Assembly: GCF_004028275.1 (NCBI RefSeq)
Contig: NZ_CP035033.1
Span: forward strand, 1,612,001-1,676,000
Reading direction: 5' to 3'
Source: Hydrogenovibrio thermophilus
GTDB taxonomy: Bacteria > Pseudomonadota > Gammaproteobacteria > Thiomicrospirales > Thiomicrospiraceae
DNA length: 64,000 bases
The notes beneath the pieces are model-generated. The model made no database searches. It saw only the letters and a program-made list of their open reading frames with translations, and was not told where the DNA came from. The translations under genes were made by a program, and so were the position numbers. Of the stretch, positions 1 through 64,000 are shown piece by piece. Position 1 is the stretch's first letter. Each line of letters opens with the position of its first letter.

Positions 1-204
1 TTCGTGGCGCCCAGTTCTGTGTCGACTTACACGGAATCGTCAGCTTCATGTGTTTGGATGAAGTCTGATTAAACGTTACAAACTCGCCGAATATGATCCC
101 TGTTGATCGGGCAGTATTCTGGTTAAAGCAATAGATCAAATAAGCATGTAGAGTTTTAAATGGAGGCTTCTCGGACGGCGGTTCGACTCCGCCCATCTCC
201 ACCA
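1..204 (+). ncRNA. ssrA: tmRNA (SsrA), 3' part
   Basis: Transfer-messenger RNA rescues stalled ribosomes. Only the 3' portion lies in the window; the tag reading frame must be upstream of base 1. The tRNA-like end is plain: the conserved segment TAAGCATGTAG at 141-151, a T-arm with 5-bp stem and TTCGACT loop at 177-193, and an acceptor 3' strand ending in encoded CCA at 202-204. The middle part carries pseudoknot-like GC-rich stems. No protein-coding frame fits this stretch. Confidence 0.93.
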
Positions 205-210
205 AATTCC

Positions 211-408
211 TTATCCGTTTGCGTTGACGACTTCAAACGCACCCGGAAAAATCCACACGGCGATCAACACAATGACGCCGACAATCAGCGCGCCTTTCAG
301 TAGCATACCGGACAATCTGACCACTAGGTACAACCCGGCCAGAATCACAACCAAGCCGGCAATCGCAGTAGCATCACCTTGCAAAATCAATGCGCTGAAC
401 TCGTTCAC
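211..408 (-). CDS. Small two-helix membrane protein, unknown function
   Basis: A 65-residue protein with a GTG start. It has one hydrophobic segment at about residues 14-33 and a second at about 37-56, with almost no soluble part, so it is probably a small inner-membrane protein. It lies between the fliN terminator and the tmRNA 3' end and is convergent with the tmRNA, its stop falling only 6 bases after the CCA. No strong ribosome binding site is visible. I do not recognise a family. It is kept because it fills the gap neatly and has clean membrane-protein composition, but it could be spurious. Confidence 0.5.
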   Translation of the reverse strand: MNEFSALILQGDATAIAGLVVILAGLYLVVRLSGMLLKGALIVGVIVLIAVWIFPGAFEVVNANG

Positions 409-438
409 ACAACACTCACTTGTATTAAAAAATGCTAT

Positions 439-466
439 AAAAAAAGGGCTTTCAAGCCCTTCTTTT
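439..466. terminator. Bidirectional rho-independent terminator after fliN
   Basis: A 6-bp stem AGGGCT/AGCCCT with a 4-base loop is flanked by an A-run on the left and a T-rich stretch on the right. In the minus direction it ends the long fliE-fliN operon 26 bases after the fliN stop with a seven-T tail. Confidence 0.85.
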
Positions 467-491
467 AATAAACGCTATCCCAGTCAAAAGC

Positions 492-956
492 TTATTTCAG
501 CTTCTTGATACGCTCTTGCGGACTGATAACATCGGTCAAACGCACACCGAATTTATCGTTGATCACCACCACTTCACCATGCGCGATGAGTGTGCCGTTC
601 ACCAACAAATCCAACGGTTCCCCCGCGAGTCGGTCCATTTCAATCACCGACCCCTGTGTATAGGAAAGCAGGTTACGAATCGATACTTTGGCACGGCCGA
701 TTTCCAATTGCAGGGTAACCGGAATATCGAGCAATACATCCAAGTCGACTTTTTCACCGCCTTCACCACGCCCTTTTTCCAAGGCTGAGAAGGACGCGGC
801 GTCGATTTCATCGGCGTTATTGGAGGCTTCTGCCTGCTCGGACAGCGCCGCTCCCCATGGATCGTCTTCCGCCGCCGATGGTGAAGCCTCCTGCTCCGCT
901 TCCGCTTGTTCGTTCAGAGCATCACCCCATGCGCTCAAATCATCTTCTTCACTCAT
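492..956 (-). CDS. fliN: Flagellar motor switch protein FliN
   Basis: C-ring component that works with FliM and FliG in rotor switching and docks the FliH/FliI export complex. The C-terminal 80 residues form the conserved SpoA/FliN domain (VDLDVLLDIPVTLQLEIG, then a GxxVRL-like end). The N-terminal 70 residues are acidic linker and hold two copies of the short tryptophan motif (DD-x-WG-x-AL-x-EQAEA) at residues 5-20 and 31-44; E. coli FliN has one such segment. Length is 154 against 137 in E. coli. The start overlaps the fliM stop by 8 bases, indicating translational coupling. It is the last gene of the fliE-fliN operon. Confidence 0.97.
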   Translation of the reverse strand: MSEEDDLSAWGDALNEQAEAEQEASPSAAEDDPWGAALSEQAEASNNADEIDAASFSALEKGRGEGGEKVDLDVLLDIPVTLQLEIGRAKVSIRNLLSYTQGSVIEMDRLAGEPLDLLVNGTLIAHGEVVVINDKFGVRLTDVISPQERIKKLK

Positions 957-1968
957 CGTACCATTCCTTTACGTTTTCGATCACTCTTTCCTGATAAGCA
1001 GGATGGTGTAAGATCTGTTCAATACGCACCGCTTTACGGTCGTTACTTTCACCGACTTTCCCTCTCACAAGACTGATTCCTTCCGCTTTCACCGTTACCA
1101 GTTCCGGCATTTCGATTGGGATAATGTCGCCTTTTTCCATCTTCATCAAATCGTCCATCTGCATCTGCAACTCGGCCAGATTGACGGACAAATCGATTTC
1201 AATATTTTTCGCTTCTTCTTTGAGCGTACGCGACCAACGGTTATCCGATTCGCCTTGCAGGTTGGACATGCCTTCTTCAAGCTTGTCGCGCACCGGCTCA
1301 AGCATGGCGTAAGGCATGACGATGTCGACGCGCCCTTCCACGCCTTCGAATCGAACATTGATCGGGCTGACCACAATCATATCGGTCGCATCGACGATAC
1401 TGGCAAACTTCGGATTCATCTCCGAATGCATATAATCGATTTCAATGTCCATCACCGGCGCCCAGGCTTTTCGCAGATTTTCCGACGACATGTCAAGAAT
1501 ACTGCGTACCATGCTCATTTCCACCGGGGTGTATTCACGACCTTCGATCTTGAACGGCAACAAGCCGGTGCCACCAAAATACATATCCACGGCGGTGAAA
1601 ATCAATTTGGAGTCCAGCGTAAACAAGGCCACCCCATTCAACGGATTAATCCGGTAAATATTCAGGCTGGTCGGGACGAACAGATTGCGGAGGTAGTCAA
1701 TCATTTTAATGATTTTCACTTCCCCGGCCGTCACTTCGACACTCGACATGATCATCTCGTTGAAATGACGCTGGAATCCGCGCGCAAAACGTTCGTTGAT
1801 GATATCCAAAGCCGGCAGACGCCCACGAACAATTCTTTCCTGGTTCGTGAAATCGTAAACCTTGGCAGACGTCCCTTCCGCAGAATCGTCCCCTTCGGTT
1901 TCAACGTCGCCACCGCCCATGCCTTTTAACAGGGCGTCGACTTCATCTTGGCTTAGAATATCATCCAT
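949..1968 (-). CDS. fliM: Flagellar motor switch protein FliM
   Basis: C-ring protein that binds phosphorylated CheY and reverses rotation. Residues 1-17 contain the canonical CheY-binding motif LSQDEVDALL. The middle CheC-like domain (about 45-230) includes the GG motif in FGGTG, and the C-terminal SpoA domain (about 250-330) pairs with FliN. Length is 339, as usual. It lies 22 bases after fliL and overlaps fliN, so the three are one transcript. The start is fixed by the CheY motif and by the preceding fliL stop. Confidence 0.98.
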   Translation of the reverse strand: MDDILSQDEVDALLKGMGGGDVETEGDDSAEGTSAKVYDFTNQERIVRGRLPALDIINERFARGFQRHFNEMIMSSVEVTAGEVKIIKMIDYLRNLFVPTSLNIYRINPLNGVALFTLDSKLIFTAVDMYFGGTGLLPFKIEGREYTPVEMSMVRSILDMSSENLRKAWAPVMDIEIDYMHSEMNPKFASIVDATDMIVVSPINVRFEGVEGRVDIVMPYAMLEPVRDKLEEGMSNLQGESDNRWSRTLKEEAKNIEIDLSVNLAELQMQMDDLMKMEKGDIIPIEMPELVTVKAEGISLVRGKVGESNDRKAVRIEQILHHPAYQERVIENVKEWYDE

Positions 1969-1990
1969 TGACTGATTACCCGATCACAAC

Positions 1991-2581
1991 TTATTGCATT
2001 ACAAAGCGTTCGAAATACACATCTTCCAGCAGGTCTGGATAAATATTGTGCTTCTCCAGCACTTTACGCGCCTTGGCCAATACCTTTTCTCTCAGCACAT
2101 CCGGCCCGTTGTCTTGGTTCAAATCCGTATAGGTTTGAATACGCAACAAACTGGTGATGTCGTTTCTCAGAATCGGACGATAATTTTCCATATCGGCAAT
2201 CAACTGAGGATAATGCGACATAAACTTCATATTGACCGCTAAAAACTTCGCCTGCCCTTCGCCCTTAAAGTTCACCACAAACGGTTCCATGGCAAAGTAC
2301 TGTGGCGCAGACCCTGGCTCTGGTGGATCATATTGCTTGAATTTCGGTGAATAATCTCGAACCACACCGTCATCATGTGCTGTGGCTTCATCACCATGCT
2401 CGGCTGAAGCGTGTTGTTCGGTTTCCGAAGAGTTTGCGTTATTGTCACTGCCACCACTGCTCAACAATAAAAAGGTCATCACCCCAATCCCGACGATCAA
2501 TAGAATCACGACCACCAGTAAGGCAATAATCAAACCTTTTCCACCACCACTTTTTTTCTCTTCTTGAACTTCTTCAGCCAT
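1991..2581 (-). CDS. fliL: Flagellar basal body-associated protein FliL
   Basis: Single-pass inner-membrane protein that surrounds and supports MotAB stators. It has a short basic cytoplasmic start (KKSGGGK), a transmembrane helix at about residues 15-39, an acidic histidine-containing linker (about 42-80), and the periplasmic stomatin-like FliL domain to residue 196 (YFAMEPFVVNF, ITSLLRIQ, LEDVYFERFVMQ). A good ribosome binding site AAAGGAT lies about 6 bases before the ATG. It sits between motB and fliM, a natural position for a stator partner. Confidence 0.95.
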   Translation of the reverse strand: MAEEVQEEKKSGGGKGLIIALLVVVILLIVGIGVMTFLLLSSGGSDNNANSSETEQHASAEHGDEATAHDDGVVRDYSPKFKQYDPPEPGSAPQYFAMEPFVVNFKGEGQAKFLAVNMKFMSHYPQLIADMENYRPILRNDITSLLRIQTYTDLNQDNGPDVLREKVLAKARKVLEKHNIYPDLLEDVYFERFVMQ

Positions 2582-2620
2582 TGTTTATCCTTTATTTCTG
2601 CAACTTTTAACCATCCAAAC

Positions 2621-3514
2621 CTAGTTCGACGTCCCGAGAGGTGAATTCACCATTTTTTGGGACAAATCTTCAATACCAGGCGCTTCACTCAAGCTTCGCA
2701 ACCGTTGATCCGCTTCTTTATTCAAGACGATGATGCTAATCCGTCTATTACGTGGATTATACGGGTTTTCCTTATCAAATGGCACCGTATCCGACAGCCC
2801 AACCACCTGAGCGACTTTGTTCGATTCCACACCGCCATCCAGCAATAATCGCCGGGCGGCATTTGCACGATCCGCCGACAGTTCCCAGTTGGTATACTCG
2901 GCATTCGAGTGATACCCTGAGGAATCGGTATGACCGGCAATACTGATTCGGTTATTCGTTTGGGCCAGAACACTGCCGACCTCTTTCAAAATCTTGGCCG
3001 CATAGTCCTTCGGCAAATCCACACCACTGCCGAACATCGGCCGCTTACGATCATCCAATATCTGCACCTGCAAACCATTCGGCGTGACTTCAATCTTCAA
3101 CTGATTTTTAAACTGCTCCAATACCGGGTTCTCGGAGATTTTTTTCTCGATCTGCAGTTTTAACATTTCCATCTCAGCCTTTTCCTTGGCCTTATTGGCG
3201 GCGTCATCATCACCTTGATCGCCTTTCGGTGTGTCTTTAAAACCGCCCATATCAATCATCGAATCGGAACTTTGGCCGGCTTCTTTTGATTGCACTAAAT
3301 TCGCCGGAGCCGACTCGATGACCGTCGGATCACGGAAATATTCCGCCATGGCACGCATTTCTTCATCGTTTACGCCACTCAATACCCACAACATCAGGAA
3401 GAAAGCCATCGCCGCCGTCATAAAGTCGGCAAAAGCTACTTTCCAAGCGCCGCCGTGGGCGCAATGCGGACATTTTTTCAGCCGCTTGATGATTATGGAC
3501 TGTTCATCGCTCAT
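2621..3514 (-). CDS. motB: Flagellar stator protein MotB
   Basis: Peptidoglycan-anchored stator subunit, forming the ion channel with MotA. The single transmembrane helix (about 26-48) carries the essential ion-binding aspartate D30 in AFADFMTA, a proton-type MotB sequence. The C-terminal OmpA-like domain (about 165-275) contains the peptidoglycan-binding pattern ISIAGHTDSSG and NRRISI. The cytoplasmic N-terminus has an unusual CPHC-x-H cluster (C15, H17, C18, H20), which E. coli MotB lacks. Length is 297, as usual. Placed after motA and before fliL in the fli operon. Confidence 0.96.
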   Translation of the reverse strand: MSDEQSIIIKRLKKCPHCAHGGAWKVAFADFMTAAMAFFLMLWVLSGVNDEEMRAMAEYFRDPTVIESAPANLVQSKEAGQSSDSMIDMGGFKDTPKGDQGDDDAANKAKEKAEMEMLKLQIEKKISENPVLEQFKNQLKIEVTPNGLQVQILDDRKRPMFGSGVDLPKDYAAKILKEVGSVLAQTNNRISIAGHTDSSGYHSNAEYTNWELSADRANAARRLLLDGGVESNKVAQVVGLSDTVPFDKENPYNPRNRRISIIVLNKEADQRLRSLSEAPGIEDLSQKMVNSPLGTSN

Positions 3515-3535
3515 GGCGCTTCTCTATCGCTTTGG

Positions 3536-4387
3536 TTATTTTTGAGTTTGCAAAAACTCATCCACTTCCTGGAAGGAAGGTCTTTCCGCTCCAGGAATCG
3601 ATTTACGTCCGAACTCCACCGCTATTTGCGGAGCATAGCCATTCAAGTTGGCCATCAAACAGGTTTTGATGGTACCGAAAAAGGCCCCTTCGTCATGCGC
3701 ACGGTTCGCCATATCGGATGCAATCGGCCCCACAATCCCGTAGGCCACCAAGATCCCGAGGAAGGTACCAACCAAGGCCACGGACATGTGATGAGCAATT
3801 TCCAACGGCCCGGCATCCAAATAGCTCATGGTGACGATAATCCCCAATACCGCCGCGACGATACCGAAACCCGGTAAGGCCTCCGCCACTTTACCAACCG
3901 CTTCCGCCGGTGCTGCGGCTTCATGGTGGTGAATATCCATTTCTAAAATCATCAAATCTTCAATTTGATATGGATTACTCGCACCGCTGATCATCAATCT
4001 CAAATAGTCGCAAATAAAATCCACTGCATGATGGTCATTGGCAATTTTAGGTGACGCATTAAACAACTCACTGGAATGCGGTTCTTCGACATCGGCCTCT
4101 ATCGCCATCAAGCCTTCACGGCGTGCTTTATTAAAGATGCGGAACATCAGCCCCAACAGTTCCATATACACTTCTTTGTTGTAAGGCGCGGGTTTTGCCA
4201 AGCCTAAGGCACCGGCAAAACTGGCTTTAACCACCCATCCCGGGTTGGCGATAATGAAGGCCCCCAAGGCGCTCCCACAGATGATGACCACTTCGAGTGG
4301 CTGAATCAAAATGCCAAAGCTACCGTGCGGGAGATACCCGCCCAGCAAACAGCCAATGACCACCAATGTTCCGACAATTGCTTTCAT
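3536..4387 (-). CDS. motA: Flagellar stator protein MotA
   Basis: Inner-membrane stator subunit whose cytoplasmic loop pushes on FliG. Four hydrophobic segments are visible: about 3-22 and 29-47 (with GSALGAFIIANPG), then about 170-190 (PGFGIVAAVLGIIVTM) and 200-225 (GTFLGILVAYGIVGP). The last two contain the conserved channel prolines. Length is 283 against 295 in E. coli. It is 22 bases upstream of motB; the 48 bases before its start show no sigma-28 or sigma-54 promoter, so it is probably transcribed with the fli operon. Confidence 0.97.
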   Translation of the reverse strand: MKAIVGTLVVIGCLLGGYLPHGSFGILIQPLEVVIICGSALGAFIIANPGWVVKASFAGALGLAKPAPYNKEVYMELLGLMFRIFNKARREGLMAIEADVEEPHSSELFNASPKIANDHHAVDFICDYLRLMISGASNPYQIEDLMILEMDIHHHEAAAPAEAVGKVAEALPGFGIVAAVLGIIVTMSYLDAGPLEIAHHMSVALVGTFLGILVAYGIVGPIASDMANRAHDEGAFFGTIKTCLMANLNGYAPQIAVEFGRKSIPGAERPSFQEVDEFLQTQK

Positions 4388-4435
4388 ATTTAAACCTTAT
4401 TTTCTTATTTGCACCACACTAAGCAATTAGGCTTA

Positions 4436-5446
4436 TTAAAGGTTTTTCACGGCATTCGACAAGGCTTCTTGAGCCGTTTTAAGTTGCGTCAGATTATCTT
4501 CGATTTCATGTAAAAAATCATTCACTTTTCCAGCTTGCATCTGAGTTGTTTCCACACGCTCTTGACCATTGCCCATGACTTCCACCGCATTACGAGCACG
4601 CTGTTGCAATTCTTCGATAATGGTTTGAATCTCGGTCGTGGCTTGTTGCGTTTTCCCCGCCAAGATTCGTACTTCGTCAGCCACCACAGCAAACCCACGA
4701 CCATGTTCACCGGCACGTGCCGCTTCAATCGCCGCATTCAAGGCCAACAAGTTGGTCTGCTCGGCAATATCTCGAATCAATACCAGCACCGTTCCGATAT
4801 TGCTACTGTCTTCTTCCAATTTTTTGATGACCGAAGACGCATGCGTGACTTCATCGGTCAATCCGGTTACCTCAGAGATGACACTGGCAGCCGAAGTCAT
4901 CCCTTCCTTCGTTCCGGAGTTCATTTGCTCAACGACATTCGACAGCTGCTCGGACACACCAATCAGCTCGGAAGAGTCGAAGACTGCCGGCAAAGCGGCA
5001 TCTTCACCACCCGAAGCGTTCACTTGCTCGTACGCGGCGGCCAAAGTCGCATTCAACTCTTCGATTTGTTCTTCCAGCTCGGTCACGCGCTGTACAGCCG
5101 TATTGGCCGCAATGTCTTTTTCGTCAAGAGAATCAGAGACCTTGGCCAACAACTGATTCAACGCTTTCATGAGCTTTGGATCCACCGACTCATCTTTTAA
5201 AGGACTGGAGAAATCACCGCTTTCACTCAACTTATCCAACGCCGTGATTAACGAGGATTGCTCACACACACCTGGCTTATTACACCAAACCAGATACACG
5301 AGCGCTCCAGCGACGACCGCACCGACGGCAATGGCAATCAACGCAACACCTGTCGTTGGAATACCTTGTATTTCGGAACTGGCATTCACCCAAGGAGAAA
5401 CCAACCCCGCCATCATTGCCATTGAAATTTTATGATGTAATTTCAT
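4436..5446 (-). CDS. Minimal methyl-accepting chemotaxis protein without a ligand domain
   Basis: Chemoreceptor-type signalling protein of about 336 residues. The N-terminus looks like a signal peptide (to about 24), followed by only about 10 periplasmic residues and one transmembrane helix (about 32-51). No periplasmic sensor domain and no recognisable HAMP domain are seen. The rest is helical and includes the hairpin-tip signature of MCPs ([32 protein letters not shown]). The ATG at 5446 is preferred over the one at 5452 because AAAGGA then lies at proper spacing. It lies 31 bases after fliK and before motA, so it should be co-expressed with the motor; its signal input is unknown. Confidence 0.9.
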
Positions 5447-5477
5447 GTCCATTCCTTTCTATTCTTTATGCTTATAT

Positions 5478-7418
5478 TTATGCGTAGAAATCTACCAAAT
5501 TGTCGGACGAAACCGTTTGAACAGCGCCTTCGGCTATGTCAGCATCATCGGCATCCGTCAACAAACCGCCGGCATGGCCGCCCGAAGATGATTGATCGCC
5601 TTGATTGGCAAAGCTTTGCTCAGAGGACGAACTCTCATCACGGACATCCAAAGAGCCGAAACCAACGCCCGCCGCTTCCAACATCTCTTTCAATCGCGGC
5701 ATGGCATTTTCAATCGCGTCACGCGTTGTACCGTGCTGCGTCACCATCGAAACATGGGCATGCTGATCTTTATCCAAACTCAATTTCACCTGAATCGGCC
5801 CTAGTTTTTCTGGGTTCAAGGTAATCTTGGCTTCCTGAATTTTGTTATTGGCCATATAGGTGACTTTTTGCCCTAACGCTTGTCCCCATTGTGGAGAACG
5901 CACCGGGTGACCAATCGAAAAAGACTGTCCAGCGGTTTTCTTGGCATCCATCCCCAGTCCCAGGTTACCCAGAACTTTTTCCGCTTTCTCGGCTTTCTCC
6001 GCTTCCGCAACAGACGCTTCATTCGCGTTCTTCACCGCTTCCTGCTGAGTTTGCACCACTTGCTTTTGCACTTGGTTCATAAACTGCTGCTGTGCTTGTT
6101 GCTGTTGCCCGGAAAAGGATTGCTGCCCTTGTTGGTTGGACTGGGACGAAGCTGTATTCGACTGACCTGCGTTAGTATTGCCTGAATCCGGTTTATGGGA
6201 TTTGGCCTCGGTCATTTCTTTACTGGCATTGCCATCAGTTTTCGGTTGCGCGGCATGCGTCTGCGATGTCATCGCAGCTCGGTCTTTATCTTGTGCGGCT
6301 TCTTTTACCAGTTCTTTTGAATTCGTATCAACAGCCGATTGAGAAGCCATAGGGTTGTTGGACGCCGTTTCAGACATAGTTTTTTGCGCTTGAAGGTCAT
6401 TATCCCCCATGCGTGGCTGCGATGCTGTCAATCCCTCAGCTCGGGCCGACTCTTTGGTCAAACCTTCCGCCGCATCGTCCAGCTCTGTCGTAGCGGTATC
6501 CGTATCGGTTCGAAGACTGTTCAAAACCTCTGGCGCCTTGGCATTATCCGCTGCGACTTCCGTTACTTTCTCTTGCGCTTGTGTCAGGCCTGAAGCCATC
6601 TTGTCGGACGAGCGGTTTTGCCCCATAACATCATCCACAGCCTCTTTCATGTTTGGCGCATCATCGACATTCAATGAGGCGGCTTGTTTTTCATTCAGGC
6701 TAATGTTCACCAAATCCATTTCATTTTCCGACACTGTCACTGGAGTACCATCGGTCGCATCCCCCGAGGATTCACCTGCCTTTTCCAATGGGTTCATGGA
6801 CGCCAAAACCGAATCGCCAGCCGTTTGCGTACCCGCTGAAGCCAGATTAACAACCTCTTCTTTGGCATCGGTTTTAGTCACCGTGGAAACATGCACCTTT
6901 TCCGCAATTCTTTCCATAGATTCATCAGCGGTCTCTACGACTTCAGAATCCATAATTTCCGCCAGGCCTGGGGCTTTTTCAGTGTTCGCATGGGTTCTGG
7001 AAGCATCCATCATGGCTTGTGCTGAGGCAATGGCTTTTGTGGCATTGGATGGCAACGTCGGCAACTTGGCATCTTGCGGCAAGTGAATCTGCTGCATGAC
7101 CATGTCCAAATCGGTGCTGGCTTCCTCCGACAAAACCGCTTGAGGCAATCCCGCTTCATCGGTCGCCAATGAAGCGACCATCACACCGGCATGCTTGGCT
7201 AAATTTTCCGTATCGACCTGAATATCCGACGCAAACGCCGCACCAAGATGGGAGCGATTTTCTGAATCGACCATAGCGGTTCCTGCCGCATGGTTCAAGA
7301 CTTCCGCAAAGGAACCATTCAGCTTCGGCAATAATTGCCGTTCATCCGCACTTTCAGTCGTGCCTTGAGACTGACCACCGAGGTTAAGCGCTTTTAAAAC
7401 CGGATTTTGTTCAATCAT
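5478..7418 (-). CDS. fliK: Flagellar hook-length control protein FliK
   Basis: Secreted molecular ruler that switches export specificity when the hook is complete. The first roughly 480 residues are low-complexity (Ala, Ser, Glu, Gln rich), as usual for the ruler part. Residues about 510-600 form the conserved Flg_hook domain (ITLNPEKLGPIQVKLSLD, LKEMLEAAGV). At about 646 residues it is longer than E. coli FliK (405). The ATG at 7418 is chosen over an upstream TTG at 7433 because GGCGGA lies 8 bases before it. The gene contains two CAGGCCTG palindromes (6585 and 6963). Confidence 0.94.
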   Translation of the reverse strand: MIEQNPVLKALNLGGQSQGTTESADERQLLPKLNGSFAEVLNHAAGTAMVDSENRSHLGAAFASDIQVDTENLAKHAGVMVASLATDEAGLPQAVLSEEASTDLDMVMQQIHLPQDAKLPTLPSNATKAIASAQAMMDASRTHANTEKAPGLAEIMDSEVVETADESMERIAEKVHVSTVTKTDAKEEVVNLASAGTQTAGDSVLASMNPLEKAGESSGDATDGTPVTVSENEMDLVNISLNEKQAASLNVDDAPNMKEAVDDVMGQNRSSDKMASGLTQAQEKVTEVAADNAKAPEVLNSLRTDTDTATTELDDAAEGLTKESARAEGLTASQPRMGDNDLQAQKTMSETASNNPMASQSAVDTNSKELVKEAAQDKDRAAMTSQTHAAQPKTDGNASKEMTEAKSHKPDSGNTNAGQSNTASSQSNQQGQQSFSGQQQQAQQQFMNQVQKQVVQTQQEAVKNANEASVAEAEKAEKAEKVLGNLGLGMDAKKTAGQSFSIGHPVRSPQWGQALGQKVTYMANNKIQEAKITLNPEKLGPIQVKLSLDKDQHAHVSMVTQHGTTRDAIENAMPRLKEMLEAAGVGFGSLDVRDESSSSEQSFANQGDQSSSGGHAGGLLTDADDADIAEGAVQTVSSDNLVDFYA

Positions 7419-7495
7419 AATTCTGTCCGCCAATAAGATAATTTCAACGTCAGTTTGAGTTAAGCAACTTGCAAGCCAACTTTTAACTCTTCAGC

Positions 7496-7945
7496 TCACG
7501 AGTCCTGTATGCCGCGTACAAAGCGCTGGGACGCCAGTTCATCCAGCAGTTTTTGCTCCTGCTTTTCCAACCTGGCATGATGGTCTTTTTCGATTTTTTG
7601 GCACAGTTTTTCCAACGATTTATGCCGGACACGTTTTTCCAACCATTCAGCATGGGCTTTTTCAACCACCTCATCAAGCTGCCGTACCTGTATGGTTTGC
7701 GAATGGATGGCGTTGGTGACTTTATCCAGAAACGCTTGCATGGTTTGAAGTTGCGTCACAGAAGTGTCGCGCGATTTGGTCAACTGCCCGACATAATCGG
7801 CATGGTATTCCAACAAGGAGTCAAGCTGCGCTTGGTGACCATCACGTTGCCCGCGAACCGCCACGAAAACATCCTGCGCCTTATCGAGCTCGTCTTTTGC
7901 CAAATCGGCTAGAACACGAAGCCTTTCAAGTTTTGACATTGCCAT
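7496..7945 (-). CDS. fliJ: Flagellar export chaperone FliJ
   Basis: Small coiled-coil protein that links the FliI ATPase to the export gate, like the gamma subunit of F1 ATPase. The 149 residues are almost wholly predicted helix with heptad character (MSKLERLRVLADLAKDELD, LEKLCQKIEKDHHARLEKQE). Length matches E. coli FliJ (147). Its place directly after fliI and before fliK supports the call. Confidence 0.92.
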   Translation of the reverse strand: MAMSKLERLRVLADLAKDELDKAQDVFVAVRGQRDGHQAQLDSLLEYHADYVGQLTKSRDTSVTQLQTMQAFLDKVTNAIHSQTIQVRQLDEVVEKAHAEWLEKRVRHKSLEKLCQKIEKDHHARLEKQEQKLLDELASQRFVRGIQDS

Positions 7946-7971
7946 ATCGTGACCCTAGACTCTTTGGTGTA

Positions 7972-9309
7972 TTAAAAGAGCGCTTCCAGTTTATCGAGGC
8001 TTTCCTGTACCGAAAACGATTCATCAATTCCCTGAGACAAGAAACCGTTCAACTTCGGGAACTTGTCGATGGCTTCGTCAATGGATGCATCGGTCCCCTT
8101 ACGGTAAGCCCCGATACTGATTAAATCCTGGTTCTGCTGGTAAACGGAATAGACCTGTTTGAAGCGCCGAGCCAGTCGAATCTGCTGCGGCGAAACAATA
8201 TCAATCATCACCCGGCTGATAGACGACTCTATATCAATCGCCGGATAGCGACCCGAATCCGCAATTTGACGTGACAACAGAATATGGCCGTCCAGTACGC
8301 CCCGCGCCGAATCCACTACCGGATCGTTTTGGTCATCTCCCTCAGCCAATACCGTATAAATCGCGGTAATCGAACCGGAATGCGTGGCGCCATTACCGGC
8401 TCGTTCAACCAGTTGCGGCAACTTGGCAAACACCGATGGCGGATAACCTTTACTGGCCGGCGGTTCGCCGACGGCCAGCGCAATTTCACGCTGTGCCTGC
8501 GCAAAACGCGTCAGGGAATCCATCAACAACAAGACGTCCTTACCTTGATCACGGAAGTATTCGGCAATGGAAGTGGCCAACATCGCACCATGCAGTCGCA
8601 TCAGAGGCGGATCGTCGGCGGGGGTCGCCACTACGACGGAGCGTTTCAACCCTTCTTCTCCCAAATTGTTTCGTACAAAGTCATTCACTTCTCGGCCACG
8701 CTCGCCGACCAGCCCCACCACGACCACTTCCGCATTGGTAAAACGGGTCATCATCCCCAGCAACACACTTTTACCGACCCCGGTGCCGGCCAACAAACCG
8801 ACACGCTGACCTTTACCCAACGTCAACAACCCATTGATGGTTTTAATCCCGACATCCAACGGTTCTTCAATCGGAGCCCGGTGCAACGGGTTGATTTTTT
8901 CGCCGTTCAAAGACACGCGTTCCTCAGCATGAATCGGCCCCTCTCCATCTAAAGGGTTACCGGCGCCATCAATGACACGCCCCAGCATAGCGGGGCTGAC
9001 GCCAACCTTAATCCCGCCGGACACGGGAATGACTTTGGCATTCGGCTCCAAGCCATGCACCTTACCGATTGGCATTAAGTACAACCGGTCGTTGTTAAAA
9101 CCGACCACTTCCGCCTCCACGGGATCACCGTACTTGGAAATCACTTGGCAGCGCGAGCCAATCGGGGCATAGGTACCGACCACTTCTAAGGTCATCCCCA
9201 CCATACGCACCAGTTTACCTTCCACTTTCAAGTCGGGTCTATCAGGTAAGTGCTCGGAAAATTCTGAAAATTTATGGTTAAGGTATTGATTGAAGAGTTG
9301 TTTCATCAT
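7972..9309 (-). CDS. fliI: Flagellum-specific ATPase FliI
   Basis: Cytoplasmic ATPase of the flagellar type III export apparatus, homologous to F1 beta. The Walker A motif GLLAGTGVGKS is at residues 171-181, Walker B is in VLLLMDSLTRFAQAQREIAL, and the family signature PPASKGYPPSVFAKLPQLVERAG follows. Length is 445, as usual. The two adjacent ATG codons at the start make the first residue uncertain by one. It follows fliH by 17 bases. Confidence 0.98.
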   Translation of the reverse strand: MMKQLFNQYLNHKFSEFSEHLPDRPDLKVEGKLVRMVGMTLEVVGTYAPIGSRCQVISKYGDPVEAEVVGFNNDRLYLMPIGKVHGLEPNAKVIPVSGGIKVGVSPAMLGRVIDGAGNPLDGEGPIHAEERVSLNGEKINPLHRAPIEEPLDVGIKTINGLLTLGKGQRVGLLAGTGVGKSVLLGMMTRFTNAEVVVVGLVGERGREVNDFVRNNLGEEGLKRSVVVATPADDPPLMRLHGAMLATSIAEYFRDQGKDVLLLMDSLTRFAQAQREIALAVGEPPASKGYPPSVFAKLPQLVERAGNGATHSGSITAIYTVLAEGDDQNDPVVDSARGVLDGHILLSRQIADSGRYPAIDIESSISRVMIDIVSPQQIRLARRFKQVYSVYQQNQDLISIGAYRKGTDASIDEAIDKFPKLNGFLSQGIDESFSVQESLDKLEALF

Positions 9310-9326
9310 AAGTACAAACCCTGTAC

Positions 9327-10148
9327 TCAGGAAGAGGTGTGTTCACTGCCGCTTGCTGAAGCTAGCGGCTGGCTGGGTTCTTTTGCGACCTTTTCGGCTG
9401 TCGCCAAGGCGTTTTCCAACAATTCATCCAGGCGTGTTCGCCAATCGTTGATGATCAACGAAGATCCCTGTTTGATTTTACAGGTCCCCACTTCCAGACT
9501 GTCATCCGTTTGCAAACGCCATTTTTTCTGGTGAGCCTGCTGGTATTTTTGAACGATGTCGGCATCGTCCGGATTCAAAATAACTTCGAGCTGCACACTG
9601 TCATCCGGCAGTTTGCCAATGGCTTCTTGAACAACCGTCAATATCCAGTCATGTCGGGATTGAATCTCGGAAGCCACCAGCTTTTCGGCCAAATCGACGG
9701 ACAATTTCGCCAGGGATTCGAACACATTCTGTGCAATTTGTTGATAAGGATCGCTCATGGCTTCCACAAGCTTTTGCAGTGACTTCACCTGCACGGACAA
9801 AGCCGCATCGGCTTCTTTTTCGGCTTTATCAAAGGCCTCTTTGCGCCCTTTTTCCAGCCCTTCTTGATAACCGGCATCATAACCTTCTTTTTGGGCGGTT
9901 TCATAGGCTTCCTTTTTCAAGACGGAAGCACGGCGAAGAATTTCAGGGCGAATCTCTTCCCGCAATTTTTCTTCGACATCGGAACGCAGCTTACGCGCTT
10001 TTTCAGCTTCTTCCTGCGCCAAATCTTGGTACTGCCAAGGCTTGATCTCCGGGGTTTTGACTTCATCGGCTCGCAGCAAAGTAGCCACCGGCAAAGCTTC
10101 CTCTTCCCCCGGCGCACTTTTGGTCAAAGGGGTATCGTCGGTGGCCAT
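9327..10148 (-). CDS. fliH: Flagellar export regulator FliH
   Basis: Dimeric stalk protein that holds FliI at the export gate through FliN. The centre (about 45-140) is helical with a Gly-x-x-x-Gly-like run typical of FliH (YDAGYQEGLEKGRKEAF). The C-terminal part (about 145-245) is the FliI-binding FliH domain (VVQEAIGKLPDDSVQLEVILNP). Length is 273. The start codon abuts the fliG stop. The duplicated FliN N-terminal motif seen in this window would be its docking partner. Confidence 0.94.
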   Translation of the reverse strand: MATDDTPLTKSAPGEEEALPVATLLRADEVKTPEIKPWQYQDLAQEEAEKARKLRSDVEEKLREEIRPEILRRASVLKKEAYETAQKEGYDAGYQEGLEKGRKEAFDKAEKEADAALSVQVKSLQKLVEAMSDPYQQIAQNVFESLAKLSVDLAEKLVASEIQSRHDWILTVVQEAIGKLPDDSVQLEVILNPDDADIVQKYQQAHQKKWRLQTDDSLEVGTCKIKQGSSLIINDWRTRLDELLENALATAEKVAKEPSQPLASASGSEHTSS

Positions 10149-11168
10149 TTAGACGAACTCCTCGCCACCACCCGGCATCATGACCTTCTCTTCGTCGGCC
10201 AGACGGCGGACCGTTTGAATAATGGTTCTCTGCGCTTCTTCGACATCGCTGAGTTTGACCGGACCGGTCATTTCCAACTCTTCTCTCAACATCTCGGCCT
10301 GACGTTTGGACATGTTCTCCAAGAACAACTCCACCATTGTTTGATCGGCACCTTTAAGGGCGATTTTAAGCACATCGGTCGGAACTTCGCCCAAAATGGT
10401 TTGAATCCCTCTCGGTTCAATACCACTGATGTCTTCAAAGACAAACATTTTGTCCTGAATCGCTTTACTGATGTCTTCATGTTCAACGGCAATGTCATCC
10501 AGCACCCTCGAATCGACACCACCGCCGACCAGGTTCAAAATTTCGGCCGCGCGTTTTTCGCCGCCGATCGTGGCTAGCTTGCCGCCCTCACCATCACTGG
10601 AAGCGTGCTCCAATACTTCGTTCAAATCGAACAGGGCACGTGGCTGAATGGTCGTCAAGGTCGCAATACGGTAAATGACTTCCGACTGGAAACGTTCCGG
10701 AATGCCGGCCAGAATCTCTGCAGATAAATCCGGTTCAAAATAAGACAACACAATCGCGACCACCTGCGGATGCTCGTTACGCAGCATATTGGAAATGGTC
10801 GACGGATGCATCCACTTCAGGGCTTCCAGTCCTTTGACCTGATCCCCCAGCATCGCCGCGTCCATTAAGCCGCCGCCGCCTTCTCCCAAGGCATCGACCA
10901 TCAAAGATTGAGCATACTCGGTTGGATTGATACCCAAGGCATCTTCGCCCAACTCATCCAAAAAGCTTTTCATCACCACATGGATGTCGGAATGCGACAC
11001 ATCGGATACGTCGGTCATGGCGGTACCGATTTGCTGCACTTCACGCGGGTTGAGGTGTGACAATACTTTGGAAGCCGTTTCCTTTCCCAAAGCCAGCAAC
11101 AGAATCGAGGTTTTTTCCAAACCGGTTAAATTGTCATCCGCCACTTCTTCGATTTCTGAATTCGCCAT
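10149..11168 (-). CDS. fliG: Flagellar motor switch protein FliG
   Basis: Rotor protein between the MS-ring and the FliM/FliN C-ring that receives torque from MotA. The N-terminal FliF-binding domain (about 10-105), the middle domain with its EHPQ motif (EHPQVVAIVLSYF, about 128-140), and the C-terminal torque domain with charged residues (LKIALKGADQTMVELFLENMSKRQAE) are all present. Length is 339 against 331 in E. coli. It begins directly after fliF. Confidence 0.98.
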   Translation of the reverse strand: MANSEIEEVADDNLTGLEKTSILLLALGKETASKVLSHLNPREVQQIGTAMTDVSDVSHSDIHVVMKSFLDELGEDALGINPTEYAQSLMVDALGEGGGGLMDAAMLGDQVKGLEALKWMHPSTISNMLRNEHPQVVAIVLSYFEPDLSAEILAGIPERFQSEVIYRIATLTTIQPRALFDLNEVLEHASSDGEGGKLATIGGEKRAAEILNLVGGGVDSRVLDDIAVEHEDISKAIQDKMFVFEDISGIEPRGIQTILGEVPTDVLKIALKGADQTMVELFLENMSKRQAEMLREELEMTGPVKLSDVEEAQRTIIQTVRRLADEEKVMMPGGGEEFV

Positions 11169-11169
11169 A

Positions 11170-12855
11170 CTACTTTTCCTTCGTCATCCATTGCTTGATG
11201 ATATGCGCGGCCAGTTTCGGATCGGCAGACACAATGGCTTTGACTTTTTCCAGCATCTCTTTGTCTTTTTCAGAGGTTTCGTCATCCTCTTCGGCTTTCT
11301 GCTCGACTTCTTCATTCATCTGCTCAAGGGCACGAGAAATCTCGTCGGCGTTTTCAAGCTCTTCCTCTTCTTCCGGCACATCCTCTGGATAGTCCACGGT
11401 CATTTCTTCACGTTTCGACAAGTCTTTCAGCATTGGTCGAATCACGCCAAAGATAATGATCAAAACCGCCAGACCTGCCAAAATTTGCTTGACCAGCGTC
11501 CAGAACCAAGGTTCTTCCCAGATCTCCGGTGCCGCGAAATCCTCCTGTTTTTCCTGTACAAAAGAGGCATTCACAATACTCAAAGTATCGCCACGCGCTT
11601 CATCCAAACCAACCGCATCACTGACCAACTGACGGTAACGCGCCAGTTCGTCTTCGGTCAAGGGGGTACGCTGAGTATCACCGTTTTCATCCAAGGTCAG
11701 TTTGTCATCCAATACAACCGCCACCGACAAACGTCGGATGGTGCCAACCGAATTTTTAATGTGGCTGACGGTACGGTCCAACTCATAGTTTTTGGTGGTT
11801 TTTTCTTTGGAGTTTTTCAGGTTCGGGTCTCTTTCCGGATCATAGCCTTCTTCCGGCGCAATCCCCGCACGTGGCGGCTGATTTGTCAAAGCGCCGGGAA
11901 TTCCCATTGGCCCTTCGTTTCGATTGATTTCCTTGATTTCCTGTTCGGAACGAATTGCTTCCGGATCCGGTTCATAATTCTCACGGGTTTGTTCTTGCTG
12001 GGTAAAGTCCAGTTCGGCCGTGACTTGAGCACGCACTTTATGATCGCCACCGGCGACCGGCGTCAGTAAGCGTACAATACGTCGAGACAAGGTATCTTCG
12101 ACCTGACGAGTATAGCCCAGCTGCTTGAGGCTGACGTTCATAATGCCGGAATGCGAGTCACTGGTCAGCAAATTGCCTTGCTGGTCGACAACCGTTACCC
12201 CTTTCGGTTTCATATTCGGAATACTGGACGACACCAGATAAACAATGGCATTGACTTGTTCTTCACTTAAGGAACGCCCCGGATAGAGTTTGACCGTGAC
12301 CGATGCGGTGGGTTCCTGCTGCTTGCGGACAAACACCGAACGTTTCGGCATGCCTAACAGCACGCGAGCCGATTTCACCGAATTGATGGTCGACACCGAT
12401 TTCGCCAATTCGCCTTCCAACGCCCGTTGATATTGCGCGGTTTCCTTGAATTGCGAAATCCCAAAGCCTTGGTCAATGTCCAGTAGCTGATAACCCGTCG
12501 GCGCCTGTTTCGGATAGCCTTGTGCCGCCAGTTTCAGGCGGAGTGAATGCACCATTTCATTCGGCACCAAAATCGCGCCGGAACCTTCTTCAATCTTGTA
12601 GGGAACGTTTTCCTGATCCAGTGTTTGGATGACTTCGCTCATGTCCTTGGCATCCATACTGCCAAACAGAAGCGTGTAATTAGTCGATTGCGACCAGAGA
12701 ATAATGCCGACCGCCAGAGCAACACTGGCGGCCAGAGCGATGACTAAGCTGACTTGCTTCGCAACGGATAGCGAAGTGAGATTTTTAAGGAGAGGAGAAC
12801 CTTCCGACGCCTTTTGCGAACTTAAACTGGGATCAAGAGTAGGTTGTTCAGCCAT
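11170..12855 (-). CDS. fliF: Flagellar MS-ring protein FliF
   Basis: Forms the membrane MS-ring on which the rotor and export gate are built. Two transmembrane segments frame a large periplasmic part: about 34-54 and about 455-475 (WFWTLVKQILAGLAVLIIIFGV). The YscJ-like domain (about 55-240) and the FliF C-terminal domain with an acidic FliG-binding tail are visible. Length is 561 against 552 in E. coli. It is the second gene of the operon, after fliE. Confidence 0.98.
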   Translation of the reverse strand: MAEQPTLDPSLSSQKASEGSPLLKNLTSLSVAKQVSLVIALAASVALAVGIILWSQSTNYTLLFGSMDAKDMSEVIQTLDQENVPYKIEEGSGAILVPNEMVHSLRLKLAAQGYPKQAPTGYQLLDIDQGFGISQFKETAQYQRALEGELAKSVSTINSVKSARVLLGMPKRSVFVRKQQEPTASVTVKLYPGRSLSEEQVNAIVYLVSSSIPNMKPKGVTVVDQQGNLLTSDSHSGIMNVSLKQLGYTRQVEDTLSRRIVRLLTPVAGGDHKVRAQVTAELDFTQQEQTRENYEPDPEAIRSEQEIKEINRNEGPMGIPGALTNQPPRAGIAPEEGYDPERDPNLKNSKEKTTKNYELDRTVSHIKNSVGTIRRLSVAVVLDDKLTLDENGDTQRTPLTEDELARYRQLVSDAVGLDEARGDTLSIVNASFVQEKQEDFAAPEIWEEPWFWTLVKQILAGLAVLIIIFGVIRPMLKDLSKREEMTVDYPEDVPEEEEELENADEISRALEQMNEEVEQKAEEDDETSEKDKEMLEKVKAIVSADPKLAAHIIKQWMTKEK

Positions 12856-12885
12856 CGAAAAAATAGTCTCTTGTTACAAATAGGC

Positions 12886-13218
12886 TTAAATCGGCATGTT
12901 TTTAATATCTTTGTAAGCTTCAACCAGTTTGTTTCGAACCTGTGTCATTGCTTGAAAAGATAAACTTGCCTTCTGCGCTTGAACCATTACTTCGGTCAAA
13001 TCCACGTCTTCCCCTTTCTCGAAAGCGGTTTTCATCGCGGATGATTTATTTTGTTCTTCCGCAACCGAATTGACGGATTGCGACAGTAACTCGGCAAAAT
13101 TCCCCGCCGTCTCGGCACCTTTTTCCGGTTGTTTGACCGGTTGCGACTGAGACGCGGCTTCCGCCGCCAGGGAACGCATTTGCAACATTAAACTCTGAGT
13201 GTCTACCGAATTAGTCAT
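12886..13218 (-). CDS. fliE: Flagellar hook-basal body complex protein FliE
   Basis: Small rod-adapter protein joining the MS-ring to the rod. The conserved C-terminal half is clear ([39 protein letters not shown]); length is 110 against 104 in E. coli. It is the first gene of the fliE-fliN operon, with a sigma-54 promoter about 85-100 bases upstream. Confidence 0.97.
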
Positions 13219-13300
13219 GATTTCGTTAAAACTCCATTAAATCGCGGACTTTCGAAGAAAATCCAACCGATATTTTCATGATTCAATTATGACACAATGA

Positions 13301-13316
13301 GCAATTGATATGCCAA
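13301..13316 (-). promoter_or_regulatory. Sigma-54 promoter of the fliE operon
   Basis: On the minus strand the sequence is TGGCAT-N5-TTGCT, an excellent match to the sigma-54 consensus, with GG at 13313-13314 and GC at 13301-13302 in the required register. The start site would be near 13290, giving a leader of about 70 bases to fliE. FlrA or FlrC is the expected activator. Confidence 0.88.
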
Positions 13317-13318
13317 AA

Positions 13319-13444
13319 ATGTGTCAAATAAATAACACCGCGATGAAGGCCGGATTTTCAGTGGTTTCCACCCGATACCGTGCCCCGGTCCTAGACAGGC
13401 AAGCTTCCAGCCTGCCCCGCCAATGTAACATGTTTGGGCAGGCT
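13319..13444. other. Structured GC-rich spacer between flrC and the fliE promoter
   Basis: The spacer between flrC and fliE is 224 bases. Next to the flrC stop is a 9-bp inverted repeat (AGCCTGCCC at 13410-13418 and its complement at 13436-13444, 17-base loop). There is no T-run, so it is not a standard terminator. It lies 90-130 bases upstream of the fliE sigma-54 promoter, where activator sites are usual. The remaining spacer shows nothing recognisable. Confidence 0.4.
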
Positions 13445-14822
13445 ATAAAACATCCAAGCCTTGTTCTTTGAACCGAGCCAATTTATAACGCAAGGTACGA
13501 GGACTGATATTCAAGGCTTCCGCGGTTTTCTGACGGTGACCATTATTAGCCTTCAACGTTTCCAAAATAATTTGGACTTCGCGCTCCTTCAAGTCCGTCG
13601 TATTGGCTTGAGCGTCAAAGCCATTCGAGACGACGGCCTCCGAAGATTCTCCAACGCCATTCGTCGTGACTTCCGACACGGTTTGCGCATCGGTTTCAAA
13701 GGTCTCATCAAAGAAGATATCTTGCTTCTGAATCGTTTCCCCTGACATCATCACCAAAGCACGTTGAATCACATTGTCCAACTCACGAATATTGCCCGGC
13801 CAGCGGAACTCGATCAAGGCTTTGAGCGCCGGAGCCGACAACATCGGTTCCACCCGACTGCCACCGCAATGGCGTTGCAAGAGGCGCTCTGCAATGGCGG
13901 CGATGTCTTTCGGGCGATTGCGCAAAGGCGGGATTCGCATTGGAAATACGTTCAAACGATAAAACAGGTCTTCCCGGAAATCGCCATTGGCAATGGCTTG
14001 TTTCATATCGATATTGGAAGCACTCAATATTCGAACATCGAGTTTAATCATTTTCGAGCTACCAATACGCTCCACTTCACGTTCCTGCAACACACGCAAC
14101 AATTTTGCTTGCAAATCCGGCTTCATTTCTCCGATTTCATCCAGAAAAATAGTGCCGCCCTGCGCCAATTCGAATTTTCCCGGCATGGATTTCAAAGCCC
14201 CTGTAAACGCGCCCTTTTCATAACCGAACAAGGTGGCTTCCAGCATGTTTTCCGGAATCGCCGCACAGTTAATGGCGACAAACGGTTGTTTGCTGCGATT
14301 GGAGTGATTATGGATAAAACGGGCCAAAACTTCTTTACCGGTTCCGCTTTCACCGGTAATCAACACCGAAGCATCACTTTCCGCGACTTTTTTGGCCATG
14401 GCTTTCAGTTGAATCGTCGTCGAATCCGCGACCACAAAATCTTCTTCTGCCGACGCATCCCGATAAAAATACGCCCGGGCCTTTTCCACCAGAATATCGG
14501 CTTCAAACGGTTTGAGAATGTAGTCGACTGCACCGGACTTCATGGCGTCCACGGCCTGTTCGACCGTGCCATACGCCGTCATCAACACAATCGGCAGATA
14601 AGGCTTAATCGCGCGAATACGCTTCATTAAATCATAGCCGTCCATGCTACCGTCCATGCGAATGTCGCTGAACACCATAGCGATTTCATCATCCAGCGCG
14701 ACCAGCGCTTCTTCCGCAGAACTGACAGCCACGACTTCAAAATCATTCAACTCAAGCGTATCAACCAAAGCTTCCTGTAATTTCAGGTCATCTTCCACCA
14801 CAAGTATTTTCGCTAGAGTCAT
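13443..14822 (-). CDS. flrC: Sigma-54-dependent flagellar response regulator FlrC/FleR
   Basis: NtrC-family activator of mid-class flagellar operons. The N-terminal receiver domain (about 1-118) has the acidic pair after the first strand (EDD), the phospho-acceptor Asp in VFSDIRMDG and the Lys in ILKPFEAD. The central AAA+ domain has Walker A GESGTGKE, the sigma-54 contact loop GAFTGA and the arginine-finger region. The C-terminal Fis-type helix-turn-helix is ALNISPRTLRYKL. Length is 459. Its start overlaps the flrB stop as ATGA, so kinase and regulator are coupled. Confidence 0.94.
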   Translation of the reverse strand: MTLAKILVVEDDLKLQEALVDTLELNDFEVVAVSSAEEALVALDDEIAMVFSDIRMDGSMDGYDLMKRIRAIKPYLPIVLMTAYGTVEQAVDAMKSGAVDYILKPFEADILVEKARAYFYRDASAEEDFVVADSTTIQLKAMAKKVAESDASVLITGESGTGKEVLARFIHNHSNRSKQPFVAINCAAIPENMLEATLFGYEKGAFTGALKSMPGKFELAQGGTIFLDEIGEMKPDLQAKLLRVLQEREVERIGSSKMIKLDVRILSASNIDMKQAIANGDFREDLFYRLNVFPMRIPPLRNRPKDIAAIAERLLQRHCGGSRVEPMLSAPALKALIEFRWPGNIRELDNVIQRALVMMSGETIQKQDIFFDETFETDAQTVSEVTTNGVGESSEAVVSNGFDAQANTTDLKEREVQIILETLKANNGHRQKTAEALNISPRTLRYKLARFKEQGLDVL

Positions 14823-16003
14823 GCATCCTCTCCATTCTCTAATAACGGCAGTCTCAACCCGAAGACGGCTCCGCGCCCTTTAATCGATTTGACCCAGGCT
14901 TCGCCACCATGTGCTTCGGCCACAGCTCGTACCACGGCCAACCCCAGTCCTGTGCCTTGTGCCCGGCTAGTGAAAAAGGGTTCAAAAATTTTTTCATTCA
15001 TTTCTTCGCTCAAGCCCGGACCATTGTCCGCTACCGTAATATCGACTTGATTGCGTTTTCCGTCCAACTCGACCGAAACATCAATTTCCGCATGCTCCGA
15101 GACGATATCAATGGCATTACTCACCAGGTTTTCCAGCGCGGTCAACAGCGCATCCTGATCGCCCAAAACCACCAGGCCTGGTGTCTTTTCATCAAATCGA
15201 ATCAAACTGTGTGATTGCTGAACTTTTGGTTCCACGGAATGCTTCAAACCATCCAGCAAGGCCCCAACCTGGACCTTTTGATCCTTGGCTTTGCCACCCT
15301 TGGCGTACTGTAGCATGTCTTTCACCAACGCTTCCAGGTGTCGCAAACTGGTCAGCGTTTTGGCCACAAACTTATCGCGCTTGTCTTCCGCCAATTGAGG
15401 GGATGACATTTGCGACACATATAAAAGCGCCGAGGCTAAAGGCGTACGCACTTGATGCGCCAATGAAGCCGCCATTTCACCCATTGAGCTCAAACGTTGG
15501 TGACGACTCATATGTTGCTGCAAATCTCGCGCCGCCGTCACATCCTGAATCAGCAAAATCTTGCCATTCAAGTGTTCGCCGTGATTTTGCGACAAACTCA
15601 ACGGCGATTCCGACAACTGATAATAATTTTGGTTGTGGGTAATCAGCTCACCGGCATCATTGGCGATTAAAAATACATTGCGAACCACCACTTCCCAGTT
15701 ACGACCAATGGCGTCAATGCCCAAAATCGTTTCTGCCGCCGGATTCATTTCGACAATACGATCATGTTCGTCCAGTACAATCACCCCGGCCGGCAGCAAA
15801 TTCAACAGCTGTTCAAGCCGTTCACCCACCCGGTGTTTTTCGCGGTTGCTCTCATCAAGCTTGTGTTGAAGGTCTTCAACCTCATGCTGCAAGGACTCGT
15901 AAGCCAGCGTCAATTGAGACGACGTCTGATTGAACAGCTCAAACGCTTCTTCCAACTCGGCTAAACGTTTTTGTTCAACCGCGTCTGCTCTGGCTTCATC
16001 CAC
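14819..16003 (-). CDS. flrB: Flagellar sensor histidine kinase FlrB/FleS
   Basis: Cytoplasmic kinase that phosphorylates FlrC. The protein has an N-terminal coiled coil (about 1-60), a PAS domain (about 62-170, GVIVLDEHDRIVEMNPAAE), a HisKA domain with the phosphorylated His in LAHQVRTPLASAL, and a HATPase domain with N box (LENLVSNAIDI), G1 (DNGPGL) and G2 (GTGLGLAV). No transmembrane helix is seen, as expected for FlrB/FleS. Length is 394. It follows flrA by 13 bases; all three regulator genes appear to be one operon. Confidence 0.93.
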   Translation of the reverse strand: MDEARADAVEQKRLAELEEAFELFNQTSSQLTLAYESLQHEVEDLQHKLDESNREKHRVGERLEQLLNLLPAGVIVLDEHDRIVEMNPAAETILGIDAIGRNWEVVVRNVFLIANDAGELITHNQNYYQLSESPLSLSQNHGEHLNGKILLIQDVTAARDLQQHMSRHQRLSSMGEMAASLAHQVRTPLASALLYVSQMSSPQLAEDKRDKFVAKTLTSLRHLEALVKDMLQYAKGGKAKDQKVQVGALLDGLKHSVEPKVQQSHSLIRFDEKTPGLVVLGDQDALLTALENLVSNAIDIVSEHAEIDVSVELDGKRNQVDITVADNGPGLSEEMNEKIFEPFFTSRAQGTGLGLAVVRAVAEAHGGEAWVKSIKGRGAVFGLRLPLLENGEDA

Positions 16004-16016
16004 AATCGGCCCTTTA

Positions 16017-17123
16017 TCAGTTCAAATTGAATTTACGAATTTTTTCAACCAACGTCGTTCGGTTGGTTTGCAGCAACTTGGCCGCTTGGGAAACATTCCC
16101 GTCGGTCTGGACCAAAGCCTTCTGAATCAGCTGTACTTCCATTTCCACCAAATACGACTTCAAGTCCAGGCCTTCTTCAAGGTTCGGCGTCGGGTTTGAG
16201 GCCATAAATTCGTCCGCTTGACCTGCGGCATCAAGGGTTTCAGCTTCCATCACGATATCGGTTGACGAAGGAGGTTCACTTTGAGGTGTCGTTTCCACCG
16301 ACTGCTGGGCCAATTGAGAGGCGTCGACACGAATCAAACTGGCATCTTCCGGTAGCTCAACTTGATACTTCACCGGTAAATCGCCATATTCAACAACCAA
16401 GTCAGGAAACAGAATGGATAAACGTTCAGCCAGATTGCCGAGTTCACGGACATTGCCCGGCCAGGCATATTGTTGCAAGGCAATCATGGCTTTTTCAGAC
16501 AGCTTGGGAATCGCTCGACCGGAGGATTGGATTTTATCGAACATGAAATCGAACAAATCGGGAATGTCTTCCGGGCGTTCTCTTAAGGACGGCATCTCAA
16601 TCGGAAAAACATTCAACCGATAGAACAAGTCTTCGCGAAAGGTTCCGTCGGAAATATTGTCTTCCAAATTGCGGTGCGTGGCGGCAATAACGCGGACATC
16701 ACATTCAAAGCTTTTATTACCGCCAACACGCTCGTAAATCCGTTCCTGCAGCACTCGCAGCAATTTGACCTGCATCGGCAATGGCATGTCGCCAATTTCA
16801 TCCAGAAAAATCGTCCCCCGTTCCGCCATTTCAAAACGGCCTTTACGAGCGGTGATCGCGCCGGTAAAAGCCCCTTTTTCATGCCCGAATAATTCAGACT
16901 CCAGCAGCTCGCCCGGAATAGCACCACAATTGATTGGAATAAAGGCTTGATTGGAACGACTTGAAACGGAGTGAAGGCTTTGGGCGACGACTTCTTTCCC
17001 GGTGCCCGATTCTCCGAGAATGAGGACGGTTGCATCGGTCTGGGCAACCTGTTGGATTAGTTTCTTGACTTGTTGCATGGCTGGTCCATTACCAACCAAG
17101 GAGGATAAAAGTTCTTCTTTCAT
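16017..17123 (-). CDS. flrA: FlrA/FleQ-type flagellar master regulator lacking the N-terminal domain
   Basis: Sigma-54 activator at the top of the flagellar hierarchy. The AAA+ domain starts almost at residue 1: Walker A GESGTGKE is at 37-44, GAFTGA at 84-89, and a Fis-type helix-turn-helix ends the protein (about 345-368, [11 protein letters not shown]). Known FleQ/FlrA proteins are about 480-500 residues with a receiver-like N-terminal domain; this one has 368. The codon directly before the ATG is an in-frame TAG, so no upstream extension is possible. The spot equivalent to the FleQ c-di-GMP motif LFRS reads LLSS. The call rests on the match to FleQ in the AAA+ domain and on the flrBC neighbours. 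Confidence 0.88.
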
Positions 17124-17156
17124 CTAGCCGCCATTTTATTTGGTCATCTAGGTGCC

Positions 17157-17185
17157 TTTATATAAGTTTTTACCTAGGATGTCAA
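17157..17185 (-). promoter_or_regulatory. Sigma-70 promoter of flrABC
   Basis: Minus strand: a perfect -35 TTGACA (17180-17185), a 17-bp spacer, and -10 TATAAA (17157-17162). The start site would be near 17150, 27 bases before the flrA ATG. A housekeeping promoter is what the master regulator of a flagellar cascade needs. Confidence 0.85.
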
Positions 17186-17234
17186 AATTTTGGCATTCTT
17201 TTTGTGGAAAAAGCGCTTTTACAGGTGATTCGGC

Positions 17235-17525
17235 TTATCGCAAGTATTGTTTGACGGCTTTTTGCTGTTGACGCCCGGAAGATACCGCGGCTTCAATTTC
17301 AACCATTCTGCGCTGAATCAAAGCACGGATTTTATCGACGTCTTCCAACAACTCAGCCAATGAAGCTTCCATGTCCGGAGAAGGGTTTTCAAGCAGTTGA
17401 TTGACTTGAACCGTCCACACAGGATGACGCTCAATAAAAGCATCCCAATCGCCGTCTTCAGCACACCGTAACAGCATTTTGGACTCGTGCAGACAATTCA
17501 ATAAATCATTCGTCATATGAATCAC
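17235..17525 (-). CDS. FliT-like flagellar chaperone
   Basis: A 96-residue helical protein (or 93 residues from ATG 17516) directly after fliS. The GTG at 17525 overlaps the fliS TGA as GTGA. Position, size and all-helical make-up fit FliT, the chaperone of the filament cap FliD. Sequence similarity to FliT is weak by eye (LLNCLHESKMLLRCAEDGDWDAF), so the name is an inference from context. It could instead be another small export chaperone. It is the last gene of the fliD-fliS operon; the sigma-70 promoter of flrA follows. Confidence 0.65.
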   Translation of the reverse strand: MIHMTNDLLNCLHESKMLLRCAEDGDWDAFIERHPVWTVQVNQLLENPSPDMEASLAELLEDVDKIRALIQRRMVEIEAAVSSGRQQQKAVKQYLR

Positions 17526-17965
17526 TTAATGTTTTTGACCGACTCAAGTTGCGATTGAGTCGCCATCTTAAAATTATCGGGCATCTGGCTCCAAGCATCT
17601 TTCAACTCGCGAACCAAATTAGCCACTTCGTCGATAAGAGTCTCATCATTTTGTGAACTGGCCTGTAGCAAACGACGGTTCATATAGGAATACAGAGCTT
17701 CGTAGTTGGTCGCAACATCACCACCATGCTCCATATCCAGGTTACTGCGCAAAGAACCAATGATCAAGACGGCTTTATTCAGCTTATTGGCTTTTTGCTC
17801 ATAATCTTTGCGTTGCATAGCCCCTTTTGTCAACGCCAGGTTGTCTAAAATGCCATCATACAACATGGATACCAGTTTATGCGGTGTGGCATTTTCCAAC
17901 CCGGTTTGCACGGATGTTTGTTGGTATTGGTCCAAGAATTTTTGTTTCATCATTGAATTCATCAT
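17522..17965 (-). CDS. fliS: Flagellar export chaperone FliS
   Basis: Flagellin-specific chaperone that prevents premature polymerisation. The family core is clear: YQQTSVQTGLENATPHKLVSML, then LYDGIL and the four-helix bundle ending around SQMPDN. Length is 147. Several Met codons lie at the start (residues 1, 2, 5 and 6); AAGGAAAGG upstream fits the first ones loosely. It lies 41 bases after fliD. Confidence 0.95.
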   Translation of the reverse strand: MMNSMMKQKFLDQYQQTSVQTGLENATPHKLVSMLYDGILDNLALTKGAMQRKDYEQKANKLNKAVLIIGSLRSNLDMEHGGDVATNYEALYSYMNRRLLQASSQNDETLIDEVANLVRELKDAWSQMPDNFKMATQSQLESVKNIK

Positions 17966-18006
17966 TAGACGTCGCCTTTCCTTGTGTTGTTCCGATACTA
18001 AATTGA

Positions 18007-20016
18007 TCAGTTATCGTTATTATTGTTGTTTGTTAACATTGCCGCCAACGATTGACGAGTGCTTTCCATCTCCGACAATAATGTCTGAAGTGAACCGAAC
18101 TGGATGCGATATTTCAGTTCTAGGGCTTCATAACGCTCATCCACTTTTGCCTTTTCTTCTTCAATATCATCTAAACGATCCTGGAAGTTAGACATCCGGT
18201 TACCGATAATACCGGTTTCTTCATCCATCATATTGTCAAACAACATGCCCAGACGATCGGCATAACCACGGTTGAACTCAATCGTGCCTCGTGCCCCGGT
18301 TGCCGTGCCATCCACCTTGAACTCCAAACCTCTTGGCGATCCGTCCAAAATTGAATTAATGGTGACATCCTGTCCTTGACCCACAAAGGTATAAATTGTG
18401 CCATCTTCATTTTCAAGATAGCCTTGCACATCCGTACCGGTTGTTTGCGCCGTTACGCCCAGACCAGAGACACCAGATGTCAAAAAGCTACCCGACATCA
18501 ACTCCAAAGAGGATGCCGAGCCGTATTTATTCGACGTCATCGTATAGGTTTGAGTGGCATCATCATATTCCACAGCCACTTTGCTTCCGGCTCCGGCAAC
18601 GGTGCTATCGTTATTAATGACGCGTGAAATTTCTTTTGCTAAATCATCACGGGTATAAGTGCCTTGGGTTAATTGCAAATCCAGTGTTTGATTGCCGTCA
18701 ACCGCCACTTTCAATACATTATTGGTGCCATCAATAGTAATGTCACCACCAGCGCCAATTGATGCACCGGCAACTTGAGCTTGAGATGCGACCGTATTAA
18801 TATTGAGAGCGTAAGACCCTTCAATCGTCTGGTCAGTTGACCCCATGTACGTCACTTGATTGTCGGTAGCCGTCGCACTGGCGGCAAACAACTTACCAAC
18901 CGCTTCCGGATTATTCGCAATCGCAGAATTCAACATACCGGTATCCAAAGAAAGTGTGCCATCCAACTCAGATCGAATACCGATATCGGCCAATGACTGA
19001 ACGGAACCGGTCAAACCAGGGATCGATTCAATCATGGCTTCACGAATACGATACTTAACTTCTCTGAGAGCGGAATCCCCACTCAAAGAACCCATGGTTT
19101 CGTCTTCTTCATCCGTCTCAGAGGAACCTAAGTTCGTAAAAATCTCATCCAAAGCATTATATAAATCGACAAAATCTTGAACCGCCTGAGACAGGTCCGC
19201 CGTATCATTTTGAATTTCAAGCGTTTTTGTACTACCAATATCCGAAGATTTCAAATTCAGGGACACGCCTTCAATAACACCATCAATCGTGTTGCCAGAA
19301 TTGGTAATGGTCAAACCATTTACCACAACCGTGGCATCCTGAGCGGCTACCGTTTCATCCATATTCGCGGTTGCCAAGCGGGAAAGCCCCGCCGCATCGG
19401 CATTATTTCCATCTGTATCACCGGTAATCGACACATCAATCGTATTACCGGCGCCGGATTGCGCGGATGAAAACATAAGTTTATAACCGGTTCCGACATT
19501 GACAACCGTTGCATTGACGCCAATACCGGCGTCATTCACGGCTTGCTGGATGCCGGACAGGGTATTATTGGTCGCATCAATGGTAATGTTTGAAACCGCA
19601 CCGCCCACATTGAACGTCAAGGTACCTTCACCGACGACACTGTTGGTCGACGCGAATTCGGCTTGAGACGCCAGAGTATGCGAGGTGGCAAGAGACTGAA
19701 CTTCTATCTGATAGGAACCATTATTCGGGCTGCCCGTCACGGTCGCATCCAACACAGACGGATCGGAGGACACAACGGTTTTTTGCTGGAAATTGGAGAT
19801 ATCCATCAAGGTGCTGATTTGCGACATGAAGCCGTCAAAAGCCATTCCCAGGGTATCGTACCCCGTTAATTTACTGTTGTATTTGGTTTCATTGTTTTCG
19901 ATGATGGAACGGCGAGCCGAGACATCCGCTTCCGCCAAGGTTTTGGAAATCGTGCTCACATCAAAAGTATTCGCACCCATCGAATTCAGAATACTGACAC
20001 CGATATCGTTTGCCAT
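18007..20016 (-). CDS. fliD: Flagellar filament cap protein FliD
   Basis: Pentameric cap that helps flagellin fold at the filament tip. The FliD N-terminal domain (about 10-120) and the C-terminal domain with coiled coil (about 585-669, DRLDDIEEEKAKVDERYEAL) are present. At 669 residues it is much longer than E. coli FliD (468). Extra sequence at about 390-545 repeats the pattern of the N-terminal half (GSYALNINTVASQAQVA against GSYQIEVQSLATSHTLA), suggesting an internal duplication of a surface domain. A sigma-28 promoter lies about 80 bases upstream, and GGAGAAAAATC precedes the ATG. Confidence 0.96.
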   Translation of the reverse strand: MANDIGVSILNSMGANTFDVSTISKTLAEADVSARRSIIENNETKYNSKLTGYDTLGMAFDGFMSQISTLMDISNFQQKTVVSSDPSVLDATVTGSPNNGSYQIEVQSLATSHTLASQAEFASTNSVVGEGTLTFNVGGAVSNITIDATNNTLSGIQQAVNDAGIGVNATVVNVGTGYKLMFSSAQSGAGNTIDVSITGDTDGNNADAAGLSRLATANMDETVAAQDATVVVNGLTITNSGNTIDGVIEGVSLNLKSSDIGSTKTLEIQNDTADLSQAVQDFVDLYNALDEIFTNLGSSETDEEDETMGSLSGDSALREVKYRIREAMIESIPGLTGSVQSLADIGIRSELDGTLSLDTGMLNSAIANNPEAVGKLFAASATATDNQVTYMGSTDQTIEGSYALNINTVASQAQVAGASIGAGGDITIDGTNNVLKVAVDGNQTLDLQLTQGTYTRDDLAKEISRVINNDSTVAGAGSKVAVEYDDATQTYTMTSNKYGSASSLELMSGSFLTSGVSGLGVTAQTTGTDVQGYLENEDGTIYTFVGQGQDVTINSILDGSPRGLEFKVDGTATGARGTIEFNRGYADRLGMLFDNMMDEETGIIGNRMSNFQDRLDDIEEEKAKVDERYEALELKYRIQFGSLQTLLSEMESTRQSLAAMLTNNNNNDN

Positions 20017-20093
20017 GATTTTTCTCCAGCCTGAAAAGCTAATACAAACTTATATTAACTGTATTGTTATATTTTTAGATACCTATGTTTAAT

Positions 20094-20120
20094 AAATCGG
20101 CCACCAAAAACGTAACTTTA
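20094..20120 (-). promoter_or_regulatory. Sigma-28 promoter of fliD-fliS-fliT
   Basis: Minus strand TAAAGTTA-N11-GCCGATTT, close to the sigma-28 consensus TAAAGTTT-N11-GCCGATAA. The -35 is at 20113-20120 and the -10 at 20094-20101. Confidence 0.82.
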
Positions 20121-20162
20121 GCATTTTATGAAAAAAAGGTTTCGATTGGCAAAAGGAACATA

Positions 20163-20213
20163 TCTAAAAACACTTTGTTGACCATAACAAATTTCAGGCC
20201 AACAAAGTGTTTA
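20163..20213 (-). terminator. Terminator of flagellin gene 1
   Basis: A 13-bp stem (AAACACTTTGTTG, 20168-20180 with 20200-20212) and a long loop of about 19 bases, followed on the minus strand by TTTTT. It lies about 25 bases after the flagellin stop. Confidence 0.75.
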
Positions 20214-20238
20214 GATTAAAGAGATTAGTGCTGAAGGC

Positions 20239-21057
20239 TTACTGAAGGAGCCCCAGAACATTCTGAGTGGACTGATTTGCTTGAGAAAGCATGCTTTGCC
20301 CGGCTTGTTGTAACACTTGCGTTCTGGCAAGATTTGCACTCTCAGCGGCATAATCTGCATCTTCGATACGACTACGGGCCGCCATAATATTCTCGTTCAC
20401 ATTCTGCAAGTTGGAAATGGTGTATTCCATACGGTTTTGCATTGCACCGAAACCGGCTCGAGCTTTCGCAATGGATTCCAGAGCCGCGTCAACTTGTGAC
20501 ATCATTCCCAAAGCAGACGCTTGAGTTTGAATGGTTCCGGTCACGCCCAAAGCTGAAGCGGTCAAGCGTTTCAAAGACACTTTCAGCGTGTTCGCGATGC
20601 CTGTTTCCCAACCGGCGTGAATCGAAATAATCGTTGCACTCGCCATCAATTTAACACCGTTAAATTTTGTGGTCGAAGCGATACGGTTAATCTCACGTCT
20701 TAGCTGAGACACTTCGATGTTCATTTGTGAACGTTGAACCGAGTTGTAGGTTTCGTTCGCCGACTGAACCGCCAGCTCACGAATACGGTACAACATGTTA
20801 ACGGTTTCTTCCGCCGCACCATCAACGGTTTGTACCAAACCAATCCCGTCATTGGTGTTACGCAAAGCCATGTCGGTTCCGCGAATTTGTGAAGTCATTT
20901 GCGTGACAACCGCTTTACCGGCGGCGTCATCCGCTGTTTTATTGATACGCAGACCAGAAGTCAAACGTTCCATTGAAGTCGACATTTCGCGACTGCTTTG
21001 ATCCAACAAACGGACCGCATTTTCAGACGCAATATTTGTATTGATGACTAGTGCCAT
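20239..21057 (-). CDS. Flagellin 1
   Basis: Filament subunit of 272 residues. The N-terminal D0/D1 half (VINTNIASENAVRLLDQSSR, ERLTSGLRINKTADDAAGKAV) and the C-terminal helix (QVLQQAGQSMLSQANQSTQNV) are canonical. The outer D2/D3 domains are absent, leaving about 20 residues around HAGWET between them, so the filament surface is small and glycans may dominate it. One of four near-equal paralogues here. GGGAGAA lies before the ATG and a sigma-28 promoter about 90 bases upstream. Secretion is by the type III pathway with FliS. Confidence 0.97.
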   Translation of the reverse strand: MALVINTNIASENAVRLLDQSSREMSTSMERLTSGLRINKTADDAAGKAVVTQMTSQIRGTDMALRNTNDGIGLVQTVDGAAEETVNMLYRIRELAVQSANETYNSVQRSQMNIEVSQLRREINRIASTTKFNGVKLMASATIISIHAGWETGIANTLKVSLKRLTASALGVTGTIQTQASALGMMSQVDAALESIAKARAGFGAMQNRMEYTISNLQNVNENIMAARSRIEDADYAAESANLARTQVLQQAGQSMLSQANQSTQNVLGLLQ

Positions 21058-21141
21058 GACAGTTCTCCCTGTGTGTACTTGTGTGTGTTTTTAATATCTT
21101 TATTTTTATGTTTGAGGCATTCTTTGCTGCCTTCAATTTCT

Positions 21142-21168
21142 TTATCGGGACGCTTTCAAATTCCTTTA
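21142..21168 (-). promoter_or_regulatory. Sigma-28 promoter of flagellin 1
   Basis: Minus strand TAAAGGAA-N11-CCCGATAA, with -35 at 21161-21168 and -10 at 21142-21149. The 349-base gap 21058-21406 holds this promoter, a CAGGCCTG palindrome at 21229, the flagellin 2 terminator, and one copy of an 18-bp repeat at 21299; nothing else was recognised. Confidence 0.85.
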
Positions 21169-21263
21169 GAAATTTTTAACGTTTAAAACGAAAAAAACAT
21201 TAAAAACAACCAATAAACCGCTTTTCACCAGGCCTGGTCATTTTTCATATCACTTAAAAAACA

Positions 21264-21304
21264 CAAAAAAAAACGGCGAATCCGAAACCTCGGACCGCCG
21301 TTAA
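21264..21304 (-). terminator. Terminator of flagellin gene 2
   Basis: Stem AACGGCG/CGCCGTT (21272-21278 with 21296-21302) plus an inner TCCGA/TCGGA stem, followed on the minus strand by nine T. It lies about 100 bases after the flagellin 2 stop. Confidence 0.85.
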
Positions 21305-21316
21305 CACACAAGGGAA
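21299..21316. repeat. 18-bp repeat, copy 1 of 3
   Basis: CGTTAACACACAAGGGAA. Identical copies are at 22283-22300 (same strand) and 50313-50330 (opposite strand). Copies 1 and 2 overlap the 5' arm of the terminators after and before flagellin 2; copy 3 lies in the flgF leader. Function unknown. Confidence 0.8.
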
Positions 21317-21406
21317 CTGTAAATTATCACTACGATAATCCAGCACACTTAATTTTACCCGAAAAGCCGAAATGTAACCAGCGTTTCCGAATCTTAAAGT
21401 CGATGC

Positions 21407-22225
21407 CTATCGAAGCAAAGACAAGACGTTAGACGTCATTTGATTCGCCTGAGACAACATGGACATTCCCGCTTGTTGCAAAACCTGTGTTCTTGCCAGG
21501 TTCGCACTTTCCGCAGCATAATCCGCATCCATGATACGGCTACGTGCGGCCATAATATTCTCATTCACATTCTGTAAATTGGAAATGGTGTATTCCATAC
21601 GATTTTGCATCGCACCAAATCCCGCTCGGGTTTTCGCCACCGATTTCAACGCCGCATCCACTTGCGACATCACACCTAAAGCAGAGGCTTGGGTTTGAAT
21701 GGTTCCCACCACCCCTAAAGCGCTCGCATTCATCGCTTTTAAAGACACTTTCAAGGTATTGGCAGCGGCCGTTTCCCAACCGGCATGAATCGAAATAATG
21801 TTCGTGCTCGCCATCAACTTCACACCATTAAACTTCGTGGTCGACGCAATACGGTTGATTTCTCGTCTTAACTGAGACACTTCTATGTTCATTTGTGAAC
21901 GTTGCGCAGAATTGTAGGTTTCGTTCGCCGACTGAACCGCCAGCTCACGAATACGGTACAGCATATTGACAGTTTCTTCCGCCGCACCATCAACGGTTTG
22001 CACCAATGAAATACCATCATTGACGTTACGAATTGCCATGTCCGTACCGCGAATTTGCGCGGTCATCGCCGTCACAACGGCTTTACCGGCCGCATCATCC
22101 GCTGTTCGATTGATGCGCAACCCGGAGGTCAAACGCTCCATCGAAACCGCCATTTCCCGACTCGACTGATCCAACAACCGAACGGCATTCACCGACGCTA
22201 TATTTGTATTGATAAACATGCCCAT
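21407..22225 (-). CDS. Flagellin 2 (divergent copy)
   Basis: A 272-residue flagellin with the same D0/D1-only plan as its neighbours but more substitutions: the start reads MGMFINTNIASVNAVRLL and the end QMTSNVLSLLR. No sigma-28 promoter is visible upstream. A rho-independent terminator ends only about 27 bases before its ATG, and the ribosome binding site (GCCGGGAAAA) is poor. It may be weakly expressed, expressed by readthrough, or post-transcriptionally controlled. The reading frame is intact, so it is not an evident pseudogene. Confidence 0.94.
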   Translation of the reverse strand: MGMFINTNIASVNAVRLLDQSSREMAVSMERLTSGLRINRTADDAAGKAVVTAMTAQIRGTDMAIRNVNDGISLVQTVDGAAEETVNMLYRIRELAVQSANETYNSAQRSQMNIEVSQLRREINRIASTTKFNGVKLMASTNIISIHAGWETAAANTLKVSLKAMNASALGVVGTIQTQASALGVMSQVDAALKSVAKTRAGFGAMQNRMEYTISNLQNVNENIMAARSRIMDADYAAESANLARTQVLQQAGMSMLSQANQMTSNVLSLLR

Positions 22226-22251
22226 AATCGTTTTCCCGGCAAGTTATGAAA

Positions 22252-22287
22252 TAAAAAAAACGGCATGCCAAAATGACGATGCCGTTA
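22252..22287 (-). terminator. Terminator just upstream of flagellin 2
   Basis: Stem AACGGCAT/ATGCCGTT (22259-22266 with 22279-22286), 12-base loop, then eight T on the minus strand. It would end the transcript of the small gene at 22388-22651, or act as a leader attenuator for flagellin 2. An 18-bp repeat copy (22283-22300) overlaps its first arm. Confidence 0.82.
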
Positions 22288-22387
22288 ACACACAAGGGAA
22301 ACCCTTTAACTGTTTCGTTGCTTAAAAACAACGTTTATTACTATTCATTTTTTAAATAAAACATGAACTTAATTTCGGCACGACACC

Positions 22388-22651
22388 TTACCGTAACAAC
22401 CCTAAAAGGCTTTGTCGTTTCGGATTGGCTTGCAATCCCAACAACTCCACCCCATTTAAAGCCGCCTGTAGTCTAAAACGCGATGCTAAACACCGCATGG
22501 CTTGTAAATCCTGCTCAGCCTGCTTCGATACCTCATCAGTCCCTCTTTCACCACATAAAAAACGCTTAGATAAAACCAGCTCATTTTTCACCGCTTTGGC
22601 ATAAACGGTTCCGTACGAGTTCAGTAAACGTTTTTCAATTACCTGTGACAT
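22388..22651 (-). CDS. Small protein with flagellin-like tail, unknown function
   Basis: An 87-residue protein starting at the ATG 22651, which has a strong ribosome binding site AAAGGAG 9 bases upstream (a longer frame from 22681 has none). It is rich in Leu, Ala and Arg and probably helical, with two cysteines. Its last 30 residues recall flagellin ends: LNGVELLGLQAN resembles the FNGVKLMA segment of D1, and QSLLGLLR resembles the terminal QNVLGLLQ. It lies between flagellins 2 and 3 and is followed by a terminator. It may be a remnant or derivative of a flagellin, or a small regulator. I do not recognise a family. Confidence 0.6.
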   Translation of the reverse strand: MSQVIEKRLLNSYGTVYAKAVKNELVLSKRFLCGERGTDEVSKQAEQDLQAMRCLASRFRLQAALNGVELLGLQANPKRQSLLGLLR

Positions 22652-22752
22652 GAGAAACCACTCCTTTGCAACCTGTATCAAACCAGGACATTAAATTTTG
22701 ATTTATAGAGTGGTGGTGTTCGAACAACACTCCACAAATCAAAACATAATGA

Positions 22753-22784
22753 AGAAAAAGCCAGGGAGAAAGCTCTCCCCGGCA
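22753..22784 (-). terminator. Terminator of flagellin gene 3
   Basis: Ten-base arms (22760-22769 with 22774-22783, one mismatch), 4-base loop, then TTTTTC on the minus strand, 10 bases after the flagellin 3 stop. Confidence 0.85.
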
Positions 22785-22793
22785 TTATTTAGA

Positions 22794-23612
22794 TTACTGA
22801 AGTAATCCAAGCACGTTTTGAGTTGACTGATTCGCTTGAGAAAGCATGCTTTGCCCAGCTTGTTGTAGAACCTGAGTTCTCGCCAAGTTAGCACTTTCAG
22901 AAGCATAATCCGCATCTTCAATACGGCTACGAGCTGCCATGATGTTTTCGTTTACGTTCTGCAAGTTGGAAATGGTGTATTCCATACGGTTTTGCATCGC
23001 ACCGAAACCAGCACGGGTTTTTGCAACCGATTCCAACGCCGCGTCCACCTGAGACATGACTGTCAAAGCGTTCGCTTGTGTATCGATGGTACCTGTTACA
23101 CCCAAAGTTGCCGCATCCATTGCTTTCAGAGACACTTTCAATGTGTTGGCCACACCTGTTTCCCAACCCGCGTGGATGGAAATAATGTTTTGACTCGCCA
23201 TCAACTTCACACCATTAAATTTTGTGGTAGAAGCGATACGGTTGATCTCCTGTCTCAATTGAGACACTTCGATGTTCATTTGTGAACGTTGTGCAGAGTT
23301 GTAAGTTTCGTTAGCCGACTGAACCGCTAGCTCACGAATACGGTACAACATGTTTACAGTTTCCTCAGCGGCACCATCAACAGTCTGTACCAGACCAATC
23401 CCGTCATTCGCATTACGAATCGCCATATCCGTACCACGGACCTGAGACGTCATTTGTGTCACAACCGCTTTACCAGCCGCGTCATCCGCGGTTTTATTGA
23501 TACGCAAACCAGAAGTCAAACGTTCCATTGAGGTTGTCATTTCGCGACTGCTTTGATCCAACAAACGGACCGCATTTTCAGAAGCGATATTTGTATTAAT
23601 TACCATAGCCAT
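22794..23612 (-). CDS. Flagellin 3
   Basis: A 272-residue filament protein with intact N- and C-terminal polymerisation domains and no D2/D3. The ATG at 23612 (MAMVINTN) is chosen over an upstream in-frame start at 23627 by comparison with the paralogues and by GGGAG 8 bases before it. The central variable segment is QNIISIHAGWETGVANTL. Long stretches are nearly identical in DNA to flagellin 4, pointing to gene conversion. It is served by its own sigma-28 promoter about 95-120 bases upstream. Confidence 0.97.
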   Translation of the reverse strand: MAMVINTNIASENAVRLLDQSSREMTTSMERLTSGLRINKTADDAAGKAVVTQMTSQVRGTDMAIRNANDGIGLVQTVDGAAEETVNMLYRIRELAVQSANETYNSAQRSQMNIEVSQLRQEINRIASTTKFNGVKLMASQNIISIHAGWETGVANTLKVSLKAMDAATLGVTGTIDTQANALTVMSQVDAALESVAKTRAGFGAMQNRMEYTISNLQNVNENIMAARSRIEDADYASESANLARTQVLQQAGQSMLSQANQSTQNVLGLLQ

Positions 23613-23706
23613 AATATTTACTCCCAAGTGTAAAGAAGCTAATTTTAAGGCTTCACCCCTATTCCATTTTGGTCTAAGTCATGAAACCTCTCGCCTTTCA
23701 ATTACG

Positions 23707-23733
23707 TTATCGGGACACCGCTAGAAAACTTGA
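23707..23733 (-). promoter_or_regulatory. Sigma-28 promoter of flagellin 3
   Basis: Minus strand TCAAGTTT-N11-CCCGATAA; -35 at 23726-23733, -10 at 23707-23714. The 316-base gap 23613-23928 holds this promoter and the flaG terminator; the rest is A/T-rich without recognised signals. Confidence 0.8.
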
Positions 23734-23873
23734 TAACTTTTTACTTAAAAAACTTAAAAATACTTTATTTTCAATAGGTTAAATTGTTTTTAAAAATCTA
23801 AAGCTCAATAAAAAAATGGCTATAAAAGGAGGGCAGAAAAACTTTTGAAACGTCGATCAAGGAAGGCCAGAAA

Positions 23874-23913
23874 ATAAAAAAAGCGAGTGCCAGGTAAACC
23901 CAACACTCGCTTT
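23874..23913 (-). terminator. Terminator after flaG
   Basis: Stem AGCGAGTG/CACTCGCT (23882-23889 with 23904-23911), 14-base loop, followed by TTTTTTTATTTT on the minus strand. Confidence 0.87.
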
Positions 23914-23928
23914 CAGATAACCATAAAA

Positions 23929-24393
23929 TCAAACAATATTACTGACAATATTCCCAATTTTATCGTCACTGCTTACCTCTTTAGAAAGCTCTGCTTCTAA
24001 ATACTCGACCAGACGTCGGGAGACGCTTAAAAACTCATCCGAAGGAAATTGCTTAATGACCTCTTTAGAGTCTTTATCTATTAAAGAATAGATGTTTCTC
24101 CCCGTTACATCGTCTTTTTCAAACATCATATAGTTGTCCAAATTGTCCAACATGGCATTAATGTTTTCCATCATACGATCCGTTTCCGCTTCGGAAACTG
24201 TAACGCTGCTCGAATTTTGAGGAGCATCAATCGAAGGCTTCTTGTTCAGAGCATCTATGCTGGAAGAAGCCTTCTGCTTGTCTAAAGGAGGCGTGGAACC
24301 CACTGTTGTTGATTCATTCGCTACTTTTGACGTTGATGCCGTGGCAGGCACGTACACTTTGGTCTCCAGTAACTCATCACCAAGAGTATTCAT
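23929..24393 (-). CDS. flaG: FlaG family flagellar protein
   Basis: FlaG proteins influence filament length and are usually encoded beside flagellins. Residues about 75-150 match the FlaG domain (INAMLDNLDNYMMFEKDDVTGRNIYSLI and VIKQFPSDEFLSVSRRL, in shorter pieces). The first 70 residues are a variable, Ser/Thr-rich tail. Length is 154. A very strong ribosome binding site, AAAGGAGGGG, precedes the ATG. It lies 52 bases after flagellin 4; that gap has an 8-bp inverted repeat (24425-24443) without a T-run, so readthrough from flagellin 4 is likely. Confidence 0.88.
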   Translation of the reverse strand: MNTLGDELLETKVYVPATASTSKVANESTTVGSTPPLDKQKASSSIDALNKKPSIDAPQNSSSVTVSEAETDRMMENINAMLDNLDNYMMFEKDDVTGRNIYSLIDKDSKEVIKQFPSDEFLSVSRRLVEYLEAELSKEVSSDDKIGNIVSNIV

Positions 24394-24445
24394 AATAATA
24401 CCCCCCTCCTTTCAAGCTCAGCTTTAGTATCTAATTTATACTAAA

Positions 24446-25264
24446 TTAACTCAGTAATGCCAATACATTTTGCTGAGACTGGTTTGCTTGAGACAGCATG
24501 CTCATACCAGCTTGTTGAAGAACTTGTGTTCTCGCCAAGTTAGCACTTTCAGAAGCATAATCCGCATCTTCGATACGGCTACGAGCTGCCATGATGTTTT
24601 CGTTTACGTTCTGCAAGTTGGAAATGGTGTATTCCATACGGTTTTGCATCGCACCGAAACCAGCACGGGTTTTTGCAACCGATTCCAACGCCGCGTCCAC
24701 CTGAGACATGACTGTCAAAGCGTTCGCTTGCGTGTCGATGGTACCAGTCACACCCAAATCCGCCGCGCCCATCGCTTTCAAAGACACTTTCAACGTATTG
24801 GCACCGGCCGTTTCCCAACCCGCGTGGATGGAGATGATATTGGCACTTGCCATCAACTGCACACCGTTAAATTTTGTGGTGGAAGCGATACGGTTAATTT
24901 CTTGTCTCAACTGAGACACTTCTATGTTCATTTGCGAACGTTGTGCAGAGTTGTAAGTTTCGTTAGCCGACTGAACCGCTAGCTCACGAATACGGTACAA
25001 CATGTTAACGGTTTCTTCCGCCGCACCATCAACGGTCTGTACCAATGAAATACCGTCATTGGCATTACGAATCGCCATGTCCGTACCACGAACCTGAGCG
25101 GTCATGGAAGAAACAACGGCTTTACCTGCAGCATCATCTGCTGTTTTGTTAATACGTAGACCAGAAGTCAAACGTTCCATTGAAGTTGCCATTTCACGGT
25201 TAGAACCGTCCAATAGGCGTACTGCGTTTTCGGAAGCAATATTTGTATTGATTACCATTGCCAT
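24446..25264 (-). CDS. Flagellin 4
   Basis: A 272-residue filament protein of the same type as flagellins 1-3, starting MAMVINTNIASENAVRLLDG with a clear GGAG 8 bases before the ATG. It differs from flagellin 3 mainly at DGSNREMA near the N-terminus, around the HAGWETAGANTL segment, and at the end (QSQQNVLALLS). It is first of the flagellin series on its strand, with its own sigma-28 promoter, and is probably co-transcribed with flaG. Confidence 0.97.
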   Translation of the reverse strand: MAMVINTNIASENAVRLLDGSNREMATSMERLTSGLRINKTADDAAGKAVVSSMTAQVRGTDMAIRNANDGISLVQTVDGAAEETVNMLYRIRELAVQSANETYNSAQRSQMNIEVSQLRQEINRIASTTKFNGVQLMASANIISIHAGWETAGANTLKVSLKAMGAADLGVTGTIDTQANALTVMSQVDAALESVAKTRAGFGAMQNRMEYTISNLQNVNENIMAARSRIEDADYASESANLARTQVLQQAGMSMLSQANQSQQNVLALLS

Positions 25265-25352
25265 GATCTTATCTCCTTTTTAAAAAAAATACGCGATTGT
25301 TATTATGTTTTTTACTATTCAATCAATCGTCTAATCTTTCCCTTCACTGTTG

Positions 25353-25379
25353 GTAACGGCTGACTTTTATAAAGCTTTA
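25353..25379 (-). promoter_or_regulatory. Sigma-28 promoter of flagellin 4
   Basis: Minus strand TAAAGCTT-N11-GCCGTTAC; -35 at 25372-25379, -10 at 25353-25360. The -10 has two departures from GCCGATAA, but the spacing equals the other sigma-28 sites here. Confidence 0.72.
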
Positions 25380-25491
25380 GGAAAAAAATCGATTTTTTTT
25401 AAAATTTTTTTTGGCATACTTTCTGTTAGTCTGTAAAAAGCTTTAAAAACAAGCCTTTTCAACGGGTTTAAAAAACACAAAAACAGGTCTT

Positions 25492-27975
25492 ATGAAAACA
25501 ATTAATATCGAAAATCTCTACACCAACTCCTTCGGTGACCAATATTTTCAAGAAATCAACCACACGGCTTTTGATAACGTCGGCGCGACCGCAACGTTCA
25601 ATAAAGTCTTCAATGATGTTTTGAATCAGGAAAACAGGCTGTTTATCATTGTCGGTTCCGATTCCGGACTGCTGATTCCCTACCTGCAGAAATATCATGC
25701 CGATCAAGGGCGCCATTACATCATCATTGAAAAGCCGGAACTGATTTCGCATATCGATAAGACCTTCGAACGCAATGAAGACCTCATAGACCTGGAACCA
25801 GAGGACCTCAACTTCGGCGACCTACCGGAACGCTATTCCGATTACATCGCGCACGGACGCTACACTCTGTTACGTTCGCTGGCAGTCATCGACTCCAAAA
25901 ATGACGTCTACCGTCACTTATGGGATCAAATTCTGGATAAATACAATATCTTTTCCGCTTCTGAAAGTGGCTATGCCATCAACAATGTGTTTATCGACAG
26001 CCAATTGAACAACCTCGCCGCCAATAGCTTGCCGGTTGCCAAAGTGGAAAATGCATTGGCCGGTAAGACCGCCATCATTATGGGGGGCGGCCCGTCACTC
26101 GATAAATCCATCAACTGGATCAAAGCCAACCAACACAAACTGGTCATTTTTGCCGCGGCACGTATCGCCAACCGCTTGAAAAAAGAACAGATTCAGCCCG
26201 ATTTCTTTGTCACTGTCGATCCGCATGATGTCAGTTACGACAACAGTAAATCCATGCTGCAGTTCGGTGATACCGCCGTCCTCGTGCATTCCAATAACGC
26301 CAACAATAAACTGGTCGCGGAATGGTCCGGCATTCATGCTTACCTAGGACTTATGTACCCATGGGTGGATGACCATCACCCGCAACCGGAGAACCTCGGC
26401 ATCGTCGGCCCAACCGTCACCAATACCATGACTTCCGTCGCCGCGTTTCTTGGCGCAGAACAGGTTTTGTTTTCAGGTGTCGACTTCTGCTATGGTGAAA
26501 ATGGCCAAAGTTATGAATCGGAAAGTGTCGAATCCAAAACCGGTAAATACCTCGGACAGGCCACCAACCGGGTCGAGACCTACTCCGGTCGTATTGCCGA
26601 AACAACCCCCAGCTTTGCCAACGCCCGCCAAGGCATGGAAGAATTCGTCGCCTACTCGCTCAAAACGTTTCGAAGCCGCTTCTACACCTTGAGCGAAGAC
26701 ACGGCTCTAATGAAAAATGTCGAATACCGCAATCCAAACGACATTGAATTGCCGAACGCTGACAAAGACGCGGCCTTAATGCAGATTAAAGAAAACCTGA
26801 CGTTTGATTTAAAACCGTATAAAACCCATTTAAAAAATGCCAAACGTTACTGCCAGGAAATGCGTGATTTATGCCGGACCGTCATCAAAGAAGCCAAGCA
26901 GGGGAAAAAACTGGCCAAACGACTCTTCAAAGATTTAGCCGAAACGGACAAACTGACCCAACAAATTGTCTCACTACAAAAAAATCTCAACGACGAAATG
27001 GGACCGCATGCCGAATTCATTTTCAACTATTCCATTAAAGCCTATAAAGATTTCATGAACCCCAGTGTCGGCAAAGACGATATGACCCGCGACCAGATCA
27101 AGGATTCGTTTATTCACTACTTCTCAGGCCTGGTCGATTCGGCTGATCCGCTCAAGCAATCCATTGAAGGCGCCATCACACGCTTGAACCATCGCTTAAA
27201 GGAAGCGGAAGGCACCAAACACTTCGACAAACTGGTCGAACAATGGCATGAGTTACATGAAGAAGGTCGCCCATTGGTCTGGCTGAAAATGAATGGTCTG
27301 TCACTCGACCGGCTTGACTCGGCCCAACGCGAAGCCATTGAAGCTCTCCTAGAGACCTATCAAGAAGAGCTGAAAGCAACGGAAACCAAACTCAGCCGCC
27401 AGTTGAAATCCAAGGGTGAAAGCATCACCAATCTCTTTGAACGCATTCGACGTTATTTTGTCGAAAACCGTCCCTATGACTTGGAAGCACTCGTCAATTA
27501 CATCGCCGAACGCGAGGATGAACAAGCCAAAGACCTGTGTCATCTGGGCGCCGGCTTTATCTATGAGTTGAGAGACATGCCGGACGATGCGCTTAATGAA
27601 TTCGTCCAAATCAAAGACGAAAAACTCTTGATGGAAGGCTTAAAACGTGTCGTTAACATCACATTGGATAAAAAAGATTACCAAACGGCCTTGAATGCAC
27701 TGGAAGTGTTGACGCACTATTCCGATGAATTTTTCATCGCTTACGCGGATATTCTGGCCGCCACCGGTGACGGCCCTGGTGCGGCTGAAATTTACGTGCA
27801 TTACCTCAACCGTAACGAAGAGGATGTCGCCACCTGGATCAAACTGGTCAAGCTGCTGATTCACCTCGGTCTAACGGAAGACGCCATGCAAGCCATCCAA
27901 AACATCAAAAAAATCGACCCCGACAACATCGTCGCCGATGAATTGATGAACTTGGCCACACAGCCGAAAAGCTAG
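25492..27975 (+). CDS. maf: Maf-family motility-associated glycosyltransferase
   Basis: Maf proteins attach nonulosonic acids (pseudaminic or legionaminic) from CMP donors to Ser/Thr of flagellin. The DUF115/MptE-like core is at about residues 165-400, with GGGPSLD at 198-204, an HSNN/VGPTVTN region, and GAEQVLFSGVDFCYGENG. A helical C-terminal region (about 600-827) looks like TPR repeats (YQTALNALEVLTHY, GDGPGAAEIYVHYLNRNEEDVATW). Length is 827, in the normal Maf range. It sits alone on the plus strand between the flagellins and the sugar-synthesis island, and ends at a strong terminator. Only one Maf is in the window although two CMP-sugar synthetases are. Confidence 0.93.
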   Translation: MKTINIENLYTNSFGDQYFQEINHTAFDNVGATATFNKVFNDVLNQENRLFIIVGSDSGLLIPYLQKYHADQGRHYIIIEKPELISHIDKTFERNEDLIDLEPEDLNFGDLPERYSDYIAHGRYTLLRSLAVIDSKNDVYRHLWDQILDKYNIFSASESGYAINNVFIDSQLNNLAANSLPVAKVENALAGKTAIIMGGGPSLDKSINWIKANQHKLVIFAAARIANRLKKEQIQPDFFVTVDPHDVSYDNSKSMLQFGDTAVLVHSNNANNKLVAEWSGIHAYLGLMYPWVDDHHPQPENLGIVGPTVTNTMTSVAAFLGAEQVLFSGVDFCYGENGQSYESESVESKTGKYLGQATNRVETYSGRIAETTPSFANARQGMEEFVAYSLKTFRSRFYTLSEDTALMKNVEYRNPNDIELPNADKDAALMQIKENLTFDLKPYKTHLKNAKRYCQEMRDLCRTVIKEAKQGKKLAKRLFKDLAETDKLTQQIVSLQKNLNDEMGPHAEFIFNYSIKAYKDFMNPSVGKDDMTRDQIKDSFIHYFSGLVDSADPLKQSIEGAITRLNHRLKEAEGTKHFDKLVEQWHELHEEGRPLVWLKMNGLSLDRLDSAQREAIEALLETYQEELKATETKLSRQLKSKGESITNLFERIRRYFVENRPYDLEALVNYIAEREDEQAKDLCHLGAGFIYELRDMPDDALNEFVQIKDEKLLMEGLKRVVNITLDKKDYQTALNALEVLTHYSDEFFIAYADILAATGDGPGAAEIYVHYLNRNEEDVATWIKLVKLLIHLGLTEDAMQAIQNIKKIDPDNIVADELMNLATQPKS

Positions 27976-27992
27976 CGAAAAACGCTCCCAAT

Positions 27993-28029
27993 AAAAAAGC
28001 CGACAAATTTGTCGGCTTTTTTATTTTTT
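27993..28029. terminator. Bidirectional terminator between maf and ptmE
   Basis: Perfect stem AAAAAAGCCGACAAA/TTTGTCGGCTTTTTT. It ends maf on the plus strand and the nonulosonic acid operon on the minus strand. Confidence 0.92.
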
Positions 28030-28061
28030 GATTTTGGGCTTCCGCTTGAAGCTCATCCACC

Positions 28062-29117
28062 TTACTTGAAATACACTTCATAGTCCGCTTGTGCCTGTTC
28101 GTAATCCGGGATATGCCCAATGTCCATCCAATATTCCGTCAATGGAAAACCACCGGTTTTACGGTCTTCTTCAATCAAGGCGTCCACTAAAGTCGGCATA
28201 TCATAAAAACTGTCCTGCGGAATACTCGACAACACCTCCGGCGACAAACAATAGATGCCGGCGTTCACGAAATAACGATAAACCGGCTTTTCCACCAGTT
28301 GATTGATGTATGGCCCTTCCATTTCAATCACACCATAAGGCACTTGATGCGAATATTCACGCACACAGGTCGTCACACAGTTTTGGTGTTCGGCATGAAA
28401 GTCCAGCAAGGAACGAAAATCGATTTTCGTCAGCAAATCCCCATTCATCACAATAAGCGGCAGGCCTGGTAGTTCTGGCAATAAGCTTAGAGCTCCGGCC
28501 GTCCCCATCGGTTTGCTTTCTTCAATGTAAGTGATGTGAATACCCCATTTCTCGCCGTCACCGAAATACTGGCGAATCTTATCGCCAAGGTAGTTGATGC
28601 AGAAATAAAATTCGGTAAACCCTTGGTCGGCAATGTGTTTGACGATGGTTTCCAAAATCGGTTGATTGCCGACCGGCAACATCGGCTTGGGGATGGTCTC
28701 GGTCAAGGGACGTAAACGCATTCCCAAACCACCCAACATCAACACCACTGGGTTTTGGCGACGCGGCGTCACCTGCGTTTTGCGGTAATACAGGCCGACC
28801 ACTTGTTTTCGATCATTCAAAATCGGTAGATGCCGCAGCGAACGCCGTTTCATGTGCTGATGCCAAACCATCTCGGTTTCCGAATCGAGCCCGACAGTAG
28901 GCGTTGCATTCGCCACCAACTTGATGGAACTGTCCAGAGTCTCCCCTCGCAGCAAGCCACGACGGATATCCCCATCGGTCACCGTGCCGAGCAAACAACG
29001 CTCTTCGGACACCACCAAGACGATTTGCATGGCTTGTTGGTCCAATACCGTTAAGGCATCACGAATCGTCGCATTTTCTTCTATCGAAATGGCTGGCCAA
29101 TCAAATAAATCCATCAC
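28062..29117 (-). CDS. ptmE: CBS-domain sugar nucleotidyltransferase, PtmE-like
   Basis: In Campylobacter, PtmE makes GDP-glucosamine from GlcN-1-phosphate and GTP, the entry step of the GDP-based legionaminic acid route. The architecture matches: two CBS domains (about 8-115) then a nucleotidyltransferase domain (about 120-351) with GGLGMRLRPLTE, the PKPMLP motif and NGDLLT as the metal-binding region. Length is 351. It is the last gene of the island and is 24 bases after legF. The nucleotide used (GTP or another) cannot be read from the sequence. Confidence 0.85.
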   Translation of the reverse strand: MMDLFDWPAISIEENATIRDALTVLDQQAMQIVLVVSEERCLLGTVTDGDIRRGLLRGETLDSSIKLVANATPTVGLDSETEMVWHQHMKRRSLRHLPILNDRKQVVGLYYRKTQVTPRRQNPVVLMLGGLGMRLRPLTETIPKPMLPVGNQPILETIVKHIADQGFTEFYFCINYLGDKIRQYFGDGEKWGIHITYIEESKPMGTAGALSLLPELPGLPLIVMNGDLLTKIDFRSLLDFHAEHQNCVTTCVREYSHQVPYGVIEMEGPYINQLVEKPVYRYFVNAGIYCLSPEVLSSIPQDSFYDMPTLVDALIEEDRKTGGFPLTEYWMDIGHIPDYEQAQADYEVYFK

Positions 29118-29141
29118 CTTTCCCCAACTTCACCTTTAGCA

Positions 29142-29858
29142 TTATTCCATTTGCGCCTGACGCATCTTCAAGAGGGCTTCCACTTGGTAGACATCCGCCA
29201 AATCATCGACATCCACACCGGAAACCGCATCCATCATAAACAAATCCGACAAACCGGCCACCGCCAAACGACGATGCTCTCTCAAAAACTGAGGTGTGGC
29301 AATATAAATGGCACCGTTAATCACATAATAGTCGTCATCAAAGGCCTGGCGTTGCGAGACATAGGTGTCCGGTTGGGCCAAATAGCGCCAATCATCCCCC
29401 TGCACTTGCAAACATTTATAGGGATGCTCCCGCATCGGCTGCACGCTGATTAACGAATCCCGCTCACTTTCTAGGAATTGTAAAATCGCGGCATCAATCT
29501 CTTCGACGGTTCGTAACGGCGTGGTCGGTTGCAATAACACCACCGCATCCGGCAAACGATCACGCGCTTCCAACCAGTCCAAAGCATGCATAAGCACTTC
29601 CACATTGGTCACGGAATCCGCCGCCAACTCCACCGGTCGAACATAATCCCCCGTCAAACCGCATTTTTGGGCGAATGCATTGATTTCCGCATCCTCGCTG
29701 GAGAGCATCAAGTCATTGAGATACTGGCTTTTTTGTACTTCGTCCAATGTGTACTGCAACAGAGGCTTATCCAAAATCGGATAAAGATTCTTTCCGATCA
29801 ATCCTTTGGAACCGCCACGGGCAGGAATAAACCCTAAAATTGTTTCTTGTTCAACCAT
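29142..29858 (-). CDS. legF: CMP-legionaminate synthase (PtmB/LegF)
   Basis: Activates legionaminic acid with CTP to CMP-legionaminate, the donor for Maf. The acylneuraminate cytidylyltransferase motif IPARGGSKGLIGKNL is at residues 11-25, followed by QPTTPLR and the NGAIYI region; the C-terminus has GVDVDDLADV with the conserved metal-binding Asp residues. Start 29858 is chosen over an in-frame codon at 29891: it overlaps the preceding gene's stop by 8 bases and has a GGGA just upstream. Length is about 239, the family norm. Confidence 0.9.
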   Translation of the reverse strand: MVEQETILGFIPARGGSKGLIGKNLYPILDKPLLQYTLDEVQKSQYLNDLMLSSEDAEINAFAQKCGLTGDYVRPVELAADSVTNVEVLMHALDWLEARDRLPDAVVLLQPTTPLRTVEEIDAAILQFLESERDSLISVQPMREHPYKCLQVQGDDWRYLAQPDTYVSQRQAFDDDYYVINGAIYIATPQFLREHRRLAVAGLSDLFMMDAVSGVDVDDLADVYQVEALLKMRQAQME

Positions 29859-31002
29859 GTCCCTGTTTTCCTTCTGGTTGTACGCCGTCAAAATCCGTTA
29901 ACAGCTTAGAAATGAGCAACTCGGTAGACGCTTGCGGACACGGCAAATGCCGCTTGGCTCTTTCCCATAACGCATGACGAGTTTCTTCGAGCAATCCCTG
30001 TTCCAAAACCGCCAGTAACCTTTCTTCTGTATCGACCGATAACAACAACTCTTCAGTCACCAGCGGCAATTCCGCCAACTGATTATACCCCCGCCACCAC
30101 TCAATCAACGCCGGTTCGAACCACAAATAAACGCTGACATTAAACGGCTCCCGAGCAATTTCATTCAAATAAAGGTTATCAAAACCAGAGCTTGAAAAAG
30201 CACTTAAAACCAAGTCGCACACGACAAGGCTGTCCTTAATGCCTCTCATGGGGTTCATCATCGCTCGGTCGCCGAGCGCGTCTTGGAACAACGCAAATGT
30301 CTTATCCCGCTGGTGACGACTTTCTTTTGGGTGGGGACGATACAGCAACTTGAAAGGCCGAGGCCATTTTGATAATTGCCGCACCAAACCTTCAAGTGTT
30401 TCAAAGTACCCGGGGATGTCCAAAATCGGCTGACCGAAAAAACCGACCAGCACCGTGCCCGGTGCAGAATCGGCCAGGCCTGGGCGTTTTTGTTGCCGCG
30501 CGGCCAAAGGGTTATAAAACCGATAACCGGCGTGTTTGATGGAGCCAATTGGAATATTTTCAATTTGAGGGTAGCGCTCGTGAGTCAAACGCGCGGCTTC
30601 GTCATCAATGACGAAAGCGGTATTCGGTAACGCGCCGGAGGCTTGGTTAACACCGCCCCAGAAACTTTGCAATGCGTAAGAATGGATATGCTGCTCAGCG
30701 GCATAGTGCAAAACGGCTTCGTCCAATCCGGTATCCGGGCCGGAAATGCCGGTCAGAACCGCATCCGGTTGAAACGTATCAAACGTTTCACGCAAAATGG
30801 CGCTTTGTAACACGGCATCACAATCTCCTGGCGGAATTATCTGCAACTCGTCATGAGGCACAAACGGCTCCAGTAACCGGTACGCCGGTTCCTGACACAA
30901 GACCTTTAGATGAAAGCGGCCATTGGCGTAAAGCTCGGGAACCAAACGTTCAAAAGAAACAGCCGTTGCGGGGTCTCTGGCAGTAATCAATAATTTCATC
31001 AT
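29851..31002 (-). CDS. Putative GT-B, sialyltransferase-like protein
   Basis: A protein of about 384 residues without a firm family by eye. It has GT-B-like features reminiscent of bacterial sialyl- and polysialyltransferases: an acidic VIDDE at 131-135, PHPKE at 223-227 (compare the HP motif of those enzymes), and SAFSSSG at 267-273. No signal peptide or membrane helix is seen. Two adjacent ATGs (31002, 30999) are preferred to a TTG at 31053. It lies between the phosphotransferase gene and legF, so a role in transferring or trimming a nonulosonic acid is plausible. It could also be another GT-B such as a UDP-sugar epimerase-like enzyme. Confidence 0.5.
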   Translation of the reverse strand: MMKLLITARDPATAVSFERLVPELYANGRFHLKVLCQEPAYRLLEPFVPHDELQIIPPGDCDAVLQSAILRETFDTFQPDAVLTGISGPDTGLDEAVLHYAAEQHIHSYALQSFWGGVNQASGALPNTAFVIDDEAARLTHERYPQIENIPIGSIKHAGYRFYNPLAARQQKRPGLADSAPGTVLVGFFGQPILDIPGYFETLEGLVRQLSKWPRPFKLLYRPHPKESRHQRDKTFALFQDALGDRAMMNPMRGIKDSLVVCDLVLSAFSSSGFDNLYLNEIAREPFNVSVYLWFEPALIEWWRGYNQLAELPLVTEELLLSVDTEERLLAVLEQGLLEETRHALWERAKRHLPCPQASTELLISKLLTDFDGVQPEGKQGHG

Positions 31003-31153
31003 CAAATCAAACGGTCGGTGAAAACCCCTTTTTCCTTTTTTAATTTGACCCAATCGGTTCCAAGGTTAAGGTTATATAAAAATACGAAATTTCGCCACCC
31101 TAAATTCAACCGGTTTTGACAAACCGAAACCTTTTCAGAACAGTTCCAAGAGC

Positions 31154-32146
31154 TTATTTGTACCGGTTTTTCGCTTGATAAACCAACGCCACGAACTTAT
31201 CCCACTCGCTTTGCGGCACGCGCCATTGCTTGAAAAGCATATTCTCCAACAAAATCGCCATGGACCGAATTGACAAGGCGATCATGGGCGATGTCAAATC
31301 GCCTTTCAAGCCGTAGGCTTTGCACAAACAGTTTTCCAAGCGTTCGGCTTCTTCGGGAGCACGCCCCCATAATAATCGCTGTGAAGCCATCGCCAAATCA
31401 AACCCGACCGGAAAAAAGCTGTAACGAGCATTTTCATAATCGATTACGCAAGGTTGCCCGTTAAGCGACAGAACATTTCCGACATTCAAATCCCCGTGCA
31501 CCATCTGCGCCCTGTCCAAATCGAAATCCAATAACGGATAATGCTCGACAAACAGGTGCAATTCGTTTGGCGAAATCGTCAAGTCATCAAGCATCCAATC
31601 CGAATCGGGAAACGCTTTGAGCCGATCCGTGACTTTCTGCAAAACCCGATTAAAACCGGCTTTGCGTTCAAGCCAATTATCACGGCACTTGACCTGTAAC
31701 GGATGCTGTTTCAAAACACGGTGTAATCGGGCCAGATATTGACCGAAAACGATAACTTGAGATTCGTCCAAAGACAAGGGAGAAAAGTTCAGAAAATCGC
31801 CACGGATTAAACAGACGGTATCATCCTGAAAGGTGGCGACAGAAATATCCAAAGATCGCGCCAGCACGCCGGCATGATTTAAATCGGCTTCCAACTGAAC
31901 GGAAAATGCTTCCAAATCGTAAAAAGCCTCGGGAAGCAGTTTAAAAAACTGGCTGGGTGTCTCAAACTTATCAGCATCGAAACGATAAAAACCGAACGGA
32001 TAATCATAGGCCGTGCCTTCCATGCGAGACAGGCGACCGTTTTCCACCCCCAAAAAGTGGCGCAAAGCTCTTTCTTCGGAAGACGACAGGCGTGCATAAC
32101 ACACCTGCTCCGGCGCGTGGTAAGGAAACGCCGGTGGTTTATGCAT
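31154..32146 (-). CDS. APH/choline-kinase-type small-molecule phosphotransferase
   Basis: A protein-kinase-fold enzyme that would phosphorylate a small substrate with ATP. The Brenner-type motif HGDLNVGNVL (catalytic Asp) is at about residues 217-226 and the DFG-equivalent CVIDYEN at about 233-239. Length is about 330. The ATG at 32146 overlaps the preceding gene's stop (ATGCATAA); a TTG at 32155 is the alternative. It lies within the island between the NeuB-like gene and the GT-like gene, with a 151-base gap downstream. The substrate may be a sugar or an amino alcohol attached to the glycan; the sequence does not say which. Confidence 0.75.
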   Translation of the reverse strand: MHKPPAFPYHAPEQVCYARLSSSEERALRHFLGVENGRLSRMEGTAYDYPFGFYRFDADKFETPSQFFKLLPEAFYDLEAFSVQLEADLNHAGVLARSLDISVATFQDDTVCLIRGDFLNFSPLSLDESQVIVFGQYLARLHRVLKQHPLQVKCRDNWLERKAGFNRVLQKVTDRLKAFPDSDWMLDDLTISPNELHLFVEHYPLLDFDLDRAQMVHGDLNVGNVLSLNGQPCVIDYENARYSFFPVGFDLAMASQRLLWGRAPEEAERLENCLCKAYGLKGDLTSPMIALSIRSMAILLENMLFKQWRVPQSEWDKFVALVYQAKNRYK

Positions 32147-33224
32147 TCCCTTCAAGATGGCTCCAATGAATCACCTGCCCGCGAGTGAGCGGTTTCGTCA
32201 ACACAGCCTTATCGACTTCCGACCAGGCCTGGGCACCGATTCCCAACGCCGGAAAGGCAAAATCCACAACATCCAAACTTAACACTGCCCCCACCGGCAA
32301 GTCTTGTTTGGCAACCAACCCCATCCGGGCACGATGCGGCTTGGCTTCCAACGGTGCTCGCCCGTCACCCAGGGCTGCATGAATTTGTCGAATCTGATTC
32401 AACGTATCCGCTACCTCTGACACCGGCATAGAGTGATACACGCCTTGGTCCATGGCCGCACCGTCCATATAAACACCTTTTTCCAACACCGCCACATCCA
32501 TCACCGTTGCCGCCAATAGCATTTCCGTACCGACATGGTGGTCGGATAATCCGGTCAGACAACCAAACGTCTGCTGTAAGGTTTGCATAAACCGCAAATT
32601 ATGATCGCCCACCGGTGCCGGAGGAGCTTTCGGGCTTTGTTGCACAATCAATTGCCGGGCACCGGCCTTTTCGGCCCAACCGACAGCCCGCGAAATTTCG
32701 CTCAAATCCGCCCGGCCGGTATCCATGATCATCGGTAAACCAAGATGCGCGATGTACTCTATCAACGGTTGGTGGGTAATATTCGACGAAGCGACTTTTA
32801 ACGCTACACAGCCCTCGTCCACAGCAAATTGCGCCCCTTCAAAGTCGTAAACCGAAACCGCCACCTGCATCCCCAGACGGCGACACAGCGCGAATAATCG
32901 TTGATAATCCGCGAGGCTAACCACTTTTCGCTCAATCAATCGACGATAATTTTCTTTTTGAATCCGGTTACCATCGACTAAATACTCGTCGTCATAATCC
33001 GTATCCAATGCAATATCCGGTCGATGCAGGATTTCCCCTTTCACCACCTTGACGCCGGCCTCCGCCAATTGACGAATCATCTGCTCGGCTTGCTCAATAT
33101 CTTGATTGAAAAAGGTACCGATGTCCGGCAGGAAAAGCGGTTCTTCGCCCAACCCGACCGGATGCCCACCGATTTCAAACTCCAATGCAAAATGCTTGGT
33201 CATCGTCTCACCCATTACTTCCAT
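32139..33224 (-). CDS. Divergent NeuB-like synthase with SAF domain
   Basis: Homologue of the PEP-dependent nonulosonic acid synthases (NeuB/LegI/PseI), with a TIM-barrel (about 30-270) and a C-terminal antifreeze-like SAF domain (about 300-355). Retained: the Lys in VVKGEI, the Lys in ALKVASSN, and SDHHVGTEM. Changed relative to legI next door: the LHxxxxYP motif reads VQQSPKAPP, so the first metal-ligand His is lost, and the SGEL motif reads SSNI. It is therefore a paralogue, probably with altered substrate or chemistry. The start is uncertain: 33224, 33215 or 33203 (MTKHFALEF). Confidence 0.82.
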   Translation of the reverse strand: MEVMGETMTKHFALEFEIGGHPVGLGEEPLFLPDIGTFFNQDIEQAEQMIRQLAEAGVKVVKGEILHRPDIALDTDYDDEYLVDGNRIQKENYRRLIERKVVSLADYQRLFALCRRLGMQVAVSVYDFEGAQFAVDEGCVALKVASSNITHQPLIEYIAHLGLPMIMDTGRADLSEISRAVGWAEKAGARQLIVQQSPKAPPAPVGDHNLRFMQTLQQTFGCLTGLSDHHVGTEMLLAATVMDVAVLEKGVYMDGAAMDQGVYHSMPVSEVADTLNQIRQIHAALGDGRAPLEAKPHRARMGLVAKQDLPVGAVLSLDVVDFAFPALGIGAQAWSEVDKAVLTKPLTRGQVIHWSHLEGNA

Positions 33225-33282
33225 TGCTTATTCGTTTAATGGTTCCACTCTCGTGCGAGTTACGCGCTTGATGACGTTTATT

Positions 33283-34239
33283 TCAAGCCGTTTGTTGCAA
33301 CACATACTGCATCCGATAACGTCGTTGATCCTGTCCGAACAAGTCCGGATACTCCAGCACCGGCAACAGCAGTTCGGTAAAGACTTCCACCCACTCCTGT
33401 TTAATCTCCATGCGGTTGTCGGCCGACAAATTGGCGGCCATCTTATTCAACATCGGAAAAATCGGGCGCATCCCCAAATTCCAAATGTGCGCCAAGCTGG
33501 CGGGCAGAATGTCGCGAGACTCCACGACTTCCAACCCGCAATCCGCAAACAACATCTCCCAGCCACTTTCATCACGTAACCCCGGATTCGTGGCCTGACG
33601 TCCGCGATTCAGCATCTGCTGCCACAAATCAGGCGTACCCGGCATCAACTTGCCCCAGTCCAGTTCTTTCTTCTCCGTAGTGAAAACATCAATCACCATC
33701 ACACCGGATGGCTTTAATTTCCGCTTCATCGCTTGCAGTGCCACATCGGTTTCCGCCACCCAATACAGGCTATTGCAATACACCTTATCCAGACTGCCAT
33801 CCTCAATTCCGGTCACTTCATCACGTAAATCAGCCAGGTGCAGACTTTGATAAAAGTCCAATGTCTCAGCCTTTTTCAGCAGATTTTCCTTGTGATCGGT
33901 ACCATAGGTAAACCCTCTTGTTGGGGTCTGTTCAATGACCGGTCGGTAGGCTTGATCGTAATAATCGAAAACATCAATGTCTTTCGCGGCGACGTCCGTG
34001 GTCTTTTGTTGACCGGCACCGGCAATAAACAAGTCAAAGTCTTCGGTGAAGCGCCCACCGCACTTAAAGAAGGTATTCACCCCGTCACCGCAGGCAAAAT
34101 CGGCGGTTTTTTCACCGTCTTTCGGGGTTAAATCAACACCATTGATGACATAGGACGCTAGTGCCAAAGCATTTTCCGGCCGCAACCACCATAAATTCAA
34201 AGCGTGTTTTAAAACTTCCTGCGATTGAAACTGACTCAT
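33283..34239 (-). CDS. Class I SAM-dependent methyltransferase
   Basis: A 318-residue Rossmann-type methyltransferase. SAM-binding motif I is at about residues 45-55 (TADFACGDGVN), an acidic region follows, and a post-motif strand is visible (GVMVIDVFTT). The substrate is unknown; in flagellin-glycan islands such enzymes often N- or O-methylate the sugar. The start ATG forms ATGA with the stop of the downstream cytidylyltransferase gene, so they are coupled. About 58 bases separate it from the NeuB-like gene. Confidence 0.78.
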   Translation of the reverse strand: MSQFQSQEVLKHALNLWWLRPENALALASYVINGVDLTPKDGEKTADFACGDGVNTFFKCGGRFTEDFDLFIAGAGQQKTTDVAAKDIDVFDYYDQAYRPVIEQTPTRGFTYGTDHKENLLKKAETLDFYQSLHLADLRDEVTGIEDGSLDKVYCNSLYWVAETDVALQAMKRKLKPSGVMVIDVFTTEKKELDWGKLMPGTPDLWQQMLNRGRQATNPGLRDESGWEMLFADCGLEVVESRDILPASLAHIWNLGMRPIFPMLNKMAANLSADNRMEIKQEWVEVFTELLLPVLEYPDLFGQDQRRYRMQYVLQQTA

Positions 34240-34958
34240 GCAAAATCCTCTTGATGTATGTTATTTTCTAAAACGGCCTGGGCAAAAACCAAATCCACTT
34301 GATTATCGATATCGATCGAACGGGCTTCCGGCATGCTGTAAATTTTCATGTTATCTGTGTAAAAACGTTGCTCAGAAAGAAACGCATCAGTGTGTGCAAA
34401 ATAAATGGCGCCGTTCGGGTAAAAGTATTCAGGATTGGCTTGCAAACGTGTCGCGGCAAAGTCCGTGGAACAGAATTGCTCAGGCACTTTGGCCAAACCG
34501 TCCTCCGATTGACGAAACATGAACTGCGGCAATTGAGCGGTTTGCTTCATCGACACCACCGATTTGACTTCATCCGTCAATAGCGCAAAAGCGCGTTGAA
34601 TATCTTGGGCGTCTCGGAACGGACAAGTCGGCAACAGCAAACTGCAGGCCTGGTAGTTTTTGCCATCGGCGGCGCGCCGGGCAATCACATCCGAAAGCAC
34701 TTGAACCGCCGTGGCATCGTCCGTGGCCAAATGTGGCGATCGTAACTCGTATGTCAATCCGGCGTCCTGATAACCGGACACGGTTTGCAGAATTTCATCA
34801 CTGTCGGAAGACAGAACCACTTCGTCAAAAACGCCACTTTCCAGCGCGGCTTCAATCGTCCAGGCGAGTAAGGGCTTATCGCCCAACATCGCTAAATTCT
34901 TGCGCGGAAAACGCTTGGAATTGGCTCTGGCCGGAATCAATGCAATGGCCGAAGACAT
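34236..34958 (-). CDS. Second CMP-nonulosonate cytidylyltransferase
   Basis: A NeuA/PseF-family enzyme of 240 residues, distinct from legF. The N-terminal motif reads IPARANSKRFPRKNL (residues 8-22), with Ala-Asn in place of the usual Gly-Gly. LLLPTCPFRD, the PNGAIYF region and SIDIDNQVDL with its metal-binding Asp residues are present. A second CMP-sugar synthetase implies a second nonulosonic acid. The start overlaps the deacetylase stop as TGATG. Which sugar it activates cannot be told. Confidence 0.85.
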   Translation of the reverse strand: MSSAIALIPARANSKRFPRKNLAMLGDKPLLAWTIEAALESGVFDEVVLSSDSDEILQTVSGYQDAGLTYELRSPHLATDDATAVQVLSDVIARRAADGKNYQACSLLLPTCPFRDAQDIQRAFALLTDEVKSVVSMKQTAQLPQFMFRQSEDGLAKVPEQFCSTDFAATRLQANPEYFYPNGAIYFAHTDAFLSEQRFYTDNMKIYSMPEARSIDIDNQVDLVFAQAVLENNIHQEDFA

Positions 34959-35629
34959 CAGACCTCCACCTCTTTCACACTCATGAAAGCTTCGGCCGCT
35001 TCTGTCTGAATCTGCGCGCCGCGCAAAACAGCCAAGGCGCGCAAAGACGCTTCCGAACGCGGAAACGGGTGGTTGGCCATTTCCGATTCAAAATACGCCA
35101 TCAGCTCGATTTTTCGCGACAGAAAATCCGTCACATCCACCCATAGGTTAGGATGAAACCCGGTGTCTTGGGTATTCAATCCAAAGCCGGTTTCCGACAA
35201 GGTTTCATATACCCGAACCGAACGGACACTCGGATATCGAAAGTTTTTGGTACAAGCGGACACGGCATCATATACATAAGCATGATCCGAGTGTGCATCC
35301 CCACGATAAGGCAAATACAAGACATTTGCTTGCGTCTGCTGAATCACCTCAGAACAAGCACCGACCAAATCCTTCATCGCGACCCGGTCCAGTTCCGCGA
35401 CCGGAAACCCTAACTCAAATACGTGATGGAAACCGTAGGCTTCAGCCACCTGTTCAATTTCGGCTTGCCGTTTGGCTTGGCGCTCGGCATCAAACCCCAT
35501 TTGTTCAGTCATGCGGGTCACAATCACCCAGCTGACCTGGTCACCTTTCGCCAGGTGCTTTAATAAAGTGGCTCCGCAGCCCAGCGTTTCGTCATCCGGG
35601 TGCGGTGCAAAAACAACAACATTTGCCAT
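34958..35629 (-). CDS. PIG-L/LmbE-family deacetylase
   Basis: A zinc-dependent N-acetyl hydrolase. The signature APHPDDE is at residues 8-14, and the second metal-binding element HSDHAYVYDAV follows around 110. Length is about 224. The ATG at 35629 is preferred to a TTG at 35635. Such enzymes expose an amine on GlcNAc-type sugars; together with the formyltransferase-like gene directly upstream in the operon, an acetyl-for-other-acyl swap on the sugar is suggested (inference). Confidence 0.83.
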   Translation of the reverse strand: MANVVVFAPHPDDETLGCGATLLKHLAKGDQVSWVIVTRMTEQMGFDAERQAKRQAEIEQVAEAYGFHHVFELGFPVAELDRVAMKDLVGACSEVIQQTQANVLYLPYRGDAHSDHAYVYDAVSACTKNFRYPSVRSVRVYETLSETGFGLNTQDTGFHPNLWVDVTDFLSRKIELMAYFESEMANHPFPRSEASLRALAVLRGAQIQTEAAEAFMSVKEVEV

Positions 35630-35631
35630 GT

Positions 35632-36531
35632 TCAATCCATATACGTATCGGGAGTAAAATCCAACTCCGGTTCTATCTGTTTCAATTTCAGCACGCCATC
35701 ATAGGTTTTGACAATCGGCTTCCCGTCCCGCAGAGCTAAAATTTTGCCCGGTTCGTGGTACTCGATTTCATATTCGGCGTCGGGCCAATCGACGTTTTCC
35801 ACTTGCCAAACGACAAATTCCGTTTGACCATAACTTGCCGTCGCGCCCGGGTAAGGTCGATGCAACGCTCTTACCAGATTATGAATCGCCTTTGTCGACA
35901 TGCGCCAATCGATTTGCCCATCGACTTTAGAGCGTTTCCGCCAATGATTTCCGCACGATGCCGCTTGTGGAAGCGGTTGCACCCGCCCTTCGGCTAAGGC
36001 CTGAAAAAGTTCTGTCAATAGTGGCACGGCCGTGACCTTAACCTTTTCATACAAATCCTCGGCATTATCGTCTGCACCAATCGGAATTTCGCTCTGAGCC
36101 AAGATGTCCCCGGTGTCCGCGCCTTCGTTCATTTGAAAAAAACTCAAACCGGTTTTCTCCAACCCGAGCACTAACGCCCAAATTAACGGATGTCGCCCTC
36201 GATTGTGCGGCAGAAGACTGGGGTGCGCGCCAATCACGCCTAACGGCGGTTGTGCCAATAATGACGTTTTAATCAACTGTGACCAACCAAGACAAAAAAT
36301 GACATCCGGTTGACGTTGCCCTATCCAATCCAAAGTCACAGGTGAATTGATGTCCGTCACACGTTGAAACGGCCAACCGTGCTGACAGCAAAGCGGTTCC
36401 ATATCCGCATAATCCGAATAACGCTCCGGCTGTTCGGTGGAAACCACACCGACGATGTCGGCCCCAGCTTGATTCAAAATATTCAAACAGTGCAAACTAA
36501 AATCCACCGCACCGATCACCAACACTTTCAT
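35632..36531 (-). CDS. Formyltransferase-fold protein with altered catalytic motif
   Basis: A 299-residue homologue of methionyl-tRNA and sugar formyltransferases with N-terminal catalytic (about 1-185) and C-terminal Fmt_C-like (about 200-290) domains. The key region reads GAHPSLLPHNRG where Fmt has N-x-H-x-SLLP-x-x-RG: the His is kept but the catalytic Asn is Gly. The Asp in GADTGDIL is kept. The upstream legG stop and this ATG overlap as ATGA; a longer in-frame extension to 36672 lies inside legG and is rejected. It is probably a sugar N-acyl transferase; formyl donor use is uncertain. Confidence 0.75.
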   Translation of the reverse strand: MKVLVIGAVDFSLHCLNILNQAGADIVGVVSTEQPERYSDYADMEPLCCQHGWPFQRVTDINSPVTLDWIGQRQPDVIFCLGWSQLIKTSLLAQPPLGVIGAHPSLLPHNRGRHPLIWALVLGLEKTGLSFFQMNEGADTGDILAQSEIPIGADDNAEDLYEKVKVTAVPLLTELFQALAEGRVQPLPQAASCGNHWRKRSKVDGQIDWRMSTKAIHNLVRALHRPYPGATASYGQTEFVVWQVENVDWPDAEYEIEYHEPGKILALRDGKPIVKTYDGVLKLKQIEPELDFTPDTYMD

Positions 36532-37715
36532 GAACAGGCCTCCGCGCAATCGTGAAACCCTTTTTTCAATAAAGCACTTCGATCTTGCAATGATAATGTT
36601 TTCAGGTGTCCTACTATTTTTTCGGCCGTATGCCCGTTTCCATAAGGATTTTTTACACCGGCCAACAAACACACAAAGGCATCCGATAAAGCGGTTTCAA
36701 TCGCTTGCAATATCGCTTCCGTTTGGCAATCGACATGCAGAACATTCGCGCCCGTCACCCGTCCCAACTGGCGTTCGCCAATATTGACCACCGGTTTTTG
36801 AAACGAAGCCGCTTCAATGATGCCACTGGAAGAATTCCCCAACACCATTGCGCAGTGCTGCATGGCACTCAAATAGCGCAATTGTCCCAGCGATTTCACC
36901 AGGTGCAGCTGTTCGGGATGGGCTTGCTGGGCGGCGACAATCACTTGATACATAGCCTCACCGCCCGCATCGATATTCGGCATGGTAATCACCGTTTGCA
37001 AACCGCTTGCAATCACCGCATCCAAAACCACTTCCATTTCCTGTGCGGCCGCGGACGCATCATTCAAAGTCACCGGATGATAGGTCATGAGCACCGTTGA
37101 AATCGTCCAGTCCACCCCGGTTTCGTCTTGCAACGCGGTGGAGGACAGCAATGGCAGTTCCACAATATTATCCAAACCAATGGCACCGACATTGAACACT
37201 CGGCTTGGTTGCTCCCCCATTTGAATCACACGTCGCGCATAATCGTCGTGCGAGACGAAATGCAGTGCCGACATTTTCGTCAGGCTGTGTCGAACGGCAT
37301 CGTCAATTAACCCAAACGTGGCTTCACCACCATGTAAATGCGCAATAGGCAACCGATTCAACATCGCGGCCATGGCCACGGCCAGCATTTCGAAACGATC
37401 ACCCAGAATCACCACCAAATCAAAGTCATGCTGTTCGAATAAACGCCCGAACCTAGCCAACGCCTGACCACTGGCTTCAGCCAGTTGCGACGGTTGATCG
37501 CCCTGCAAAGCCATATCCACTTCAAGCAAAGGCTCTATGCCATCGGCTTTCAACACCGAGATGGTCTCTCCCTGTTCCGCGACCAAATGTGACCCGGTGG
37601 CAATCATGGTCGGTGCAAACAGGGCATCCGCTTGTAGTTTTTGCCACAACGGCTTCAACAAACCGTAATCGGCTCGGCCGCTGGTGACCAGTGCGATTCG
37701 ATTGATGTCAGACAT
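36528..37715 (-). CDS. legG: Hydrolysing UDP/GDP-sugar 2-epimerase (LegG/NeuC family)
   Basis: Removes the nucleotide and inverts C2 of the diacetamido sugar to give the ManNAc-like precursor for LegI. NeuC-family features: ALVTSGRADYGLLKPLW at the N-terminus, HLHGGEATFGLIDDAVRH with the catalytic acidic and His residues, and GNSSSGIIEA near the C-terminus. Length is about 395. The ATG at 37715 has GAAGAGG 6 bases upstream and overlaps the legI stop by 8 bases. Confidence 0.92.
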   Translation of the reverse strand: MSDINRIALVTSGRADYGLLKPLWQKLQADALFAPTMIATGSHLVAEQGETISVLKADGIEPLLEVDMALQGDQPSQLAEASGQALARFGRLFEQHDFDLVVILGDRFEMLAVAMAAMLNRLPIAHLHGGEATFGLIDDAVRHSLTKMSALHFVSHDDYARRVIQMGEQPSRVFNVGAIGLDNIVELPLLSSTALQDETGVDWTISTVLMTYHPVTLNDASAAAQEMEVVLDAVIASGLQTVITMPNIDAGGEAMYQVIVAAQQAHPEQLHLVKSLGQLRYLSAMQHCAMVLGNSSSGIIEAASFQKPVVNIGERQLGRVTGANVLHVDCQTEAILQAIETALSDAFVCLLAGVKNPYGNGHTAEKIVGHLKTLSLQDRSALLKKGFHDCAEACS

Positions 37716-38733
37716 AATCATCCTCTTCAATCGCCGCGTTGACACCTAAATCACGAGCCGCCGCACAGCCGATGACATCGTCCCAGAAAAAGCCCGTGAC
37801 GCCCGTATCCGAACGCTTCATCGTGACATTTTGGTCGGTAAAAATCTCGCCTTTCGCAATCGGTTTCGCCGCCACCAAACGTTTTCGGACCACCGCCAAG
37901 TTACCGGATTCGGAATTCGATGGTCGTTTCTCGGCATCGCCCAAAGCCGCTTCCACGTGCCGGATAGCTGTTACCATGTTTTTCAATTCATACGGTTCCA
38001 AGCTGGCTTTATGATCCGGCCCCGGTAAGCTTTTATCCAAGGTAAAATGCTTTTCAACCATCTCCGCGCCCATCGCCACGGCGGCAATCGGTACTTCAAT
38101 GCCCAGCGAATGATCCGACAACCCCACCGCCACTTGAAAGGTTTCCGCCAAAGTCTGCATGGCCCGCAAGTTCACGTCTTCATACGGCGTCGGATAGGCC
38201 GTATTGGCATGCAAAATCGTTAAGTTATTTTTCGCCAGGCCTGCTTTGAGCAGCGTTTCGACCGCCAATACCACCTCGTCCAAACGTCCCATGCCGGTGG
38301 ACAAAATGGTCGGTTGATTCAACCCGCCAATCTTACGTAGGTAAGGAATTGACAATAATTCACCCGACGGGATTTTCCAGCGTTTGACACCAAGCCGATG
38401 CAGGAAATCAACGCTCGGTAAATCAAACGCCGTGGACATGAACTCGATATGATGTTTTTGGCAATAGGTTAACAACTCAAAGTGAGCTTGCTCCGACAAT
38501 TCCAGCCGTTTCAGCATCGCAAACTGGCTTTCTTTCACACCGGTATTATCGGTCTGATACGCGGCTTGTTCGGCCGTTTGCGTCACCAATTCTTCGGTTT
38601 TGAACGTTTGGAACTTCACCGCATCCGCGCCCGCCGCAACGGCGGCATCGACCAAGGCCAACGCGGTTTGCAAGTCACCATTATGATTAACTCCAGCTTC
38701 GGCAATAATGAAAGTATGCTTCTGAACCGACAT
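37708..38733 (-). CDS. legI: Legionaminic acid synthase (LegI/NeuB family)
   Basis: Condenses 2,4-diacetamido-2,4,6-trideoxymannose with PEP. All canonical motifs are present: VKFQTFKTEEL, KIPSGELLSIP, ILSTGMGRLDEV, LHANTAYPTPYEDVNL and VGLSDHSLGIEV, followed by a SAF domain (about 280-335). Length is 341. The ATG at 38733 overlaps the legH stop by one base (TAATG) and is preceded by GGCGGAGG. Assignment to legionaminic rather than neuraminic or pseudaminic acid rests on the neighbouring legB, legC, legG and ptmE. Confidence 0.9.
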   Translation of the reverse strand: MSVQKHTFIIAEAGVNHNGDLQTALALVDAAVAAGADAVKFQTFKTEELVTQTAEQAAYQTDNTGVKESQFAMLKRLELSEQAHFELLTYCQKHHIEFMSTAFDLPSVDFLHRLGVKRWKIPSGELLSIPYLRKIGGLNQPTILSTGMGRLDEVVLAVETLLKAGLAKNNLTILHANTAYPTPYEDVNLRAMQTLAETFQVAVGLSDHSLGIEVPIAAVAMGAEMVEKHFTLDKSLPGPDHKASLEPYELKNMVTAIRHVEAALGDAEKRPSNSESGNLAVVRKRLVAAKPIAKGEIFTDQNVTMKRSDTGVTGFFWDDVIGCAAARDLGVNAAIEEDDYV

Positions 38734-39389
38734 TAGTCCTCCGCCTCCATTTTCAGGTGCCGAGCCGCCGGCTGTCCAATATAAACACCTGATTCGACAA
38801 TATCCTTCACCACCACCGAGCCCGCGCCCACGATAGTTTTTCCGATAATACGCGTTGATTGCACCACCATCGAGCCACTGCCGATCAAGCAATCATCCCC
38901 CACGGTCACACCCCCATTCAATAACGCCCCAGTGGCAATATGACAATGCGCACCGATTCGGACATCATGCTCAACCAGCGCTTTGGAATTGATAATACTA
39001 TTGGCGCCGATTTCCGCCAACGGATTCACCAAGGCATGATGCATCACCACGGTGCCATCGCCGATAATGGCCGACGCCGCCACCTTGGCGAACGGCGAAA
39101 TCACGCTGGGCAAATGTCCGCCCAAATCAAGCACCTGTTGAAATAATCGACGACGCACCGCCGAAGATTTAAGCTGACCGACCGTTATCAGGCAAGCCGG
39201 TACTTTTTGAACCCAATAAGGCAAATCGTCGTCGGTACCGATGACCGGGTACCCCAACACACATTCGGTTTGCGATTCGGGCGACTCGATAATGCCGACA
39301 ATCTCATAAGCATCTGTGGCTTCAATCACATCAATGACGGCAGCGCAATGGCCTCCCCCTCCCAATAACAACAAAGGCGTTCGGTTCAT
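38733..39389 (-). CDS. legH: Sugar O/N-acetyltransferase, LegH/NeuD/PglD family
   Basis: A 218-residue left-handed beta-helix acetyltransferase with an N-terminal Rossmann-like domain (LLLLGGGGHCAAVIDVIEA) and hexapeptide repeats from about residue 95 (IIGDGTVVMHHALVN, IGAHCHIATGALLNGG, with the catalytic-type His). In the Leg pathway this step acetylates the C4 amine made by LegC. The ATG at 39389 overlaps the legC stop as ATGA; a longer frame to 39530 lies in legC and is rejected. Confidence 0.87.
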   Translation of the reverse strand: MNRTPLLLLGGGGHCAAVIDVIEATDAYEIVGIIESPESQTECVLGYPVIGTDDDLPYWVQKVPACLITVGQLKSSAVRRRLFQQVLDLGGHLPSVISPFAKVAASAIIGDGTVVMHHALVNPLAEIGANSIINSKALVEHDVRIGAHCHIATGALLNGGVTVGDDCLIGSGSMVVQSTRIIGKTIVGAGSVVVKDIVESGVYIGQPAARHLKMEAED

Positions 39390-40597
39390 GACGTCACGCC
39401 CCCTTTTGCCGCACCTTGGCAAGGAATCCCGCTCGGTAAATTCACAACCCGATCGGCCAACCATTCGGTATTCGGCAGTTCCGTTTGCAAGCAGGCCTGG
39501 TAGATTTCCAGTTTGTGCATCGGTGTCCACAATGGGCGGGTTTGAATATTCTGTTCATTGGTAAAAGCCAAAAACGCCTCGCGATGAGCGGCACCGTCGC
39601 ACAAAACCGCATTCAACCAATAATTGGAAGCCGCGGCATGGTCATTATTGGCATCATCAAAAAACGCCAGGCCTGGTGTTTTTTCAATAATGGTCCGGTA
39701 GCGCTCAGCCAAAGCGCGTTTCTGCTGGCGAAACGCCGGCAGCTTTTGCATTTGCGCCACGCCCAATGCGGCATTCAAATTCGGCATCCGCAGGTTATAC
39801 GCCACTTCGTCATGCTCAAAATGCCACGCATGCGGCACCTTGGCGGTGGTGCTGAGGTGTTTGGCGTGTGCGGCCAATTCCGTATCGTCGGTCACCAACA
39901 TGCCACCACCGCCGGTGGTGAGAATTTTATTGCCATTAAAACTGAACACGCCGACCTCGCCAAACGTACCGGTATGACGCCCTCGATATTCGGAGCCGAG
40001 GCTTTCCGCGGCATCTTCCACCAACTTAATATGATGTTCTCGACAAATGTCGACCAAACGGTCGATTTCGCACGGAAACCCTAAGGTATGCATCGGCACA
40101 CAGGCCGCAATGCGTCGACCGGTTTCGGTGTGCAGGCATTGCCCGTTTTCCAAATGCGTTTGTTCGGCGAGAAAATTGGCTAAACTGTCCGGGCATAAGC
40201 CCATGGTTTTACGAGATACATCCAAAAGCACCGGCTCCGCGCCACACAGTTTGATGGCATTCGGTGTTGCCACAAAGGTCAAAGATTGCGTCAAGACCAA
40301 ATCGCCCGGCTGCACGCCGACCACTTTCATCGCCAGAAACAGGCCCATTGTGCCATTCACCACCGCGACCGCATGCTTGGCGCCCGTAAAGTCGGCCATA
40401 GCCTCTTCGAAACGATTGACATATTGGCCGACCGACGACACAAAGGTGCTGTCGATGCAGTCCGACACCATGTGTTTTTCAGTGTCGTCAAAACAAGGGG
40501 CATGCAATGGAATCAAACCGGCTTCGGCACTTGGCACGGCATAGGTATCCCGGATAAAATCAATCAGTGTTTGCGTGTCGGCCAAGCGGTCAGACAT
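39386..40597 (-). CDS. legC: PLP-dependent sugar aminotransferase (LegC)
   Basis: DegT/DnrJ/EryC1-family enzyme that aminates C4 of the 4-keto-6-deoxy sugar nucleotide, using PLP and probably glutamate. Visible are the cofactor region (VVNGTMGLFLAM), VEDAAESLGSEYRG, and the Schiff-base Lys in VFSFNGNKILTTGGGG. Length is 403. The start 40597 overlaps the legB stop by 8 bases. The gene holds two CAGGCCTG copies (39492, 39668), the latter inside a nearly perfect 26-bp palindrome. Confidence 0.92.
   Translation of the reverse strand: MSDRLADTQTLIDFIRDTYAVPSAEAGLIPLHAPCFDDTEKHMVSDCIDSTFVSSVGQYVNRFEEAMADFTGAKHAVAVVNGTMGLFLAMKVVGVQPGDLVLTQSLTFVATPNAIKLCGAEPVLLDVSRKTMGLCPDSLANFLAEQTHLENGQCLHTETGRRIAACVPMHTLGFPCEIDRLVDICREHHIKLVEDAAESLGSEYRGRHTGTFGEVGVFSFNGNKILTTGGGGMLVTDDTELAAHAKHLSTTAKVPHAWHFEHDEVAYNLRMPNLNAALGVAQMQKLPAFRQQKRALAERYRTIIEKTPGLAFFDDANNDHAAASNYWLNAVLCDGAAHREAFLAFTNEQNIQTRPLWTPMHKLEIYQACLQTELPNTEWLADRVVNLPSGIPCQGAAKGGVTS
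39659..39684. repeat. CAGGCCTG iterated palindrome, best extended copy
   Basis: Here CCAGGCCTGG (39667-39676) is flanked by AAAAAACG on the left and TGTTTTTT on the right, inside legC. CAGGCCTG was found at 16 places, starting at 6585, 6963, 15173, 21229, 27125, 28461, 30475, 32224, 34645, 38236, 39492, 39668, 41245, 42164, 47747 and 61557. Nine have the full 10-bp CCAGGCCTGG, and most are followed by a T-rich tract. A one-base variant is in the terminator at 53943. Chance expectation for an 8-mer is about one. Confidence 0.85.
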
Positions 40598-41591
40598 TGT
40601 AAATTCCCGCTTTGTATTGTTTGAGGTTGTCCACATTGCGGAACCAACGAATGGTTTCTTCCAAGCCGGTACGCAAATCGTACTGAGGTTCGAAACCGGT
40701 TAGCGATTGAATCAAGGTGTTGTCACACCACAGACGGAAGACTTCCGAGTCTTTCGGACGAATGCGCGCCTCGTCGGTCACGAACACCACGTCGGACTGC
40801 ATGATGTCTTTAATCATTTCCAACGTATCCTGCACGGAAATTTCAAAGTTGGAACCGATATTAATGGTTTCACCGATGGCGTGTTCGGATTGGGCGATCG
40901 CCATCATGCCACGGCAGGTATCGGTGACGAAATTGAAGTCGCGTGTCGGGCTGGTATCCCCCAGTTTGATTTCTTTCATGCCGTTGGCGATTTGAGTAAT
41001 GATGGTCGGAATCACCGCTCTGGCCGATTGTCTCGGCCCGTAAGTGTTGAACGGACGCGCAATGGAAACCGGCAGTTCGAAGGCGTTGAAATATGACATA
41101 GCCATGGCGTCGGCCCCAATTTTACTGGCACTGTAAGGCGACTGCGGTTGCGCCGGGTGCTTTTCGTCAATCGGTACATATTGCGCGGTGCCGTAGATTT
41201 CCGATGTGGAGGTATGCATCAATCGTTGAACGCCGTTATCCAGGCAGGCCTGGGCAATATTCAAAGTGCCGTTGACATTGGTTTCTACATACGAATTCGG
41301 TGCGATATAGGAATACGGAATCGCGATCAAAGCGGCGAGATGAAAGACAGTGTGACAGTCTTGGGTGATTTTTCGGCACAGGAACGGATCCCGAACGTCG
41401 CCGGCTACCACTTCAATGTCATCCAAATACGGGGATTGGTCCAGCCAGCCCCAGGAATTGAAGGAGTTATATAACGCCAGGGCGCGGACTTTGGCTCCGG
41501 CTTTCACGAGTTGCTCGGTTAAGTGCGACCCGATAAATCCGTCCGCTCCCGTGACCAACACCTGTTTTCCCTGCCAATACGCTTCCGTCAT
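40590..41591 (-). CDS. legB: NAD-dependent sugar 4,6-dehydratase (LegB)
   Basis: Short-chain dehydrogenase/reductase of the extended type that makes the 4-keto-6-deoxy intermediate from UDP- or GDP-GlcNAc. The nucleotide-binding motif TGADGFIGSH is at residues 14-23, HTSTSEIYG supplies the catalytic Ser/Thr region, and YSASKIGADAM the Tyr-x-x-x-Lys pair. Length is 333. It is the first gene of the island, with GAGAGGA before the ATG; no clear promoter is visible in the 61 bases upstream. Confidence 0.92.
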   Translation of the reverse strand: MTEAYWQGKQVLVTGADGFIGSHLTEQLVKAGAKVRALALYNSFNSWGWLDQSPYLDDIEVVAGDVRDPFLCRKITQDCHTVFHLAALIAIPYSYIAPNSYVETNVNGTLNIAQACLDNGVQRLMHTSTSEIYGTAQYVPIDEKHPAQPQSPYSASKIGADAMAMSYFNAFELPVSIARPFNTYGPRQSARAVIPTIITQIANGMKEIKLGDTSPTRDFNFVTDTCRGMMAIAQSEHAIGETINIGSNFEISVQDTLEMIKDIMQSDVVFVTDEARIRPKDSEVFRLWCDNTLIQSLTGFEPQYDLRTGLEETIRWFRNVDNLKQYKAGIYNV

Positions 41592-41652
41592 TCCTCTCTC
41601 ACTTTTTTATTATGTTCGTCTTGAAGCGGTTTGATATTCAATCAGAAACTCC

Positions 41653-42903
41653 TTAGGTTTCCTGCAACAACTCCCGATATTTGGTTTCGGCTTTCATGAC
41701 CTTATCCAAATAACGACGCGTTTCGTCCGAATGATGATCGTAACGCAATTTGCGATACACTTGATTCGGTTTCATATGATTCAAACGTTTAATCGCCGCT
41801 TCCGGTGTTTTTCCAAACAACCCCAAAACCGTTTTGATGCCACCATTATAAGAAGAAATGGTCACCATTTGCTTGATTTTATCATCCAGAATATCCGACA
41901 GATAATCATGCTTCAACAGGCCCAGATAAGCCGTTCCCATGCGAATGTTCTTTTCGGAATCGAACAGTTCGTCCAAGCTGGGTTGCCCCGGCTTGGCATC
42001 AATGTACTGATAAACATCCTTACCGGCCGCTTCCGCTTTCACCTGCATCAAACCAATCGCATTGGAACGACTAACGGCTTTCGGGTTAAAAGCGCTTTCC
42101 GTTTCCATCACCGCGTAAATCAAAGATTCCGGCACACCAAATTCGCTCGCATAGGTTTTCACCCAGGCCTGGTAGTTTTTGGCCGGGCCCGACAAACCGC
42201 TTTCATGCAATGGAATGTGCAGAGCGATAAAGTCGCCTTCTTCATCGGACAACTCTTCCACTTCGTGCTCCATCAGGTAATCGGCGTAATCGAAAGCTTG
42301 TTTCGGGTAACGGACTGGATTTTGATTCTGATCCAACACTCGACGATAAAAATATGGACGTTTGCGCAAATTCATTTTTTCACGGGACAACAGTTCGTGC
42401 CCGGCTGTCGGGCGATCCAGCAACAACACACGACTGACGGCGTTTTTGATATTTTGCGTGGAAGCGATGGCTTTCGGAAACTCCAGCACCAGCTCGTTTT
42501 CATACACCACCAACACCGGGCTGGCTTTAGCCGACGAGGTTTCGGCCGCTTTTTCCAACGATTCTGAAGATGGGCTGGGCGTGGTTTTAACAAATGCCGG
42601 CTGTGGTCGCTCGGACGAAAAAGCCGGTTTCGAGTCGTCCGGTTGGATTTCAAACTTAGGGGCCGAAGTATTTTCGGCATCCTCGAATCTATCTTCCGGT
42701 TCAAATGATGTCGGCAACGCTTTGGGGTTAGACGAAATCATATGACGAATACCGGACTCCACAATAACCGGCGTTTTCGCCGGAACAGATGCCTGGGATT
42801 GCGACAACACCCAGTGCTGAAAAGCCGTCATCACTCCGCTGCTTACGACACCCAGCATCATAATGGCAAACATCAAATGAAAGAAAATTTTAGGTAATGA
42901 CAC
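41653..42903 (-). CDS. Membrane-anchored lytic transglycosylase, MltC-like
   Basis: Peptidoglycan-cleaving enzyme of 416 residues from a GTG start. A membrane anchor (about 8-28) is followed by a Pro/Ser-rich linker to about 130, a DUF3393-like part, and a C-terminal SLT domain (about 255-405) with the catalytic Glu in MKTE-like context (AVMETESAFNP), the AIGLMQV motif and SSYNGG. It lies after the flgL terminator, in the same direction. The local FlgJ has no muramidase domain, so this enzyme might open peptidoglycan for the rod, but it may also be a general cell-wall enzyme. Confidence 0.85.
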   Translation of the reverse strand: MSLPKIFFHLMFAIMMLGVVSSGVMTAFQHWVLSQSQASVPAKTPVIVESGIRHMISSNPKALPTSFEPEDRFEDAENTSAPKFEIQPDDSKPAFSSERPQPAFVKTTPSPSSESLEKAAETSSAKASPVLVVYENELVLEFPKAIASTQNIKNAVSRVLLLDRPTAGHELLSREKMNLRKRPYFYRRVLDQNQNPVRYPKQAFDYADYLMEHEVEELSDEEGDFIALHIPLHESGLSGPAKNYQAWVKTYASEFGVPESLIYAVMETESAFNPKAVSRSNAIGLMQVKAEAAGKDVYQYIDAKPGQPSLDELFDSEKNIRMGTAYLGLLKHDYLSDILDDKIKQMVTISSYNGGIKTVLGLFGKTPEAAIKRLNHMKPNQVYRKLRYDHHSDETRRYLDKVMKAETKYRELLQET

Positions 42904-42988
42904 GTCGACCCTCTGTCAAAAATCCGTAAACCGTATTGTATCCTTCAGAGACTCTAGCAATTACGACGCCAATTTTATTGTCCTTCCG

Positions 42989-43019
42989 AAAAAACAAAAA
43001 GCCTCTAAAAAGAGGCTTT
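42989..43019 (-). terminator. Terminator after flgL
   Basis: Stem AAAGCCTCT/AGAGGCTTT with a 4-5 base loop and a TTTTTGTTTTTT tail on the minus strand, about 25 bases past the flgL stop. Confidence 0.88.
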
Positions 43020-43042
43020 CAAATACGGCATACGCATCCAAT

Positions 43043-44062
43043 TTATCTTAAATAATCGAACAACGTCATACCCTGAACTTGACTGAACACCTGTTGTGCC
43101 ATCTGTAAGGCATTTTGTTTCATGGTGAATTCGGAAATGCCTTCTACCACATCCTGATCTTGTAGTTTGGAGCGTCGTTCATCCAAAGCGATGCGGAATT
43201 CTTGCCCGGCATCATATTGGTTTTCGATACGGTTCTGACGACTCCCCACTTGGGATAGTGCATTGGACATTTCAATAACACTTTGCTGCAAATCGTCCCC
43301 TATTTCAGCCGGTGGCTGCAAACCTTGATCCAAATAATCCTTTAACTGAACCATCACATTCAACAAATTACGATCAACCCCAGCCGGCAAAGATGTCGCC
43401 CCAGGAATGTCAAATACCTCAGAACCGTTATCGGTCACTCGCACGCGACTAGGGTCACCATTGTCATCCGGATTCAACTTGTCATCACTGTCAAAGCCAA
43501 TTTGAACGAATCGCCCACCATAATTGGCTTCTTCATTGTATTCGGCCCCGGCATTGGTGCTGCCAATATAGGCATAGTAGCTCAAGCCGGTGGCTGTAGC
43601 CGGATTGACTGTGTCCTCAACAAAAGCGGCATCCGCACTCACGACATTACCGCCAAACAGTAACTCGCCTTCTGAGCTGGTGCTGTTCATCAAATTGGCT
43701 AAATGATCGACCAGCTGGCCAATTTCTTCCCCGGTCGCCTGCCGTTGCTCTGGTGTGTAGGTTTCGTTCATCATTTGAATGGCTAGTTCACGTGCCCGTT
43801 GAACAGCGTCCACCCCGGAATCGATTTGCGTTTCTTCATACGACAACATCGATTTAGCATACTCACCATTTTTTTCAAACTGGTCTAAGGTTTTCATTGT
43901 CGTATTCAATGCGTTAATCTGACTGGTCGCGATCGGATCATCACTCGGACGGTTTACCCGCTGGCCGGTCGTTAACTTCTCTTGAATCGCTAATACGGAG
44001 TTCTGATGTTTTTCAATCGATGCAAACGACTGCATGTGAAATAAGTTGGTTGAAATTCTCAT
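43043..44062 (-). CDS. flgL: Flagellar hook-associated protein 3 FlgL
   Basis: Junction protein between FlgK and the filament. The flagellin-like N-terminus (MRISTNLFHMQSFASIEKHQ, QEKLTTGQRVNRPSDDP) and C-terminal helix (TMKQNALQMAQQVFSQVQGM) are conserved. Length is 339 against 317 in E. coli. It is 21 bases after flgK and ends at a terminator. A sigma-28 promoter inside flgJ could transcribe flgK-flgL as late genes. Confidence 0.96.
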   Translation of the reverse strand: MRISTNLFHMQSFASIEKHQNSVLAIQEKLTTGQRVNRPSDDPIATSQINALNTTMKTLDQFEKNGEYAKSMLSYEETQIDSGVDAVQRARELAIQMMNETYTPEQRQATGEEIGQLVDHLANLMNSTSSEGELLFGGNVVSADAAFVEDTVNPATATGLSYYAYIGSTNAGAEYNEEANYGGRFVQIGFDSDDKLNPDDNGDPSRVRVTDNGSEVFDIPGATSLPAGVDRNLLNVMVQLKDYLDQGLQPPAEIGDDLQQSVIEMSNALSQVGSRQNRIENQYDAGQEFRIALDERRSKLQDQDVVEGISEFTMKQNALQMAQQVFSQVQGMTLFDYLR

Positions 44063-44083
44063 TTGATATTCCCTCTAAGCCGA

Positions 44084-45922
44084 TTAACCGATGGCATTCA
44101 TCAAGGTTTGAAAAATGGACTGAGCCGTTTGTAAAATTTGAGCAGAAGCCTGATAAGCTTGCTGAAAACGCAATAAATTGGCGGCTTCTTCATCCAAGTT
44201 CACGCCGGATAATGACTCTCTACGGCTCACCATCTGATCGTACACATTCGATTGTGCCGTCGCCTGGATTTCAGTGCTGCTGACATAGGTACCCACGTTC
44301 GTCGCCATCATGGAATACCCGCCCAATAAAGTTTCAGAGGGGGTGCCCGTCACATCAGAATACAGTAAATTTTTATTTTGCAAGCTCGCCATATTGGCCA
44401 TATTGGTGTTGTCACCTTCCGCGGCCGGTGCCGGTACTTCGTCATCCAGTCCCGCCGCACCTGTATCGATAGGCGACTGACCCCGTGTTGCTAGCTGACC
44501 GGAATCGGTTAGAACTGTTTCAAAATTTTCCAACATGGCTTGATGCGGTTTGACAATAAACTTGTCTCCTTCGGTTACCGTACCGGCACCCACACCTGAG
44601 AAATCAAAATTCAAACCATCAATTTCAGTATTGGTTCCGAAAGGAACCGTCGCAAGCGGTCCACTTCCAACGTCACTTGCATCATAGACGTCAAAATCAC
44701 CCGCTCCATTGACCCGAACTTCGTATTCTCTCGCCTTAAACTCGCCAATTGCCGTGAAAGCCGTGTCCAAAAAGGTTTCTTTATCACCGTAGGTAGCCGG
44801 TTGAGTACCCGGATTATAAGGGGGCTGGCCGTTATAACCCGGCAAAGCTGCAATATCCGGCGTAAAATTCACCAAGATATTGGTTCCATCTTCCGTTCCG
44901 GTGTTTTTGCTGCTCGCCAATGCATTCGTATCCAACGGTGCATAAAGATTACCGCCGGCATTACCATCTTCATCGTAGCCTTGGTAATGCTGCCAATTAA
45001 GTGAGGCCGTCATACCATTCAATACGACGCCCAACTCATTCATGGATTTATCCAGCATATTTTCCCGGAAATCCAACACGGCGCCCAATTCACCGCCATT
45101 AATATTATCGGAAATCACGCGACGTTCACCGTTGATATTCATATAGACTTCAAAACGGTTATCGTGCGTATATTCGGACAAACCAGCATCCAACTTAGTC
45201 AGCGTTCGATCACTGATTAACGGTAAACGGCCATCGCCAGTCGACACATTGATTTTGCCATCGTCTTGAGGGTAGGTCTTGATGTCCATATATTGACTCA
45301 ATTCCAAGATGGCCTGATCACGTTGATCCAGTAGGTCATTGGGTGGTTGAGCATTGGTATTAATCAAATTAGCCACTTGCTCGTTGATTTTGTGAATCGC
45401 TTCTAAACGAGTGTTCACCTCATTTACCGTATTCGAAAGCTGTTTATTGACCTGTTCGTTTGTCTCGTTCAATACATTAGTCATATTGCCCAACAAGCTT
45501 TCCATGTTGACCGATTCGTCCAACACCACTTGTTGAGTGGTCGAGGAAGTCGGATTATCCGCCAGCTCCTGAAATGAATCAAAAATGCGCTGCATGAAAT
45601 CTTGAACACCTTCATCGTTACTGGCGATAACCCCCTCAACCTGCTGTGCAAGAGAAAGCTGCTCATCATAACGGGATTTCAGACTATTGCTGTTAACGAG
45701 TTGCGTCTGGATGTAGCTGGCATAGATACGTTCAATGGTATCAACAGACGAACCGCCGCCATTGAAAGCCGTCGTCAGAGAATTGGTCGCATTACTGGAG
45801 ATTTCGGCACGTTGACGACTGTAACCTTCCGTCGACACATTCGCGACGTTATGGCTGGTGACATCAATTGCATTTTTAAAGGTATTGGCCGCGCTTGCAC
45901 CAATGGATAATAGGTCAGCCAT
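44084..45922 (-). CDS. flgK: Flagellar hook-associated protein 1 FlgK
   Basis: First hook-filament junction protein. The N-terminal rod/hook signature (LLSIGASAANTFKNAIDVTS, HNVANVSTEGYSRQRA) and the C-terminal FlgK end (GVNLDEEAANLLRFQQAYQ) are clear. Length is 612 against 547 in E. coli, the difference lying in the variable centre. It lies 40 bases after flgJ, in the flgI-J-K-L series. Confidence 0.97.
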   Translation of the reverse strand: MADLLSIGASAANTFKNAIDVTSHNVANVSTEGYSRQRAEISSNATNSLTTAFNGGGSSVDTIERIYASYIQTQLVNSNSLKSRYDEQLSLAQQVEGVIASNDEGVQDFMQRIFDSFQELADNPTSSTTQQVVLDESVNMESLLGNMTNVLNETNEQVNKQLSNTVNEVNTRLEAIHKINEQVANLINTNAQPPNDLLDQRDQAILELSQYMDIKTYPQDDGKINVSTGDGRLPLISDRTLTKLDAGLSEYTHDNRFEVYMNINGERRVISDNINGGELGAVLDFRENMLDKSMNELGVVLNGMTASLNWQHYQGYDEDGNAGGNLYAPLDTNALASSKNTGTEDGTNILVNFTPDIAALPGYNGQPPYNPGTQPATYGDKETFLDTAFTAIGEFKAREYEVRVNGAGDFDVYDASDVGSGPLATVPFGTNTEIDGLNFDFSGVGAGTVTEGDKFIVKPHQAMLENFETVLTDSGQLATRGQSPIDTGAAGLDDEVPAPAAEGDNTNMANMASLQNKNLLYSDVTGTPSETLLGGYSMMATNVGTYVSSTEIQATAQSNVYDQMVSRRESLSGVNLDEEAANLLRFQQAYQASAQILQTAQSIFQTLMNAIG

Positions 45923-45962
45923 TATATTTTCCTCTTTCTGGTCGCTTCACCTGGGCAACGGC

Positions 45963-46433
45963 TTATCGTAAGCGTCGTAATGCCAAGCTATCTTCTGTCG
46001 TTTGCGCCGGTGTTGTTTCTTGTTGTTTTTGCGTGTCATCCGCTTGTGTGTTTTCTTGTTTAGCGCCTTGATTTAACATGGCTTTATAATCTGATTTTGA
46101 CACAGTCGGCAACTTGGGCGCAAGCTCTTCAACTATTTTATCGGCTAAACCCAACGAACCTTTAGAGGATAAAACCTGACCGAGCTGTTGATCGTACCAA
46201 TCCCGGTAAAAATCGCCTTGGTCGCCATCCAGCCAACCATCATCGAATTTCACCTTACGGGCTTCTTTCAGAATTTGCGACAAGAATAACGCCTCAAACT
46301 GTTCCGCCACCGGACGCAACGCTTCGCGTTGATCCTGCTTCGCGATTTGCTTCAGGTCATTAAAGCTGCCGCCATTGCCGTAAATTTGTTGATAGGCCTC
46401 CAGTTTCGGGACCTGTAAATCCACTCCCGACAT
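45963..46433 (-). CDS. flgJ: Rod-binding protein FlgJ, short form without muramidase
   Basis: FlgJ caps the growing rod. Only the N-terminal rod-binding domain is present (about 25-110; AEQFEALFLSQILKEARKV and FYRDWYDQQLGQVLSSKGSLGLA in pieces). The C-terminal glucosaminidase domain found in E. coli FlgJ (313 residues) is absent; the last 45 residues are a Gln/Thr-rich tail. Single-domain FlgJ is known in other bacteria and needs a separate transglycosylase. The gene contains a strong sigma-28 promoter facing flgK. Confidence 0.92.
   Translation of the reverse strand: MSGVDLQVPKLEAYQQIYGNGGSFNDLKQIAKQDQREALRPVAEQFEALFLSQILKEARKVKFDDGWLDGDQGDFYRDWYDQQLGQVLSSKGSLGLADKIVEELAPKLPTVSKSDYKAMLNQGAKQENTQADDTQKQQETTPAQTTEDSLALRRLR
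46138..46164 (-). promoter_or_regulatory. Sigma-28 promoter inside flgJ, for flgKL
   Basis: Minus strand TAAAGGTT-N11-GCCGATAA, with a perfect -10 (46138-46145) and -35 at 46157-46164. It is the best sigma-28 match in the window although it lies in coding sequence. The start site would be near 46130, about 210 bases before flgK. Confidence 0.75.
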
Positions 46434-46443
46434 CGCTGCCTCC

Positions 46444-47544
46444 TTAAATCACCATCAAATCGGCTTGCAAAGCACCGGATTGTTTCAGTGCTTCCAAAAT
46501 CGCCACCAAGTCACCTGGTGCCGCGCCGACTTTATTGACCGCCTGCACGATATCATCCAATGTCACCCCTTTCGGGAATTTGAACATTCGGCCCTTGCCT
46601 TCGTTTTGCACACTGATTTCGGATTCTGGCGTCACGACCGTATCCCCACCGGCAAACGGATTTGGTTGAGAGACATTATTGAACTCGCTCACTTTCACAA
46701 CCAGGTTGCCATGCGTCACCGCCGCCGCGGAAACGCGCACGTTATTACCAATCACAACCGTACCGGTGCGTGAATTGATAATCACCCTGGCGGCTTCCGC
46801 TCCGGGTTGTACTTCAATGTTTTCAACAATCGATAAAAATGCCACGCGCTGGTTTGGAATACGCGGCGCCATCACTTCAACCGATTCGCCGTCCAAGGCA
46901 TAAGCGGTGCCGTCACCCAGTTTTTCATTGATGGCTTTCACCAAATTCGATGCCGTCGTGAAGTCGGCATTTTTCAAATTCAATGTAATGGTATTGCCCA
47001 AATCAAACCCGCTGTTGACCGTTTTTTCCACTGACGCACCGCCCGGTACTCGGCCGACACTCGGCACGTTTACCGTAATACGGGAACCATCGGCACCGGA
47101 AGCGTCCAACCCGCCCACAATCAGGTTCCCTTGCGCCAAGGCGTACACATTACCGTCCACCCCTTTTAACGGGGTCAAGAGTAAAGTACCGCCTCGCAAA
47201 CTTTTCGCATTCCCCAGCGAGGAAACCGTCACATCGATTCGTTGCCCGGGCTTAGAAAATGCCGGCAAATCGGCATGAACCGCAACGGCTGCGACGTTTT
47301 TGGAATTGGTCTTGGTGCCCGGCGGCAGATTGATGCCGAACTTGTTCAGCATACTGAGCAAACTCTGGTCGGCATAATCGGTCTTGTCACCGGTTCCATT
47401 CAACCCCACGACCAAACCGTAACCAATCAATTGGTTGGAACGCACGCCTGCGACATTCGCCAAATCCTTGACTCTTTCGGCATAGGACACCGCACTCCAA
47501 ACGAGTAAGACCGCCATTAAAATGACATTTCTTCTGGTAAACAT
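46444..47544 (-). CDS. flgI: Flagellar P-ring protein FlgI
   Basis: Periplasmic subunit of the P-ring that acts as a bushing in the peptidoglycan layer. It has a signal peptide (to about residue 22, WSAVSYA), then the conserved FlgI core ([56 protein letters not shown]-like region). Length is 366, as in E. coli (365). It starts the flgI-J-K-L operon behind a sigma-54 promoter. Confidence 0.98.
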
Positions 47545-47596
47545 GGTTTTCTCCTATTCTTTAGGACAATTTTATTGTTATTTTAATAGAACCGTA

Positions 47597-47611
47597 GCAT
47601 CAGTTATGCCA
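47597..47611 (-). promoter_or_regulatory. Sigma-54 promoter of flgIJ(KL)
   Basis: Minus strand TGGCAT-N5-ATGCTA, GG at 47609-47610 and GC at 47597-47598 in correct register. The start site would be near 47586, 40 bases before flgI. The 320-base gap 47545-47864 contains this promoter and two hairpins after flgH; no gene is evident. Confidence 0.82.
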
Positions 47612-47683
47612 TAACGAATAAAAACACTGAAAATAATTCAATAAATTCAAGTACAGGCCGATAACTAAGGGTTATGAAAAAAA

Positions 47684-47713
47684 GATAAAAAAATGGGGCG
47701 CCGAACGCCCCCA
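47684..47713 (-). terminator. Terminator after flgH
   Basis: GC stem GGGGCG/CGCCCC (47695-47700 with 47706-47711), followed on the minus strand by ATTTTTTTATCTTTTTTT. Confidence 0.83.
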
Positions 47714-47738
47714 AAGACCAGAAAAAAACGGTTATCAC

Positions 47739-47762
47739 AAAACAGCCAGGCCTGGCCGTTTT
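47739..47762 (-). terminator. Hairpin with CCAGGCCTGG after flgH
   Basis: Inverted repeat AAAACAGCCAGG/CCTGGCCGTTTT with one mismatch, containing an iterated CAGGCCTG palindrome. It lies upstream of the stronger terminator at 47684 and may reinforce it. The similar hairpin after flgT (53943) suggests that this palindrome is re-used in terminators. Confidence 0.6.
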
Positions 47763-47864
47763 GAAAAGAATAAAAAACCGACTTGCAAAAAGGAGATTAT
47801 AAAAAACAAGCCGGAAAAACTTGGCCGCGTTTTCGGTGCGCGGCTCACCCAACTCATACCAAGA

Positions 47865-48614
47865 TTATAGAGGCCAGTACTTATGCAAGAACTGAGTGCC
47901 CGCGCTTGGTCGGTTCATGTCACCGGAAATACCGGTATCTTTATAAATCAATCGCACATCCGCCACTTTGGCCGAGTCGATGGTGTTATCGGGGCTGATG
48001 TCCTGCGGCCGGATAATGCCGGCAAAACGAATCACTTCTTCCCCTTCGTGAATCGTGATCCATTTCTCGCCACGAATCACCAGATTACCATTCGGAATCA
48101 CTTCAACGACCGTCACCGCAATCGACCCACTCAAACTGGAGTTCTGTTTGACGTCTGACTTACCGTTAAAAGTGCCGTCAGACCCATAACCGATGCCAAT
48201 CCCCGTGCCCAATCCAGGCACGGAAATATTGCCGCCAAACGCCGTCGCATTGGAACCAATCGCAGCCTGTCCGTTTAGACCAAAGTTCTGCTGATTGGTT
48301 TTGTTGTACTTCGCTTCGTCTTTTTTCTTAGCATCGAACTTCTCGGCCAAGTTAATGGTGATGATATCCCCGACCTTATGCGCTCTTGAGTCATCGAACA
48401 GGCTTAAATTATCGCCGGCTTGATACAAAGAACCGTCTTTCGGCTCGGTCTTCGCTGGAATATTCATCGGGTAGTTCGGTTCGTATGAAAACTTCTCCAT
48501 TCGCTCGGGCACCGTTGAGCAACCCGATAACAACACGGAAGACACCGCCGCGGCAATGGCTACTTTAGCCAAAGACGACGATACGGTAGATGTTTGTTGT
48601 TTTTTTCCAGTCAT
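47865..48614 (-). CDS. flgH: Flagellar L-ring protein FlgH
   Basis: Outer-membrane lipoprotein forming the L-ring. The lipobox LLSGC is at about residues 28-32 after a basic start. The conserved FlgH domain follows (GSLYQAGDNLSLFDDSRAHK, VGDIITINLAEKFDAKKKDE, GNLVIRGEKWITIHEGEE and the end near QFLHKYWPL). Length is 249 against 232 in E. coli. It lies 40 bases after flgG. Confidence 0.97.
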   Translation of the reverse strand: MTGKKQQTSTVSSSLAKVAIAAAVSSVLLSGCSTVPERMEKFSYEPNYPMNIPAKTEPKDGSLYQAGDNLSLFDDSRAHKVGDIITINLAEKFDAKKKDEAKYNKTNQQNFGLNGQAAIGSNATAFGGNISVPGLGTGIGIGYGSDGTFNGKSDVKQNSSLSGSIAVTVVEVIPNGNLVIRGEKWITIHEGEEVIRFAGIIRPQDISPDNTIDSAKVADVRLIYKDTGISGDMNRPSAGTQFLHKYWPL

Positions 48615-48654
48615 TTCTCACTCCTTAGGCTGAAGCTTGCCAGCCGCCAGATGG

Positions 48655-49446
48655 TTAAACGTTATTATTTAGGTATTGCATCATGCCGTCTGCGGCACTG
48701 ATGGCTTTGGAGTTCATTTCATAAGTCCGTTGGGCTTCAATCATGCCCACCAATTCTTCAACCGTATTCACGTTTGAAGATTCCAATGCGCCCTGCAGAA
48801 TGCTCCCGGCTTCTTCCACTTCGGGGTTTTTCACATTCGGTGGCCCACTGGCCAAGGTTTCCAGATAGAAGTTCTTACCGATGGACTCCAAACCGGATGG
48901 ATTGATAAACGTGGCCAACTCCAACTGCCCAAGCTGAACCGGTTGCGGATTGCCCGGTTCTTTGGCCGAAACAATACCGTCAGCGGTGATGAACACTTCG
49001 GTCGAGTTCAGTGGAATATTGATGTTCGGCTCAACCAAATAACCGGATGATGTCACCAGATCACCATTCTGATTGACTTCAAACGACCCATCACGGGTGT
49101 ACATCAGGTTTCCATCTTGGTCAAGCGCCTGGAAAAAACCTTTCCCTTCAATCATCAAATCCAATTCGTTATCAGTGATGATGGCATTCCCTTCGGTATG
49201 GATTTTTTGAACGCCAATAGCGCGCACCCCGGTTCCCAACTGCAAGCCGGACGGCAAAGTATTCTCTTCATTCTGTGTGGCTTGAGCCCCCGGCTGACGA
49301 ACATTTTGATACATCAAGTCCGCAAACTCGGCTCGGCCGGTTTTATAGCCGTAAGTATTCGCGTTGGCCAGGTTATTCGAAATCGCGGCCAGCCTAAAGT
49401 CCTGAGCTTCAAGACCTGTTTTCGCTACATAGAGTGTTCGATTCAT
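48655..49446 (-). CDS. flgG: Flagellar distal rod protein FlgG
   Basis: Main distal rod subunit. It shows the rod/hook N-terminus (LYVAKTGLEAQDFRLAAISN, NLANANTYGYKTGRAEF), the beta core (DLMIEGKGFFQALDQDGNL) and the C-terminal helix (VNTVEELVGMIEAQRTYEMN). Length is 263 against 260. It lies between flgF and flgH in the flgF-G-H operon. Confidence 0.97.
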   Translation of the reverse strand: MNRTLYVAKTGLEAQDFRLAAISNNLANANTYGYKTGRAEFADLMYQNVRQPGAQATQNEENTLPSGLQLGTGVRAIGVQKIHTEGNAIITDNELDLMIEGKGFFQALDQDGNLMYTRDGSFEVNQNGDLVTSSGYLVEPNINIPLNSTEVFITADGIVSAKEPGNPQPVQLGQLELATFINPSGLESIGKNFYLETLASGPPNVKNPEVEEAGSILQGALESSNVNTVEELVGMIEAQRTYEMNSKAISAADGMMQYLNNNV

Positions 49447-49463
49447 TTTAAACTCCTATTTCC

Positions 49464-50204
49464 CTAGCTTAACTTCACAAGACTGTCGGATTTCTGAGCA
49501 TGTGTTTTCGACGTACTCATCATCTTGATCTGCATCTCATATTTCCGAGACAGCTCAATCATGTTCGTCAAGGCTTCAACCGTATTGACGTTACTGCTTT
49601 CCAAAGCACCACTGACCAGCTGCACCGGCGCTTGCGGCAACTCACCGTCTTCGGTGCTACGAATATAGCCATCCAACCCTTTTTCTAGGTTCTTGACATC
49701 CGGGCTGACCATTCGAACCTGGTCCAGTACCACCATTAAATTATTCGGGGCATCGGCCGGTAAAAATGAAATGGTGCCGTCGTCACCGATTTCGATGGCC
49801 TTCGCAGGTGGGATGTTGATTGGCGCTCCCCCTTCATTCAGAATCGGGTCGCCGTTCACATTCACCAAATCCCCTTCCTGAGTCACGTGCATGGAAGCGG
49901 AACGAACCAAGGCCTCGGTGCCATCCGGCGCCTGAATACCGATGAACCCGTTTTCTTTGGTCATCATATCCAAATCCCGTCCGGTCACTTTGACCGCACC
50001 TGGTGTAAAATCCGTCGCCGGGCGTTCATCCAATGCATAAGTACGCGTGTGCCAGCCCGGCCCTTCCATATGCTGCGCACGGAATTGGTTAAAGTCCTGC
50101 TTAAACCCGTCCGTATTGGCATTGGCCAAATTGTTAGCATTATTCGCTTGGGAGAGCATCACTTCTTTGGCGCCACTCATTGCGATGTATAACATACGAT
50201 CCAT
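49464..50204 (-). CDS. flgF: Flagellar proximal rod protein FlgF
   Basis: Rod subunit with the N-terminal motif (YIAMSGAKEVMLSQANNANN, LANANTDGFKQDFNQF) and C-terminal helix (VNTVEALTNMIELSRKYEMQ). Length is 246. AAGGAT lies 7 bases before the ATG. It is first gene of an operon with its own sigma-54 promoter and a leader of about 160 bases that includes the third copy of the 18-bp repeat. Confidence 0.96.
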   Translation of the reverse strand: MDRMLYIAMSGAKEVMLSQANNANNLANANTDGFKQDFNQFRAQHMEGPGWHTRTYALDERPATDFTPGAVKVTGRDLDMMTKENGFIGIQAPDGTEALVRSASMHVTQEGDLVNVNGDPILNEGGAPINIPPAKAIEIGDDGTISFLPADAPNNLMVVLDQVRMVSPDVKNLEKGLDGYIRSTEDGELPQAPVQLVSGALESSNVNTVEALTNMIELSRKYEMQIKMMSTSKTHAQKSDSLVKLS

Positions 50205-50312
50205 CAGCGAAATCCTTACTTTAATCCAGTCTTGAAAGAACGGGAGCCGCCTAAAAAAGAGGCCCCCACAGAAACACTTTTATTTGTATAACTCTAACGG
50301 TCGGTGTTTCGA

Positions 50313-50330
50313 TTCCCTTGTGTGTTAACG
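50313..50330. repeat. 18-bp repeat, copy 3 of 3
   Basis: Reverse complement of the 18-bp sequence found at 21299-21316 and 22283-22300. Here it is in the predicted 5' leader of flgF mRNA. The 303-base gap 50205-50507 also contains a sigma-54 promoter, a sigma-28-like motif on the plus strand and the flgE terminator. Confidence 0.8.
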
Positions 50331-50378
50331 TTATTCGTCAAATTTCCGACATTTCGAAAATCCGTTACTGAACTAGTA

Positions 50379-50393
50379 GCACTTGCCGTGCCA
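50379..50393 (-). promoter_or_regulatory. Sigma-54 promoter of flgFGH
   Basis: Minus strand TTGGCACG-N4-GTGCT: GG at 50391-50392, GC at 50379-50380. The -24 element is perfect; the -12 element has one change from TTGC. Predicted start is near 50367. Confidence 0.78.
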
Positions 50394-50461
50394 AATTTAG
50401 GTAAAAAAGAACTAAAGCCTTTAGAATTCGGCCGATAAACTTATATAGGAAGGACTGAAAT

Positions 50462-50492
50462 AAAAAACCGGCAAGAAATGCCGGTTTTTTTA
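50462..50492. terminator. Terminator after flgE, bidirectional
   Basis: Stem AAAAACCGGCA/TGCCGGTTTTT with an A-run on one side and a T-run on the other, 16 bases past the flgE stop. Confidence 0.88.
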
Positions 50493-50507
50493 TGGTTTAA
50501 GAAGCTC

Positions 50508-52130
50508 TTACAGGTTCAAGATCGTTTGTGTCAATGTCTGAGACGTTGAAATAACCTGAGCACTGGCTTGATAGGTTCGTTGAGTTTGGATCATATGAAC
50601 CAACTCACCCGTCGTATCCACATTCGAATACTCAAGAGCACCGGCCGCAATAGACCCATACCCATTTCTTTCAGGCGAGCCAATCTGAACCGTACCGGAA
50701 GCAAATGTTTCCGCATACGTTTGGCCACCCAGTTTCTCAAGCGCATTTTTATCGGAAAAGTTCGCCAATGCCAATTGTGCTACCGGCACCGAACGGCCGT
50801 TAGAGTAACGTGCTTCAATCGTCCCGTCAGAGCCAGTCGTCAAGCCAACCAAATCACCCACCTGATAACCGTTTTGAGACACACCACCTAAATCATAAGA
50901 ACCGGAATACTGGGTCATCTCCGTGAAATCCAATTCGATTTGGAAGTTATCCGGTGTTCCGGCAATTTCGCCACCCAACGGATCGGTTGCACCAGTCAAA
51001 GGATTGTCGACCACAAAATTCAATGTCGGAGTTCCGTCCACTTGCGCCCAGGTCCCGGTTGGTGCCGTGGACAAGTTATTTGCCGTCGCACCTACCGCCG
51101 CATCGGTATCGGCCACACCACCTGACGTTGGGTTGATTTGGGTCGGATCATAGTTCCCGGCACCATCATCCGGTTGATAGATTCCCAACAGGTTACCGTC
51201 TGTGTCATAACGCATTTCATAGACTTGACCCTCATAAGGGTTCGTCCCGTCATCCAATACGTTACCGGCTGTATCCGCCAAGTGTCCCGTATAATTACCA
51301 TCCCCATCGGTAATGGTGTATTGAACTAACCAGGAGGTATATTTCACGCCAGGATCACCGGATGTCGCGGTCGGAATACCATTCGCATCAATATCAGATG
51401 TCCCTGCATCGACCACATCACGTTTGTAGTAGCTGATGTTCAGCTGATGCTCGCCCCCCAAACTATCGTAAATGGTCTTTTTCGTCGCATAATCGGATGC
51501 CCCTTGATAAGTCCCTTGCGCCGGTTGCATCAAAGTGGTTAGGTTTTCCGAAGACCCAATAGAGTTGTCCGTATTATCATTCGCAGACGAAGTCCCCGCC
51601 GGATCCACGTTATTGACTTCCTGACCATCCAAGTTGATGTCATAAGTCATCTCATCCGTTGCTTGTGGTTTTTTATTCAATTCGTCCAAATCGATGGAGC
51701 TCAGTGTCGTTTCAAAAACCGGTTCATTTTCCGTCGAAATGGCTTCATTCAACAAATACCCTTGTACTTTATTACCACTTTGATCTGTGATGTAACCATC
51801 TTTATCCAGCTTGAAAGAACCGTTACGCGTATACACGTTTTCGTATTTACCAGTCTTGTCTTCCAGGATGAAAAAGCCTTCGCCATCAACCGCCATATCC
51901 AGTTCACGGCCCGTATCATTGATACTCCCACCAGTAAAATCTTGCGTGATCGCGCCAACTCGAACCCCGTTCCCTGGCGAGCTTTGAGAGCCGGTAAACA
52001 AATCGGAAAATTCCGCTCTGGAAGATTTGAAGCCGACCGTTTCGGCGTTGGCCAAGTTGTTGGAAATAACCGCCAAACCGTTTGAAGCCGCATTAATACC
52101 ACTTACCGCATTTAAATCATAATTAGCCAT
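50508..52130 (-). CDS. flgE: Flagellar hook protein FlgE
   Basis: Hook subunit of 540 residues, larger than E. coli FlgE (402) because of extended surface domains (about 140-440). The N-terminal motif (NAASNGLAVISNNLANAETV, GFKSSRAEFSDLF) and C-terminal helix (VDTTGELVHMIQTQRTYQAS) are intact. Acidic, Asp/Gly-rich central part. Last gene of flgB-C-D-E, followed by a strong terminator. Confidence 0.97.
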   Translation of the reverse strand: MANYDLNAVSGINAASNGLAVISNNLANAETVGFKSSRAEFSDLFTGSQSSPGNGVRVGAITQDFTGGSINDTGRELDMAVDGEGFFILEDKTGKYENVYTRNGSFKLDKDGYITDQSGNKVQGYLLNEAISTENEPVFETTLSSIDLDELNKKPQATDEMTYDINLDGQEVNNVDPAGTSSANDNTDNSIGSSENLTTLMQPAQGTYQGASDYATKKTIYDSLGGEHQLNISYYKRDVVDAGTSDIDANGIPTATSGDPGVKYTSWLVQYTITDGDGNYTGHLADTAGNVLDDGTNPYEGQVYEMRYDTDGNLLGIYQPDDGAGNYDPTQINPTSGGVADTDAAVGATANNLSTAPTGTWAQVDGTPTLNFVVDNPLTGATDPLGGEIAGTPDNFQIELDFTEMTQYSGSYDLGGVSQNGYQVGDLVGLTTGSDGTIEARYSNGRSVPVAQLALANFSDKNALEKLGGQTYAETFASGTVQIGSPERNGYGSIAAGALEYSNVDTTGELVHMIQTQRTYQASAQVISTSQTLTQTILNL

Positions 52131-52145
52131 GTTCCTAGCCCTCTT

Positions 52146-52829
52146 TTACTCACTGATTTCTCTTACTGCCGACATATCGACCGATTCCCCGGTTGCCAGC
52201 GTTAATGTCATGGTTCCGTCCGAGTTAATCGACACGCTGTTCACTTTGGTCGAAACCACTGTATTAATTGATTGAAGTTCACCATCTGCATCGGTTCCGT
52301 AGGCCACCAGGTTATAAACACCGGAAGCTTTCGAATTACCGTCTTCATCGACACCATCCCATGAGATGATTTCTTCACCGGATTCCATATCGCCCAGCGA
52401 CATTTCTTTCACCATGCCGTCATCGTCGGATACGATCACGGTGACATCGGTCAACGCCTGCCCTAGATCCAACTTGATATTGGAATCTTGATCTTTGGTA
52501 TGGCTGAACTCAACGCCTTCAGCTTGCACAGATTTGCCAATCAATGACGAAGCCTGCATAGTCTGAAGGTTTTGGAAGCCTTGCGTCATCGCCACCACCG
52601 ATTCATTCAAGGCGCTGGTCGCCTCCAGCTGACTCATTTGCGTCAAATCGGTTACGAAACTGGTCGGGTCCATCGGTTTGGTCGGGTCTTGGTTTTGCAA
52701 CTGTGTGGTTAACAGCATCAAAAAATCCGTTTGATCCATTGCCTGACTCGGTGCAAACGCTGAAGGATTCGAAGATTCCTGCAACGAAGCGATGTAATCC
52801 GATGAGTTATTTGATACGGATGTTGCCAT
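52146..52829 (-). CDS. flgD: Hook assembly scaffold FlgD
   Basis: Hook cap that is displaced when the hook is done. The N-terminal export and capping region (MDQTDFLMLLTTQLQNQDPT, KPMDPTSFVTDLTQMSQLEA) and the C-terminal Ig-like/tudor parts (about 95-225) are seen. Length is 227 against 231. Fifteen bases separate it from flgE, nine from flgC. Confidence 0.96.
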   Translation of the reverse strand: MATSVSNNSSDYIASLQESSNPSAFAPSQAMDQTDFLMLLTTQLQNQDPTKPMDPTSFVTDLTQMSQLEATSALNESVVAMTQGFQNLQTMQASSLIGKSVQAEGVEFSHTKDQDSNIKLDLGQALTDVTVIVSDDDGMVKEMSLGDMESGEEIISWDGVDEDGNSKASGVYNLVAYGTDADGELQSINTVVSTKVNSVSINSDGTMTLTLATGESVDMSAVREISE

Positions 52830-52838
52830 CGTTCACTC

Positions 52839-53249
52839 CTATTGACCCAACTGGATCGTTTTCAACAATAATTGTTTGGTAGTGTTCATCACCTCGATGT
52901 TAGTCTCATAGGTCCGAGACGCATCCATCATATTGGCCATTTCTTCCACCACATTCACATTCGGGCGATAAATATAGCCGTCTTCATTCGCCATCGGATG
53001 ATTCGGGCTGTATTCCATGATGGCCGGCGCCTCACTTTCAACAATGTCGTCAATCATGACACCGCCTTGCGGACGACCGGTTTCTTCATTCATAATGGTC
53101 TTGAAAACCGGTTGCTTGGAACGGTACGTCTCATCCGAATTGGAACTGATACTGTCGACATTCGCCATATTCGAAGCAATGGTATTCAATCGAACCGTTT
53201 GAACATGCATCCCGGTTGCGGAAATATCAAGGGTTGGAAACATACTCAT
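52839..53249 (-). CDS. flgC: Flagellar proximal rod protein FlgC
   Basis: Rod subunit of 136 residues (E. coli 134) with the motif LDISATGMHVQTVRLNTIAS, NMANVDS and the C-terminal helix (NVVEEMANMMDASRTYETNI). It starts 2 bases after the flgB stop. Confidence 0.97.
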   Translation of the reverse strand: MSMFPTLDISATGMHVQTVRLNTIASNMANVDSISSNSDETYRSKQPVFKTIMNEETGRPQGGVMIDDIVESEAPAIMEYSPNHPMANEDGYIYRPNVNVVEEMANMMDASRTYETNIEVMNTTKQLLLKTIQLGQ

Positions 53250-53251
53250 GA

Positions 53252-53653
53252 TTATTCTCCTCTCAAGGCCCCGCGAATACTGCTGATTTTGCTATTCACA
53301 AATTCCAGCGTCGCTTGATATTGCATGGCGTTTTCCATAAATTGCGCTTTTTCAATATGCGTTTCGACCGTGTTGCCATCCAAAGACGGTTGAGTCGGCA
53401 TGCGATATTTCAAAAAATCGTCGGTCGAAGCCTCGGCAAACCCTTCGATATGACGACTATTCGTCACTTTCAAATCCGGTTTATAACGGCTGGTTTGCAT
53501 ATCTTCTTCCGCCGTTTGCAGCTCTTTACGCCAATCCAGATCACGCGCCTTGAAGTTCGGCGTATCGGCATTGGCCAGGTTGTTGGCCAAAATGCCTTGG
53601 CGCTCTTTGCGAACCGCTAAGGCTTGCTCATGTATGCCAAAAACAGATTCCAT
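53252..53653 (-). CDS. flgB: Flagellar proximal rod protein FlgB
   Basis: First rod subunit, 133 residues. It has the family motif (GILANNLANADTPNFKARDL, DWRKEL) and the C-terminal helix (QYQATLEFVNSKISSIRGAL). The ATG at 53653 is chosen over an upstream in-frame start at 53701 because AGAAAGGA lies just before it and FlgB proteins start near this point. It leads the flgB-C-D-E operon behind a sigma-54 promoter. Confidence 0.97.
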   Translation of the reverse strand: MESVFGIHEQALAVRKERQGILANNLANADTPNFKARDLDWRKELQTAEEDMQTSRYKPDLKVTNSRHIEGFAEASTDDFLKYRMPTQPSLDGNTVETHIEKAQFMENAMQYQATLEFVNSKISSIRGALRGE

Positions 53654-53746
53654 ATATTTTTCCTTTCTGATCTTTTTCGGTCGTGGCAGAGGTTCTGTCA
53701 AACAACCGTCAAAATACTATTGTTTTTATTTTTCTATCGAAACGTA

Positions 53747-53761
53747 GCAATAGGAGTGCCA
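53747..53761 (-). promoter_or_regulatory. Sigma-54 promoter of flgBCDE
   Basis: Minus strand TGGCAC-N5-TTGCTA, a full consensus match; GG at 53759-53760, GC at 53747-53748, start near 53736. The 339-base gap 53654-53992 also holds a perfect inverted repeat at 53853-53873 and the flgT terminator. Confidence 0.88.
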
Positions 53762-53852
53762 AATATTCAAAAAAAGCTAAAGGACAGGAAAAACGGCCGT
53801 ATATCGGCCGGATTTAGAAAAACTTTAGGAAAAAATGGCAATTTTTTTCCCA

Positions 53853-53873
53853 ATTCGGCAAAAGTTGCCGAAT
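53853..53873. promoter_or_regulatory. Perfect 9-bp inverted repeat upstream of the flgB promoter
   Basis: ATTCGGCAA-N3-TTGCCGAAT, about 95 bases upstream of the sigma-54 -24 element. It has no T-run and is too compact for a terminator. Its position is that expected of an enhancer site for FlrA or FlrC. Direct evidence for binding is absent. Confidence 0.5.
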
Positions 53874-53942
53874 AGAAACATAACCGTTTGTTTTTAAAAT
53901 AGTTTTAATTATAGAAAGATTGATATCAGAAATAAATCAGGC

Positions 53943-53968
53943 AAAAACGGCCAGGTCTGGCCGTTTTT
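53943..53968 (-). terminator. Terminator after flgT
   Basis: Near-perfect inverted repeat AAAAACGGCCAGG/TCTGGCCGTTTTT, 25 bases past the flgT stop. Its core CCAGGTCTGG differs by one base from the iterated CCAGGCCTGG. Confidence 0.85.
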
Positions 53969-53992
53969 GAAGTGGAAAGATTATTCCGAATT

Positions 53993-55291
53993 TTACCAGG
54001 AGCGTACTTTATCGCCAATCTGGATGAGGCCGTCTTTCGCCAAGACTTCGCCCACCGCGAAACGGGATTGAATCCGCTTGATTTTAAGAAATCCGGTCGG
54101 CTCGGAATCCAGCCCCAAGTCATTGCCTTGATAGCGAACCGGTCGCCCGACATTGTGATAAACCGCCAACTCATCCCCGACTTGAGCGCCGGACTCGTTG
54201 GAAAGGTAAATCACATAATCGTTACCGCGAATATCGATAATACGGGTCTCAACCGGCTTGCAACGCATATAACCGTACACTTGCTGGGTCGAATTATTCA
54301 ACAACGCATGAAAGACCATCCCCGTATTGGTGGCGAAAAATGCATTGGTGCCAAATGGACGCTCCCGCCCAACCGTCACGTCACCTTTAATATCAAAACC
54401 GTTACGCTTCTCCAATACGATATCGTAATTGTATAAATCGACAATATACGTATCGGTTTCAATAAAACGGGTATTAGGGTGAACCTCACGACTGTAAAAA
54501 CGCTTGAAGTCGTTCCACAATTTCGGGTCATCGTTATGCCTTGAAACCGAACGAATCACTGTCAACAACAGATATTGTGCGCCAGTCCCTTCACGAATCG
54601 GTTCCAAGACATCCGGCGATAAATTCGGTGCCACCGCCTGAGTGGTATCCAATAACGAGCTATCTTCGATCATCACCATATTACGGTAACCATCCTCATA
54701 CAGTCGACGTTGCAACTCGGTCTGAAACCCGCCCAACAAGTTGGAAATATCCGTCGCACCTCGGCTGTCGGTGGTGATGGGACGAGCAATGGCCAATTTC
54801 GGCTGATAATGGTTTCCCGGCACGTTATTACAAGCTTGCGGGTCTTCCGTCAGGCAGACTTCCATTTTGACCTGATAGGTCTCCATTTTTTTGAGTTTCT
54901 GCTCATCCAGAATTTCAATGCCTTTATCGTCGAAACGGTCATTGAAGTCCGCCTCTTGCACACCTTCTTCAACAATCAGAAACTGGGAAACCTTGCTGTT
55001 TGAGGTAAAACGCGTCGCGTCCTTGGACAACATAAAGTCTTTCACGACCTGGTCGGAAGAAATTTTCAGGTTACTTTGCATACTGGCTTGCTTCAAACCG
55101 TTACGAATGGCCATTTGTCGGGCGAATTCCTTGGAAACACCATCCATGGACGCCACCCCGGTCACGACCACGCAACGAGTTGGGTATTCTTTTTTCGGCC
55201 CACTGACAGAGGTTTCGGCCCAAACGGCAGAACTCGACAATTGAGCCAAGGTGAACAAAACGAAAATAAGCCCCGTAGCCAAGTTTTTCAT
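53993..55291 (-). CDS. flgT: Flagellar H-ring protein FlgT
   Basis: Periplasmic protein that builds the H-ring around the LP-ring in Vibrio-type polar flagella. A signal peptide (to about 25, AVWAE) is followed by the N-terminal domain (VVTGVASMDGVSKEFARQMA, IRNGLKQAS), a middle domain and a C-terminal SH3-like domain (GAQVGDELAVYH, RFAVGEVLAKDG). Length is 432. It follows cheV by 26 bases on the same strand. FlgT is restricted to bacteria with reinforced polar motors. Confidence 0.88.
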   Translation of the reverse strand: MKNLATGLIFVLFTLAQLSSSAVWAETSVSGPKKEYPTRCVVVTGVASMDGVSKEFARQMAIRNGLKQASMQSNLKISSDQVVKDFMLSKDATRFTSNSKVSQFLIVEEGVQEADFNDRFDDKGIEILDEQKLKKMETYQVKMEVCLTEDPQACNNVPGNHYQPKLAIARPITTDSRGATDISNLLGGFQTELQRRLYEDGYRNMVMIEDSSLLDTTQAVAPNLSPDVLEPIREGTGAQYLLLTVIRSVSRHNDDPKLWNDFKRFYSREVHPNTRFIETDTYIVDLYNYDIVLEKRNGFDIKGDVTVGRERPFGTNAFFATNTGMVFHALLNNSTQQVYGYMRCKPVETRIIDIRGNDYVIYLSNESGAQVGDELAVYHNVGRPVRYQGNDLGLDSEPTGFLKIKRIQSRFAVGEVLAKDGLIQIGDKVRSW

Positions 55292-55317
55292 AACGGAATC
55301 AGTCTCTCAATCTCTAT

Positions 55318-56295
55318 TCAGGACGCTTGCGCTTGTTGCTTTTCGGCGGTGACAACATCAATTCGGTCAATAATGGCCTGCGCCAATTCTTCCGGATGCC
55401 ATTTCGACATGAACTTATTGGCACCGACCTTTTCGGTCAACGTCGCATTGAAACCACCACTCAAGGAAGAACTGAGCACCACATACAAATCGCTTAAACG
55501 GGGATCTTTACGAATATTGGTCGTCAAGGTATAACCGTCCATTTCCGGCATCTCAATATCGGAGATGACCATCAATACCCGATCTTTGACCGGAGGACTG
55601 ATGTCTTTGTCGGCATCGTCCGCCCATTTTTTCAGGAAGTCCAGTGCCAAACGACCGTTGGTGACGATCTTGTTGGTAATTCCCAGCTTATCCAAAGTGG
55701 TTTTCAATTGGTTACGCGCCACAGCGGAATCGTCCGCAGCCAAAACAAAGAAGTCATGGCCTTCTGTTTTGGATTGATTGTGATGTAAAAACTCATCCGA
55801 CATTTGCTCTTGCATGCCCGATACTTCGGCCAGCACTTTTTCCACGTCGACGATTTCAACGATTTGGTCCTGGGCCCGGGTAATCCCCGTCAAGTAATTG
55901 ACATTCTGTAACGAATCCGGCGGCGGCAAAATATCTTCCCAGCGCAAATGGACAATTCGATCGACATCTTCAACCAGGAAGCCCTGAACCGAACTGTTAA
56001 ACTCGGTCACAATGGTCAGCGAGTCGTTATATTTATCGGCCGGAACAGCCGGCAAATCCAGAGACTTCGCCAAATCGATCATCGGCATGGTTTGTCCGCG
56101 TATATCGGACACACCCACCACTCGCGAATCCGCTTTCGGGACCGGTGAAATAAATGGTGTACGAATCACTTCACGAACCTTGAAGACATTGATTCCAAAC
56201 AACTGGTTACCGTGAATCTTAAACAGCAACAATTCCATGCGGTTCATGCCCGCAAGTGATGTTCGTTGGTCAACCCCTTTTAGAAAACTTGACAT
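55318..56295 (-). CDS. cheV: Chemotaxis coupling protein CheV
   Basis: Hybrid of a CheW domain (about 15-160; LLFKIHGNQLFGINVFKVRE) and a C-terminal receiver domain (about 185-318) with the phospho-acceptor Asp in VISDIEMPEMDG. It couples receptors to CheA and its receiver may tune adaptation. Length is 325. The ATG at 56295 has GAGGAAGGTGG upstream; another ATG at 56313 lies before that Shine-Dalgarno run and is less likely. It is divergent from flgA, as in many Vibrio and Pseudomonas genomes. Confidence 0.95.
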   Translation of the reverse strand: MSSFLKGVDQRTSLAGMNRMELLLFKIHGNQLFGINVFKVREVIRTPFISPVPKADSRVVGVSDIRGQTMPMIDLAKSLDLPAVPADKYNDSLTIVTEFNSSVQGFLVEDVDRIVHLRWEDILPPPDSLQNVNYLTGITRAQDQIVEIVDVEKVLAEVSGMQEQMSDEFLHHNQSKTEGHDFFVLAADDSAVARNQLKTTLDKLGITNKIVTNGRLALDFLKKWADDADKDISPPVKDRVLMVISDIEMPEMDGYTLTTNIRKDPRLSDLYVVLSSSLSGGFNATLTEKVGANKFMSKWHPEELAQAIIDRIDVVTAEKQQAQAS

Positions 56296-56449
56296 GGATG
56301 CCACCTTCCTCATTTGATCATTGTAGTCTGTTAATCAACGCCTTCCTCTAGCCGACAACAAACACAACAATGATAATTCAATCAATATCAGTTAATATAA
56401 CTGAATTCGTTAACGCAAGCAAAACACAAGCCGGTAAGCAAAGTCACCT

Positions 56450-57190
56450 ATGCATTCACTCATAAAATGGACAATTAAACACTTGCCTCTATTCGGGCTA
56501 GCGCTAATCGCAAGCCTCTTCTTCACATCGCTAACGCAAGCCTCCCAAAACGGTTCTAAGGCTGAACATCAATCGATGCAAGCACTCTATGACATGGTGC
56601 TGAATCACCTAAAGCAAAAAACCGACCAAAAAGTACATAACGCGACTTTTGACATTATGGAATTCAGTGACCGGTTACGACTTTCACGTTGCCAAGAGCC
56701 ACTTGAACTGGAAGACAAAGCCCCCGGAAAAATTTATGGCCGCATGACCTTCAAACTGCAATGCCCGAACCCGGAATGGAAAATTTTCGTCACCGCCACG
56801 GTAGAGGGCGATTTACCCGTCGTCATTTCCACTAAAGGAATCCTGAAACAGGCCGTTATCCAACCTGGCGACGTCAAACGGGTTTTCATGCCTTACCAGA
56901 AAGTTCGACGTGGCGCCCTGATTGATGCCGAGCGAGCCGTTGGAATGCGTGCGAAACGCGCTATTCCACCCAATACGATCTTGACGGTTCGTCAACTTCA
57001 ACCGCCCTATTTGGTGTTTGAAGACAATAACGTGACCATCATCACCCGCGTCGGCCACATCAAGGTTAAGTCCATTGGAGTGGCTTTGAAAAATGGCGTG
57101 AAGAACCAACAAATCCCAGTCAGAAACCTTTCTTCAAAGAAAGTCGTAAAAGGCATAGTTATTGCTCCAAATACCGTCGAAGTACCATAA
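56450..57190 (+). CDS. flgA: Flagellar P-ring assembly chaperone FlgA
   Basis: Periplasmic chaperone for FlgI. Signal peptide to about residue 32 (LTQAS), a variable domain, and the SAF/FlgA domain (about 120-246; TKGILKQAVIQPGDVKRVFM, AIPPNTILTVRQLQPP). Length is 246 against 219 in E. coli. It is first gene of flgA-flgM-flgN on the plus strand; no promoter was recognised in the 154 bases between cheV and flgA. Confidence 0.95.
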   Translation: MHSLIKWTIKHLPLFGLALIASLFFTSLTQASQNGSKAEHQSMQALYDMVLNHLKQKTDQKVHNATFDIMEFSDRLRLSRCQEPLELEDKAPGKIYGRMTFKLQCPNPEWKIFVTATVEGDLPVVISTKGILKQAVIQPGDVKRVFMPYQKVRRGALIDAERAVGMRAKRAIPPNTILTVRQLQPPYLVFEDNNVTIITRVGHIKVKSIGVALKNGVKNQQIPVRNLSSKKVVKGIVIAPNTVEVP

Positions 57191-57215
57191 GACAAAAAAT
57201 ACGTAAAAAAAAAAT

Positions 57216-57242
57216 TAAAGTATCGAAACAATCAGCCGTTAA
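57216..57242 (+). promoter_or_regulatory. Sigma-28 promoter of flgMN
   Basis: TAAAGTAT-N11-GCCGTTAA, -35 at 57216-57223 and -10 at 57235-57242. It would make a leader of about 52 bases to flgM and give the usual sigma-28 feedback on its own inhibitor. Confidence 0.82.
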
Positions 57243-57301
57243 AAGTACTAGAACAAATATCACAAGTTGTTAAAATACATTAAAGGTTTGGGGATACCGT
57301 T

Positions 57302-57607
57302 ATGGATATTAAAAGTGTTAATCAAAATCTGGTGAACAACCGATTGAACGATTCGGGGAATGGTTCACCCAAAAACGCCGGCGCGCAAAACGCATCGCAA
57401 TCAAATGTCAGTGCGGATAAAGTCACGTTGACAGACGTTTCAACGCAAGTACAAACGCTTGAAAAGCAAGCGGCCGCCAGCACCGTTGACAATTCAGCGA
57501 AAATTGAAGAGCTGAAAGCCGCCATCAAAGATGGGACTTATCAAGTCGATGCTGAAAAAGTCGCCAATAAACTGATTCAAACTGAAGCCCTGTTCGCAGG
57601 CAATTAA
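57302..57607 (+). CDS. flgM: Anti-sigma-28 factor FlgM
   Basis: Binds FliA (sigma-28) until exported through the finished hook. The 101 residues include the disordered N-terminal half and the C-terminal sigma-binding region (SAKIEELKAAIKDGTYQVDA, EKVANKLIQTEALFA). Length is 101 against 97 in E. coli. A sigma-28 promoter lies just upstream; flgN follows by 8 bases. Confidence 0.95.
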   Translation: MDIKSVNQNLVNNRLNDSGNGSPKNAGAQNASQSNVSADKVTLTDVSTQVQTLEKQAAASTVDNSAKIEELKAAIKDGTYQVDAEKVANKLIQTEALFAGN

Positions 57608-57615
57608 GTGCAACA

Positions 57616-58104
57616 ATGAGTCAAGTAGCCGACACACAAACTTTATCCCCACTCTTGTCCGAGCTACTTGACCTACTGTCCAAATTTGAAACGGCTTTGG
57701 AAGACGAGGCCGCGGTTTTAAAGTCTCCAGATATTTCCTCTCTTTCCGAGACCCTCCAACAAAAAGAAACCTTATCGGAAGCGGTCACCGAAAAGTTCGA
57801 CCAACTGACCCAGACTCTTTTGACACATAAGCAGGACGCTCGTATTTCTCTGGATAACTTGTCACTTCTGGAAATACCAGGGTTAACGGATAGCAACAAA
57901 CAATCTTTGAAAAAAATTTCCGAAAAAGCCAAACAATGCCACAAACTCAATGCCATCAACGGCATGACGGTACAGGCACTCCGCAACCTCAACCAAACCA
58001 CCATCAATTTATTAACCGGTCGAGATGAAAACGGAAAAACATATAGCGCTTCCGGCAAAACACTTCCCAGCGATCAAAAATCCAACCCACTTGGAAAAGC
58101 CTGA
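57616..58104 (+). CDS. flgN: Flagellar export chaperone FlgN
   Basis: Chaperone for FlgK and FlgL. A mostly helical 162-residue protein with FlgN-family pattern (LLDLLSKFETALEDEAAVLK, LQQKETLSEAVTEKFDQLTQ and NQTTINLLTGRDENGKTYSA). The name is supported by its place right after flgM. The ribosome binding site is weak, consistent with coupling to flgM. Confidence 0.93.
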   Translation: MSQVADTQTLSPLLSELLDLLSKFETALEDEAAVLKSPDISSLSETLQQKETLSEAVTEKFDQLTQTLLTHKQDARISLDNLSLLEIPGLTDSNKQSLKKISEKAKQCHKLNAINGMTVQALRNLNQTTINLLTGRDENGKTYSASGKTLPSDQKSNPLGKA

Positions 58105-58133
58105 AACCTTCCTTCAGCAGTGCCATCACCGTT

Positions 58134-58149
58134 TGGCGTAAATTCTGCT
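58134..58149 (+). promoter_or_regulatory. Possible sigma-54 promoter of the PilZ gene
   Basis: Plus strand TTGGCGT-N4-TCTGCTT with GG at 58135-58136 and GC at 58147-58148 in the right register, predicted start near 58160. An overlapping TTGACG suggests a sigma-70 alternative, so this is tentative. Confidence 0.35.
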
Positions 58150-58232
58150 TGACGATTCTTTGGAATTTAATACACTCGTTTTATGCATATCGATTAAGAT
58201 ATTCAGCAAACGCAACTTAGAAGAGAAACCCT

Positions 58233-58814
58233 ATGTCTTCGAAAAACAGTCGATCTTTTTTTAGAATAGATGTCATGCTGCCATGCAGTTACCGAATCGT
58301 ACCGGAAGAAGAGGCCATTAACCAACCACTTCCCACCTCACCTGATGCCAGCTATATCGAAAAATACTTTATGGAAAATTTGACCCAGCTGGATGAGCAA
58401 TTGAGCACGGTCATCTCGCAAATCGGTCAAAAAAGTGCCTTATTGGCAACTGCACTGACCGCGATGAACAGCAAAATCAACTTTCTGCTTCAGACAGTGG
58501 ACAGAAAACAATTGGTTCACGCTATTCCACAGCGCATGGTGAACATCAGCGCTGGAGGCCTTGCCATCAAAGTAACGGAAAACGTCAACGCCAATGATAA
58601 AGTGGATCTGCTGATCCAACCACTGGAAGATGAATCGCCTGTATTGGTCCGTTGCAATATCGTTAAGGTTATTCCGGAAGCCGACGGCTCAGCCACAACC
58701 GTGGCATTGGAATATCAAAACATGTCGGAAGACGATCGCCGTAAATTGGTGTACTTCATTCAAAGCAAGGAAATCGAGTTGGCCAACCAGATGAAAAAAC
58801 AACAGACCGACTGA
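58233..58814 (+). CDS. PilZ-domain c-di-GMP-binding protein with helical insert
   Basis: The c-di-GMP motif RxxxR is at residues 7-11 (RSFFR) and the NxSxxG motif at 104-109 (NISAGG), followed by the PilZ barrel (to about 175). Usually 25-30 residues separate these motifs; here 92 do, and the extra part (about 35-95) looks like a helical hairpin (LTQLDEQLSTVISQIGQKSA). It probably senses c-di-GMP and acts on motility or on a partner reached by the insert. It lies downstream of flgN, ended by its own terminator. I do not know a characterised homologue. Confidence 0.85.
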   Translation: MSSKNSRSFFRIDVMLPCSYRIVPEEEAINQPLPTSPDASYIEKYFMENLTQLDEQLSTVISQIGQKSALLATALTAMNSKINFLLQTVDRKQLVHAIPQRMVNISAGGLAIKVTENVNANDKVDLLIQPLEDESPVLVRCNIVKVIPEADGSATTVALEYQNMSEDDRRKLVYFIQSKEIELANQMKKQQTD

Positions 58815-58860
58815 ACATCTTTGAATACCGGTTTCAAACCGTGTAACAAAATTCAGACAT

Positions 58861-58892
58861 AAAAAAACCGGCTTTCGCCGGTTTTATTTTTT
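58861..58892. terminator. Bidirectional terminator after the PilZ gene
   Basis: Stem AAAACCGGC/GCCGGTTTT with 4-base loop, A-run left and T-run right. It separates convergent transcripts. Confidence 0.9.
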
Positions 58893-58913
58893 TGAGTCGT
58901 CGAAAACACATCT

Positions 58914-59216
58914 TTAAGGAAAGGAATAGGTTCGATCCAAATCTCCGTCATAAGACGACGGCTTTTTCTCCATCGCTTCTTTTTGACGCATAAACTTCTG
59001 GAGTTCGATTCTCAGCAATTCAATCTCTTTCAGCCCCTGCTTCAAATCACTGGTGTAAGCCCGGTCTTTTTTGGCTTGCTCCTTAATCAGCTTGCCTTGC
59101 TTATAGACCTTGCTTTCCAGAATCCGCACACGGGTACTGATGCTTGCCGCCTCCGCAATCGATTGAAAGGTCAACAGCATGATCACGGCCGAAGCCAAAA
59201 TGGCTGTTCGATTCAT
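58914..59216 (-). CDS. Secreted coiled-coil protein, unknown function
   Basis: A 100-residue protein with a signal peptide (to about 23, IAEAAS) and one long predicted coiled coil (about 25-80; VRILESKVYKQGKLIKEQAK). No lipobox. It is the last gene of the series that begins with pepN or the LpoA-like gene, after the FlgP-like lipoprotein. I do not recognise a family; a periplasmic oligomer near the motor or outer membrane is possible from context. Confidence 0.7.
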   Translation of the reverse strand: MNRTAILASAVIMLLTFQSIAEAASISTRVRILESKVYKQGKLIKEQAKKDRAYTSDLKQGLKEIELLRIELQKFMRQKEAMEKKPSSYDGDLDRTYSFP

Positions 59217-59268
59217 TATCGTTTCTCCTTATACGCCACACTATGGCGACCCATTCCATTCAAATCTC

Positions 59269-59943
59269 TTACTCTCCAATCGTATGGCAAGTCAGAGTAC
59301 GGCACAAATCTTCCGCCGAAATGGTGGTTTCTTCTTCTTTCTTGGAATAAACGAAGGCATTATGGAAGAAACTTTTATCGATATAGACTTCCAGAATGGT
59401 TTCATAGTTGTGGTCGGCCATTGGTGTGATACTGACGACGCGCGCACCTCGCACAATCGCATTCACTCTTGCGCGGAAACTATCGTTTTGAGCCGTCAAA
59501 GTCGCAACCGACGTATTACTGTCGATTTTGATACCATACAGCTGCTCGGCCAATGAACGGTAAGCATCCAGTTTCGCGGCCCGAATCGCCATCAAACGAC
59601 GTTGTCCAGGCGTATAGCCTTCATAAGTGCTTTCGGCCCCATAACCGATACCGGAAATTTTAATCAGCTGAGGCTGTAAAGCACTTTTAGGAACTTTATA
59701 AACCACTGGCTGTTTCGCCACCATTTCTTCCACTGTTGGCGCTTCTTTTTCAGAAGCGGCCTGATCCGACATACTGGCAGAGCCTGCTGGCGCTACAGGC
59801 GCCGGTGCAGGCTGCGGCTGAACCGTTTGCACAGGGGCAGGTGTTGATGTTGAAGTGGATTCCACTTTGGGTTGGGTACTGCAACCCGCCAAGACCATAG
59901 CACTGGCCAAAGCGGTTGTGAAAAGTAAGCTCTGTTTATTCAT
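59269..59943 (-). CDS. flgP: FlgP-like outer-membrane lipoprotein (LPP20 family)
   Basis: Flagellum-associated lipoprotein; in Vibrio and Campylobacter FlgP is needed for full motility as part of outer basal disks. The lipobox VLAGC is at about residues 17-21. A Pro/Gln/Ala linker (to about 80) precedes the conserved LPP20 domain (about 90-205): ISGIGYG, then PGQRRLMAIRAAKLDAYRSL, AEQLYGI and GARVVSITPMAD. Length is 224, longer than Vibrio FlgP (about 145) because of the linker. Cysteines near the C-terminus (DLCRTLTC) could form a disulfide. Confidence 0.8.
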   Translation of the reverse strand: MNKQSLLFTTALASAMVLAGCSTQPKVESTSTSTPAPVQTVQPQPAPAPVAPAGSASMSDQAASEKEAPTVEEMVAKQPVVYKVPKSALQPQLIKISGIGYGAESTYEGYTPGQRRLMAIRAAKLDAYRSLAEQLYGIKIDSNTSVATLTAQNDSFRARVNAIVRGARVVSITPMADHNYETILEVYIDKSFFHNAFVYSKKEEETTISAEDLCRTLTCHTIGE

Positions 59944-59958
59944 AACAGTGTCTCCGTT

Positions 59959-60231
59959 TTACTCAAAAAAATAAGGTTTGGGGTAAGCGCGATGCGTAAT
60001 CCAACGGTTGGATCGCTCAGACTCACACCGGTTAATCTGTTCACTGCATCTCAGACCATTGACGGAATATTCCGGCCCAGGTTGATAATGCTTCGGTATT
60101 AATTCAGTCGTGTAATAATCCGGCACACGATATTTCGCATCCATGCCAGTACAGGCGGTCATGAGACTGCTGGCTATCAACAGCCAAACCATCTTATACA
60201 AACCGTTTCCTGTCATTTTTTTAGCCCTCAA
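59959..60231 (-). CDS. Small predicted lipoprotein, unknown function
   Basis: A 90-residue protein with a basic start, a hydrophobic stretch, and a lipobox-like LMTAC at about residues 23-27. The mature part is short and Tyr/Arg rich with two more Cys (residues about 62 and 69). It lies 15 bases before the FlgP-like gene, suggesting a shared role in the flagellar outer-membrane complex. It is too short to be FlgO. No family recognised. Confidence 0.65.
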   Translation of the reverse strand: MRAKKMTGNGLYKMVWLLIASSLMTACTGMDAKYRVPDYYTTELIPKHYQPGPEYSVNGLRCSEQINRCESERSNRWITHRAYPKPYFFE

Positions 60232-60240
60232 GCATTCCCA

Positions 60241-61512
60241 TTACTGATACGAATCGAAATACGGGTTATTCGGTGCGCTGTATTCATAAGCTCTCGCCTT
60301 TTCCATCGCACGCTGTTTTTGTTTGGCCAGCTGGGATTTTTCAAGTTCCTCGGCTTTCTTTTGCTCTTCCGCAACCTTCACTTGTTCTTCCAGCATGCTC
60401 TGTTCAACTTTCTTGACCGTTCTCAAAATCGATTTGTACTGAGACTGCAGTGACTTGATACGGTTGTTAATTTCATTCACTCGTCTTTGTGTAACGACCA
60501 TTCGAGAGCTGACTTTATCCATTTTCTTCGCCAACTCCGGATCCATCGTCGATACTTGGATATCCTGTGGCACCGGAACCGGCTGGCTAGGTTGAGGAAT
60601 CACCGCAACCGCTGAATCTTTTTTATCAGTCTTCTGACTATCTTTATTACCATCAATTGATACATCGGCCACGGTGTCCGCGCCTTGAGACGGTGTCATT
60701 TGTATTAAGTCCCGGTTCAATTGCTCAATTTGAAAGCTCAAGGCATCCAATTTTTTCTCCAGTTCCTTGACGGTTTTCTCCGAACTGGAACTTTTAATCA
60801 TGCTTTGCGTCGAACCGGCCTGAATATCCTCCAGAAGCGACTTGGCTTCCTCATCCAAGCCAGGATTGGATGCCAAAGCGGCCCAAATCCCGGTACCAAT
60901 CGCCACCAAGACCAATGTGATTGTGATTGAGCTGAAAATAATGATCAGTTTTTTAATTGAGTCCATTTCGGCCACCGTTAACGTATTTTGATTTTGGTTT
61001 TGACTTTGATTCTGTTGCTGCAATGCCGCCCGCTTTTGCAAAAAGTTTTCCGCACCGTCCTCAACAATCGATGCCGGAGCAGGCGGTTCGTCATTTATAT
61101 TAGCTCCACTGGCTTCGGCCACCGGTTCATCTTTAAACATCGGTTCCAGAGCCGGTTCGGGTTCAGGCTGTGCAGCAGGTTGCGGCTCTAGCTCCGCTTC
61201 ATCATCCGGTGACGGAAAATTATCCATAATCCCGCCACCGACATCGGGCATTTCTTCGACGACTGGTTCGGGTTCGGGCTCTGATTCCGGTTCTGGTTCA
61301 GGCACCTGCTCCGGTTCTGGTTCAGGCTCTTCCTCTTTCGGAAAATCATCCAGACTACCTTCTTCCAGAGGAGTGTCGGCCTCGGGTTGATCCGCTTCCG
61401 TTTCACCACCTTGGTCATCATCATTCGAAATCGCTTCCAGCTCCGCCTCGTCTAACAAGGCATCGATGCTGTCTAGATCATTCGGATCAATGGTATCATT
61501 GGATTCAGCCAC
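60241..61512 (-). CDS. Acidic single-pass membrane protein with coiled coil, unknown function
   Basis: A 423-residue protein. Residues 1-150 are strongly acidic with Glu-Pro repeats and probably disordered in the cytoplasm. A Gln/Asn-rich stretch (about 165-178) precedes one transmembrane helix (about 189-212, LIIIFSSITITLVLVAIGTG). The periplasmic part has two coiled coils (about 245-272 and 330-400). The N-terminus has DLDSIDALLDEAEL (residues 12-25), resembling the CheY-binding motif of FliM. It is co-directional with the FlgP-like and small lipoprotein genes. No known family recognised; low-complexity regions limit homology judgement. Confidence 0.7.
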   Translation of the reverse strand: MAESNDTIDPNDLDSIDALLDEAELEAISNDDDQGGETEADQPEADTPLEEGSLDDFPKEEEPEPEPEQVPEPEPESEPEPEPVVEEMPDVGGGIMDNFPSPDDEAELEPQPAAQPEPEPALEPMFKDEPVAEASGANINDEPPAPASIVEDGAENFLQKRAALQQQNQSQNQNQNTLTVAEMDSIKKLIIIFSSITITLVLVAIGTGIWAALASNPGLDEEAKSLLEDIQAGSTQSMIKSSSSEKTVKELEKKLDALSFQIEQLNRDLIQMTPSQGADTVADVSIDGNKDSQKTDKKDSAVAVIPQPSQPVPVPQDIQVSTMDPELAKKMDKVSSRMVVTQRRVNEINNRIKSLQSQYKSILRTVKKVEQSMLEEQVKVAEEQKKAEELEKSQLAKQKQRAMEKARAYEYSAPNNPYFDSYQ

Positions 61513-61596
61513 CGCTTATTCCCCAAACTTGCCAATTATCGGTTTCTTAATATCACCAGGCCTGGCCATTTCCGCGACCTGCAAGAACGCTTAAAA

Positions 61597-62994
61597 TTAC
61601 GGTGTCAATCGCTCGAATACGCCAGTGTCCAACCAGTAGACATCAGGATAGAAATGGAAGTGCTGTTCACTGTCCATACTTAAATCCCCCAGTTCGGAGC
61701 GCATGACATGTACATTCTCTTGCGTCAAATTTACAACGGCTTTTGCCGCCAACTGACCTAAAGCATAAAAAATGCCAACTCCTGAATCCGCAGCCGTCGA
61801 AGACTGTTTTTTCTGAACCTGAGCAGCGTAGTAGCTTGGAAGAATGGCAGAAGTAGACTGCCAGTAAGGAAGGCTGGTCATCAGCTGATCGGCCGGCGGC
61901 AAATCAGAAGGCAACCAGTAATGTGCCAAAGCATTCAAGTGATAATACTCCAGCAACGGGGAAACTTGCATGGCCAGCCGGTAAGGCAAAAAACTGACCA
62001 CAACATCCACATCTTGTCTCGGACGCTCTTCAAACACCAGTGAGTGAGCAATCGTATGCTGTAACCACCCTTTACGCCCTTGAGACTGCTGAGCGTGTAA
62101 GGCACGCTCCAAAGCCTCATCAACATGGGATTCGATTTTCGTGACCTCGACAATCTTAACCGGAAAGACCGAGTCATCTTCGGGGGCCAACGTCTCTTTG
62201 AAGCGTTTGACAAGTGCTTCAGACTTATCATCGCCATCGGTCAACACCACGATTCGACGCGCATGGCTATTCTGTAAATACCGTACCAGAGAGGTAACCG
62301 AGTCGGCCATCGAAGACGGTGCCAGAGCACGCAGCGCGTCACGAGCTTCCGTTTCCTGAAGCTCATTGAAAGCCAGCACCGGCGTATGCAAATCGAGGGT
62401 TTTCAATTCCGCTACATGCGCCTTCTGCAAGGGGCCAAAAATAAAACTGGGCTGATACAGACGTACCCACTCCCATGCCTCGAACATGGAATCATAAATA
62501 TTGGTGTCCAGAACGTCTAAATCGTACGGCATGGGCATGTCGTGAAAAGCATCTTGCAATCCCTGATAAACCGCTTGCCCCGCTTGAGAATAAGGCCCGG
62601 TCATCGGCAAGAGCGCTAACATTTTCCGGGCATTGAAGCGAAAGCCCGTTGTTGAAGGTAAGGTCGTTAACTGCGCCGAGTCATAATAGGCTTGCAGTCG
62701 CGCCACCCGGTCTTGCATTTGCGAACTTAAACTTTCAATGGGCAACAGTGCTTTCAGTTCGGACAAATATACGCCGACTTGCGAAACCTGCTGGTTTTTC
62801 TGTGCCAATTCCGCCTTCAGCAGCAGAATTTCGACATCAATCATTTGAATCTGCTGATCCAAGGTTAAATTCGCGCTCGGAGCCGGGTTGTCCGACAATG
62901 GCGTGATGACTTCACCTTCTTCAGCGACAGCGCCCCACGGAGAGGCAAATATTGCCACCATACTCCAAGCCAACAGATTTCGATGCCGTTTCAT
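61597..62994 (-). CDS. LpoA/LppC-like periplasmic protein
   Basis: Resembles the C-terminal periplasmic-binding fold of LpoA, the outer-membrane activator of PBP1a: LALLPMTGPYSQAGQAVYQG at about residues 128-147, then FIFGPLQKAHVAELKTLDL and VLAFNELQETEA. It has a signal peptide (to about 24, GAVA) but no lipobox cysteine, unlike true LpoA lipoproteins. A helical segment (about 45-105) replaces the TPR part. Length is 465 against about 680 in E. coli LpoA. It follows pepN by 13 bases. It may sense or activate cell-wall synthesis, but this shortened soluble form may do something else. Confidence 0.65.
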   Translation of the reverse strand: MKRHRNLLAWSMVAIFASPWGAVAEEGEVITPLSDNPAPSANLTLDQQIQMIDVEILLLKAELAQKNQQVSQVGVYLSELKALLPIESLSSQMQDRVARLQAYYDSAQLTTLPSTTGFRFNARKMLALLPMTGPYSQAGQAVYQGLQDAFHDMPMPYDLDVLDTNIYDSMFEAWEWVRLYQPSFIFGPLQKAHVAELKTLDLHTPVLAFNELQETEARDALRALAPSSMADSVTSLVRYLQNSHARRIVVLTDGDDKSEALVKRFKETLAPEDDSVFPVKIVEVTKIESHVDEALERALHAQQSQGRKGWLQHTIAHSLVFEERPRQDVDVVVSFLPYRLAMQVSPLLEYYHLNALAHYWLPSDLPPADQLMTSLPYWQSTSAILPSYYAAQVQKKQSSTAADSGVGIFYALGQLAAKAVVNLTQENVHVMRSELGDLSMDSEQHFHFYPDVYWLDTGVFERLTP

Positions 62995-63007
62995 GATGCC
63001 TTTTGAT

Positions 63008-64000
63008 CTACTCTAACGATTTGGAAACGATTTCATAAACATCTTTCGACAGCGCTTTATCCGCCGCAATATGCTGCAAAGCCGATTGCATTTTATCCTG
63101 ACGATGACCTTTGAAACGCTTCCAGGAAGTGAAAGCCGTTACCAAACGGGCCGCCACTTGCGGGTTGATTTTATCCATTTTAAGCACTTCTTCGGCCAAC
63201 AGGGCATACCCCTCGCCAGACGCGTCATGAAACGCCTTCATATTCAAACGCCCGAACACACCCAACACACTGCGAACCCGGTTGGGATTGCGGTAATTGA
63301 AATCCGGATGTTCCAGTAAACCGCGCACGTCTTGCAAAGCCTGCTCCGATTCCGATCGTGCTTGCAACGAGAACCACTTATCCATCACTAACGTATCTTG
63401 CTGCCAGCGCTCGTAAAAATCGGATAAACACGCTTCTCTTTCCGATACGGCCAAGTGATTCAATGCATTCAAGGCCGCCAAGACATCGGTCATGTTTTGT
63501 TGCTGTTCATATTGCGCCACTGCCCGAACCACCGGTTCCGCCCCATAAGCTAAATAGGCCAGACACTGATTTTTCAACATCCGCGCCGCCATATCGTGTT
63601 TGTCATAGCAATAGGCCTTTTTTGAACAGTGAGCCAAATACGCTTTGTCCAAAGCGCCACTAAACGTTTGGGCAATCTGGGCTTTCTGATATTCCACCGC
63701 TTGCAGGACAGCATCGACATCAATCGTCTCGAACTGTTCAAACACATACGGCAAGTCCGGCAAACCAATTGCTAACGCTTTGAGTGCAGGATCCAGTCCC
63801 TTAGCTTCCAACACCGCCTGAAAAGCCTGCTGATAATGCTCGGAAAACACCATCCCATTCCCCGCTTGAAAACGAGCGACATTGTCTTCGATGTTTTTCA
63901 ACGCCAGGGTCTGAATCGATTCCCAACGCACAAAACTGTCGGCATCGTGCGAGGCCAACATCATCAATTCCTCGTCGCTGGCCGCATATTCCAGATTCAC
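63008..64000 (-). CDS. pepN: Aminopeptidase N, C-terminal part
   Basis: Only the last 330 or so residues are in the window; the gene continues past base 64000, so the catalytic HEXXH domain is not visible. The all-helical C-terminal domain of gammaproteobacterial PepN (DUF3458_C type) is recognisable: VRWESIQTLALKNI, DFNYRNPNRVRSVLGVFGRL, NPQVAARLVTAFTSWKR and the end YEIVSKSLE. It is a cytosolic metallopeptidase trimming N-terminal residues. It is upstream of the LpoA-like gene on the same strand. Confidence 0.92.
   Translation of the reverse strand: MNLEYAASDEELMMLASHDADSFVRWESIQTLALKNIEDNVARFQAGNGMVFSEHYQQAFQAVLEAKGLDPALKALAIGLPDLPYVFEQFETIDVDAVLQAVEYQKAQIAQTFSGALDKAYLAHCSKKAYCYDKHDMAARMLKNQCLAYLAYGAEPVVRAVAQYEQQQNMTDVLAALNALNHLAVSEREACLSDFYERWQQDTLVMDKWFSLQARSESEQALQDVRGLLEHPDFNYRNPNRVRSVLGVFGRLNMKAFHDASGEGYALLAEEVLKMDKINPQVAARLVTAFTSWKRFKGHRQDKMQSALQHIAADKALSKDVYEIVSKSLE

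Follow-up and report, generated by a model that had tools for sequence, protein, structure and literature searches.

Legionaminic acid synthesis with PtmE follows the Campylobacter-type GDP route, and PseJ (PDB 6ci2, 6ci4) is presumably the formyltransferase of a nonulosonic acid pathway. According to the available parts of the sources, 5-N-formyl-legionaminic acid occurs in Halorubrum sp. PV6 and virus HRPV-1, with a predicted formyltransferase gene, HrrPV6_1050, among the leg genes (PMC6137143); in sfmABCDE of Shewanella oneidensis MR-1, a NeuB-like gene and a methyltransferase are required for an unusual flagellin glycan on a mono-acetylated nonulosonic acid (PMC3765264); and two NeuB genes of Moritella viscosa are assigned to Neu and Pse pathways, both canonical in kind (PMC7371886). 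Our literature search yielded no cluster with the gene set described below among the matches listed.

We analyzed a 64,000-nucleotide stretch (the window) of the genome of Hydrogenovibrio thermophilus, a sulfur-oxidising bacterium. Like the Campylobacter-type route, the window has LegB, LegC, LegH, LegG, LegI, a LegF-type enzyme and PtmE beside flagellar genes and Maf; unlike that route, its pathway is interrupted by PIG-L, a formyltransferase-like enzyme, a methyltransferase, a second cytidylyltransferase, a divergent synthase (NeuB2) and a kinase. Gene content and sequence comparisons point, at a probability of about 0.48, to a flagellin glycosylation locus whose exchangeable cassette trims legionaminic acid and extends the same glycan by a second acid, PEP-derived and so far uncharacterised.

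Locus layout and distribution of the cassette

As the earlier note had reported, with coordinates that proved exact, six packed minus-strand genes occupy positions 31154-36531 of a flagellar region, with legBCHIG on one side and legF/ptmE on the other. Transcription, all on the minus strand, begins with a legionaminic acid biosynthesis cluster whose products exceed curated NCBIfam cut-offs: the NDP-sugar 4,6-dehydratase gene legB (40590..41591; TIGR04180, 521.6 bits, cut-off 475), the aminotransferase gene legC (39386..40636; TIGR04181, 528.3 bits, cut-off 420), a legH-type acetyltransferase gene of the NeuD/PglB/VioB family (38733..39530; TIGR03570, 200 bits, cut-off 160.8), legI for a canonical NeuB-type synthase with EKH, Lys-x-Gln and SAF Arg present (37708..38892; TIGR03569, 477.6 bits, cut-off 399.65) and legG for a hydrolysing 2-epimerase (36528..37745; TIGR03568, 419.6 bits, cut-off 235.9). 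Translation of legI more likely starts at an ATG near 38736; the profile match begins at residue 60. The genes for the formyltransferase-like enzyme, PIG-L, cytidylyltransferase, methyltransferase, NeuB-like synthase and APH-type kinase follow in this order, and then those for the 29851-31053 protein, a legF-like cytidylyltransferase and a ptmE-like protein with CBS and nucleotidyltransferase domains (28062..29117; PF00571, PF00483). A Maf/PseD-like flagellin glycosyltransferase gene lies on the plus strand (25492..27975) and gives the sole PF01973 match in the genome.

The tight packing described earlier holds for neighbouring frames that overlap by 1-17 nt, but not between the methyltransferase and NeuB-like genes, which lie at least 58 nt apart. 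All six cassette proteins score above curated Pfam cut-offs (NeuB, 1.1e-43; Formyl_trans_N, 9.4e-25; PIG-L, 4.4e-23; CTP_transf_3, 1.8e-22), with weaker matches to APH (5.1e-8) and Methyltransf_11 (1.2e-6). Chance grouping is excluded because these genes are found grouped in other genomes too, both related and distant. The gene-set search in other genomes that had been proposed as a check recovered the same set, with other gene orders in remote bacteria, and this recurrence, together with synonymous divergence, bears out the claim that the cassette genes act together. Low dS to H. halophilus (0.42-0.82) was found only for PIG-L, CMPs2 (the cassette cytidylyltransferase), methyltransferase, NeuB2 and kinase, whereas values were 1.7-3.1 for formyltransferase, legG, legI and legB and saturated for ptmE; PIG-L through kinase thus form a recently shared block, and a longer exchanged segment from legI to the kinase is ruled out by these values. 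Compared with kin genome G009, dS was 0.22-0.24 for legB and legC, 0.64 for legH and 2.45 for the 29851-31053 gene (U400), and saturated for ptmE and legF.

Within the family, 12 of 62 genomes carry a clear NeuB2 (E < 1e-140; a broken fragment in G482 was left out). In the wider phylum, NeuB2 was found at E 1e-50, a limit that could miss remoter forms, in one of 398 sampled genomes, the window's own, and the best match in a plasmid search was 30% and annotated as a relative of ordinary NeuB or PseI. Before counting, L043, L046-L049 and L054 were dropped as repeats of genomes already included; L051, almost a duplicate of L052 (same genome as L157), was kept out of cluster counts and in the motif and tree rows; and L059 and L154, being one place, were counted once. 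The sequence of L050, L057, L061 and L062 stops within NeuB2 or shortly after it, that of L060 starts at NeuB2, and L044 and L045 are short and belong to a single metagenome assembly, in which NeuB gave 11 matches.

The divergent synthase and its kinase

The proposed second synthase does exist and differs from LegI. NeuB2 (32139..33224, minus strand), a divergent PEP-dependent synthase with an altered acceptor site, has both the NeuB barrel and the SAF domain over cut-off (PF03102, 149.9 bits; PF08666), yet falls below the NCBIfam equivalog cut-offs for PseI (148 vs 340.25 bits) and NeuB_NnaB (143.9 vs 399.65 bits), and the 22 NeuB2 rows make up one side of a tree branch with support 100/100. 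The His of the EKH motif, which we take to be a metal ligand, is replaced by Gly in 22/22 NeuB2 rows covering that stretch and is His in 40/40 canonical synthases. The Gln55 counterpart is Glu in 24/24 NeuB2 rows vs Gln in 40/40 canonical synthases, and the SAF-domain Arg (Arg314 of N. meningitidis NeuB) is Phe or Trp in 22/22 vs Arg in 40/40 others; these NeuB2 counts include both near-copies, L051 and L052. In the available part of the report on the N. meningitidis enzyme, R314A is inactive and Arg314 helps to place the N-acetyl of ManNAc (PMC6795526). With the Arg314 and Gln55 counterparts and the invariant His all gone, the acceptor of NeuB2 is probably not a 2-N-acetyl sugar. Loss of the SAF Arg is not unique to NeuB2, since FAFP also replaces this motif in the solved protein 3g8r.

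The APH-type small-molecule kinase (31154..32155, minus strand; PF01636) has the predicted fold of its class and retains HGDLNxGN and DxE in 10/10 aligned members. Its gene directly follows NeuB2 in 19 of the 20 distinct loci outside the window with continuing sequence, U400 intervening in the exception, and the two form a near-constant pair across three phyla.

Acyl-editing genes, cytidylyltransferases and U400

The PIG-L/LmbE-type N-deacetylase (34958..35635, minus strand) matches PF02585 over cut-off at 82.6 bits and carries PHPDDE and HSDH motifs. The formyltransferase-like enzyme (35632..36531, minus strand) has both Formyl_trans_N and Formyl_trans_C domains (PF00551, PF02911) and belongs to the ArnA/Fmt family, ArnA being its best solved relative. 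10-formyl-tetrahydrofolate formyltransferases use an Asn-His-Asp triad; in this family Gly stands at the Asn of the ArnA NLH motif in 7/7 aligned members and His and Asp are kept, so formyl transfer is not assured. In kin, the acetamidino module (WbuX/PseA, HisF2, HisH; identified on examples) occupies the same slot before NeuB2. Among the 19 NeuB2 clusters outside the window in which that slot is visible, six carry PIG-L (five with formyltransferase), nine PseA, four neither and none both, and PseA is present in four further loci that end in or behind NeuB2. One cluster of kin genome G032 combines formyltransferase, PIG-L, methyltransferase and APH kinase without NeuB2, showing that acyl editing is separable from NeuB2, and another (L098) has PIG-L without formyltransferase, together with an ATP-grasp protein, which is what one would predict if PIG-L exposes an amine to be re-acylated. 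The swap with the acetamidino module and the occurrence without NeuB2 argue that legionaminic acid is the most likely target of PIG-L and the formyltransferase-like enzyme, which would edit one of its N-acyl groups, and the acyl exchange suggested from the gene list alone is a well-supported inference. A homologue of the class I SAM methyltransferase (33283..34239, minus strand; PF08241, 1.2e-6) is found in only 4/19 clusters, and a solved-structure sequence search gave no relative of it at E 0.01.

The window has two LegF/PseF-type cytidylyltransferases on the minus strand, CMPs2 (34236..34958; PF02348 and tree; 93% identical to the H. halophilus enzyme) and the legF-like protein (29142..29891; PF02348, 67.5 bits, and tree). 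From two synthases and two such enzymes the earlier note had deduced a second CMP-activated nine-carbon acid. The synthase stood up; the obligatory second cytidylyltransferase did not, since each of the 18 further two-synthase clusters in view has one (Magnetospirillum was counted separately), and no result shows nine carbons. The window is exceptional because parts of two cluster types appear to have been combined in it. CMPs2 is of the sole type in the H. halophilus leg cluster, and no member of its clade (7/27 tree rows) was seen in a cluster lacking NeuB2. We nevertheless reject, as a rule, that NeuB2 and CMPs2 form a fixed pair serving a second CMP-activated acid, since clusters usually have a single cytidylyltransferase. 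H. halophilus also has one further cytidylyltransferase, in a separate NulO-like cluster. Kin genome G018 has two synthases and, genome-wide, a single LegF/PseF-type cytidylyltransferase and a single Maf, and it lacks U400; G012 was dropped as a second such genome because a different contig encodes a distant PseF-like protein (51.5 bits against a cut-off of 205.7). The large cytidylyltransferase matches of both genomes are KdsB by NCBIfam. In Magnetospirillum and a Rhodospirillaceae MAG, NeuB2 is followed on the same strand, at a distance of about 7 kb, by a gene for a KdsB-type enzyme, which would fit an acid without N-acetyl; each genome has a further KdsB-like match elsewhere. These two lineages suggest that the second acid could be CMP-activated, elsewhere perhaps through housekeeping KdsB, and a second CMP-activated acid is possible in this genome, with its two intact LegF/PseF-type enzymes.

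We also considered legF and U400 as decaying leftovers. LegF has a long branch and its dS is saturated, giving no dN/dS ratio, but neither gene has stops and U400 has a dN/dS of 0.10. With both cytidylyltransferases stop-free and U400 under purifying selection, nothing marks them as leftovers. The GT-B assignment made earlier for U400 (29851..31053, minus strand), a probable glycosyltransferase, is backed by fold and by no sequence family match: Foldseek matches its AlphaFold2 model (mean pLDDT 78.6) to GT-B proteins, UDP-GlcNAc 2-epimerases first, and a solved-structure sequence search gave no relative at E 5. U400 occurs in 7/10 genomes with NeuB2 and 1/4 without and is not strictly tied to it. 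An hhalign comparison (probability 0.3) detected no relationship to the Capsule_synth-type protein encoded next to NeuB2 in Verrucomicrobia.

Proposed function and comparison with known systems

An independent pathway, in which NeuB2, CMPs2 and a transferase (U400 or Maf) are dedicated to another CMP-activated nonulosonic acid carrying formyl, methyl and phosphate groups, would account for the two synthases and two intact cytidylyltransferases of this genome, the confinement of the CMPs2 clade to NeuB2 clusters and the KdsB-type enzyme behind NeuB2 in two lineages. We find it doubtful, because dehydratase, aminotransferase and 2-epimerase genes are all missing from the cassette, and a single such cytidylyltransferase serves the 18 other two-synthase clusters and G018, the latter with one Maf and no U400. 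Less probable still is that NeuB2 makes an acyl or other non-glycosidic substituent of legionaminic acid, comparable to one possible reading of the methylated moiety on the 274-Da flagellin sugar of S. oneidensis; in the available part of the report (PMC3765264), NeuB-like SfmA is needed and the moiety, C9H16O7 with added methyls, is judged nitrogen-free. The canonical synthase present in 20/20 NeuB2 genomes searched would suit this idea, but the genes at 28062-42903 include no ATP-grasp ligase, reductase or TPP enzyme, unlike sfm. That NeuB2 is a regulatory or inactive paralogue, in a cassette making only N-edited, methylated legionaminic acid, is very improbable: three acceptor or metal-site positions are lost and one kin cluster has decorating genes without NeuB2, but NeuB2 retains the Lys of KGE/KTE, SDH/SCH and the Glu of EKG, shows a dN/dS of 0.11 against H. 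halophilus and stays with the kinase in three phyla.

If, as we prefer, the cassette trims legionaminic acid and adds a second acid, PtmE, LegB, LegC, LegH, LegG and LegI would make a diacetamido acid, from which PIG-L would take off one N-acetyl group; the formyltransferase-like enzyme would put a new acyl group on the freed amine, probably formyl donated by 10-formyl-tetrahydrofolate, and the product would be methylated by the methyltransferase. NeuB2 would condense PEP with a second aldose lacking a 2-N-acetyl into another 3-deoxy-2-ulosonic acid, and the kinase would phosphorylate this acid or its precursor. The second acid would join the same glycan rather than be a separately transferred sugar; one LegF/PseF-type cytidylyltransferase would normally be enough, and Maf would attach the product to flagellin. 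More tentatively, NeuB2 and the kinase may represent a new, cassette-exchanged branch of PEP-dependent synthases, found in three phyla and always with a canonical legionaminic-type pathway, whose phosphorylated 3-deoxy-2-ulosonic acid without 5-N-acetyl is attached, on flagellin, to N-edited legionaminic acid.

Predictions of sialic-acid-family surface sugars from gene lists often rest on the number of synthases and cytidylyltransferases, a count that misleads here because two synthases usually accompany one LegF/PseF-type cytidylyltransferase. If NeuB2 takes a different aldose, the acidic sugars gain a new branch. Exchange of amidination for de-acetylation with re-acylation, or the reverse, offers a simple genetic handle on flagellin glycan diversification in free-living bacteria, and a movable cassette that probably re-trims legionaminic acid and adds a second acid suggests that flagellin sugars may change cassette by cassette.

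The acetamidino module of kin (WbuX/PseA, HisF2/WbuZ, HisH) performs amidination, unlike de-acetylation and re-acylation, and is absent from the window cluster. PseJ is remote from the formyltransferase-like protein (43 bits), ArnA much closer (130 bits). As far as the available parts of the sources go, Halorubrum sp. PV6 resembles the window in having a predicted formyltransferase among its leg genes and makes N-formylated legionaminic acid a known sugar, but its glycan is an archaeal N-glycan and no PIG-L or second synthase is named. The five-gene sfm operon likewise shares a NeuB-like gene and a methyltransferase with the window, but has a TPP enzyme, a reductase and an ATP-grasp protein and lacks PIG-L, formyltransferase, APH kinase and cytidylyltransferase. 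M. viscosa, finally, carries two NeuB genes, as does H. thermophilus; unlike the window, with its divergent NeuB2, both are of canonical kinds.

Gene content of the legionaminic acid locus

The window's genome (2.6 Mb, a single contig) belongs to the same genus as Hydrogenovibrio halophilus. Its legionaminic acid (leg) locus is flanked by flgK/flgL/mltC on one side and by a flagellin gene and the gene for the Maf/PseD-like flagellin glycosyltransferase (Maf) on the other. The gene order is legB, legC, legH, legI, legG, the six-gene set, an unannotated gene (U400, 29851-31053), a legF-like gene and ptmE; all lie on the minus strand, Maf being the sole exception. The six genes encode a formyltransferase-like protein, a PIG-L deacetylase, a LegF/PseF-type cytidylyltransferase (CMPs2), a methyltransferase, a divergent NeuB-like synthase (NeuB2) and an APH-type kinase. 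The earlier note's observation of this set was confirmed as made, and its coordinates (31154-36531) are exact. Pfam matches of the kinase and the methyltransferase are weak, yet above their respective cut-offs; the predicted kinase model has an APH fold (pLDDT 87.2), and its HGDLNxGN and DxE motifs are conserved in 10/10 relatives.

U400 falls into no sequence family, but its predicted structure has a GT-B fold (mean pLDDT 78.6). Since the best structural matches are UDP-GlcNAc 2-epimerases and MurG (TM-scores ~0.5), U400 is likely a glycosyltransferase and may alternatively be an epimerase. A U400 homologue also occurs in another genome (L095 in G003, 3889-13330), unaccompanied by NeuB2; the surrounding cluster holds several genes absent from the other clusters examined, including one for an 860-residue protein that by eye resembles a deacetylase/AMP-ligase fusion. 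Beside the window's Maf gene, four minus-strand frames of 272-277 residues at 20239-25264 (20239, 21407, 22794 and 24446) are likely a flagellin array, the flagellin test having covered 24446-25264 alone.

Recurrence and exchange of the cassette genes

Cluster mapping covered nine related genomes with NeuB2 and 16 further loci (25 rows). All 11 clusters from the window's family (L033-L041, L053 and L153) start with legB, legC, legH, legI and legG and have ptmE last before Maf, accompanied by the LegF-type gene in those clusters that have one. Directly after NeuB2 comes the kinase in 19/20 distinct loci outside the window, counted where the sequence continues; the exception is T. heinhorstiae (L053), with U400 between the two. 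The complete set of formyltransferase, PIG-L, methyltransferase, NeuB2 and kinase recurs in H. halophilus, the family genome G018 and two MAGs, one alphaproteobacterial and the other from Spartobacteria. Because the whole set recurs across these four genomes in differing orders, there is good evidence that the five genes function jointly, as the earlier note had proposed for the cassette.

Divergence from H. halophilus is uneven along the locus. dS is 0.42-0.82 for PIG-L, CMPs2, the methyltransferase, NeuB2 and the kinase, but 3.1 for the formyltransferase, 1.8 for legG, 3.0 for legI and 1.7 for legB, and saturated for ptmE. Thus, these five genes and their H. halophilus counterparts have a recent common history, unlike the neighbouring genes. 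Against genome G009, dS is 0.22-0.24 for legB and legC and saturated for ptmE and legF, and the NeuB2 region aligns only partially. H. halophilus also carries a second, separate cluster of nonulosonic acid type adjoining mltC (L101, G004: 266000-284000), which has NeuB-like and cytidylyltransferase genes of its own, the remaining genes there being assigned by eye alone. Three relatives with a plain leg cluster (L096, L097 and L099 in G008, G025 and G026) encode a 381-391-residue protein between legH and legI; the L097 and L099 versions are DUF2920 proteins with alpha/beta-hydrolase signals.

The slot before NeuB2 holds PIG-L in six of 19 clusters outside the window, in most cases accompanied by the formyltransferase, an acetamidino module (WbuX/PseA, HisF2 and HisH, named from example loci) in nine and neither in four; none of the 19 has both. 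PIG-L and the formyltransferase thus stand in place of the amidination module. Locus L100 has both alongside a methyltransferase and an APH kinase, in the absence of NeuB2. In L098 (G022, 2552-9721), the stretch from legI to ptmE encodes PIG-L and an ATP-grasp protein along with two methyltransferases, a HAD hydrolase and a nuclease of YhcG type; its leg cluster has neither formyltransferase nor NeuB2 and is perhaps an alternative re-acylation route. The module swap, L100 and the PIG-L/ATP-grasp pair of L098 all fit a role in which PIG-L and the formyltransferase-like enzyme would edit one N-acetyl group of legionaminic acid. Caution over assured formyl transfer comes from the formyltransferase-like protein itself (35632-36531), which with six aligned relatives has an invariant Gly where the NLH motif of ArnA has Asn. 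Formyltransferases have an Asn-His-Asp triad, and formyl-THF dehydrogenase likewise lacks the triad Asn. N-formyl legionaminic acid is an existing sugar (PMC6137143), and formyl- and methyltransferases vary between flagellin islands (PMC4875605).

Phylogeny and distribution of NeuB2

Of 64 sequences entered in the NeuB tree, two were removed as fragments; among the remaining 62 NeuB-family proteins, the 22 NeuB2 rows, from Pseudomonadota, Thermodesulfobacteriota and Verrucomicrobiota, form one side of a branch with 100/100 support. At the EKH motif, whose His we take to be a metal ligand, NeuB2 has Gly (22/22) where canonical synthases have His (40/40). It has Glu (24/24) instead of the canonical Gln (40/40), and Phe or Trp (22/22) instead of the Arg of the SAF domain (40/40). 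NeuB2 retains the motifs presumed to bind PEP and is altered on the acceptor side. From these three replacements we infer that its acceptor differs from the canonical one and probably lacks the 2-N-acetyl group. In Neisseria meningitidis NeuB, Gln55 and Arg314 are among the active-site residues (PMC6795526); the same paper, itself citing other work, gives R314A as inactive and Arg314 as helping to position the N-acetyl group of ManNAc. Loss of the SAF Arg motif is by itself not unique to NeuB2, since the solved protein 3g8r likewise has FAFP at this site.

A clear NeuB2 was found in 12/62 genomes of the window's family, all 12 of which also encode a canonical NeuB. Each of nine genomes reached through loci has at least two NeuB matches, at least one of them high-scoring and canonical; T. 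heinhorstiae, one of the nine, is most likely also among the 12. Both synthases thus co-occur in 20 distinct genomes, and in none of the genomes searched does NeuB2 stand alone. NeuB2 is rare, as the sole match among 398 genomes of a phylum sample (E 1e-50) was the window's own genome. One metagenome assembly (Methyloprofundus MAG Kmv24) has eleven NeuB-family matches, reflecting either many nonulosonic acid pathways or a mixed assembly.

Cytidylyltransferases and the predicted product

The earlier note took a second synthase plus a second cytidylyltransferase to imply a second CMP-activated nine-carbon acid. One CYTIDYLYLTRANSFERASE per cluster is usual: all 18 clusters outside the window with both LegI and NeuB2 in view have a single LegF/PseF-type cytidylyltransferase (of the cluster loci, L044 and L045 are short contigs). 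In G018 this enzyme is single genome-wide, the other two large matches being KdsB and two remote matches (24-30 bits) having been set aside; G018 also has a single Maf-type PF01973 match and lacks U400. The implication therefore fails to generalise, and the note's interpretation is supported in part. G012 was dropped as a second such case on account of a remote PseF-like protein (51.5 bits) on another contig, outside the leg cluster (L158, G012:C11:118300-120200). A single PF01973 match is found in 7/11 NeuB2 genomes, the window's included. As judged from the cytidylyltransferase tree, the window has two such enzymes because parts of two cluster types were combined, legF and U400 coming from one and CMPs2 from the other. 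Both are open frames, so both may be in use in this genome.

The most likely product of NeuB2 and the kinase would be a phosphorylated 3-deoxy-2-ulosonic acid that joins legionaminic acid as the second acid of a single glycan. Magnetospirillum (L154/L059) has one LegF/PseF-type enzyme plus one of KdsB type, encoded on the NeuB2 strand ~7 kb behind that gene, and a Rhodospirillaceae MAG likewise has a KdsB-type cytidylyltransferase; each genome has a further KdsB-like match elsewhere. That a KdsB-type enzyme follows NeuB2 in both lineages points to an acid lacking N-acetyl. Alternatively, the NeuB2 product could be an acyl group on a sugar, by analogy with Shewanella oneidensis, whose flagellin glycan depends on the NeuB-like SfmA and includes a singly acetylated 274-Da acid and a C9H16O7 moiety plus methyls, judged nitrogen-free (PMC3765264). 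That formula would be compatible with a reduced dideoxy nonulosonic acid as the acyl group, but no ligase for its attachment occurs among the window genes at 28062-42903.

The locus, a leg cluster, combines an exchangeable cassette of putative N-acyl-editing function with a second synthase that is rare and divergent and comes with a kinase. No description of this gene set appeared among the listed results of the literature searches, which mostly excluded subscription journals, so novelty is unproven. Canonical NeuB active sites, and genomes whose two NeuB belong to two known pathways, are covered in PMC7371886. At its most novel, the locus may define a new branch of acidic sugars.
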